Of a DNA stretch of 37,772 nucleotides, positions 1-37,772 are shown in pieces. The stretch lies in the IMG/VR virus record IMGVR_UViG_3300025110_000044, positions 1-37,772 of that record. One strand, written 5' to 3'. Positions within the stretch are counted from its first letter, which is position 1. Each line of letters starts with the position of its first letter. The position numbers and the translations under genes were made by a program. The notes under the pieces are model-generated. The model was given only the letters and a program-made list of their open reading frames with translations, was not told where the DNA came from and ran no database searches. The stretch is from a virus.

Positions 1-2
1 TA

Positions 3-60
3 ATGACTGAGGGAAATGGGTGGCAGGACAAAGATACCTTGTAGGGTATGAGTAGGTCAT
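3..60 (+). other. possible structured RNA leader to the terminator
   Basis: Bases 3-8 can pair with 55-60 (ATGACT with GGTCAT, one wobble), enclosing a 6-bp hairpin at 34-39/44-49 (ATACCT with GGGTAT, one wobble). Between them lies a G-rich strand with GGG at 11-13, GGG at 18-20, GG at 22-23 and GG at 26-27. The element sits directly 5' of the terminator hairpin, as a small RNA or a transcript 3' end would. I do not recognise a known RNA family. Pairings this short can arise by chance. Confidence 0.25.
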
Positions 61-64
61 AAAC

Positions 65-96
65 AAAAAGAGCCAGGGATTAACCTGGCTCTTTTT
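65..96. terminator. bidirectional intrinsic terminator
   Basis: A perfect 13-bp stem (65-77 with 84-96, AAAAAGAGCCAGG with its complement) closes a 6-base loop. A-run and T-run flanks make it work on both strands. It lies between the end of the rightward operon and the leftward gene ending at 115, and would end both transcripts. Confidence 0.9.
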
Positions 97-114
97 CTAT
101 AAAGGAATTGTGTA

Positions 115-2157
115 TTATTTATTATCTCCTTCCATTATTTCAGTCATCTTGTTATTTATTTTTTCTACTCCTGGAACAACAACTTTACTCATAGCCTTAA
201 CTTGGTCAAGTCTCTCTTTCCAGTCACCTTGAGTACCAGGGTAACAAAGTTGATTTAACTGACTACTAAGCTCTTTTCTGGCTACTGCATATTCAATAAC
301 ATCATCTATATCATCAAAGGCTACAGCATCACCACCATCATAAGAATTTGATAAAGCCACATCAAAAGTAAAGCTATTTTTATCAAGCTTTGTCTCTGTA
401 ACTCTTACACCATAGTCACCAGAAAATCTAACAACACAATTAATATCTACACCAGCATCAGTTGTAAATTTAATAGTGTGATGGATTCTTGAATCATCAT
501 TGCTTCTATGAGCCTCAGTAAGTCTTACACCTTGAAAGTCATATTTAGCTAAGTTTTTAAGGTTTCTATCTTGAAATAAACCCTCTATAAACTTAGATAT
601 AACAGACTCATTATGTGTTTGAATATTCTGGCTATTATCTCTGTGTAATCTGTTGCTATCATCATCTAACCTACGAAAAATACCAGGCTCTATTTTCTTT
701 AATAGAGTTGTAGTCTTAGCGACATCTTGAGAGTTCCAGCTATTTGCAAGGCAAGGTGATTTGTAGCTATAGTAAAAACCTTGTTCACTTGAAGCACTAT
801 CAAGATTACCATACCCACCTGCACCACCTTGGTGTATTTCAACCTGGAAACCAGTATCACTACATCCAAGCTCTAAACGATAACTAAAACTCTTACCAAA
901 GTTATCTTCTATGAATGAATCTCTTAATTTAGCTATAGTGTAATCAGAGTAATCAACACCTATCCATCTTGCACCATTGTGCTGAAACTTTGTAGTGTTA
1001 CGAAGTGGATTACGAGCATCCTTATTAAACTCTTTTGGGAAAGAAGCAATATCACCAGATAAATCATAACTATCAAATGCTTGACCACATTCCTCAAGAA
1101 TCTCAGATACTTTAGCATTATCCCAAAGTATTTGTCTGTTGTGCCTATATACCTTAATATCATTATCATAAGCGTTCTGGATAGCATCAGTCATCTTGCA
1201 ACCATTTACACCACTACAAAACTCTTTAAGCACAGCCATAGTATCTTTATGAAACCAGTTATACTTAAATTCTCTTGTTTCACCAGAGTGAGGGTAAAGG
1301 TCTTGATACATAGCCTTTTTATAATCCTCTTTAGCAACAATAGTGTGCCACCCAAAAGATATAGTATACTCAGCAGTACATTTTGTATCTTCTTCCAGAA
1401 GCTCATATCTACTATAAGGATTTTTATCACCTTTTTTAGCTATATAAGACCATTTAATTTGTACTTCATTTGTATAACCATATTTCACTGTTGAAGCTTC
1501 AGTCATTCTATGAACAGCTAACCTCATAAAATCATCATCATTTAACAGTTTTTCATATGATTGAGACCCAAAGTTATAGTCATCAGAACTATAATCATTA
1601 CCGAATATAGCTTGAAGGACAATCCTGGAAAGACTATCTTTAGCCTCAACTTTATTAAGTTGACCTTTCATCTGAATATTTCTTTCACCTACAGCATCAA
1701 AGAAACATTTAGAATCACTATAACGAGACTCACATTCATTTTTAAGGATAGCCTGTTTAATAGTTAAGATACATCTGTGATGAGCATCATCTTCACCCAT
1801 CAAGTTAAATGCTTTAGACTTACCAGCACTATTATATCTGGCTATTTTATTTTTAGTTGCCTCTTCATCTTCATCTCTGTAGCTATAACCAGCCTCACCA
1901 ATAATTCTACCTAACTTATACTTACCGTAGAAATTATCACCTACAAGATTCTCACCATTCATTGTACCTACAACTTCATCAACTTCACCTTTTAATGAGT
2001 TTTGGTTTTTGTAACCTTTTACATTAGTAATGTTAATGTCAGTATTTTTCACTAAGTGTTTAACTGCTCTTAGTTTTTTATCATTTAACCCAGTACAGTT
2101 TCTTTCAGTAAGTTTTACTGCTGGAGATTTTTTAGTTTTATTTTTAGTATTTTTCAT
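115..2157 (-). CDS. 680-aa leftward protein of unknown function
   Basis: The gene starts at ATG 2157, preceded by a GGAAGA ribosome site, and runs leftward to a TAA next to the shared terminator. I do not recognise a family. The protein has a lysine-rich N-terminus (first ~20 residues), no signal peptide or membrane span, scattered cysteines, a Gly-rich stretch near residues 445-450 (EIHQGGAGGYGN) and an acidic C-terminal third. It is the only large gene on the minus strand, has its own upstream intergenic region, and is convergent with the main operon. That is the usual arrangement of an accessory or separately timed gene. The right end of the window suggests that another leftward gene can occupy the same place. 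Possible roles are host takeover, anti-defence or decoration; the sequence does not decide. Confidence 0.85.
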   Translation of the reverse strand: MKNTKNKTKKSPAVKLTERNCTGLNDKKLRAVKHLVKNTDINITNVKGYKNQNSLKGEVDEVVGTMNGENLVGDNFYGKYKLGRIIGEAGYSYRDEDEEATKNKIARYNSAGKSKAFNLMGEDDAHHRCILTIKQAILKNECESRYSDSKCFFDAVGERNIQMKGQLNKVEAKDSLSRIVLQAIFGNDYSSDDYNFGSQSYEKLLNDDDFMRLAVHRMTEASTVKYGYTNEVQIKWSYIAKKGDKNPYSRYELLEEDTKCTAEYTISFGWHTIVAKEDYKKAMYQDLYPHSGETREFKYNWFHKDTMAVLKEFCSGVNGCKMTDAIQNAYDNDIKVYRHNRQILWDNAKVSEILEECGQAFDSYDLSGDIASFPKEFNKDARNPLRNTTKFQHNGARWIGVDYSDYTIAKLRDSFIEDNFGKSFSYRLELGCSDTGFQVEIHQGGAGGYGNLDSASSEQGFYYSYKSPCLANSWNSQDVAKTTTLLKKIEPGIFRRLDDDSNRLHRDNSQNIQTHNESVISKFIEGLFQDRNLKNLAKYDFQGVRLTEAHRSNDDSRIHHTIKFTTDAGVDINCVVRFSGDYGVRVTETKLDKNSFTFDVALSNSYDGGDAVAFDDIDDVIEYAVARKELSSQLNQLCYPGTQGDWKERLDQVKAMSKVVVPGVEKINNKMTEIMEGDNK

Positions 2158-2487
2158 TTTTCTTCCTTTATTTTATTTTAATTAAACAATACACAAAACA
2201 AAGTTCGGAATAAATAATTTACCAAACAAGACTTTTTTTTACACCTAATAATTTTAGGTATTTCTGGCTCTCGTGTCTACAATATATAATTAAATTAAAC
2301 AAGAAAAATCTTTCCTGGAATTTTCTCGTTATAAAATATTGAAAATACTTAGAATTACGAAACTTTAATATTTAAGGTCACAAAATACAAATATTGGCTA
2401 AATAGCTATAAATTAGCCTTAAAACAATAAGTCAAGTTATTTTTAAATACAGCAATATTTTCTCTAATTATTCTCTAAATTTATTTA
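2158..2487. promoter_or_regulatory. 330-bp divergent intergenic region
   Basis: This is the longest gene-free stretch, very AT-rich, between the leftward 680-aa gene and the rightward structural operon, so it should hold divergent promoters. Visible elements are a hairpin at 2243-2248/2254-2259 (ACCTAA with TTAGGT) next to a T8 run, and a pair of overlapping inverted repeats. TTTAAGG at 2371-2377 pairs with CCTTAAA at 2417-2423, and GGCTAA at 2396-2401 pairs with TTAGCC at 2413-2418. A weak rightward promoter candidate is TTGAAA at 2339-2344 with TTTAAT at 2364-2369 (19-bp spacer). No coding frame was found. Confidence 0.6.
2407..2435 (-). promoter_or_regulatory. candidate leftward sigma70-type promoter
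   Basis: Reading leftward, TTGACT (2430-2435, five of six -35 consensus bases) is followed after 17 bp by TTTATA (2407-2412). It would give the 680-aa gene a leader of about 240 bases. The -10 match is only moderate and host sigma preferences are unknown. Confidence 0.35.
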
Positions 2488-2754
2488 ATGATTGAAGTAT
2501 TTTTACTAATTTTTGGCACATTTTTAGGTTTTGGAATCACAATTTCAGCCACATTTTTTGCTAATAAACACACTAAAAAAATCTACGAATCAGTTTATTT
2601 TGTTGAAAGAGTTGAAGAAAATGTACCAGAAAATGACAATATAAAAGATACAGAAGAAGCCTATAATTGGGATACCTATGAAGACCATATGAATAAATTC
2701 GGATTACCAGAAGATGACGAGGAGTTAGAATCTTATGACAAAGACAGAAACTAA
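2488..2754 (+). CDS. small membrane protein, first rightward gene
   Basis: This 88-aa protein has an N-terminal membrane span at about residues 3-24 (IEVFLLIFGTFLGFGI and following), a short basic stretch (HTKK) and a strongly acidic cytoplasmic-type tail. No family was recognised. It opens the rightward operon and overlaps the next gene by 20 bp. There is no clear Shine-Dalgarno sequence before the ATG, which fits a near-leaderless first gene or a different start. A small membrane-anchored early protein is the most that can be said. Confidence 0.65.
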   Translation: MIEVFLLIFGTFLGFGITISATFFANKHTKKIYESVYFVERVEENVPENDNIKDTEEAYNWDTYEDHMNKFGLPEDDEELESYDKDRN

Positions 2755-2962
2755 TAAGCCTGGATATATAGACAGAGCTTTAATCTGGTTCGTCAATAAG
2801 ATACCAAGATTTAATTTTGTTATACAGCAAGGCATTGGAGAGGCATATGACCTGGGATACCAGAGAGGCTTAGAGGAAGGGATGAAGATAGACCCTACAA
2901 ATAAGAAAGCTAAACAAAAAATTAAGAGAGCTATTAAGAATGCTTATAAGGATATAAACTAA
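2735..2962 (+). CDS. 75-aa basic hypothetical protein
   Basis: A short protein with a basic C-terminal helix (KKAKQKIKRAIKNAYKD, residues ~56-72) and a central Gly/Tyr-containing segment (GEAYDLGYQRG). It overlaps the preceding gene and its TAA shares an A with the ATG of the next gene. Family unknown. The basic helix could bind nucleic acid or a virion partner, but this is inference. The tight overlaps support translation. Confidence 0.6.
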   Translation: MTKTETNKPGYIDRALIWFVNKIPRFNFVIQQGIGEAYDLGYQRGLEEGMKIDPTNKKAKQKIKRAIKNAYKDIN

Positions 2963-3117
2963 TGTCTAAAAAGTATGTAAATTCATCTCCACCACTATCT
3001 ACAAGAAAGATGCTGGAAGAAATGCAGAAAGACCGTGATAGAAGAGCAGGAAACAAAGACCATCACAAACCTAAATTTAAAAATAAAACAACTAGCCCAT
3101 ATAATAGTGGCAATTAA
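2962..3117 (+). CDS. 51-aa basic hypothetical protein
   Basis: A short frame starting in a TAATG junction with the gene before. The product is rich in Lys, Arg, His and Asn (centre around MQKDRDRRAG), with no membrane span. It is followed by a good AAGGAG site for the next gene. Support comes from the overlap, the otherwise unfilled gap and the continuous operon. No function is recognisable. Confidence 0.5.
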   Translation: MSKKYVNSSPPLSTRKMLEEMQKDRDRRAGNKDHHKPKFKNKTTSPYNSGN

Positions 3118-3128
3118 GGAGAGAAATC

Positions 3129-4049
3129 GTGGCATACGAGTACCAAAAATTAAAAGATAGACCTATGGAAACTATAGGAGATAAAACATACTACTCAAAA
3201 GATGTTTATGATAAGAAAAAGAAAGGTCTTAAAGGTTTATTGCAAAGGTTAATACCTGGTGGTGATAGTGGAACAGAGAGAGCTATTAATCATCCAGAGG
3301 TAGCTACTTCTAGAGATATAAGAAAACAAAACCAAGAAACAGCTATAGCTAAAAGAGATTACATTAAGACTGGGGCTTCTTCAAAAGATAAAACTGCTGA
3401 AGTGGCTGGTAAAACAATAGATGCTTTAGATTTTAAAGATAGTCCTACAAATGTGAGAGATATAGTTGAACTTATAGCTCGACAAAAAGCTGAAGCAGAA
3501 AAAGAAGCAGAGTTTATGAATACTGATTACGAAGGTGGTAGAAAAGTAACATACCACGATGATGGAAGTGTTAGTGGTTATGAAGGTGGAGTTAAACACG
3601 AAGATACATACTTTGGTGGAAAACCTAATCAATTAAGAGAGAATCCTTATCCAGATTTTAAACCAGAACAGTTTATGGGTAAAGATAAATATATGGAAGA
3701 TGAGATGGATATGCAGAGAGTTAAGAGGATGCCATTTGCTTCTGGTCTTATAGGTAAAAATGAAGACAAAACAGCTCCTCAAAACCGTGAGACTATGAGA
3801 GATTATATGAGAATGCACGGTGGCACATTACCAGGTATACCAGAAGGTGATACAGAGAAGCTATTAGAATTTATTAATTCATATGAGGGTGAGTGGGCAC
3901 CAAGACAGGCTAGTATCGATGACTACTACCAAGCTATGTTAAAAGGAGAGGGTGTTGGATACCAGCAGAGGTCTGATAGAAGTGATTATGACCACAATAA
4001 GCACAAAAGAAATCTTTTAAGAAGGAAGGCTGAAAGAGCATATAAATAG
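3129..4049 (+). CDS. 306-aa hydrophilic protein upstream of the terminase
   Basis: The start is GTG at 3129, with a strong AAGGAGAG site a few bases before. The product is hydrophilic and charged, with an Ala/Glu/Lys-rich helical part around residues 110-130 and Gly/Tyr-rich, low-complexity segments in the middle (YEGGRKV, YEGGVKHE). Arg-rich C-terminus. I recognise no domain. It sits directly before the terminase pair, so a role in packaging or early assembly is possible, but only position argues for it. Confidence 0.75.
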   Translation: MAYEYQKLKDRPMETIGDKTYYSKDVYDKKKKGLKGLLQRLIPGGDSGTERAINHPEVATSRDIRKQNQETAIAKRDYIKTGASSKDKTAEVAGKTIDALDFKDSPTNVRDIVELIARQKAEAEKEAEFMNTDYEGGRKVTYHDDGSVSGYEGGVKHEDTYFGGKPNQLRENPYPDFKPEQFMGKDKYMEDEMDMQRVKRMPFASGLIGKNEDKTAPQNRETMRDYMRMHGGTLPGIPEGDTEKLLEFINSYEGEWAPRQASIDDYYQAMLKGEGVGYQQRSDRSDYDHNKHKRNLLRRKAERAYK

Positions 4050-4376
4050 ATGAAAGTTACTCAACCTCAAAACAGGAAGAATACAGGTCAGTTCCAAAAG
4101 GGTAAATCTGGCAATCCTGGTGGTAGACCCAAGAAGGGAAATACCATTATTGAGAAGTTTAGAGATAATCCAAATGCAGAGAAGGTTATAGAAAATATTT
4201 TTAAGATAGCTAACACCCTTGGTACCAAGCAAGAGCATAAAGATGCAATAGGATGTACCAAGATAATAGCTGACAAACTTATACCTACTTTAAAAGCTCA
4301 AGAGATTAAGATGGAGACAGGTGAAGATGTAGGCTTCGTAATGATGCCAAATCAAGAGGAAAGTGAGAAAGAGTGA
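4050..4376 (+). CDS. DUF5681-type protein, candidate small terminase subunit
   Basis: The N-terminus carries the DUF5681 signature, GQFQKGKSGNPGGRPKKG, at residues ~18-35, a basic nucleic-acid-binding-type motif often found next to phage terminases. A helical region follows, then an acidic tail. It ends in a GTGA overlap with the large terminase gene, the usual place for TerS. The small-subunit role is inferred from that position and from the family. Length (108 aa) is short for a TerS. It would recognise phage DNA and feed it to TerL. Confidence 0.65.
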   Translation: MKVTQPQNRKNTGQFQKGKSGNPGGRPKKGNTIIEKFRDNPNAEKVIENIFKIANTLGTKQEHKDAIGCTKIIADKLIPTLKAQEIKMETGEDVGFVMMPNQEESEKE

Positions 4377-5764
4377 ATGTACTATGGCAACCTCATAAAG
4401 GTCCTCAAACTTATGCTCTATCCATTTCAGATTGCTATGAGATTTTATATGGTGGTGCAAGGGGTGGTGGTAAGACTGATGCAGGGATTGTATGGATGCT
4501 TAAAGAGACTGCTAATCCTCTCTTTCGTGGTCTTGTTATTCGTAGGACTGCTGATGATTTGTCTGACTGGCTTGACCGTGCCAGAAGGGTTTATACCAAT
4601 GCAAAGTTTACAGGGAAACCAACCAAGATAGAGTTTCCAAGTGGTGCAGTGATAAGGACTGGACATTTAAGAGATGACCAGGCTTATACAAAGTACCAAG
4701 GTCACGAGTATCAGAGGATGCTGATTGAAGAGCTAACTCAGATACCAGATGAAGAAAGCTATTTGAAATTGTTATCAAGTTGTAGGTCAACAATAGGTGT
4801 TCAACCACAAGTGTTTTGTACAGCAAATCCAGGTGGTAAAGGACATTCCTGGGTTAAGGGTAGATTTGTTGAAGGACATCAACCAAGAAAAGCTTTTAAA
4901 GATAGACTGTCAGATAGATATAGAATCTTTATACCAGCGACTATTGATGATAATCCTACTCTTGTCGATGCAGACCCAGAATATGTGCGATTCCTGGATA
5001 GTTTACCAGAACCACTCCGTTCAGCCTGGCGAAAAGGTGACTGGGATGTGTTCGCTGGTCAGTATTTTGTAGAGTTTCATCCAGATGTTCATACTCTTAC
5101 TGATTCAGAAGCAAGAGCTAGAGGATATGGAAGTAGTCAGAATAAGCGATTCATTGGTGTGGATTGGGGATATGCGAATCCTTTTTGTGCTTTATGGTGT
5201 GAGGTTACTCACGATAATAAAGTGTTCTTTTATAGGGAATTGTATGGTACTGAGAAACATCCTGCTGAATGGGGAAAAGAGATTATGGATTTATCAAGAG
5301 GAGAGTCTATAGATATGACTCTTGCTGACCCAAGTATGTGGGCTAGAAACCCAATGTCCTGGAATAACCCAGCTACTCAGATGCATACAGATAAATCAAT
5401 AGCGAATGTTATTGAACAGTATTCACCTAACACAGTACCAGCTAATAACAGTAGAGTTAATGGTTGGAGGAATATGGCTCAGTTAATGCATTTTACTAAA
5501 GAGAAACAACCTAACTTTTACATAATAAAAGGAACTTGTCCCAACTTGATACGAACTATACCACAGATGGTAAGAGATGAAAAGAATCCAGAGGATATTG
5601 ATACTACTCTGGAAGACCATAGTGTGGATGCTTGTAGATATGCACTGACTCATATACAGGTGCCAAATAAACCTGTACAGAAAGTGCCTAAACTACAGAA
5701 AGATATTAACAAGCTAATGGAACTACCAAACGAAAACGAATGGAGATATAACTTTGGCGATTAA
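4373..5764 (+). CDS. terL: terminase large subunit
   Basis: The packaging motor: it hydrolyses ATP to drive DNA into the procapsid and cuts concatemers. Walker A lies at residues ~27-35 (GGARGGGKT), Walker B at ~116-120 (MLIEE). The RNase-H-like nuclease domain has the first acidic residue at D264 (GVDWGY) and later acidic residues near 415-419 (DHSVDACR). The 463-aa length is normal. It starts at GTG 4373, overlapping the stop of the preceding gene, and its end overlaps the portal gene. All key motifs are present, so it should be active. Whether packaging is headful or site-specific cannot be told here. Confidence 0.95.
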   Translation: MNVLWQPHKGPQTYALSISDCYEILYGGARGGGKTDAGIVWMLKETANPLFRGLVIRRTADDLSDWLDRARRVYTNAKFTGKPTKIEFPSGAVIRTGHLRDDQAYTKYQGHEYQRMLIEELTQIPDEESYLKLLSSCRSTIGVQPQVFCTANPGGKGHSWVKGRFVEGHQPRKAFKDRLSDRYRIFIPATIDDNPTLVDADPEYVRFLDSLPEPLRSAWRKGDWDVFAGQYFVEFHPDVHTLTDSEARARGYGSSQNKRFIGVDWGYANPFCALWCEVTHDNKVFFYRELYGTEKHPAEWGKEIMDLSRGESIDMTLADPSMWARNPMSWNNPATQMHTDKSIANVIEQYSPNTVPANNSRVNGWRNMAQLMHFTKEKQPNFYIIKGTCPNLIRTIPQMVRDEKNPEDIDTTLEDHSVDACRYALTHIQVPNKPVQKVPKLQKDINKLMELPNENEWRYNFGD

Positions 5765-7511
5765 AGACTATGATATGGATACAGATACTTCTATAAAAGA
5801 CCAAGCTGGTTACAGTCCAGATGAATCAGAAAGAAAATTTGTAAAGAAGCTAGAGACTAAGTTTGAAGAGTTTAAGAAAGCTCGTCAACATAAAGTTAAT
5901 AGATGGAGAAGAAATGAGGAGTTATATAACGGTGAGTTCTTAAAACCATTTAAACTACCTAAATACAAATCCAGAGTTGTAGCTAATACTATCCACTCAA
6001 TAGTAGAGACTATTTATGCTATCCTAACTGATAGATTTCCAAAGGTAGATATTATGCCTAAGAAAGAAGAACAAGTTGAATCAGCAAAAACTGGTCAAGA
6101 AGCTGTTGAATCTGAGATGGATAAAGCTAAATGTGTTAGAGCTATAAATGGTATGAAAAGAGATGGATTAATATACGGAAATGGCTTCCTTAAAGTGTGC
6201 TATAAAGATGGAATGATAGACTATAGTGTTCCAGATATATATTCAGTGTTTGTTGACCCATTAGCTACCAATTTAAAAGAATTAAAGTGTGTTGTGTTTG
6301 CTACTCCAACCTATATAGATGAGATAAAGAGAGATTACGAGAATGGAAAGTATGTTAAATCAGAGGGTAGATTAGATGAATATAGGAGTTTCATAAGAAA
6401 AGAAAATATTGATGGTGATGGTATACCAAAAGGAATAGAAGATAATGTGCATACAGATTCACCACTTGATGTAAATAGTAGAGGTTCAAGTGATGGTTCA
6501 TATGGTGGAGGACAAACACTACTTAAAGAGTCTTGGTATTATGAAGATGAACAGTTAATGGTTGCTACTTGGGCAGGAAATGTGTTATTACAGAAAGAAA
6601 TATCACCATATGAAGAGATTCCTCTTGTTACATTTCAGAACTATCAAGATGAACATCATTTCTGGGGTAAAGGTGAACCAGAGATTGTAGAATCACTTGC
6701 TGTTGGAACAGCTATATTATTAAGTCAAAGTGTAGACAATATTATATATCACGGTAACCCTGCTATGGTTATGTCTAAAACTATGGCTAAAACTCCTCAA
6801 AATAGACCAAGTGATAAGCCTGGACAAATCTATTACATAGGAGGTCCTCACGAGAGAGTAGAGAGATTACCTGCTGGGAATATATCATCTTCCACACTAC
6901 CAATGTTACAGAGTTTCCAACAAATGACTGATACAGTATCTGGAATACACGATATAACACAAGGTAGAAATCCAAGTGGAGTTACAGCTTCTAGAGCTAT
7001 TGCTCAATTACAAGAAGCTTCTCAGCAGGTTATAAGAGTAAAAGAAAGAGAAGTAGGCTCTGATGCAGTAATAGATATATATCGTAAGACTTTACAAATG
7101 CTTAGAAATAACTATGAACAAAATATTACCATTAGAAAGTATAATGAGGCTGGTACAGGCTTTGATTTTAGTCAGATTCCACCTTATTTACTTGACCCAG
7201 ATATGGATTTTAAATATGTGCCAGGTTCATCAATGCCAGAGTCTAGAGCTTCTAGAATAGACCAGGCATTAGATTTCTTCCAGATGGGATTATTGTCACC
7301 AGAACAATTCTGGAGATGGACACAGAAAGATATATCTAAAGAAATACTTGAAGAGATTTTAGCTATTAAAGAACAACAAATGATGGCTATGCAACAAGAC
7401 CAACAAACAATGAGCGAATCAACCAATCCAGATGAAATTATGAATGCTAAAATGAGATTAAGAGAAGAGCAAGGATTTGGAGAACCACCACCAGGAGGAG
7501 AGCAACAATGA
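5754..7511 (+). CDS. portal protein
   Basis: The dodecameric ring at the capsid vertex through which DNA enters and leaves. This 585-aa protein follows TerL directly and starts at TTG 5754 after a GGAGAT site, overlapping the TerL stop. An in-frame ATG at 5775 is a possible alternative. Typical portal features include an N-terminal segment with RWRRNEELYNG (residues ~50-60), an IVETIYAILTDRFP stem region, and a C-terminal helical domain ending in Gln/Met-rich sequence. The family resembles portals of P22-like and marine podoviruses. No frameshift was seen. Confidence 0.85.
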   Translation: MAIKDYDMDTDTSIKDQAGYSPDESERKFVKKLETKFEEFKKARQHKVNRWRRNEELYNGEFLKPFKLPKYKSRVVANTIHSIVETIYAILTDRFPKVDIMPKKEEQVESAKTGQEAVESEMDKAKCVRAINGMKRDGLIYGNGFLKVCYKDGMIDYSVPDIYSVFVDPLATNLKELKCVVFATPTYIDEIKRDYENGKYVKSEGRLDEYRSFIRKENIDGDGIPKGIEDNVHTDSPLDVNSRGSSDGSYGGGQTLLKESWYYEDEQLMVATWAGNVLLQKEISPYEEIPLVTFQNYQDEHHFWGKGEPEIVESLAVGTAILLSQSVDNIIYHGNPAMVMSKTMAKTPQNRPSDKPGQIYYIGGPHERVERLPAGNISSSTLPMLQSFQQMTDTVSGIHDITQGRNPSGVTASRAIAQLQEASQQVIRVKEREVGSDAVIDIYRKTLQMLRNNYEQNITIRKYNEAGTGFDFSQIPPYLLDPDMDFKYVPGSSMPESRASRIDQALDFFQMGLLSPEQFWRWTQKDISKEILEEILAIKEQQMMAMQQDQQTMSESTNPDEIMNAKMRLREEQGFGEPPPGGEQQ

Positions 7512-7756
7512 TTGACAAAAAAATATCTTTAGGAACAATATTGACAGGAGCTACTATAATAGGAACTTTTGTGTTTACCCAAGGCTCAACTCAAACTAAA
7601 ATAGAAACTGTTGAAAAAGAGCAATCTAAAGTAGTTAAAAGGGTAAAGGTTAATGAAGATAGTATTGTTGATTTAAAAATTGGTCAAGCAAAGATTGAAA
7701 CTAAATTAGATGATAGATTCAATAGATTAGAAGAAATATTAATGGATTTAGAATAG
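7508..7756 (+). CDS. 82-aa protein with one membrane span and coiled coil
   Basis: A hydrophobic segment at about residues 8-25 (LGTILTGATIIGTFVF) is followed by a heptad-rich, charged stretch to the end. This layout, one N-terminal span plus a cytoplasmic coiled coil, occurs in some holin-like and hemolysin-XhlA-like phage proteins, but also in unrelated membrane anchors. It overlaps the portal gene by 4 bp and sits among head genes rather than lysis genes, so a holin role is uncertain. Confidence 0.6.
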   Translation: MIDKKISLGTILTGATIIGTFVFTQGSTQTKIETVEKEQSKVVKRVKVNEDSIVDLKIGQAKIETKLDDRFNRLEEILMDLE

Positions 7757-7959
7757 TGGAATTGGAAGGAACAAACTTTGAACAAAAAAAAGACTCTCTC
7801 AGAGGTAGAGGTGTCTCAACATTAAATCAATGGTGTAAATTAAATGGCTATGAAGGTGTTACCAAGGAATGCATACAAAGTGCTATGAACCAAGATAACC
7901 CTAGATTAAACAAAATGGCTAAGACACACCTATTAAGAGGAGTAGCAAAAGATGAGTAA
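7756..7959 (+). CDS. 67-aa hypothetical protein
   Basis: Starts at GTG in a TAGTG junction with the preceding gene and overlaps the next gene by 8 bp. The product is soluble and mildly basic, with a pattern of alternating helices (LNQWCKLNGYEGVTKECIQ). No family was recognised. The overlaps on both sides support it as a real member of the head operon. Confidence 0.55.
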   Translation: MELEGTNFEQKKDSLRGRGVSTLNQWCKLNGYEGVTKECIQSAMNQDNPRLNKMAKTHLLRGVAKDE

Positions 7960-8254
7960 ATTAAAAGTAAAAAAGGTTTCTGGTAAATATGCCAGTAAAG
8001 GACCACACAGTAAAGGTCAACACGGTGGATTTGACGGTGTTAATGATACTGTAGATGTGACCAAACAATTAGAAACTGGTGGATACAGAGGTGGTTTAAA
8101 AGGTGATGTAGCTGATAAGTATATGGCTACAGTAAGAGTACCTGGTGGAGGAAAAGCTGTCACTTTTAAAAGGGTAAGAAGTCGTTTAAGCTCTAAAGGT
8201 ACTACAGGACAGTCTGCTAGATTACAACAAAGTGGCAGAACTTTAAAAGCATAA
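7952..8254 (+). CDS. 100-aa Gly/Lys-rich basic protein
   Basis: A basic protein rich in Gly, Lys and Ser, with a segment GPHSKGQHGGFDG near residues 18-30 and RVPGGGKAVTFKRVRSRL near 67-84. No membrane span or cysteines. It lies between portal and scaffold, where small head-assembly or virion-packaged proteins are common. Possible roles include DNA compaction or a minor head protein, but nothing in the sequence proves it. The ATG follows AAGAGGAG with normal spacing. Confidence 0.6.
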   Translation: MSKLKVKKVSGKYASKGPHSKGQHGGFDGVNDTVDVTKQLETGGYRGGLKGDVADKYMATVRVPGGGKAVTFKRVRSRLSSKGTTGQSARLQQSGRTLKA

Positions 8255-8295
8255 AAATTTGATTAGAAAAGACCAACTACGAAAGGAGTGTCTAA

Positions 8296-9132
8296 ATGCC
8301 TAATCCTTATAACGAGATAGAAATCTCGGAAGATGAAAAGGCTACCATATCAAGTGATGTGGAAGCAAGTCCGACTCAAGAAGCGAAAGATTCTGACAGT
8401 TCACCTGTAGAATCAAGTAACCAGGAAGTTACGGAGAGCAATGAAGAAGATGTTTATCAAATGTTTGATGAAGATGAAGGTAGATTTATTGATAATGATG
8501 AAATCCAGCGATGGAGAGATTCTTTTAACAATGAGTCTAACTGGCAAAAATCAAACACTGAAAAAGCTCAGAACATTGCAAAGTGGAATAAACTGATGGA
8601 TAAAGTGTCTTCTGATGAAGATTTTAGAAATCATATGATTGAATATTTTGGTGATGATAAAAACTCAATAAACTCTTTAGGTTTGAATGGACTTGAAGCT
8701 TTAGAGCAATTAGAAGGGTCTGAAACACCATTACAAGCTCAAAACCCAGATAAACTACAAAGTTTAGAACAAAGGTTAGATAATGTAGAGCTTGATAAAA
8801 GAACTGATGTTTTAGAAGTTCAATTCAATCAATTTGTATCTGAAAATAGTGAAACACTTGGAGATGAAAAAAATCAAGTTGAATTTCTTCAATTTATGAA
8901 TGATAGAGGTTTAGATGATTTTTCAGAAGCTTTTAAGTTTTGGAACTATGACAATACCCAGGAACAGTTGAAACACTATAAAGAACTTGAACAAAATAAA
9001 CAACGAAATACTGGTAAGGTTATTCAGACTAAATCTATAGGTGCATCGAAGGAAAAAACTCCTTCAAGAATACCTAGTGATTATAAAAATGTTAATATGG
9101 ATAATCCAGAAATAGCTAAGTATTTCGAATAA
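8296..9132 (+). CDS. capsid scaffolding protein
   Basis: This 278-aa, strongly acidic, mostly helical protein lies directly before the major capsid gene, the standard place for a podovirus scaffold such as T7 gp9. The first ~60 residues are Ser/Glu/Asp-rich and probably disordered, the middle is helical (QSLEQRLDNVELDKRTDVLEV), and the C-terminus has basic patches (KEKTPSR) that could contact the shell. It would guide procapsid assembly and leave before packaging. Strong AAGGAG site. Call made from position and composition rather than a diagnostic motif. Confidence 0.75.
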   Translation: MPNPYNEIEISEDEKATISSDVEASPTQEAKDSDSSPVESSNQEVTESNEEDVYQMFDEDEGRFIDNDEIQRWRDSFNNESNWQKSNTEKAQNIAKWNKLMDKVSSDEDFRNHMIEYFGDDKNSINSLGLNGLEALEQLEGSETPLQAQNPDKLQSLEQRLDNVELDKRTDVLEVQFNQFVSENSETLGDEKNQVEFLQFMNDRGLDDFSEAFKFWNYDNTQEQLKHYKELEQNKQRNTGKVIQTKSIGASKEKTPSRIPSDYKNVNMDNPEIAKYFE

Positions 9133-9154
9133 TTTCCGAAAGGGGAATATTTAA

Positions 9155-10273
9155 ATGGCTTTAAACTATAATAACTTGACTGCTTTGACAAGAGATAAGT
9201 TTATACCTGTTCTGGTTGATAATATTTTTAACTCCAATGTTTTAACTTTTAAGTTACTTAAAAATGCTGAAAAGTTAGATGGTGGTAAAAAGATTATTAC
9301 ACCAATAGAATACGGTAAAAATGCATCTCAAGGTTTCTATAGTGGTTATGATTCATTAACAACTGCAAACACAGAAATTGTGTCAAGTGCAGAGTGGGAT
9401 TGGACTCAAGCTTGGGCAGGTATTACTATATCTGGTGAAGAAGAACATAAAAATATGGGCGATTCACAAGTGTTAAGTCTATTAAAATCAAAATTAAAGA
9501 ATGCTGAAAAATCTTTAAAAGATTTATTTGGTACTCATTTATTTGATACTGACGGACCTAACGCAGGTGCATTCACTTCACTTATTGGTTCTGGAACACA
9601 AGCTTCAACAGCTTATGATGATACTGCTTTAATTGATATTACTGATGGTACACCTGCTACTATGTGGCATACACCAGGTGCTGTTGATAACTGTATTATT
9701 GGTTACAATAGAACTTTAGGTGGCATCGACTCAACAGAAAATGGTTCTGCTGGGAATGGTGGTGCTTGGTGGGATTCTAAATTAGCATCATTTGCTTCTG
9801 GTTCTGGGACAACATCTACACCCTGTACTTGGGATGAACTTGTTGCTGTAACAAATGGAACAGCTTTTATTGTTAAGAAAATGACTCAGATGTATTCTCA
9901 GTTAACTATTGACAATGATGCTCCAGATATGATTATCACAACAAATGAAATCTATGATGCTTATGAAAGTGCATTGCAGTCTAACAAAAGATTCGCTGGG
10001 AATCAGCAATTAGCTGATGCAGGTTTTCAAAACCTTGCTTTCCGTGGTGCTTCTGTTGTTGTAGATTCTCATTGTCCAGCTGGGATGATGATTTTCTTAA
10101 ATACTCGTTATCTTGACTTTAAAGTACACAACAAAAGAAACTTTACTTTTGATGGCTTTAAGAAAAGAGAAGATTCTGATGCAATGGTTGCAAAAATCTT
10201 CTGGATGGGTCAATTAACTTGTACTAATCCAAGAATGCAAGGTGCTATAGTAGGTGGACCTTCTGCATACTAA
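9155..10273 (+). CDS. major capsid protein
   Basis: The 372-aa shell protein. Its place after the scaffold, a very good ribosome site (AAGGGGAA) and the hairpin behind it fit the most abundant virion protein. Sequence features common to this podovirus capsid group include the N-terminal LTALTRDKFIPVLVDNIF, a central PDMIITTNEIYDAYESAL region, and the C-terminal FFWMGQL-like stretch (here KIFWMGQLTCTNPRMQG). A Gly/Ser/Thr-rich insertion around residues 150-225 may be a surface loop. Expected to adopt the HK97 fold. Confidence 0.85.
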   Translation: MALNYNNLTALTRDKFIPVLVDNIFNSNVLTFKLLKNAEKLDGGKKIITPIEYGKNASQGFYSGYDSLTTANTEIVSSAEWDWTQAWAGITISGEEEHKNMGDSQVLSLLKSKLKNAEKSLKDLFGTHLFDTDGPNAGAFTSLIGSGTQASTAYDDTALIDITDGTPATMWHTPGAVDNCIIGYNRTLGGIDSTENGSAGNGGAWWDSKLASFASGSGTTSTPCTWDELVAVTNGTAFIVKKMTQMYSQLTIDNDAPDMIITTNEIYDAYESALQSNKRFAGNQQLADAGFQNLAFRGASVVVDSHCPAGMMIFLNTRYLDFKVHNKRNFTFDGFKKREDSDAMVAKIFWMGQLTCTNPRMQGAIVGGPSAY

Positions 10274-10290
10274 ATGTAGTTAATTAAAAT

Positions 10291-10316
10291 ATAGGGGGAG
10301 CTTCGGCTCCCTCTAT
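10291..10316 (+). terminator. UUCG hairpin after the capsid gene
   Basis: An 11-bp stem (10291-10301 with 10306-10316, one G-T pair) is capped by a C(TTCG)G tetraloop. No T-run follows, so it is a weak terminator at best. It more likely stabilises the 3' end of the capsid message or acts as a processing/attenuation point, lowering expression of the tail genes relative to the capsid. Confidence 0.7.
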
Positions 10317-10330
10317 TAACTGGAGTTTAA

Positions 10331-11047
10331 ATGACAATTACCGAGGTTATACAAAGTCTAAGATATAGATGTGACGAATCAAGTGCTGACACTTTATTTT
10401 CACAAGATGAAAAACTTGATGCTATTAATACAGGTTTAATAGAATTATGGAGTATGCTTGATAGTAGTTTATTTGTAGATAATATTGCTTATGATGATTA
10501 CACACCAGAAAGTGACTATAAAATAATGAGTGGTCAATGGTACTTGGATGATGTTTTTCGTGTAGAAAGAAAAGATACTGCCACCTCTGATTATGTTAAA
10601 TGTACAGTCATTAATAGTGCTGAATATAATCAATTTATGGACAGTTCATATAGTAAACCAACAAAAGAACATCCTATAGCTGTTCATTGGACAGCCGATG
10701 GTCTCAGTATAAGTGATGAAGCTTATCCAGTAACATTTGGAGGTCTTAGAGTATTCCCAAGTGGTTGGGATGCTGTAAGGGTACATTTCAGAACAAGACC
10801 AAGGAAAATGTTAGCATCTGATGTAACTGCTGACACTGAAGTAATTATTGGCAATAAACACTCTTCAGCAGGGTTCGATACAATAGAACCATTACATCAT
10901 ATACTTATAAATTTAGCTGAAGCTATACTTTGGAAAAATGACAATAATATGGGTAGGTCTGATGTTGCAAAAAATAAAGCTATGGAAGGAATAGCTGTAT
11001 TAAATAATAAAGTAGCATTAACAAGTGGGAAACCTATAAATGGCTAG
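10331..11047 (+). CDS. head-tail adaptor-like protein
   Basis: A 238-aa protein in the position of the connector adaptor (T7 gp11-like). The N-terminus has the pattern of adaptor families (short helix VIQSLRYRCDESSADTLFS, then DAINTGLIELW), the middle is mostly beta, and the C-terminus ends in a helical part (HHILINLAEAILWKNDN) like the last helices of adaptors. It would dock under the portal and carry the tail. Assignment rests on order and overall pattern; no sequence motif is decisive. It overlaps the next gene by 8 bp. Confidence 0.5.
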   Translation: MTITEVIQSLRYRCDESSADTLFSQDEKLDAINTGLIELWSMLDSSLFVDNIAYDDYTPESDYKIMSGQWYLDDVFRVERKDTATSDYVKCTVINSAEYNQFMDSSYSKPTKEHPIAVHWTADGLSISDEAYPVTFGGLRVFPSGWDAVRVHFRTRPRKMLASDVTADTEVIIGNKHSSAGFDTIEPLHHILINLAEAILWKNDNNMGRSDVAKNKAMEGIAVLNNKVALTSGKPING

Positions 11048-11318
11048 ACAAATAGAAATACCACAAACTGGATGGTTAAATACTGAAGCAAACCCAGAAA
11101 TTTTACAACCTGGTGAATGTGTGGTTTGTGAAAATTTAGACTTATTTAGTCCAGGCATAGTCAAAAAGAGAGAAGGAAGAGCTATAAAAGCATTTTTTGA
11201 TAATCTAAATATCACTAAAATAGTAAGATGGAAAGACCCAGACCCAGACCAAAATAGACACATATGGGTAGGGTACGATTCAGTAAATAAACGAATCTTT
11301 AAAATAACAACAATATAG
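11040..11318 (+). CDS. 92-aa protein resembling the N-terminus of a tail nozzle/stopper protein
   Basis: The central motif (ECVVCENLDLFSPGIVKKREGR, in two parts around residues 26-48) resembles the opening segment of podovirus tail proteins, in which a list of 'settings' for a beta-propeller follows. Here the chain stops at 92 residues. The propeller-like remainder appears about 4 kb downstream in the 1438-aa protein. It may be a genuine small subunit or the detached N-terminal domain of that protein. The start overlaps the preceding stop. Confidence 0.5.
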   Translation: MARQIEIPQTGWLNTEANPEILQPGECVVCENLDLFSPGIVKKREGRAIKAFFDNLNITKIVRWKDPDPDQNRHIWVGYDSVNKRIFKITTI

Positions 11319-11327
11319 GAGAAAAAA

Positions 11328-12776
11328 ATGGCATATTTTGAATACACTCCATCTTACAGCGAGACTGTATCTACAGCATTAGCAAGAGGTGGTAGCTTAT
11401 TTGAGGCAAAAAACGGTTACCTAGAGCCAGGTGATACATTTAGAATTAATAATGGTACTGGTTATGTTAAACCAGCCAATGATTTAGCACAAAATACAAT
11501 AGGCTCAACATTAAAAAAAGCTAAATCTCAATCTGTACAATCAAACCCTGCACATTTAGATTTTAATAAAAAAATGTTACCTAAAACTACCAATCCAGGT
11601 GTTGGAGATTTATATTTTGTTGGAAGAGCCGACAGAGTAACAGGTTTATTAACAGTTAGAAATATGATTGATTTTGATGGAGATGATGGTGGTAATGGTG
11701 GTTGGAACCCAGAAATTCAAAATACTATATCTATACAAGCACCGTTAAGTCAACAAAGTTTTGAATCAGACGAAACGGTAACAGTTTCTGGAATTGCATC
11801 ATCTGATGTAGTATCTAGTGCAACTCAATTTTATCTTGCTATTGAAAAGTTAGATGATAATGGTAGTGGTTCTGGTAATATTTCTTATACAGAAATAACT
11901 CCAACAGCAAGTTGGAGTACAACTTTTACTGGAGATAGTTTAACATATCCAATAACAACTAATGCACAAATCTCATTAACGATGTGGGCGATGGATGGAA
12001 GTAATCTTTTAGCAACAGATTCTATGACAATGAATATAAGACCAGATGGCGATGCATTAATTGCAACATATGGTACTGTTGTTCCAGTTTTAAATTTAAT
12101 GGGCGAAGATGGAGTTTCAACTTCATATCCATTTCCAGCAGTAGATAATAGTGCATCTGTTTCTACAACAATAACATTACCAACAAATTTAGATGGAGCC
12201 GAAGCAGGTAATGATAGATTATTATCAGATGCTTCAATAGAACTTTTAGCCAATGAGAAAACAATAGGTGTAGATTTTGGAGCAATGTGGTTAGTATTAT
12301 ACCCTTCAGAACCAGGAGTTTCTCCAGAGGCTGTAAACATAGGAGGTGATATGAATGTTAGAATGGGAGCTGGATTTAATGCTGATGGAGCTTACGATAA
12401 TAATGATACAGGATTAAGTCAAGCATTTCAAGTTATGGATGCATCATTTGGTGGTACAGCCAAAATGGAGCTTATAAGTGCAACTGGAGGAGTTTTAGAA
12501 ATAGCAAGTTCAATAAATACTTCAGCAGGAGCTGGTACATATACTCAAAGCTCTATAGACCTTAGCACATTAGGAGCTGGTAGCACTCCTGTAACAGCAG
12601 GAGCTAATTATAGAATAAAAGTAACATCCAATACTGATGATGATATGTATTGCTATACTGAATATTTTACTATTAAATCTTCTTTAGCATCATTAACATT
12701 AACATCACCAACTACTGGAGAAGAAAAATACTTTGGTGATTCAATAACTATTACTTGGACATCACAGACTAACTAA
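11328..12776 (+). CDS. 482-aa Ig-like repeat virion protein
   Basis: A Thr/Ser/Asn-rich, low-lysine protein of beta-sandwich type, with likely Ig-like units beginning near residue 135 (ISIQAPLSQQSFESDETVTVSG). The last ~28 residues (LTLTSPTTGEEKYFGDSITITW) look like the first strands of a Kre9/KNH-type domain, whose remaining strands open the next gene after a TAATG junction. Ig-like domains in tailed phages usually decorate heads or tails and bind weakly to cell-surface sugars. AGGAGA site before the ATG. A surface or tail role is inferred. Confidence 0.65.
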   Translation: MAYFEYTPSYSETVSTALARGGSLFEAKNGYLEPGDTFRINNGTGYVKPANDLAQNTIGSTLKKAKSQSVQSNPAHLDFNKKMLPKTTNPGVGDLYFVGRADRVTGLLTVRNMIDFDGDDGGNGGWNPEIQNTISIQAPLSQQSFESDETVTVSGIASSDVVSSATQFYLAIEKLDDNGSGSGNISYTEITPTASWSTTFTGDSLTYPITTNAQISLTMWAMDGSNLLATDSMTMNIRPDGDALIATYGTVVPVLNLMGEDGVSTSYPFPAVDNSASVSTTITLPTNLDGAEAGNDRLLSDASIELLANEKTIGVDFGAMWLVLYPSEPGVSPEAVNIGGDMNVRMGAGFNADGAYDNNDTGLSQAFQVMDASFGGTAKMELISATGGVLEIASSINTSAGAGTYTQSSIDLSTLGAGSTPVTAGANYRIKVTSNTDDDMYCYTEYFTIKSSLASLTLTSPTTGEEKYFGDSITITWTSQTN

Positions 12777-15700
12777 TGGCAGAAACTGGAGATACATATT
12801 ATGAAGGTAATTTAATAGATGAAATTACCGTTGATGTTTACCTTTTAGCAGGTCCAACACATAGCACCCTATCTGATTTAGCTCAGATAGGGGATGCTTT
12901 AGTTACATCTGCTAATCCAGACGGAACCTTTACTTATCAAATACCTAGTGGAACACCAGCAGACAATTATAGGATTCAAATTGTCTCTGGAGGTATTACA
13001 AGTAATAGTGATGGTTTTAATATATACACAGACACAGCATTAGAAAGTGTTCAAACTTTTTCTGAAGATAGAACTGATTTAGATATTAAGATACACGATA
13101 ATATTTTAAGGTTTCCTATGGGTACAAATAAACCACCAGGATGGTATGGGTATATAGATAGAAAATATGTAACATATCAAAAATATAACACTGATGCAGA
13201 CCCAGAATATACAGAACATACATTTAAAGGTTATTATTTTGATGAAAATTCTTCACCAACATTACCAATAGGGTTTTCTTATCAAGGATTAGGTACTGAA
13301 GCTAATTCTGGTTCAAATCCAGGTATAGCAAACAATCATACATATAAATATAAAGTTTCTGTAGTTTATGATAATATCCAGGAATCAGCATTAGACGAAG
13401 GTGGAATAGCTTATAATAGTCAAACTTATGCATCTAATTCTGTACCTATAAAATTTAGATATGGAAAAACAGACTGGAACCCAAGAATAACACACTTTAA
13501 TATATACAGAGCTGTGGACTATGTTGAAAATGATAAGACAAATACTTATTATAAAATTGGCACTATAAAATTAAGCGACCCAGACATTGGAGTTGATAAA
13601 GAGGTTAGGGTAGTAACAAATAAATGTTTAGTAACTACAAACAGTAGTGGAAATATAGTAGATGCCTCATCAACACATTTAGAGGCTACCGATGCAACTA
13701 CAACAAGGAAAGCAGGAGTTATATTTTTAAAAGACCCTCCAGTAACCTCTTTTGAACAATTAAGTGATGGTGTGAATCATTGGGATGATTTATGGTCAAA
13801 AAACTGGTGTGGTAGAAATATGAGATTTTCTCAAGCTGGATTCACAGCTACAAACTCTGAAAGTACTTCTAAACATAATATTACAAATTGTGGTGACCCT
13901 AACTATATAGATGCTGAAAATGTTCATCCTTGGATATTTGGTACTGGCGGTGGTGATTGGGCTGATGACGAAAAAGCTGTAAGCTTAGCAAAAATAGCTA
14001 CAAGAACATCTGAGCAGGTATCTGATGGTGATGGTGGATATGAAACAGAATATACCCATAAAGGTGCTTTTCCAGGATTAGTTAAGCATAATCAATATTC
14101 AGCACAATATGTACAGTATAATGATGCTTATCCAGTTACACATATTCCAAATCATAATGAAACTAATGGTGGAACAGCCTCCTACACACATTATATAGTA
14201 AATAGAGATGCACCAAATGCTGATAATGAAGTTTATTTTTTACTTGATAATAAAAATTGTATTAAATGGGGTGCTGGGTTTCTTGATGGTGGATATTATA
14301 ATGATATAACCCAGTCTGGCTCAGCAGACAATACTGGTCATCCTCGTACAGGTTCTGGTTTAGAATCATATACTATACACAATGGAAACAGTGAACCACA
14401 AGGTTGGTATACATCTAATTCATCTTCATATACTTATGGAGAAGCAAAGCCAGGAGCTATACTGCTACAGAAAAATCAGAATCACAGTATGGCTTATGGA
14501 AGTACTTATATAAAACAAAGGCATATAGAATACAAAGCATCCACAAAATATTATTACTCAGTTATAATGGGATGGCAAAACCAAGGTGGTGGTGGAAGGT
14601 ATCATAAATTTAGAATTAGAAACAATGATGAAATATTTGTTGAACACGAAGGTGGTTTACTAAGCTACCTTATACAATACCAAGGTGTATTTACTACTCC
14701 TGCTGGTGGAGTTACAGGTAAAGATTTAAGATTTGAATTTTATTGGAAAGCAAGTAGTGGTAGCTCTTCTAAAAACAGAATGGTTGTTACACAGTGTTGT
14801 ATGTTAGAAGTATTAAATGGTTCTGTTGGTATTGGAACCCAAGGTCAAGTTATTGGTGGTGGTGGTAGTTTAGGTATAGATGAGAGTGCTTCATCATTAG
14901 CATTTTCAGATTACACAGATATGGTAGGAAGGACTATTCAATTTTTAGGAAATTCTTATGTTGTAAGTAGTCATAGTAATACATTATTAAATTTTTCAGA
15001 CAATACAGAATTACCTACTACAGGCGAATCTTATAATCCTGCAACAACAATGGCAACATTAAGACCAAGAAGTTCTTTTAAAGAACAATCAGACGGAACT
15101 ATAGAAGTTACACATATAGATACAGGTACATATGTTGGACCTGCTCATTATTTAGGTACGACAAATTTAAATACATATTATAAATATAGCCAATATATTG
15201 AAGGAAGAAATTATATTGGTAATGTAAAAATATTTGCAAATGATGCAGAAGATGCAGAAACACACGAAAACTGGGTTATGTATTCAGAGCTTGGAAAGCC
15301 AGATGTTATCCCTGCAACAAACTTTATTCAGCTTGACGATTTACAAGGTGGTGAAATTATAGGTATGCAAAGACTGTATGGGGATTTGTGTGTATTAATG
15401 ACAAAAGGTATATATAGATTATCTTTAAATTCTGTAGACCCTACAGGTTGGAGACTTAAAGAAACAGAACCTAATATAGGATGTATAGCACCAGAAAGTG
15501 TTTTAAGTTATCAAGGTAGAATATTTTTTGCTGGTCCAGAAGCATTTTATATGTTAGATACTAACTTTAATGCTACACCTTTAACTAAACCTATAAATTC
15601 AGATTATCAAGCATACAAAGGAACAGATATAAAATGTTCTATAGATATATTAAAACAAGAATTACATATGAGATTACCAAATAAAAAATATTGCACATAT

Positions 15701-17092
15701 ATACTTAATTTAGATATGTTAAATCAAAACCAAGCTCATTGGAGAGTTCATAGATATAGTACATCTGAAGAAACAGCAACATATGCTAAAGATGAAGATT
15801 ATAAACTTATGATAATAAGACATAAAAATACACAAAATTTTGAAGATTATACATTAAAATGTACTGGGACTGATGATACTCCTTATATAACAAATAATAT
15901 ACAAACACATACAGCGACAGACACAGCTTCTTGTGTAGCTTTCGGAAGTACAGGAAAATTTGAAATTATAGGAACAGATTTAACTACAGCTTGGGCAGGA
16001 ACACAAGATGTAAGTGTTGCAGGTTTTCAAGATGGAGGAACAACAACTAACAATGGTACTTATAATATAGTGTCACTAACTTATGATTCTGGAAATACAA
16101 AAACTATAATACAAACTAATGGAAGTTTAACAAATGAACCAAGAAATTTTACAGATGCAACCTGTGCTACAACAGCAGGAAGTTCTACAGTTACCTGCAA
16201 TACAAGTAGTGATATATATGTAGGGTTACGAGTAGATGGAACTGGTATACCTTTTGGAACAGTAGTTATAGAAGTAGATACTCCAGGAGCAGTAACTGAA
16301 TTTAAATTAGGAAATATAGATGCAACAACTGATGAAACGACTGAAACAAATTTAGCATTTACAAATGACCCTATAACATTAGGTTTTGTTAAAATTGTAA
16401 CTTTCTCTGCATCTGGACCATATAAATTAAATTTCCCTAATTCCAATAGTCCATTTGGAAATACAGCACATACTAATTTACCTTATACACATTTAACAAT
16501 AAGTTCTGATGGTGCAGGTTTAACAGGTAGCTATGATAACGAACAAATAATTCAGACACAAATAAGCTATATTCAATTTATGTCTACAGAAGGAGTAGCT
16601 CCTAATACTGTATTAGATAGTCCTGTTACTTATTTAGTAGACACAGCACAAATAAGTGCTACAGAACCAGCTAATTTAACATTTAGGGTACACCCAGGTG
16701 ATGAACCTCCGACAGATTCTAAAGATACATTTATGTATAGTTTAAATCCAGAACAAGGTACTGAGCCAGTGTCATTTAATAGAAAGACAGGATTTATAAA
16801 ACTTTCTGACGATTTAACAAAAGGTGTCACAGTTAGAAGAATATATTTACAATACAAATCAAGTGAAGATTTTTCATTAAGATTAACAAGTAAAGTTGCT
16901 GTAGGTTCAACAACAGTTGATTCAGATATTGGATATTCAACAGAAAAAACAATACCGTCATCAAATGGTATAATAGAAACTATAGTATTAAGACCTAAAT
17001 TAGCAAATTTGATAGCTTTACAACTGCAAATTGTAGCTTTTGAAAGTCCTAACCCATTTGAAATAAGAAAATTAACATTAGAGGTAGATTAA
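12776..17092 (+). CDS. 1438-aa tail protein, nozzle/propeller-like
   Basis: Residues 1-85 complete an Ig-like Kre9/KNH-type domain begun in the preceding gene (DGTFTYQIPSGTPADNYRI). A fibronectin-III-like part lies near 165-265, and a jelly-roll or carbohydrate-binding-like part at about 530-690 (ASTKYYYSVIMGW). A propeller-type segment at about 800-960 (RLYGDLCVLMTKGIYRL, APESVLSYQGRIFFAG) resembles podovirus nozzle proteins. The C-terminal third is beta-rich. The protein is much larger than T7 gp12, so it probably combines nozzle and receptor-contact functions. Exact boundaries are guesses. Confidence 0.65.
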   Translation: MAETGDTYYEGNLIDEITVDVYLLAGPTHSTLSDLAQIGDALVTSANPDGTFTYQIPSGTPADNYRIQIVSGGITSNSDGFNIYTDTALESVQTFSEDRTDLDIKIHDNILRFPMGTNKPPGWYGYIDRKYVTYQKYNTDADPEYTEHTFKGYYFDENSSPTLPIGFSYQGLGTEANSGSNPGIANNHTYKYKVSVVYDNIQESALDEGGIAYNSQTYASNSVPIKFRYGKTDWNPRITHFNIYRAVDYVENDKTNTYYKIGTIKLSDPDIGVDKEVRVVTNKCLVTTNSSGNIVDASSTHLEATDATTTRKAGVIFLKDPPVTSFEQLSDGVNHWDDLWSKNWCGRNMRFSQAGFTATNSESTSKHNITNCGDPNYIDAENVHPWIFGTGGGDWADDEKAVSLAKIATRTSEQVSDGDGGYETEYTHKGAFPGLVKHNQYSAQYVQYNDAYPVTHIPNHNETNGGTASYTHYIVNRDAPNADNEVYFLLDNKNCIKWGAGFLDGGYYNDITQSGSADNTGHPRTGSGLESYTIHNGNSEPQGWYTSNSSSYTYGEAKPGAILLQKNQNHSMAYGSTYIKQRHIEYKASTKYYYSVIMGWQNQGGGGRYHKFRIRNNDEIFVEHEGGLLSYLIQYQGVFTTPAGGVTGKDLRFEFYWKASSGSSSKNRMVVTQCCMLEVLNGSVGIGTQGQVIGGGGSLGIDESASSLAFSDYTDMVGRTIQFLGNSYVVSSHSNTLLNFSDNTELPTTGESYNPATTMATLRPRSSFKEQSDGTIEVTHIDTGTYVGPAHYLGTTNLNTYYKYSQYIEGRNYIGNVKIFANDAEDAETHENWVMYSELGKPDVIPATNFIQLDDLQGGEIIGMQRLYGDLCVLMTKGIYRLSLNSVDPTGWRLKETEPNIGCIAPESVLSYQGRIFFAGPEAFYMLDTNFNATPLTKPINSDYQAYKGTDIKCSIDILKQELHMRLPNKKYCTYILNLDMLNQNQAHWRVHRYSTSEETATYAKDEDYKLMIIRHKNTQNFEDYTLKCTGTDDTPYITNNIQTHTATDTASCVAFGSTGKFEIIGTDLTTAWAGTQDVSVAGFQDGGTTTNNGTYNIVSLTYDSGNTKTIIQTNGSLTNEPRNFTDATCATTAGSSTVTCNTSSDIYVGLRVDGTGIPFGTVVIEVDTPGAVTEFKLGNIDATTDETTETNLAFTNDPITLGFVKIVTFSASGPYKLNFPNSNSPFGNTAHTNLPYTHLTISSDGAGLTGSYDNEQIIQTQISYIQFMSTEGVAPNTVLDSPVTYLVDTAQISATEPANLTFRVHPGDEPPTDSKDTFMYSLNPEQGTEPVSFNRKTGFIKLSDDLTKGVTVRRIYLQYKSSEDFSLRLTSKVAVGSTTVDSDIGYSTEKTIPSSNGIIETIVLRPKLANLIALQLQIVAFESPNPFEIRKLTLEVD

Positions 17093-17223
17093 TGGAAATC
17101 GGCACAAAACCTCAAGATTTAGCTTCATCAAAAGCAGTACAAGATTTAGATAGAACAATTAACCATTTAAGACAAGAGCTAGAATCTCTTAAAAAAAGAA
17201 TTAAAGTATTGGAGAGTGCATAA
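17092..17223 (+). CDS. 43-aa coiled-coil protein
   Basis: A short gene fitted between two larger ones by TAATG junctions at both ends. The last ~27 residues form a clear heptad pattern (DRTINHLRQELESLKKRIKVL) typical of a coiled coil. It could be a small oligomerising linker of the tail. Function otherwise unknown. The perfect fit of both junctions argues that it is translated. Confidence 0.6.
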   Translation: MEIGTKPQDLASSKAVQDLDRTINHLRQELESLKKRIKVLESA

Positions 17224-18734
17224 TGAAAAGTTGGGAACAATTAATAGATAGGTGTTTATTATTTACAGAAGGGCATAAAGGAACATTAAAATCATTATTA
17301 CAGGAAGCTGAAATAGAAATGGTTCGTAATTGTGATATACTAGAAAAAACACACGAAACAACATTTACAGGCTCAGATGCATCTATTACATTACCAAGTG
17401 ATTATAAGAAACCTATAGCAGTTTGGGTTGGTGGTTGTAGACTAAAACCAGTTTCAGAAAATGAAATATACAGGAAGACAGACCACACAGTAAATACAGG
17501 AACACCTTACGGTTATTTTGTTAAAGAGGACAGGATGTGGTTTGATAAACAACCTAACGATAAAGAAAAAGTTAGAATTGATTATTATGCAACACTTAAT
17601 GAAAATACTTCATTGCAAAAGTTATTACCTATAAAACAATTTTTAAGATGGGATGAAAATTTACATAGAGGATATAAGTATACACAAGATAAAACAGGAG
17701 ATACTGTGGTAAAATCACCAACCTCAGCTCCAGAAGATTCTTATGATTGGATATATTATAGTATAGTTCCACAACTGGTATGGCAACCTATCGCAACTGA
17801 TATTGCAACAGGTCTACCCACAGATGTAGGTGGAGCAAAGTATTGCAATAATCTTGTAGGTGGTTCTTGGAAAGTTTTACCTAATTATCACCTAACTGTT
17901 GATTCATCTACTGGGGGAATAACTGCTTGTACAATGACAAATACATCATATGCAGATAAATTTGTACACGACCCAGCCAGTTTAAAAGGTGAGACAGGAA
18001 CAGCACCAGAAACTTTTTGGGGAGGTACTATTGTTAATAATGAGATGCACAATTCAGATTATTTTATAACTGGACCAGGAAGCGGTGCTTGGTTTAATTT
18101 TGATACTGGAGCTACTCAAGACCCAGGTCAAAATTTATGGACAATGCCATCATCTGTAAATATACAAGTACAAGGGAGTAACTATAATAAATTAAGAGTG
18201 GCTCTAAGTTCAGATTGTGAAGGTTTAAAAGGTTTAAAAGTTCAATTTAAGAGAAAATATTTAGAAAAATCAAATCCTCTATCGAGCAATTCACAAACAA
18301 ATACTACAGTACCAACATTCCCATTACATCCTTGGTTAACAGCAGAACTTGGAGATTATGAGTATGATTACGAAAATGATTGTATTATATATGATATAGC
18401 AACATATGATGAAAATGCAAATTTTAATGATGATGGACCAAATGTTGATGAGATTAATGAAAACGGATGGAATGCGATGAATGAAGCAAAAGCTACCACA
18501 GTTGATATATCATCTAATAGCACTATGAGAGTTAATGCTTTTAGAGAGTATTATCCCACAATACCTGGTCAATATCACACAAGTTTATGTGATTATGCAA
18601 TAGCAATTATAAATGCAAAAATAAGTCCAGATATGTACGGAGCATATTGGGGAAAATGGTTAGAAACTTTAGGGCAGGTAACAAATGATGATGCAGATAG
18701 AGATTTACCACACAGTATTAGAGAGGAGGTCTAA
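17223..18734 (+). CDS. 503-aa adaptor-like protein with large insertion
   Basis: Residues 1-125 and the last ~60 look like the two halves of a phage adaptor/connector protein: LPSDYKKPIAVWVGG near 57-71, GYFVKEDRMWFDKQP near 100-115, and the closing helices CDYAIAIINAKISPDMYGAYW. Between them are about 300 residues of Trp/Asn/Thr-rich beta-type sequence not expected in an adaptor. A second adaptor-like gene lies at 10331. Likely part of the connector or tail tube, with a surface-exposed inserted domain. Similarity was judged by eye. Confidence 0.5.
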   Translation: MKSWEQLIDRCLLFTEGHKGTLKSLLQEAEIEMVRNCDILEKTHETTFTGSDASITLPSDYKKPIAVWVGGCRLKPVSENEIYRKTDHTVNTGTPYGYFVKEDRMWFDKQPNDKEKVRIDYYATLNENTSLQKLLPIKQFLRWDENLHRGYKYTQDKTGDTVVKSPTSAPEDSYDWIYYSIVPQLVWQPIATDIATGLPTDVGGAKYCNNLVGGSWKVLPNYHLTVDSSTGGITACTMTNTSYADKFVHDPASLKGETGTAPETFWGGTIVNNEMHNSDYFITGPGSGAWFNFDTGATQDPGQNLWTMPSSVNIQVQGSNYNKLRVALSSDCEGLKGLKVQFKRKYLEKSNPLSSNSQTNTTVPTFPLHPWLTAELGDYEYDYENDCIIYDIATYDENANFNDDGPNVDEINENGWNAMNEAKATTVDISSNSTMRVNAFREYYPTIPGQYHTSLCDYAIAIINAKISPDMYGAYWGKWLETLGQVTNDDADRDLPHSIREEV

Positions 18735-18736
18735 AT

Positions 18737-19597
18737 ATGTGGCTACAGTTAGCACAACTTGGTATGGCTGGATATGGTGCCTACCAAAAAAATAAACAAT
18801 TTAAAGACCAAATAAATAGTTTAAATAAACTTAAAAACAGGTCTCCAGAAGAGATGAAATATTACAATGACCTTAGGTCAAGGTCAGCAAGGGGTGGAAT
18901 TAATGTTCAACAACAGATAAACAGAAGGATGCCTGGAATCCAAGCTACTCAACAACAAACCCTCCAAAATCAAATGGGTGGATTATATGGCTCTGGATTA
19001 GAAAATTCTGTAATAGCTGATGAGCTTAAAAGAAAAACAGGAAGAGAAACATTGCAACAAATAGCACAAGAATCACAAGGTATAGCAGATAGAAATTTAG
19101 CTACACAGCAACAAGGTGCTAAAGAGATGGCTGACTACGGTAGAAGAAGAACAGAATTATTAAATAACATAGGACAGCAACAAGATGCTATAAGGAGTCA
19201 GAAAAAGGCTCATATGAACCAAACTATAATGAGTGGTGCAATAGGGTTAGCAGGAGGCATATCTTCTGGAGCATCAGCATTTAAAGGTACTGAAGGTGCA
19301 TCTCTTGGGGGATTATTCGATAAAGGTGCTACCAGTAGAACAGCTCTATGGAATTCATTAGGAACTGGAGCAAAAGGTTTTATTGAAGGAGGTCAAACAG
19401 CAGGTGGATATAATTATTCTGGGTTTGGTCAAACACCTTCAGTATCACAACAAGCACCAGCTTCAAATTTACAAAGTATGTTAGCAAGTGGAGAAATGTA
19501 CTGGAATGAACAGGCTGGACAGTATTATATACAAGGACCTAATGGACCTGTTCCAGTAGGAAGCACTTTACCTAAAAACTTTTTTGGAGGTAAATAA
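18737..19597 (+). CDS. 286-aa internal virion protein
   Basis: Gln/Ala/Gly-rich with a short N-terminal apolar helix (WLQLAQLGMAGYGAY), a Gln-rich helical middle and an apolar Gly/Ala stretch (IMSGAIGLAGGISSGASAF, residues ~167-185). A Gly/Pro/Gln-rich tail follows. This is the composition of podovirus ejection proteins (T7 gp14, P22 gp7), which leave the head and insert into the cell envelope. It starts after a strong GAGGAGG site and is followed without gap by two further candidate ejection proteins. Confidence 0.65.
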   Translation: MWLQLAQLGMAGYGAYQKNKQFKDQINSLNKLKNRSPEEMKYYNDLRSRSARGGINVQQQINRRMPGIQATQQQTLQNQMGGLYGSGLENSVIADELKRKTGRETLQQIAQESQGIADRNLATQQQGAKEMADYGRRRTELLNNIGQQQDAIRSQKKAHMNQTIMSGAIGLAGGISSGASAFKGTEGASLGGLFDKGATSRTALWNSLGTGAKGFIEGGQTAGGYNYSGFGQTPSVSQQAPASNLQSMLASGEMYWNEQAGQYYIQGPNGPVPVGSTLPKNFFGGK

Positions 19598-20496
19598 TGA
19601 GTCAAGGATGGACACCAAAACAATGGGAAGATTATTTTAAAGAAAACCCACCTGCAACAAAAAGTTCAACAACAAGTTCAAAAAAGAAAAATCCTAAAGG
19701 TGATTTAGAGAATACTATAGAGGAAATGCAACTTTCAAGTATTCAGCATAAAATTAATAATGGTGTTGCTTTAAATGCACAAGATAGTACAATGATAGCT
19801 AAATGGCTACCAAATACTCCAGGATTTGAAGCTTATGAAGATAACCGAAGCAATTCTAGAAAACGGTTCGATAGTTTATCAGAGTTGTATAAAAATAGCA
19901 CTATTACACAGCAAGACAAATATGAATTAATGAACAGTAAATTATATGATTGGCATACTGACCCTTTAGGATTTAAAACAGATGAACACGGTAAGATACA
20001 TCCAAATAATCCAGAATACAAAAATAGTCAATCAAAACTAAAAAAAGAAGAAGCAAAAAAAATTAAACAAGAAGAAAAAATTAAAGAAAAAAAATCAAGA
20101 AAACAAAAGCTGATTACTAACATAAAAGATTTAACTGCACAGAAAGATTCTATGTATAAAAGTGATGTTCAGTCTAAGATTAATATGTTGGAGAATATAG
20201 AAAAAAGTATTAATTTACCTACTAATATGCCTAATTTATATGTAGTAAATTATACAAACACAGGTGATGTCTCAATTAAAATCCAAGAACCAAACATAAG
20301 GTCATTTATGGAAAATCCATTAATCAGCAATTTAAGTGAAGATGGAAAATTGAAATTATGGAATGATATAAACTCTAAGCTTCCAGAATTTAAAAAGAAA
20401 ATAGGTGAAATAAATAGAAATTTCATTAAATATAATCAAAAAGTAAAACTATTGAATGAAAAAGAAGCAGAACTTGATAAATTAAGGTATGAATAA
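19597..20496 (+). CDS. 299-aa Lys/Glu-rich helical protein
   Basis: A soluble protein with an Asn/Lys-rich N-terminus and a long charged helix or coiled coil around residues 145-175 (KLKKEEAKKIKQEEKIKEKK). A second helical region follows in the last 60 residues. It starts in a TAATG junction and its stop overlaps the giant gene. Its place between two ejection-type proteins suggests an internal virion or core protein comparable to T7 gp15, but I see no family motif. Confidence 0.6.
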   Translation: MSQGWTPKQWEDYFKENPPATKSSTTSSKKKNPKGDLENTIEEMQLSSIQHKINNGVALNAQDSTMIAKWLPNTPGFEAYEDNRSNSRKRFDSLSELYKNSTITQQDKYELMNSKLYDWHTDPLGFKTDEHGKIHPNNPEYKNSQSKLKKEEAKKIKQEEKIKEKKSRKQKLITNIKDLTAQKDSMYKSDVQSKINMLENIEKSINLPTNMPNLYVVNYTNTGDVSIKIQEPNIRSFMENPLISNLSEDGKLKLWNDINSKLPEFKKKIGEINRNFIKYNQKVKLLNEKEAELDKLRYE

Positions 20497-23400
20497 TGTC
20501 ACACACACCAGACCATTACCAAAATTTTGTAAAATTCGGCTCATTATATAATCCTCAAACTGGAGAAATTCATCAGTTCGACCCAGATGATGAAGGTAAT
20601 GCTTACCTATCTGGAACTTTAAGTAGAACTCAAGTAAATGCTACATTAGATTTATATGAATGGATAAATAAAAACCCAGAAAAAGCTATCGAAAATTTAG
20701 GTGAAGAGCAAATACTTCAAACTAATTATTTAGTACATAAAATTATAGCACCTAACTACAAGAATTGGTCAAACAATAATAAAGGTATAGATAATTATAA
20801 TATACCAAGAGAATATTATGACGAAAATGGTGATGGTTCTAATTTTAATCAATTATTAAAAAGAAATATAGACTCAGCTAATACTATTGAATCAGACCCT
20901 AGGATATACAGTGGTGTACATTCAACAAGAGAGCTTATTGTAGACAACAAATTAGAAAGCCAATATAATATATCATACGAAGATATTGTACAAAAAGATG
21001 GCGATGAAGATAAATATATATCGTTTGCAGAAGGTCCTTACCATAAATATGATTTCAAAGAAGGACTTTTAACCAAAGAATCTTCGGAAGAAAGATTTCC
21101 TAAACAACTAATAATATTAAAAGTAGACCCAGCTACAGGCGAACCAGAATATGTTGTTGATGATAAAGAAGAATTTGAAGGTTTAAATATTCAAGATATT
21201 TTATTTACAGTTCCCACAAAAAATAGAAGAGATGCATTAAGTAAAAAAACAGTTAATGATAAAATAGAAGACCCTACATTAAGTCCAGATTTTCATATAC
21301 CAATGTCAGAGATGGAAGAAGTTATAGGTAGAAGACCTGTGCCTCCTGGTCAAGAAAAAACTACTAATATAAATAAAATGAACAATGCAGGTTACTTAGT
21401 TTATGATTTAGAGACTAATATGTTTATGCCTGTAGGTAAAGAAAAAGAATTACAAGAATACTATGATTACCAGCAAAGTGAATTAGAGTGGAGAAAAAAA
21501 GCTGATAAAGAAGGGTTTCAATTATTAAACCAAAAAGATTTAGAAGAGCAGTATGAAGAAAGATATAGTAAAGAATTTTTAGAAAATTTAAAAACTAATC
21601 CATATATAAATAGAAATTGGATAGATAACCCTATATCAACTATTGGCTATTGGTTAAGAAATGGAATAGATTTTATGGACCAAGGTATGACTATGGGTCT
21701 TTTAAATAATACTATTTCAGAAATAAACCAATTAGCTGGTAATCAACCAGACGAAGATATAAATTTTGATAGAATGCATTTACAAAACAGTCAACAAGGA
21801 TATTCAGTTGTTGCAGTAAGAAAAGATGGAACAGTAGAGAGAGTAGACTTTAAAAATATGTTACCATCACATTTACATACCACAAATATTTTTGAAGATA
21901 GTGGAGTAAGCAAAGAAGTCCCAGATGCTGTAAGTTATAGAGTTTACTGGAATGGTACAGAAACTGGTATGGATGAACCTTTTGCAACTGCACAAGATGC
22001 ATATGATGCTGTATTTGATAGAATGAAAGATGCATACTGGGATGAATCATATAGAGGTTTAACTGTAAAAGCAATACAAAATTACGAACTATATCAAGAC
22101 CAGAGTTATTTATTTGATGCTTTAAATATATCTCACCAAATATTAGGTACAGTAGCAGGGTTCAAAGGAACAGGAGGTGTTTTATCTTATTCTAAAGCTT
22201 TCAAAGGATTAAGTCCAGTAGCACAAAGTTCTGTTATATTTGCTACACACGGATTACTAGGATATAATGACTCTGAAACCTGGGCAAACACACCTCTATC
22301 ACAATTAGCATTTAATACAGCTTTAGATGTGACCGTTGGTGCAATGCTACCTTATTTAGGGGGTTCTAAAAACATAAGAGGATTAGGTCTAAACTTTACA
22401 CCACAAGGTCCAGTATTAACTAACCCAAACACTGCTGATGCAGTATTTCAATTATTAAAAGGAAGCTTAGCTGTTGGTACCACTTTTGAAGTAAGTGTAT
22501 TTATGGAAGAATGGATGAAAGAATACGGTAAAGGAGTTGCTGATGAAGATGGTTTAAGAGATGTTCCCTGGTCTGAATTGTCAGAATCTTTTTGGGAAAC
22601 TGCTGAAAGGTATTCGACAGCCGAAGGTGTAAAGTCAGTTATAACTAATTTAGGTATAGCAACATTACTTCACAGTAGTAGTAGTATAAAAAGATTTATA
22701 AAAGGAGGAAAAGCAGAAGCTCAATTCTGGAAAAGAAATATATCTTCATTGAATGAAAAAATAATTAGCAATTTTACTAGTAAAACTAAAATGCCTAAAT
22801 GGTTAGAAACGGAAAAAAATAGAACAGATTTAAATTCTGACCAGAAATTAATGTTACATTCAAGATTAGCAACGGTAGAAGGAAATTCTCTATATCACGA
22901 ATTTGCAAACATAGAATTTTATAAAGAGCAGTTAGAATTAATTTTTGGCAAAAAGTATAATAAAAAGACTGGTAAGTGGGAATTTGTAACTAACAATGAC
23001 CAATTACAAGCAGAATTAAAGTTTATGGAAGATGTATTCATTATGCTTTCTAATTATCAAAATGCTACTGCAAAATATACTGAAAAAGATTTTAGAAATG
23101 TACAGGAATTTAATAAAGTATTTAAAGTAAATGAGCAAGGTCAAGCTGAATTAGTAATAGAACTTAAAATGCCAGACGGAAATGTAATAAATCTTTCAAA
23201 TTATATAGTTTTAAAAAATGGTGTTATAGACTCTAAAGCTACATTAAAAAATCTAATTGGAGTACACCCTTTTAAAAACCCACAAACAGGTGAACAGTTC
23301 CACAAATTATCAGATTTTTTTAAAAACCATATAGCTAAAAAAATAAGTGATTTAGCAGAATGGGATGGGACATTTGATTTAACACAAAAATATACAGAAC

Positions 23401-26400
23401 CAAAAACAAGAAAAACTTCTACAGGTGAACCATATCAGATTGTTACAGTTAATAAAGGTGAAACTTTAAATGAAATTGCAACTAGGTATCAAGTTTCTCC
23501 TAACGATTTAGTAACTTGGAATGGTATTAAAAATCCAAATCATTTAAGAATAGGTCAAGAACTAGTATTACAGAACCCAGAAGGTTTTGATGAAGTTATA
23601 GGAGATGTACCAACACAAAATACATTATTACACAACTTAAACAGCACATTAACACATACTAATAATATAAAGGTAGAATTTATAGGTGAGAGGTATGCTT
23701 TTGGAACATTAGAAGAGTTTCAAATGATTCCTAATTATAATGATGTGTCTGATTTAGTAGAACCAGTAAATTTAAGTAAACAGAAAAAGAGGGAATTAGG
23801 ATATGACGAAAATGCCGAAATTTATACCATTGAAGTCGCTGGACAAACAGAAGGGTCTGGAGCTGAGGGGATTAAAACCACAGTCAGCTCTAACACGAGT
23901 CCGACAGTATACCTGGAAGAAATTACAGAGTCAGTCTACAGACAACTCGGACAAATAGGTGAAACTCAATTATTAGCGAATATAAACAAATTCACTGACA
24001 AATTAGAGACTTTAATTGAAGAAGCAGGTATGCCTTCAAAAGAAGTTAAAATTGAGCTATTTAGCTCATTATTTGAAGATTGGGTGCTAAACCAATCACC
24101 TAACTTAATAGATAATTATATAACTCAAGAATCTATACAAAATCCAGAATTTGATGCTATTATAAACCAAAACAGAGCAGAGATAGATGTATTAATGAAT
24201 AAATTTTGGAATGTGATGTCTCAAAACTCAAATGGTATACCTGCTGACCAAATGCTTAAAAATTTAGTATTTGCTTTACAAGATGGAATGTTTGAACAGA
24301 TAGTACCAATGAATACAAGTATAGTGTCTTTAAGAGAACTACTTTCTAATCCATCAACATTTAAACTTCAAGTAAGTGATTATAATAAAAATAACAATTT
24401 TGAGTCAGATTTAGTAAGGCAGGAAGGTAAAATTATAGATAAGTTAGAACTATCTAACGAATCAAAGAAAGAATTGTTCCCAGAAAATTATTCAGCAACA
24501 TTACCATCTGCTGAAAAACCATCTAATGAAGGTCATAAAGTAGAGCTTATAGAAGTGGACCAACAGGGTTTAGAAGACTGGGAAACTTTAGTTTTAAATA
24601 GCTGGAGACCACCAGAAGGTTTACCAAATAATTTAAGTCCAGTAGAATGGAGAGGTGTTGTACTTAAAAATATATTTTCTAATAATTATATAGACAAGGT
24701 TTTAAGTCCTAAAGCAGAAAATTTAAATACATTAATTGTACCTAAAACACTACAAGATATAGATAACAAATTATTTAACCTACTAAATATAGTAGAAAAT
24801 CCTATATCAATAGCTAATTCTGTAAAACAAGCAGAAGTTATAAAAGTCAAAGAAATGATTATAAGAGACTGGAATAATGGTAAAGTGTTTAAACCAACTG
24901 ATTTAACCAAACTGTCTGTATCCCAAATAGATAAAAAAGCACAAGATTTATCATTGTTTGCAAAATCATTATTTAGAGACCCTAAACTTGATATAGAACA
25001 AGGTGAATGGTGGGATAGTGGAGTGAAGTTTTTAAGAGAGAGTTTAACTGATGAAATGCCACAATTAGCAAAAGAAGATAATTGGGCATTATTTAAAATG
25101 GTTAGTGGTATAACTTCACAACAAAGAAAATTAGACCCTAATTTATCATTAGCTACTTATGTTATAGGTGAATATTTAAAAGATGGCAATTTAAGACATA
25201 CTAAACCAAGTGGAGCTAATCTAAGTCTTCCTCTTATTGAACAACAGTTTAATAAATTAACATTATTAAAAGAAAAATTTGGTTCCTGGGAATCTGTGAA
25301 TAATTTCCTTATACAACCAACAACAGTAAAAGATTTAAGAAATCTATTTGTTAAAGAATTTGGTATGACTTTACCCAATGCCAGAAAATGGGCAAAGAAT
25401 TTAGAAGGATTAAATACTAATTTAGTTAATGATGATATAACATACCCAGCTATGATGTTTGGTCCTAAAATAGGTGCAATGATAGGTGTTCAAAATAATT
25501 TAGATTTATCTGTTAACGATTTATGGATGGCAAGGTTTGCACAAATTGGTTTTGGTGAATTAACAAAAGATGAAGTTATTTCATCTAATTTAAATAAAAT
25601 TATAGACAAAGCAATGGAAAAAACAGGTAACGATTTAGGTATATCTGTAAGAGGAGTACAAGCTATAACCTGGGTAGCTATGAAAGATTTATTTGGTTTA
25701 TATGGTGGAGAAAAAACTACCGATGATTATATAACTGCTATTAAAAGGAGAAAACAAAGATATGAAGATTTTATTACAACCAGACCACTTGAGGGAGCTG
25801 ATGAAGCCAGAATTGCAAAAGCTTTTAGGGAATATGACATCGGTGACAAAACTTATAGAGAAGAATTTGCAAGAGGAGATATTAGCTTTAAGCTCAAAAA
25901 GTCAAGACTCAAAAATAAAGTAATCGAAGTTGCAGATATAATAGAAAAACAATTTCCAAATGGTATTAAGTCACAGTCTTTAATTAATGTTCTTACACAA
26001 AAACACCAGGTATCACCAGACCAAATTAAATGGTTAGGGTTACAGGATTGGATTAAAACTTTAGGTTACAAACCTAGTGAAAAAATACCTATGCATCTTA
26101 TAAAAGACAAACTAAATGAAGACCCTATAAATATAAGACACATAACCAGAACAGAGACTCCTTCACTTTCAAAACCAGATATAAAACAACATAGTGTATG
26201 GTCAGAGTCTGAAAGCAATACTCGAAACTGGGAGGTGGCAGACCACAATATTAAAGAAGAGGACATAAGGTTCAGACAGGAGTATTTATATTTTGTTGAG
26301 AATTTTATGGACATAGCTAAACATAAAGAAGTACAAGAATATTTTAAAGACATATATTCATTTACAGATGGTAACCCAGACTTTTTTAAAAATCCTAATG

Positions 26401-29400
26401 AATTTAGAGATAAGTATCTACAAGGATACCACAGCAATCCTCGTATGATGAAATCAATATTGGAACAATTACCAGAAAATAATGAGTATTATATTAAATA
26501 TAAAGAAATGATGGATGAATCTATTGGTCCAGAAGCTGAAAGAATTGTATACGAACAAAGAAAAATGTCAGAATTACAAGATTTTTCTTGGGATATAAAT
26601 TTTAGAAATGCGAATATGCCTGTAAATGAATTAGAGGGTAAAAAATTTATAACTAAAGATTATAGAGTCAGAACGAAATTAGCTAAAAATTTAGTCAAAT
26701 ATCTTCCAAACCATTTTGTCGCAGATGGTCCTCATATTAGTGTTCTTGGGGGAAAACCAGGCATTTATGGAAACGGTGAAACAAATATATCAATAAGAAA
26801 AAATCTAAGATTGGTAAATAATTTAAATAGCTTATTTAATGTACCTTGGAATTATACTGACCCAAATACTCAAGTTAGTGCATCGCAAATTAGGCTTATC
26901 ACCAACAGAAGATTAGAGCTTCAAAACACTCCAAAAAACATTTGGAGCGAAATAGGTAAAAGATTTTATGGAGAAACTGACTATAGAAATTTATATCAAA
27001 CCTGGCACAATATAGACCCAACAGAACCATTGATAGATAACCTTTTAGATAGGATGGATAAAATATCAATTAGACAAGTAGTAGAAAATGATTTTAATTT
27101 TTACTTAAACCCAGAAACAGGTATATACCAAAGCACTTATGGTGTGTTTTCTGATAAATCATTATATACTAAAGTAATACCTAATTGGATGAATAAAACA
27201 AGTCATATACCTATGGAAAAAGCAACTATAGATTTATATAACACTATTTTTGATGAACACTATATTTGGTCATCTGACGATTATAATCCAGGAATGGATT
27301 ACACTTTAAATAAAGAAGGTTTTCATAGTAAGTCATATGGAAATTCGTTAGAAAATTTCAAACCACAATTCTCTCAATATAAAAGGGGTTTTGCATTAAT
27401 TAAAGGAGCAAAAGATTACCACGAATTTGAAGTTCTTACACCACGAAACAGTGGCTTAATAGATAATATAAGTCAAATACCAACAGCAGTTCTAAATGAA
27501 TATATGGCTGAAAATAATATAACAGATAAAGCAGATATTGCTGTAGATGATTTAATTGAATTTGCTAACTTTAGCCTTAGAGGTTCTTTTGCAGGAGGAC
27601 CTGTTGCTACACAAGATGGATTGAGGCATTCTATAGATGGTGAATTCACAGAAGGTCATTTTGATGACCCTAATGTTATTGGTCATATTAGAGGAAATTA
27701 TATAGAGCCACAAGTGTGGAATAACAGTATCAAAAACTATGAAACTTTACCATTTAAATTTGGGATGATAGGTGAGGTTCAAGGTGATTGGAGTCAAAAA
27801 TATAACCAGGCTGAAACAGATAAAAAACCACCATTTCCTGGAATAACATATCTTAAACCATTAATAAAAAATTATATAAGCGAAGCAGTGAAAAATGGTG
27901 CTAATGGTATAATTTTAAATGGTGGGTTACAAGCTTATACTGATTGGTACGGAGCTTTAGATGGAATGAAACATAAATTTAAACTGCCTTCTGCATTTAA
28001 TTCAGAGCTAGTGGATAAGGAAACTCCTTACACATTTGAGCCAGTAACTACAAGTGCAAAGGAAACAGACAACCCTTTTGAACCTACTAAAGATGTTACT
28101 TTAGATATTCAATTACAATCCACAAGTGGTGAATTAATTGTTTTAAATGCTAAGATTGGACCTTCTGGCACTCCTCAAGATAAATTGCAATATGAGTTCT
28201 ACACTAAATTAGCAGGTAGAATGGCTCAGTCTAGCCCACCAGAAGACATAGAAGAGGCTTTTGTTATTATAAAAGATTATATGAACAAAAAATTATTAGC
28301 AGACCCTTCATATGATATTCTTTTCTACGAAAGAATTCTACATCAACACAACGAAAGTAAAGTTGACCTAATTATCCCTAAAGAATTTGTTAATTTAATT
28401 ATACAAAACAAAACATTAGAAGATTTTAATCATAGTTATAATAACCGAACAAAAATAGTATCAAAAAATAAAGAAGGCATAACCCAGGTAAAGGTGGACT
28501 TTAAGGCAAATAATCAAGAAATAAATGTGACAACAAGTTCAATTAAAGATTTAACACCAGACGGATTACAACAACCTTTCTTACTTAAACATTATGATGA
28601 GTCACTTGTAAATTCAGTATCAAAATTGCTAAAACCTTTTGGTATAAGACCTCAAGTCTATTGGTTAGATTATTCACCAGAAAATATGACACCACTAAAA
28701 TTTGCAAAACTTTGGGAGTTTACACACCCTGCCAGACACCCAATGTTTAAAAACTTTGATAAATTAGATGCTAATTCGGAGAAATTTCAAGTTCCCTTTA
28801 TAGGATATTCATTTATTAAAGGGGAAGGTAAAAAAGATTTTAAAAAGTTTATACAAGAGCAAAACTTTAATTCATTTAAATTAAAGAAACCTCGTTTAAC
28901 TGATAAACAAAAATCTGAAATATATAATGAGAATGTTTCACCACCATCAAAAGTTGAACAAATAAAATTAAGAGTAAAAGCAACTAAAGATAGAGCTAAA
29001 AATAATTTTTCTTCTAAGGAGGAATTTGTTAAAACGGTGAATAGAACATACAGACCTGTTTCTTCAGTTTTAAAAGGTATAGGTAATCCTGTTTTTAAAA
29101 GAATAGTTAGAAAACAAGTTACTGATGCAATGCTTACAAAAGGTCAATGGAACTCAGAAGCTGAACCTTTTTTAATGGATATAATTAAATTAGAAAAAAC
29201 AAATTATAAAGAATATGAAAATTTATCATTAGCTTTATTTAATGGTGATTTAGAAATGGTAGAAAGTATATTTGAAAGAAATGGTTTTGATATAGCTAAT
29301 TATGGTTCTGTAACAAGCTTAACTGACAATGTATTTGAATCAGCAGTTTCCCTGGGAACAGATATACATAAGCTTGATAATTATTTTCCAAGAAGAGTAA

Positions 29401-31349
29401 AAAATGTTCAAAAATTATGGGAGCAGATGGGTCAAGATAAAAAGTCAGAATACGAGGCTGTGAAAAGACAAAAAGAAAAAGAATTAGGCAAAACTTTAAG
29501 TGAAGCTGAAGAGGCAAGTTTATTGGAAAGCTTTTTAAGAGGATTTGTGCCAAAAGGCAACAGAAAACCAGGATATACAAAATCAAGAAATGTAGAACTT
29601 GTTACAAGAGATATGCTACCTTTTTATGATAAACCTCAAGATGCTTTACTTAATTATATTGACTCCTTTGCTGAATACTTATCAATAGCAAAAGTCTATG
29701 GTTCTGGTAATGTTGATGAAAGTATAGGAAAGTGGGTAAATGAGCAATTTAAATTAGGAAACATAAAAGGTGAGCATATTGATAGGGCTAAAAATATTAT
29801 AACAGAGCATTATGCATCAAGCGAAGTTGCTGGTTGGGTAGCACCTGTTAAAAATACCATTTACACATTAACTATGGGCAGTTTTTCTTCTGCATTAAGA
29901 CAGATAGGGGACCAAACCTGGGCAATCCAGGAAAATGGTCTTTTAAAAACATTGAAATATGATATGAAAGCTTTACTAAATTCAAATAAAATTAAGCTAT
30001 CAGACCTTTCTGTTGATAATATTATGTATGAATTACAATCAAAAACAGTATCTGGTAGAATGGTTAGCGATGTTTTTAAATTGGCTGGTATAAAATTAAT
30101 TGATGGGATTGGAAAAGAATCATTAGTTAATGGTGTTTATGAAAAATATGTTGAATTAGCTAATAAGGGTGAATACGAAGGCTTTTTAGCTGAGTTTAAA
30201 ACAGATAAAGATTTAAGAAGATTAGATTATTATTTCAGTGCAGAAGAAAAAATACAGTTATTTGAAGATTTAAGAAGTGGGGAAGTAACACCGTTAGTTC
30301 AAGAATTAGCTTTAAATGTTTTATTAGATTGGCAACCAGTAGCAAAATCAGAGGTTCCTTCAAATTATAAGAAACACCCTCTATGGTACCAATTAAAAAC
30401 ATACACTATAAAACAAATAAACTCATTTAAAGATAATGCTATAGATGATATTGCTTTATATGCTAAGGAACATAGAAATGCAAAAACTAAAAAAGATAAA
30501 GAAAAATATAGAGAGTTATTAGAGCAATCTGTAATTAATTTAATGAAATTAGTTGGTGTATTTATGGCAACAAATGCTGGTGCAGATGTGGCAATAGATT
30601 ATACAATGGGTAGAGATATAGATTTAAGTGATTTAGCTATACAGCAAATATTTAAATTACTTGGTGCAAGTAGATATATGCAGTTTCAAGCTGAGAATGA
30701 AGGTTTGCCAATGGCAATGTTTAAACAAGTGTCACCAGCAACTATAGGTGTGAGTAATGATTTTTATAGAGATTTTGTAGGCAAACCAATAACAAAGTAT
30801 ACTCCAGAAAATAAAATAGGTTTATTACCAAGATATTTAGATAATAAGAGATATAACACTTTAAAGAATAAAACTAATTTAAGTAAAGATGAAAAGAAGG
30901 AATTAGAGAAATTAGAACATAAATTAAAAATACCTTGGTATTATCAATCTTTATCACTCAAGTTTGTACCATTAGTAGGTAAACCATTATATTGGCATAA
31001 AGGTTTAGGTCATCAAAAGGTTATTCAAAGAAGAATGTGGAAATACAGAAGCGATAGCGAAGAATTAGATTTACAACCTAATGAAAGAGAGGACTACATT
31101 AACACAGCACAATATGCTTTAAATGCAAATTATATTACTGAAAAACAATATAACAAGCAAGTTTCATATGCTGTAGGATACGAAAAGTATAGAAAAATAA
31201 TGAGCAGTGGTGAATGGGGTAGTGATGAATTATCATACTATAAAAAGGCTTTAAAAATGTTAAAAGATTATGATGCTATAAGTAGTGAATTGTACTGGCG
31301 AAGATATGATGGAATAGATAAATTTTATGAGGAAAAATATACAAAATGA
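20496..31349 (+). CDS. giant 3617-aa polyvalent/ejection protein with LysM
   Basis: One uninterrupted frame of 10.85 kb. Apolar, membrane-prone parts lie near residues 548-670 and 3350. A LysM peptidoglycan-binding domain is clear at about 982-1026 (VNKGETLNEIATRYQVSP). A helical part at about 1837-1855 (QVSPDQIKWLGLQDWI) and a stretch with H2388 and E2427-x-Q-x-D-W2432 match motifs I recall from large phage 'polyvalent' proteins. The C-terminus (about 2840-3400) resembles the polyvalent-associated region LPD38. It most likely serves as the DNA ejection/anti-host virion protein, equivalent in place to T7 gp16 but three times longer. I found no transglycosylase motif. Confidence 0.8.
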   Translation: MSHTPDHYQNFVKFGSLYNPQTGEIHQFDPDDEGNAYLSGTLSRTQVNATLDLYEWINKNPEKAIENLGEEQILQTNYLVHKIIAPNYKNWSNNNKGIDNYNIPREYYDENGDGSNFNQLLKRNIDSANTIESDPRIYSGVHSTRELIVDNKLESQYNISYEDIVQKDGDEDKYISFAEGPYHKYDFKEGLLTKESSEERFPKQLIILKVDPATGEPEYVVDDKEEFEGLNIQDILFTVPTKNRRDALSKKTVNDKIEDPTLSPDFHIPMSEMEEVIGRRPVPPGQEKTTNINKMNNAGYLVYDLETNMFMPVGKEKELQEYYDYQQSELEWRKKADKEGFQLLNQKDLEEQYEERYSKEFLENLKTNPYINRNWIDNPISTIGYWLRNGIDFMDQGMTMGLLNNTISEINQLAGNQPDEDINFDRMHLQNSQQGYSVVAVRKDGTVERVDFKNMLPSHLHTTNIFEDSGVSKEVPDAVSYRVYWNGTETGMDEPFATAQDAYDAVFDRMKDAYWDESYRGLTVKAIQNYELYQDQSYLFDALNISHQILGTVAGFKGTGGVLSYSKAFKGLSPVAQSSVIFATHGLLGYNDSETWANTPLSQLAFNTALDVTVGAMLPYLGGSKNIRGLGLNFTPQGPVLTNPNTADAVFQLLKGSLAVGTTFEVSVFMEEWMKEYGKGVADEDGLRDVPWSELSESFWETAERYSTAEGVKSVITNLGIATLLHSSSSIKRFIKGGKAEAQFWKRNISSLNEKIISNFTSKTKMPKWLETEKNRTDLNSDQKLMLHSRLATVEGNSLYHEFANIEFYKEQLELIFGKKYNKKTGKWEFVTNNDQLQAELKFMEDVFIMLSNYQNATAKYTEKDFRNVQEFNKVFKVNEQGQAELVIELKMPDGNVINLSNYIVLKNGVIDSKATLKNLIGVHPFKNPQTGEQFHKLSDFFKNHIAKKISDLAEWDGTFDLTQKYTEPKTRKTSTGEPYQIVTVNKGETLNEIATRYQVSPNDLVTWNGIKNPNHLRIGQELVLQNPEGFDEVIGDVPTQNTLLHNLNSTLTHTNNIKVEFIGERYAFGTLEEFQMIPNYNDVSDLVEPVNLSKQKKRELGYDENAEIYTIEVAGQTEGSGAEGIKTTVSSNTSPTVYLEEITESVYRQLGQIGETQLLANINKFTDKLETLIEEAGMPSKEVKIELFSSLFEDWVLNQSPNLIDNYITQESIQNPEFDAIINQNRAEIDVLMNKFWNVMSQNSNGIPADQMLKNLVFALQDGMFEQIVPMNTSIVSLRELLSNPSTFKLQVSDYNKNNNFESDLVRQEGKIIDKLELSNESKKELFPENYSATLPSAEKPSNEGHKVELIEVDQQGLEDWETLVLNSWRPPEGLPNNLSPVEWRGVVLKNIFSNNYIDKVLSPKAENLNTLIVPKTLQDIDNKLFNLLNIVENPISIANSVKQAEVIKVKEMIIRDWNNGKVFKPTDLTKLSVSQIDKKAQDLSLFAKSLFRDPKLDIEQGEWWDSGVKFLRESLTDEMPQLAKEDNWALFKMVSGITSQQRKLDPNLSLATYVIGEYLKDGNLRHTKPSGANLSLPLIEQQFNKLTLLKEKFGSWESVNNFLIQPTTVKDLRNLFVKEFGMTLPNARKWAKNLEGLNTNLVNDDITYPAMMFGPKIGAMIGVQNNLDLSVNDLWMARFAQIGFGELTKDEVISSNLNKIIDKAMEKTGNDLGISVRGVQAITWVAMKDLFGLYGGEKTTDDYITAIKRRKQRYEDFITTRPLEGADEARIAKAFREYDIGDKTYREEFARGDISFKLKKSRLKNKVIEVADIIEKQFPNGIKSQSLINVLTQKHQVSPDQIKWLGLQDWIKTLGYKPSEKIPMHLIKDKLNEDPINIRHITRTETPSLSKPDIKQHSVWSESESNTRNWEVADHNIKEEDIRFRQEYLYFVENFMDIAKHKEVQEYFKDIYSFTDGNPDFFKNPNEFRDKYLQGYHSNPRMMKSILEQLPENNEYYIKYKEMMDESIGPEAERIVYEQRKMSELQDFSWDINFRNANMPVNELEGKKFITKDYRVRTKLAKNLVKYLPNHFVADGPHISVLGGKPGIYGNGETNISIRKNLRLVNNLNSLFNVPWNYTDPNTQVSASQIRLITNRRLELQNTPKNIWSEIGKRFYGETDYRNLYQTWHNIDPTEPLIDNLLDRMDKISIRQVVENDFNFYLNPETGIYQSTYGVFSDKSLYTKVIPNWMNKTSHIPMEKATIDLYNTIFDEHYIWSSDDYNPGMDYTLNKEGFHSKSYGNSLENFKPQFSQYKRGFALIKGAKDYHEFEVLTPRNSGLIDNISQIPTAVLNEYMAENNITDKADIAVDDLIEFANFSLRGSFAGGPVATQDGLRHSIDGEFTEGHFDDPNVIGHIRGNYIEPQVWNNSIKNYETLPFKFGMIGEVQGDWSQKYNQAETDKKPPFPGITYLKPLIKNYISEAVKNGANGIILNGGLQAYTDWYGALDGMKHKFKLPSAFNSELVDKETPYTFEPVTTSAKETDNPFEPTKDVTLDIQLQSTSGELIVLNAKIGPSGTPQDKLQYEFYTKLAGRMAQSSPPEDIEEAFVIIKDYMNKKLLADPSYDILFYERILHQHNESKVDLIIPKEFVNLIIQNKTLEDFNHSYNNRTKIVSKNKEGITQVKVDFKANNQEINVTTSSIKDLTPDGLQQPFLLKHYDESLVNSVSKLLKPFGIRPQVYWLDYSPENMTPLKFAKLWEFTHPARHPMFKNFDKLDANSEKFQVPFIGYSFIKGEGKKDFKKFIQEQNFNSFKLKKPRLTDKQKSEIYNENVSPPSKVEQIKLRVKATKDRAKNNFSSKEEFVKTVNRTYRPVSSVLKGIGNPVFKRIVRKQVTDAMLTKGQWNSEAEPFLMDIIKLEKTNYKEYENLSLALFNGDLEMVESIFERNGFDIANYGSVTSLTDNVFESAVSLGTDIHKLDNYFPRRVKNVQKLWEQMGQDKKSEYEAVKRQKEKELGKTLSEAEEASLLESFLRGFVPKGNRKPGYTKSRNVELVTRDMLPFYDKPQDALLNYIDSFAEYLSIAKVYGSGNVDESIGKWVNEQFKLGNIKGEHIDRAKNIITEHYASSEVAGWVAPVKNTIYTLTMGSFSSALRQIGDQTWAIQENGLLKTLKYDMKALLNSNKIKLSDLSVDNIMYELQSKTVSGRMVSDVFKLAGIKLIDGIGKESLVNGVYEKYVELANKGEYEGFLAEFKTDKDLRRLDYYFSAEEKIQLFEDLRSGEVTPLVQELALNVLLDWQPVAKSEVPSNYKKHPLWYQLKTYTIKQINSFKDNAIDDIALYAKEHRNAKTKKDKEKYRELLEQSVINLMKLVGVFMATNAGADVAIDYTMGRDIDLSDLAIQQIFKLLGASRYMQFQAENEGLPMAMFKQVSPATIGVSNDFYRDFVGKPITKYTPENKIGLLPRYLDNKRYNTLKNKTNLSKDEKKELEKLEHKLKIPWYYQSLSLKFVPLVGKPLYWHKGLGHQKVIQRRMWKYRSDSEELDLQPNEREDYINTAQYALNANYITEKQYNKQVSYAVGYEKYRKIMSSGEWGSDELSYYKKALKMLKDYDAISSELYWRRYDGIDKFYEEKYTK

Positions 31350-31810
31350 ATATAGATTTTAGAAAAATAATGAGTAACTTAATATATAATACATTACTTA
31401 AAATGCCAGGAGGATACTACACTGACGAAGCACACAAAATGGTATTTAGAACTGGTATGGCTGAAACAAAATACAAAACCATAAAACAATACAATGGTGG
31501 TCCAGCTATAGGTTTTTTTCAAATAGAGCCAGACACCTTAAATGACACAATGAAAAACTATGTCAAGTACAGACCTTCTCTACTTGACTGTTTAAAAAAA
31601 CTAGGATTGAATGAAGATGATATGGAATATTCTGTCCTTACAAACATAGCCTTACAGATAGCTTTTTGTAGGATACATTATAGGAGAAATCCATATAAAA
31701 TACCAGGAACATTAGAAGAGCAGGGGAAATATTGGAAGGAACACTATAACACTAAACTTGGAAAAGGTACTGTTAGGCATTTTATAGAGTCTAACACAAA
31801 TGAACAATGA
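31346..31810 (+). CDS. lysozyme-like peptidoglycan hydrolase (endolysin candidate)
   Basis: This 154-aa protein has a lysozyme-superfamily pattern: a candidate catalytic Glu at E40 (RTGMAETKYK), then GGPAIGFFQIEP at residues 50-61, and a C-terminal WKEHYNTKLGKGT motif seen in phage enzymes of this type. It lacks a signal peptide. It overlaps the giant gene by 4 bp and the MscS-like gene by 11 bp, so it may work either as endolysin at the end of infection or as a virion enzyme. The first reading is preferred because a membrane protein follows. Confidence 0.75.
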   Translation: MNIDFRKIMSNLIYNTLLKMPGGYYTDEAHKMVFRTGMAETKYKTIKQYNGGPAIGFFQIEPDTLNDTMKNYVKYRPSLLDCLKKLGLNEDDMEYSVLTNIALQIAFCRIHYRRNPYKIPGTLEEQGKYWKEHYNTKLGKGTVRHFIESNTNEQ

Positions 31811-32180
31811 AATAGAAGAAACATTAAAAGGACTATTAAGCAACTATACTTGGCTATTTATAGTAGGTTTAGGGGCTTTGTTATTTAGAACCACTATAGC
31901 GAGAGCTGTTGATGGTATTATGATTTTTGCAGGACACAACTATAATACTGATGATGTGGTTGAAATAGAAATGGAAGGAAAAACCTTTCCAGGTCGATTA
32001 GTTAGAGTAGGAGTATGGTCTACCGTTATATACTTATACTGGATTAAAAACGGTGAAGTGGTCGGTGGAAGTAAAATGGTTGTTAGTAACGATAAGCTTA
32101 AAGATTTAAAAATATGTAAACCATTACCATTATTGGATTTACATAAATATAAGGATAATGTAACAGACAATACTGATTAA
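31800..32180 (+). CDS. MscS-like minimal membrane protein, possible holin
   Basis: A single membrane helix (residues ~17-37, WLFIVGLGALLFRTTIA) runs into a typical MscS beta domain (AGHNYNTDDVVEIEMEGK, GRLVRVGVWSTVIYLYW, and MVVSNDKL near 90-97). Compared with MscS, only the pore helix and the middle beta domain remain. The other transmembrane helices and the alpha/beta cytoplasmic part are absent. It directly follows the lysozyme-like gene, so it could form the lesion that releases or activates the enzyme, or relieve osmotic stress. The function is inferred; the family match is good. Confidence 0.7.
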   Translation: MNNEIEETLKGLLSNYTWLFIVGLGALLFRTTIARAVDGIMIFAGHNYNTDDVVEIEMEGKTFPGRLVRVGVWSTVIYLYWIKNGEVVGGSKMVVSNDKLKDLKICKPLPLLDLHKYKDNVTDNTD

Positions 32181-32191
32181 GGAGAATAAAA

Positions 32192-32401
32192 ATGAGTATG
32201 CTTTCTAAATTAATAGAAGAAAAAAAGGATGATGTAATAGAGAGTGCCTTTTCTGAAGAGATGAGGGATAAGATTGTAAAAGCTATAAATGAATGCATTG
32301 ATATACCTTTAGTATCTGAAAAAAGAGAAGAAAAATGGATAGGTGCTACCTGGGATATTATATGCGATGTAATTAAACCATTACTTAAAAAGACACTTTA
32401 G
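32192..32401 (+). CDS. 69-aa hypothetical protein ending the late operon
   Basis: A short, charged, probably helical protein with an apolar C-terminal half (WIGATWDIICDVIKPLLKK). AAGGAGA ribosome site. No full membrane span. It is the last gene before a terminator-like hairpin and might be a third lysis-cluster gene, but no family was recognised. Confidence 0.6.
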   Translation: MSMLSKLIEEKKDDVIESAFSEEMRDKIVKAINECIDIPLVSEKREEKWIGATWDIICDVIKPLLKKTL

Positions 32402-32426
32402 GGGTTGTTTAAGTCTTTTATTTTTT
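32388..32426 (+). terminator. probable terminator of the late operon
   Basis: AAAAGAC at 32388-32394 can pair with GTCTTTT at 32413-32419, and a T-rich run follows to 32426. An alternative pairing is CTTAAA at 32384-32389 with TTTAAG at 32408-32413. The loop is long (18 bases), so the structure is weaker than the genome-end terminator. Confidence 0.5.
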
Positions 32427-32437
32427 GTACCTTATAT

Positions 32438-32465
32438 AGGTTATAATATTATTTATTTATAACCT
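32438..32465. promoter_or_regulatory. 9-bp inverted repeat overlapping a TATAAT box
   Basis: AGGTTATAA at 32438-32446 is a perfect complement of TTATAACCT at 32457-32465. The left arm overlaps a consensus -10 hexamer at 32442-32447, but no good -35 box is at the usual distance. It lies in the only gap before the DNA-metabolism operon (gene start 32497), where an early promoter with an operator is expected. Confidence 0.45.
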
Positions 32466-32496
32466 TGTTAATTAAATTGTTAAAAAGGAGCAGAAA

Positions 32497-33177
32497 ATGA
32501 AAGAAAAGAATCTTAGGATTTGGGACAAAGTTTCCAAGTCTAACCCTAAACATCTTAAACCCTTAAATTTTGGTAGAAAAATTACTACCATTAATGCACA
32601 ATCTCAGAGACTGGTTGCAACAGAAATATTTGGACCTATGGGGATTGGCTGGGGTGTAGATAATGAAAACTTTAAAGAGGTTATGGTAGGTACCAACCTC
32701 TGGTTAATTTACACAGCTAAACTATGGTATAAAGACCCAATGACTGAAAAGATTGGGGAAATATCTTTAGCTAGTGACATTCAATTTAAAAGTGATGCTG
32801 TTAAATCAGTATCCACAGATGCCTTAACAAAAGGTTTATCTCAATTAGGTTTTAATGCAGATGTATTCCTGGGAGACTGGGATGATAATAAATATAAAAA
32901 CCAACAGGGTGGTGGGTTTCCATCTGCTCTCCCACCTGTAAAAAGTGGCTCTTCCCTTCCTACATCAAACAATGCACACAAGGACTCTACAGATGAGTCT
33001 TCAGATACAGATTGGAGAGCCACTTGCCCTGGTTTTGGCAAACATAAAGATACAGCCTGGAAAGAAATCCCAAGCGACTATCTACATTGGTTACAAAACA
33101 ATGGAACTGATGCATCTAAAGAAGACTCTACCAGAGAGTTGAAATTTAGAAGCGAGGATGCTACCAATGGCAAGTAA
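32497..33177 (+). CDS. single-strand annealing protein (Rad52/ERF-like) with Exo-X-C-like tail
   Basis: Residues ~20-140 resemble phage Rad52/ERF-superfamily annealing proteins, most clearly DAVKSVSTDALTKGLSQLGF at about 100-119 followed by NADVFLGDWDDNKY. The tail at about 177-210 (CPGFGKHKDTAWKEIPSDYL) matches the small DUF3820/exonuclease-X C-terminal domain. A Ser/Thr/Pro linker joins them. The protein would coat resected ends and anneal strands to make concatemers or repair breaks, together with the exonuclease gene that follows. AAGGAG site. First gene of the early block. Confidence 0.7.
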   Translation: MKEKNLRIWDKVSKSNPKHLKPLNFGRKITTINAQSQRLVATEIFGPMGIGWGVDNENFKEVMVGTNLWLIYTAKLWYKDPMTEKIGEISLASDIQFKSDAVKSVSTDALTKGLSQLGFNADVFLGDWDDNKYKNQQGGGFPSALPPVKSGSSLPTSNNAHKDSTDESSDTDWRATCPGFGKHKDTAWKEIPSDYLHWLQNNGTDASKEDSTRELKFRSEDATNGK

Positions 33178-33940
33178 ACTATTAACTAATACCACTTTTG
33201 GTAGGTGGTATCAAATAACTCCTTCTGATGTTGTACCAAGTGTAACCACCCTAATCCAGGGTGGTTCACCAATGTCTCCCTGGTTCTTAGAATTTATAAT
33301 TAAATCAAGTGAAGGTAGTGTAGATAAATGGAGAAACTCTAAATCAGAAGCATTAAGAGTTGGAACACTTGTTCATAAACATCTTGAGGACCTTTTATCT
33401 GGTGATGAAATCAAAATATCAAATGACCCACAAGTTCAAAGAGCTTTAAATTGTTTTTGTTTATGGTTTGAGGAAAATCCTATACAGGTCACAGCATTAG
33501 AAAAGTTTTTATATTGTGCTGATAAAACACCTGCTGGAGACTTAATTCATCCATATGCAGGAACCTGTGATTTAGTTGGTGTTATTGATGGTGTTAGATA
33601 TTTAATAGACTTTAAGACATCTAAAGCTTTGGATGTTAATATGGGTGTTCAGCTTAGTGCATATAAAACCTTATGGGATAATATGTACCCAGATAAACCT
33701 ATTGATAAGATAGCTGTCCTTTGGTGTAAAAAAGACTATAGAGGAAGTAATCCTACAGCCAGAACACTTAAAGGAGTATTAAAGGAATTTCCTTATGACC
33801 CTACCTCTATCAAGTGTGCCTCATATTTATATGCATTACATCATAGAGATTCTTACGGTCATATTAAACCAACCTTAAAAGCTGACTTAAAGGATAGTTT
33901 TAAGCTATCTAGTGTGGAGTATGTAGATGTGGTGGATTAA
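33167..33940 (+). CDS. RecB/Cas4-like PD-(D/E)XK exonuclease
   Basis: All motifs of the RecB-like nuclease fold are present: H70 in GTLVHKHLE, D135 in AGTCDLVG, D148-F-K150 in IDFKTSK, and Q162-x-x-x-Y166. A two-metal exonuclease that resects DNA ends is expected, acting with the annealing protein before it. I chose ATG 33167 because a GAGG site lies 9 bases upstream. The in-frame ATG at 33158 is three codons longer but has no room for a site. It overlaps both neighbours. Confidence 0.85.
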   Translation: MASKLLTNTTFGRWYQITPSDVVPSVTTLIQGGSPMSPWFLEFIIKSSEGSVDKWRNSKSEALRVGTLVHKHLEDLLSGDEIKISNDPQVQRALNCFCLWFEENPIQVTALEKFLYCADKTPAGDLIHPYAGTCDLVGVIDGVRYLIDFKTSKALDVNMGVQLSAYKTLWDNMYPDKPIDKIAVLWCKKDYRGSNPTARTLKGVLKEFPYDPTSIKCASYLYALHHRDSYGHIKPTLKADLKDSFKLSSVEYVDVVD

Positions 33941-34181
33941 TAAAAATACTGCCTATGCACATAAGTATAGGACCAGGATGGACAGAAATAATAGAATGAA
34001 TATAACTGTTGGTCTTGATGAGAGAATGATATACTGTGAAAAGAAAAATCCTATGGTAGGGTGTGGTAAAATCTTTGATGGAAAAGAATATTATGACACT
34101 GAAATAATTCCTACTATAGGTAAGAAAAGAACCTTATGCCCAAGGTGTTTGGCTAACAAACCAGAACTGGTTTTTAAGTAA
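33927..34181 (+). CDS. 84-aa zinc-ribbon-like protein
   Basis: Four cysteines in the pattern C...C (YCEKKNPMVGCG) and, near the end, CPRC make a likely zinc-binding ribbon. The rest is basic. A GGAG site lies 7 bases before the ATG. It overlaps the exonuclease gene and meets the next gene in a TAATG junction. Such small zinc proteins bind DNA or partners in phage early operons. No specific family was recognised. Confidence 0.6.
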   Translation: MWWINKNTAYAHKYRTRMDRNNRMNITVGLDERMIYCEKKNPMVGCGKIFDGKEYYDTEIIPTIGKKRTLCPRCLANKPELVFK

Positions 34182-34327
34182 TGGTTAATAAACAGCCAAT
34201 CATATTCACTGACCCTAAGACAGGGAAGAAAACTGCTGGTAATAGAGCAGGAAGAAGACTGATGGCTAAGGTTATTGCGAAGGAAATAAGAAAATATCAA
34301 AAGGAGCAGAACGATGGGAAAAAGTAA
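34181..34327 (+). CDS. 48-aa basic hypothetical protein
   Basis: A short frame in a TAATG junction, ending inside the start of the next gene. The product is strongly basic (KTGKKTAGNRAGRRLMAKV and a Lys-rich C-terminus), with no membrane span. The overlap arrangement on both sides supports translation. It could bind nucleic acid; nothing more can be read. Confidence 0.5.
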   Translation: MVNKQPIIFTDPKTGKKTAGNRAGRRLMAKVIAKEIRKYQKEQNDGKK

Positions 34328-35078
34328 TTACTCAAGGTCTCTTATAGTACCACTGGATATACTACAAGATTCAGACATAAGTCAAAGCCAGAAATTGGTG
34401 TTATCCTTAATAATCCAGCTTGATAATGATATGGGATGCTATGCAACTAATGATTATATGGCTGGGTTTTTAGGGATTAGTAAAAGACAGGTCCAGAAAC
34501 ATATTAAAAACCTCATAGATACCAGCTATCTACCAGAACCTATTTATAGATTACAAAAGATAGGTGATAGAGAGCAAACCCTTAGAGTATTTAGAGGGGT
34601 GTCGAAAATGACATCCCACGAACAAAAGGGTAATTTAGGGGTGTCGAAAAGTTCACCCAAAGGTATAGAAGAAAGAATAAATATATTTATAGCTGAAGTT
34701 GAAAATGAAATAAAATCAATTAAAGTATTATCTCAATTTGAAAGAGATGAAATGAAAAAGTTTATTTCTTACTGGACAGAAAAAACTCGTAATAAAAAGA
34801 AATTCTTACAGGAAACTAAACCTACCTGGGAAACTAAAAAAAGATGGTCTACCTGGATGTCTGGTAAAGTAGAGAAAAATAGCAAACCTAAAAAGAATGG
34901 TTTTATAGATATATCTAAATTCCCTACAGAGACTACTGGTATGCCAAGAGCTTATTGTAGTGAGTGTGGTACCATAGAAACATATAAAGATGTATGGGAT
35001 ATGAAGGGTGGCAGTAGATGTCACGGAGCTATCTTACAACCAGAAAACCCAGCTTTGGAGCAGTTAAATGCAGGATAG
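34314..35078 (+). CDS. HTH protein with C-terminal zinc motif, possible replication initiator
   Basis: Residues ~23-69 form a winged-helix-type DNA-binding domain (SQKLVLSLIIQLDND, then YMAGFLGISKRQVQKHIKNL), as in phage replication/DnaD-like proteins. A charged helical linker follows. The C-terminus has CSEC (C214, C217) and a later C-H pair, which suggests zinc binding. With no polymerase or helicase in the window, this is the best candidate for an origin-binding or helicase-loading protein that recruits host machinery. It could also be a transcription regulator. Strong AAGGAG site. Confidence 0.6.
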   Translation: MGKSNYSRSLIVPLDILQDSDISQSQKLVLSLIIQLDNDMGCYATNDYMAGFLGISKRQVQKHIKNLIDTSYLPEPIYRLQKIGDREQTLRVFRGVSKMTSHEQKGNLGVSKSSPKGIEERINIFIAEVENEIKSIKVLSQFERDEMKKFISYWTEKTRNKKKFLQETKPTWETKKRWSTWMSGKVEKNSKPKKNGFIDISKFPTETTGMPRAYCSECGTIETYKDVWDMKGGSRCHGAILQPENPALEQLNAG

Positions 35079-35205
35079 AGAAAAAGAAATGTATGAAGAC
35101 ATTAAAGAGCTTCAAATAGAGAATAGGAAGCTTCATAATAGAGCAGTTCTATTAACAGTTAAACTTGCTAAGTATATGAAGCATTTTGGGAAGCTTGATG
35201 TATAA
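35068..35205 (+). CDS. 45-aa helical protein
   Basis: A short frame overlapping both neighbours. The sequence is nearly all helix-forming with a heptad pattern (EDIKELQIENRKLHN), so a small coiled-coil protein is likely. No function recognised. Confidence 0.5.
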   Translation: MQDREKEMYEDIKELQIENRKLHNRAVLLTVKLAKYMKHFGKLDV

Positions 35206-35662
35206 AGATAAAGTTGAAATGGATGTAGCATTGGCACTTAATAGTGAATTTAGATTCCAGGAAAAAATACAAGATACCTGGGGAGTCCTTCTTCTGCCAA
35301 TGCCAGGGAAATATTCAAGTTTAGATTATAAAATCTCCCTACCAGAGACTCCCTTGGTTATCGGATATATTGAACTTAAATGTAGAACTGTAGCCTCAAC
35401 CACTTTTAATGATACTATGATTGATATGACTAAGTGGAATGCTATCCAGGACCTATATACAAAAATTAGACCTAATAATATTTATATTGGGTTTAGGTTT
35501 ACGGATAAGGATATGTATTATCTATATAAACCAGAAGACCAGAAGAGAATTATATTTAGAGAAAATTCTGGTCCAAATAAAAAAAGAGGGTATCCAGATA
35601 CTAAGACAACTATTGGGATACCGATGGACTTACTCAGTGAAATCAAAAAGGAGCAAAAATGA
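35198..35662 (+). CDS. candidate PD-(D/E)XK nuclease
   Basis: A 154-aa protein if started at ATG 35198 (GGGAAG site just before). An upstream TTG at 35186 is less likely. The pattern E17/E22, D43 and E59-x-K61 (GYIELKCR) fits the catalytic layout of PD-(D/E)XK enzymes, such as Holliday junction resolvases of the T7 endonuclease I type. Family membership is inferred from the spacing of acidic residues and the E-x-K strand. A junction resolvase would suit the annealing protein and exonuclease of this operon. Confidence 0.5.
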   Translation: MYKDKVEMDVALALNSEFRFQEKIQDTWGVLLLPMPGKYSSLDYKISLPETPLVIGYIELKCRTVASTTFNDTMIDMTKWNAIQDLYTKIRPNNIYIGFRFTDKDMYYLYKPEDQKRIIFRENSGPNKKRGYPDTKTTIGIPMDLLSEIKKEQK

Positions 35663-35760
35663 ATATATTAATTGTAGGACCTATGTTAGCTGTTCTATTT
35701 ATCTTACTATCAGAGCTTTATATAGAGCTTAGACAAAGATATAGAGACTGGAGAAGATAA
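35659..35760 (+). CDS. 33-aa single-span membrane peptide
   Basis: A tiny frame with an AAGGAG site, starting before the preceding stop and ending in a TAATG junction. Residues 2-18 are apolar (NILIVGPMLAVLFILL), followed by a basic end (RQRYRDWRR), so it should insert with its C-terminus in the cytoplasm. It could be an early membrane toxin-like or inhibitory peptide. Function unknown. Confidence 0.55.
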   Translation: MNILIVGPMLAVLFILLSELYIELRQRYRDWRR

Positions 35761-36113
35761 TGGAAGCAGAAAAACAATACAAGGGTGCTGTACAAGAGGT
35801 TATTGATAAATACCCAGAGACCTCTAAAGAGTTTTTGAATCAACAGGAAATCCAATGGGATTTGTTTTGCAGGAAACAGATAGATTATGGTCCTGGAAAC
35901 ATAGCAATGGGTACCAATCTTACCACAAAAGATGATAGGCATAAAGCACAGATAGGGATAACGGTAAGAATGAATGATAAAATGCAAAGATTAGTTAATC
36001 TGATGTTTAATAACAGAGAACCTAATAATGAGAGTATAGAAGATACATTGACTGACATATCTAACTATGCCATAATGATGTTAATACTAAGAGAAAATAA
36101 ATGGGGTAAATAA
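35760..36113 (+). CDS. DUF1599 / nucleotide-modification-associated domain 1 protein
   Basis: Clear match to the DUF1599 (Nmad1) family: FCRKQIDYGPGNI at residues 36-48, the later DKMQRLVNL, and SIEDTLTDISNYAI near the end. It is an all-helical family linked by genome context to phage DNA base or nucleotide modification. The chemical reaction is not established. It sits in the early DNA block. No thymidylate-synthase-like or kinase gene accompanies it here, so a modification pathway is only a hint. Confidence 0.75.
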   Translation: MEAEKQYKGAVQEVIDKYPETSKEFLNQQEIQWDLFCRKQIDYGPGNIAMGTNLTTKDDRHKAQIGITVRMNDKMQRLVNLMFNNREPNNESIEDTLTDISNYAIMMLILRENKWGK

Positions 36114-36401
36114 ATGGAAATCAAATACTGGAGAGAGAATCCAAACCAGGATTCTAACATTAAAGGTTTTTTTACAACTGTAACTCAAGAAGGTTTTGAG
36201 ATTAAAAATTGTAAATTAATTGCTGGACCTAAAGGGTTATTCGTTGCACCACCTTCACAAAAAGGTAAAGATGGTGATTTGGATGACAAAGGTAAACAGA
36301 AATACTATGACTTAGCCTGGATACCAAAAGAGGTTCAACAACCATTACTGGATATGTTGTCATCTGAGGTTGAGTTAGGTAGTGACGGAGTACCTTTTTG
36401 A
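36114..36401 (+). CDS. SpoVG-like DNA-binding protein
   Basis: A 95-aa protein aligning over most of its length with the SpoVG family: an opening beta part, then KNCKLIAGPKGLFVAPPS at about residues 31-48, which corresponds to the family's conserved 'GLFVAMPS' region, and a C-terminal helix. SpoVG proteins bind DNA or RNA and regulate genes. A phage copy could act as an early regulator or a DNA-coating protein. Start overlaps the end of the DUF1599 gene. Confidence 0.55.
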   Translation: MEIKYWRENPNQDSNIKGFFTTVTQEGFEIKNCKLIAGPKGLFVAPPSQKGKDGDLDDKGKQKYYDLAWIPKEVQQPLLDMLSSEVELGSDGVPF

Positions 36402-36610
36402 TAGATAGGTTAACGAAGCTGATTGAAGCTATGCTTGGGTTGTTGGAACATTACAACCCAAGTGTTGCAAATCAAATGAGAGAAGAGTTTAATGAAATTA
36501 AAGCTACTGGATTGGAAAGTAATATGGATGGCGAGATTTCTGGGAGTACCAGTGAAGAGACTGGCTCAGATATACAAAGTCCACAGGACAACGATATACA
36601 GGACCTGTAA
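36398..36610 (+). CDS. 70-aa acidic hypothetical protein
   Basis: Starts at TTG 36398, overlapping the previous stop, with GGAG 7 bases upstream. The first half is a helix (RLTKLIEAMLGLLEHYN) and the second is acidic, Ser/Asp-rich and probably disordered. No family was recognised. An acidic tail suggests a DNA mimic or a binding partner of a basic protein, but this is speculative. Confidence 0.5.
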   Translation: MIDRLTKLIEAMLGLLEHYNPSVANQMREEFNEIKATGLESNMDGEISGSTSEETGSDIQSPQDNDIQDL

Positions 36611-36616
36611 AAGGTC

Positions 36617-37003
36617 GTGGCAGTAAATAAGCGAAAGAGACTCTATAAACGACTTGATGAGGTTGTATCTAAATACATTAGGTTGAGAGACGGTCATTGT
36701 GTTCAATGTGGGAACCCAGAGAAGCTAACTAACGGTCACATCTTTTCCAGGAGGCATCTAGCTACCAGGTGGGATATAAGTAAGGATGGTAACTGTCATT
36801 GCCAGTGCTGGGGATGTAATTACAAGCACACTAAAGATAATTATGATTACTACAAATGGTATACAGATAGATTTGGAAAGCAAAAATTTGAAGAGTTAAG
36901 AGACAGATATACACAGATAACAAAATTAAATCTAACAGAGTTGGAGGAGCTATTGTTGGGTATTAAGGAAAAATACCAATTACTAGAAAACAACAAAATT
37001 TAA
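36617..37003 (+). CDS. NinG/Rap-like recombination endonuclease
   Basis: An HNH-type NinG family member: C28-x2-C31, GH at 40-41, SRRHLATRWD at 44-53, and C64-x2-C67-N. Lambda NinG (Rap) cuts recombination intermediates such as Holliday junctions and D-loops. Starts at GTG 36617 (an AAGG site lies close by, with shorter than usual spacing). It fits the recombination set of this operon and ends within the next gene. Confidence 0.8.
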   Translation: MAVNKRKRLYKRLDEVVSKYIRLRDGHCVQCGNPEKLTNGHIFSRRHLATRWDISKDGNCHCQCWGCNYKHTKDNYDYYKWYTDRFGKQKFEELRDRYTQITKLNLTELEELLLGIKEKYQLLENNKI

Positions 37004-37404
37004 ACAGGCTTATAGGTAAGGCAGGAGAACACCTGGCTTGTTTTGAAGCTAATGCGAAAGGATATTCATCACACTTGGTCCCTGGACAAAATAAATATGA
37101 TATGGTAATAGAGGCAGACGGAAAGCTGGTTAAGGTTCAGATTAAGACTTCAACATATGCACCTAAGATAGTATCTACACAATATCAATTACAGCGAAGG
37201 ATACCGAAATTAGGCAAATATATTGTTAAACCATATGAAGATACTGACTTTGATATATTTTGTTTTGTACAACCTAATTTTAAGCTGTGTGCCTGGTTCT
37301 ATAAACCAGACATTACCAATGGATGTAAGCTAAGTATCAAGCACCAAGAGTACGAGATATATACCCTTGAAAAATCACTGGAGAGATATAATGAACAAAC
37401 ATAA
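36973..37404 (+). CDS. PD-(D/E)XK endonuclease with unclear start
   Basis: The frame is open from 36967 to 37404. It carries all elements of the small PD-(D/E)XK endonuclease family related to group I intron and archaeal-type enzymes: GKAGEHLA at 37015-37038, then YDMVIEADGKLVKVQIKTS with D and Q-x-K. The first in-frame ATG/GTG/TTG is TTG 37075, which would lose the conserved N-terminal Glu motif. Upstream, an AAGGA site precedes ATA at 36973, with ATT at 36979 close by. A non-standard start or a lost start is likely. Start given here is inferred. Confidence 0.6.
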   Translation: MPITRKQQNLNRLIGKAGEHLACFEANAKGYSSHLVPGQNKYDMVIEADGKLVKVQIKTSTYAPKIVSTQYQLQRRIPKLGKYIVKPYEDTDFDIFCFVQPNFKLCAWFYKPDITNGCKLSIKHQEYEIYTLEKSLERYNEQT

Positions 37405-37594
37405 GTATAGTAATACAGATAGAATACTAAGAAGCATAGAAGCTACATTAAGGGATGGTGAGATAAGAGCTATGTTTAAGGGTATGGGTATGGTATCAGA
37501 ATTAGCATATGATAATAAGATTGACATTATAGCTGTACACTATAACATATCAAATGAATCAGTAAGGAAAGCATTGCATAACGATAAGAACTAA
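37391..37594 (+). CDS. 67-aa protein with HTH-like C-terminus
   Basis: Starts at ATG 37391 after GGAGAG and overlaps the endonuclease gene. The last ~20 residues (IIAVHYNISNESVRKAL) have a helix-turn-helix-like pattern. It is the final gene of the early operon and its stop opens the 96-bp repeat. Could be a small DNA-binding regulator; the fold call is by eye only. Confidence 0.55.
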   Translation: MNKHKYSNTDRILRSIEATLRDGEIRAMFKGMGMVSELAYDNKIDIIAVHYNISNESVRKALHNDKN

Positions 37595-37687
37595 TGACTG
37601 AGGGAAATGGGTGGCAGGACAAAGATACCTTGTAGGGTATGAGTAGGTCATAAACAAAAAGAGCCAGGGATTAACCTGGCTCTTTTT
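37592..37687. repeat. 96-bp direct repeat, right copy
   Basis: Identical to bases 1-96. Unlike a simple contig overlap, it is followed by 85 bases unrelated to the sequence after the left copy. See the finding on divergent flanks. Confidence 0.95.
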
Positions 37688-37689
37688 TT
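37656..37689. terminator. terminator ending the early operon
   Basis: The same 13-bp stem and 6-base loop as at 65-96, here with two extra T bases. It ends the rightward operon and would also stop leftward transcription from the partial gene behind it. Confidence 0.9.
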
Positions 37690-37708
37690 AGATTGAAACT
37701 GTATAATT

Positions 37709-37725
37709 TATAGATTGAATCTATA
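37709..37725. repeat. 17-bp perfect palindrome
   Basis: TATAGATTGAATCTATA is an exact inverted repeat around G37717, with 8-bp arms. Its core AGATTGAA also occurs at 37690-37697. It lies between the repeat and the partial leftward gene, and is absent behind the left copy. Possible operator or recombination site. Confidence 0.5.
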
Positions 37726-37772
37726 TTAAGCTATGCCTCCTTTCCCAAGATTTTTTACACCTATAGCAACTG
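37726..37772 (-). CDS. 3' end of a possible second leftward gene (partial)
   Basis: The window ends inside an open frame on the minus strand whose last residues would be VAIGVKNLGKGGIA before TAA. It occupies the same position behind the terminator as the 680-aa gene does behind the left copy, but is unrelated to its C-terminus. Fourteen open codons are weak evidence on their own; the convergent arrangement is what makes it plausible. Confidence 0.3.
   Translation of the reverse strand, partial: VAIGVKNLGKGGIA

Follow-up and report, generated by a model that had tools for sequence, protein, structure and literature searches.

A minimal MscS-like membrane protein encoded beside a putative endolysin gene in an uncultured virus, with a possible role in lysis

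In an ocean virus record of 37,772 bases, which was analysed over its full length and is called the window here, we found a protein of 126 aa that combines a single membrane span with an MscS-type beta domain, and whose gene overlaps that of a probable endolysin. The gene, its family, the MscS-type domain and the gene neighbourhoods of the family are established in this study. As to function, we tentatively assign to this mini-MscS a putative role in late membrane permeabilisation or lysis, a reading to which we give a probability of about 45%. The features of the window that are relevant for the following are:

7508-7756, + strand: coiled-coil protein of 82 aa with an N-terminal TM segment (cc21), alternative holin candidate (hydropathy; HMM E-value 9.8e-35)
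31346-31810, + strand: lysozyme/transglycosylase-like protein of 154 aa, probable endolysin of the phrog_3108 family, without N-terminal membrane segment
31800-32180, + strand: MscS-like mini-protein of 126 aa with one span and a beta domain (ATG start; overlap of 11 bases with the gene at 31346-31810)
31851-31886, + strand: hydrophobic span, residues 18-29, between the invariant W18 and R/K30 (conservation and charges in 38 sequences; hydropathy)
31887-31931, + strand: continuation of the helix, residues 30-44, presumably TM3b-like according to the MscS alignment (structure alignment, column conservation)
31956-32117, + strand: MscS-type beta domain, residues 53-106 (PF00924 in relatives, strands of the model, fold search)
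32121-32141, + strand: conserved C-terminal motif PLPLLDL, residues 108-114 (P108, L109, L112, D113 and L114 invariant in 38 sequences)
32192-32401, + strand: small soluble protein of 69 aa, labelled NIPI (HMM E-value 8.5e-17; recurs in 9 of the 13 related loci that were searched)

The window has a GC content of 32.9% and carries genes with PHROGs matches to terminase, portal and major head protein. An exact copy of bases 1-96, with a terminator-like hairpin, occupies 37592-37687 and is followed by 85 more bases; owing to this exact end repeat of 96 bases, the record may represent a nearly complete genome. On the + strand, an ORF of 3,617 aa (20496-31349) precedes the lysozyme-like gene, the gene of the MscS-like protein and that of the 69-aa soluble protein, in this order. 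A LysM-like stretch is visible by eye at residues 983-1025 of the long ORF, and for its last 1,115 aa no relative was confirmed in viral contigs. A frame of 3,406 aa is present in G036, one of the TerL relatives described below.

The 154-aa lysozyme-like protein matched phrog_3108, a family of 'unknown function' (E-value 1.4e-28), and nothing useful was returned for it by Pfam or PDB searches. Relatives are present in 154 of 50,697 phage records. Among the matches listed (50 of the 154 records), an annotation as endolysin or putative endolysin is given for two and as lytic murein transglycosylase for another two; RNA polymerase subunit, the name of a further one, is unlikely, and the others are hypothetical proteins or lack an annotation. 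The phrog_3108 relative comes after an annotated holin in three Vibrio phage records, of which two are near-identical. Given the annotated relatives and this preceding holin, putative endolysin appears to be a reasonable name for the 154-aa protein. In 22 of 23 marine contigs (L001-L023, with L007 cut), the phrog_3108 endolysin opens with a hydrophobic, signal-anchor-like segment of its own; this segment is absent from the phrog_3108 endolysins of the window and its TerL relatives.

Judged by conservation, the reading frame at 31800-32180 is a genuine gene, since relatives with 36-59% identity match it over nearly its whole length. A chance hydrophobic ORF was ruled out by the conservation of such full-length relatives across many contigs. 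The overlap with the lysozyme-like gene, as given by the original prediction, was confirmed and amounts to 11 bases. The encoded protein contains a single hydrophobic stretch, with the highest mean hydropathy over 19 residues (1.71) at residue 19. In an alignment of 38 sequences, the invariant positions include W18, G45, N49, D51, D52 and the PL..LDL motif, and position 30 is always R or K. Within residues 11-40, an entropy below 0.9 bits was obtained for positions 14, 18, 23, 27, 29, 33, 34 and 38. Six of these (14, 18, 23, 27, 34 and 38) are spaced about four residues apart, with 29 and 33 off that pattern, a spacing which roughly resembles a pore-lining or packing face. The window protein itself deviates from the family by S for G at 14, A for E at 34 and D for E at 38. 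If the offset of 82 at the start of the structure alignment with MscS described below also applies further along the helix, L27 and G39 presumably correspond to L109 and G121 of MscS. The part before the span has a net negative charge in all 38 sequences, between -4 and -1 with a mean of -2.45; the stretch of 15 columns that opens with R30 carries 0 to +1 (mean 0.29). From the net negative N-terminal side we infer an N-out/C-in topology, which is the same direction as in TM3 of MscS.

The AlphaFold model calculated from the single sequence was poor (pLDDT 50.3). With an alignment of 38 rows, a monomer model of middling confidence was obtained (pLDDT 70.7, pTM 0.47), which consists of a helix (residues 2-45) followed by strands at 53-58, 61-70, 74-83 and 86-96. 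The Foldseek comparison of this model with the PDB placed the MscS superfamily at ranks 1-22, with probabilities of 0.99-1.00 and a best E-value of 1.7e-3, so that no PDB match reached 0.001; 3t9n and 3udc, titled 'membrane protein' only, are counted within these ranks as the MscS structures which we take them to be. VIA-align, where Z under 8 is middling, yielded Z 8.3 for Flycatcher1 and Z 7.4, with an rmsd of 3.0 over 88 residues, for E. coli MscS, and mapped residues 10-109 of the model on residues 92-180 of the latter, corresponding to TM3 and the beta domain. Among the best 50 rows, rows 1-44 (Z 8.3-6.3) and row 47 are of MscS type, and the first unrelated structure has Z 6.0. Tudor, ribosomal and Hfq small beta-barrel folds ranked below the MscS rows in the fold searches and were not preferred.

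In the Pfam scan, the MscS beta domain PF00924 scored 15.2 bits on the window protein, which is under the curated cut-off of 20.2. Eight relatives were scanned singly: five are above the cut-off (L132, L133, L135, L136 and L137, with 23.5-27.6 versus 20.2 bits), L138 and L151 are under it and L139 has no match. Across the 38 aligned members, PF00924 was matched by 11 at an E-value of 1 or below (best 3.2e-6). The MscS-like proteins of three TerL relatives gave no Pfam match, with NCBIfam the window protein had no match and L136 showed a weak MscS line (E-value 0.055), and PDB sequence searches with the window protein, A1 and A2 returned no MscS chain, which speaks against easy recognition. Neither TM1-TM2 nor the C-terminal alpha-beta domain of MscS was found, the protein having one span and 126 aa and the Pfam results containing no other MscS domain. 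A known holin family was not matched by the window protein in PHROGs, Pfam or NCBIfam, and the Pfam matches of the 38 family members include no holin. We hold the predicted MscS-type fold with high confidence, and a membrane oligomer is probable. The initial description of the protein as a pore helix plus the MscS beta domain, with one span in 126 aa, is supported by the model, the fold searches and PF00924 in relatives. A comparison of the predicted fold with MscS had been suggested along with it, and the monomer model, Foldseek and VIA-align all place the beta domain there.

With an alignment of the copies from three TerL relatives (36-45% identity to the window protein), 182 relatives were found in uncultured viral contigs, and 80 of these were kept. 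The listed members are 115-138 aa long. A tblastn search with four members detected no relative in the 50,697 phage records, a collection from which close relatives of the window may be missing; the comparison of family members with these records also gave three weak lines, which fell on sliding clamps. In a Foldseek search against viral models (BFVD), A0A1B1IQW5, A0A516MLU7 and A0A516LVN0 were the best matches (E-values 4.3e-9, 1.3e-5 and 1.0e-4). These three unnamed proteins of 104-138 aa, with 21-28% identity to the model, are probably members or relatives of the family, and by their E-values public relatives of the mini-MscS probably exist. As hints to possible hosts only, L212 lies in a Pelagibacter bin and L213 in a Prochlorococcus single-cell assembly, both contigs being phage-like by eye.

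Further information on the position after the endolysin comes from TerL-related records, of which 80 were kept and 50 searched. A phrog_3108 endolysin is present in 11 of the 50 and an MscS-like gene in three, namely G029 (11 kb only), G030 and G036, and in all three this gene directly follows the endolysin. In seven of the other eight endolysin records, the endolysin is followed, directly or one to two genes on, by a protein of 94-107 aa, termed TMCC here, in which an N-terminal span is combined with a coiled coil. (TMCC, hol48, hol36, cc21, NELD, NIPI, KLDD, MPE and ZnMPE are our own labels, and 'holin-like' was assigned from size and hydropathy.) Whole-record profile searches of the window and the 11 relatives found TMCC in 7/12, the MscS-like gene in 4/12, both in 0/12 and neither in G050; a TMCC line in G036 with an E-value of 0.008 lies within the 3,406-aa frame and was taken as chance. 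TMCC resembles phrog_18771 and phrog_9829, families of 'unknown function', and showed no channel match. The names BhlA/UviB-like and XhlA-like for small TM proteins found no backing in Pfam and were not adopted. Another small TM protein, hol36 (57-61 aa), occurs in 8/12 records, comprising six of the seven with TMCC and two of the four with the MscS-like gene, and is absent by whole-record search from the window, G030, G026 and G050. Among the TerL relatives, the MscS-like protein occurs in place of TMCC, and a separate small holin candidate is often encoded beside it.

For the hol48, hol36 and TMCC families no member was found in the window, where the MscS-like protein stands without another small TM holin candidate in its cassette. 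The original prediction, according to which no ordinary holin is evident nearby, holds for the surroundings of the gene, but is weakened by the 82-aa protein cc21, which lies 24 kb from the MscS-like gene in the window and whose family is found at +1 of MscS-like genes in six other loci. With cc21 at 7508-7756, other holin candidates remain in the window genome, and the holin could be encoded elsewhere in it.

In a FastTree tree of 38 sequences, the window protein groups with a large-phage clade (support 0.995), apart from the copies of the TerL relatives; the branch of the window protein is long, which calls for caution. Since the two are located in different clades, the slot after the phrog_3108 endolysin may have been filled twice, by different MscS-like lineages. 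If the tree is right, the finding of two lineages directly after this endolysin would speak for a functional link.

The gene context in the wider family was counted in 77 loci, after three of the 80 kept had dropped out (two lack a full ORF and one was lost by the simple gene picker). L198 and L129 denote one and the same contig, and most records are fragmentary or give no statement of their completeness. A phosphoesterase-type gene at -1 or -2 is the most frequent neighbour, present in 62/77 loci. It is metallophosphoesterase-like in 41 of these (at -1/-2) and zinc-ribbon phosphoesterase/exonuclease-like in 21 (at -2), and both never occur together. One member of each type was assigned, to the phrog_221 metallo-phosphoesterase (E-value 7.7e-24) and the phrog_284 exonuclease (E-value 2.6e-59), respectively. 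An example of a phrog_221 metallophosphoesterase travelling with the MscS-like gene is found at 4710-5489 of L191. A TM protein of 48-71 aa, hol48, is encoded at -1/-2 in 38/77 loci, or 39/77 if one at +6 is counted. We do not regard hol48 as a proven holin, the only match being NF037944 (holin_2) with an E-value of 0.49 for one member.

Endolysins of three types lie close to the MscS-like gene in these 77 loci: 23 have a GH24 lysozyme at -3, two an M15 enzyme at -2 and two phrog_3108. This corresponds to 27/77 loci by the gene picker, which missed L178, and hence to at least 28/77. A whole-record search of 30 longer contigs from the 80 records detected an endolysin in 21 (GH24 in 6, M15 in 13, phrog_3108 in 2). 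This endolysin lies less than 2.5 kb from the MscS-like gene in 10/21 (6/6 GH24, 2/13 M15 and 2/2 phrog_3108) and 10-35 kb from it in 11/21, all of the latter being M15. A strict coupling to the endolysin was rejected on these distances, and the expectation that homologues always neighbour a lysozyme-like gene did not hold, the endolysin being closer than 2.5 kb in fewer than half of these records (10/21). GH24, M15 and phrog_3108 were all absent from nine of the 30 records, seven of which form the L132-L138 group; such records may be fragments or may encode other enzymes. The nearest relatives of the window protein by sequence are found in this large-phage group. In L132-L136, its five loci passing the gene picker (marine phage contigs of 65-169 kb), a zeta-toxin-like kinase (PF06414, E-value 6.7e-10 for L132) is encoded upstream and a protein that looks beta-barrel-like by eye downstream. 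Signal-like N-termini were also seen by eye near the MscS-like gene of these contigs (about 5150-9600), on beta-barrel-like, thioredoxin-like and lipoprotein-like proteins. In 6/77 loci the MscS-like gene lies just upstream of a 767-aa gene that is portal-like by eye.

We infer the topology, the oligomer, the late expression and the pore of the mini-MscS as follows. The protein would insert its pore-helix-like span with the N-terminus outside and hold the MscS beta domain on the cytoplasmic side, lacking TM1-TM2 and the C-terminal vestibule. Several copies would join through their beta domains and form a ring in the inner membrane, presumably made late in infection together with the late genes. 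In the lysis phase this ring would alter the permeability of the membrane, acting as a holin-like pore itself or in partnership with a separate small holin. For a lysis role we count the adjoining endolysin, the three endolysin types found nearby elsewhere, the alternation with TMCC and the apparently separate acquisitions; against it count the distant endolysin in 11/21 records, the phosphoesterase as the commoner neighbour, the other small TM proteins and the context of the zeta-toxin kinase. In many relatives these other small TM proteins could be the holin instead. The narrower reading that the mini-MscS is itself the holin could appeal to the window cassette, which has no other recognisable holin, and to MscS-like genes of different clades placed beside the endolysin more than once, and we consider it decidedly doubtful. 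In the original proposal of a channel-derived lysis protein, the structural half stands, as the MscS-type domain and the single span are present, and the lysis half is backed in part by the adjacency to the endolysin.

Other roles have to be weighed against late permeabilisation. As an osmotic safety valve, the mini-MscS would relieve turgor and delay early bursting in the manner of the host MscS, and its position among lysis genes would reflect late expression only. The MscS fold of the model and the endolysin 10-35 kb away in 11/21 records are in line with such a valve, as is a survey of estuarine viruses, whose available text reports that mechanosensitive channel genes, with MscL as the channel named, become more abundant with salinity and suggests osmotic roles for them (PMC13288924). 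We nevertheless hold it to be rather unlikely, because the protein lacks TM1-TM2 and alternates in the TerL relatives with TMCC, which has no channel match. TM1-TM2 is the tension-sensing part of MscS.

The phosphoesterase-type gene at -1/-2 in 62/77 loci and hol48 in 38/77, together with the phrog_221 and phrog_284 matches of the phosphoesterase-type members, would also fit a membrane module apart from lysis, serving for example envelope change or superinfection exclusion, in which the ring is a scaffold without a pore. Several records keep this set even though the endolysin is 10-13 kb off. The window and the searched TerL stretches, however, contain neither the phosphoesterase nor hol48, and four of them keep the MscS-like gene by the endolysin, so that we regard such a module as unlikely. 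A virion or genome-ejection part, that is a membrane ring delivered with the DNA or assembled for its entry, is suggested by the frequent location of the gene among structural-looking genes (by eye), including the 6/77 loci upstream of the portal-like gene. It is very improbable for a small single-span protein which has no structural family match and whose neighbours vary between the groups. Late permeabilisation or lysis is the reading that we prefer.

Channels of the MscS superfamily, such as E. coli MscS, MscK, YnaI and plant MSL10, share the last membrane helix and the beta domain with the mini-MscS, which differs from them by its one span, the lack of TM1-TM2 and of the C-terminal alpha-beta vestibule, and its origin from a phage gene. 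A virus-encoded protein, A0A076FGK6 of the Aureococcus anophagefferens virus, is annotated as putative small-conductance mechanosensitive channel (Foldseek E-value 8.4e-3), but has 261 aa compared to 126 aa in the window; the host of this virus is a eukaryotic alga. Single-TM holins and lysis-cassette proteins with a TM segment plus coiled coil are, like the mini-MscS, small, with a single N-terminal span, and adjoin an endolysin. TMCC-type proteins have a coiled coil where the mini-MscS has its beta domain, and their role as holins is putative as well. In the accessible part of its description, gp51 of the Paraglaciecola phage PANV1 is a phage protein with an HHpred match to the MscS structure 6RLD and one weakly predicted TM helix, and we liken it to the mini-MscS on this description; PANV1 is an isolated myovirus, and unlike the mini-MscS, gp51 is not linked there to lysis (PMC9239159). 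The terms mechanosensitive, holin and endolysin do not occur in the available portion of a paper devoted to uncultivated pelagiphages (PMC9599517). In titles and abstract openings, with subscription journals thinly covered, we found no description of a mini-MscS in lysis cassettes.

The protein represents a very small MscS module, consisting of one helix and a beta domain, and its family counts at least 182 relatives in uncultured viral contigs. If it acts as a holin or as the partner of a holin, it would link two families of pores that have been studied apart, and would offer a natural experiment on whether the pore helix and beta domain of MscS suffice for assembly and opening when the tension sensor is missing. 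Should it serve as an osmotic valve, phages would manage the turgor of their host before lysis. The gene is short and open to assay in laboratory E. coli under either reading. The mini-MscS of marine viruses may help to control the leaking or bursting of infected cells.
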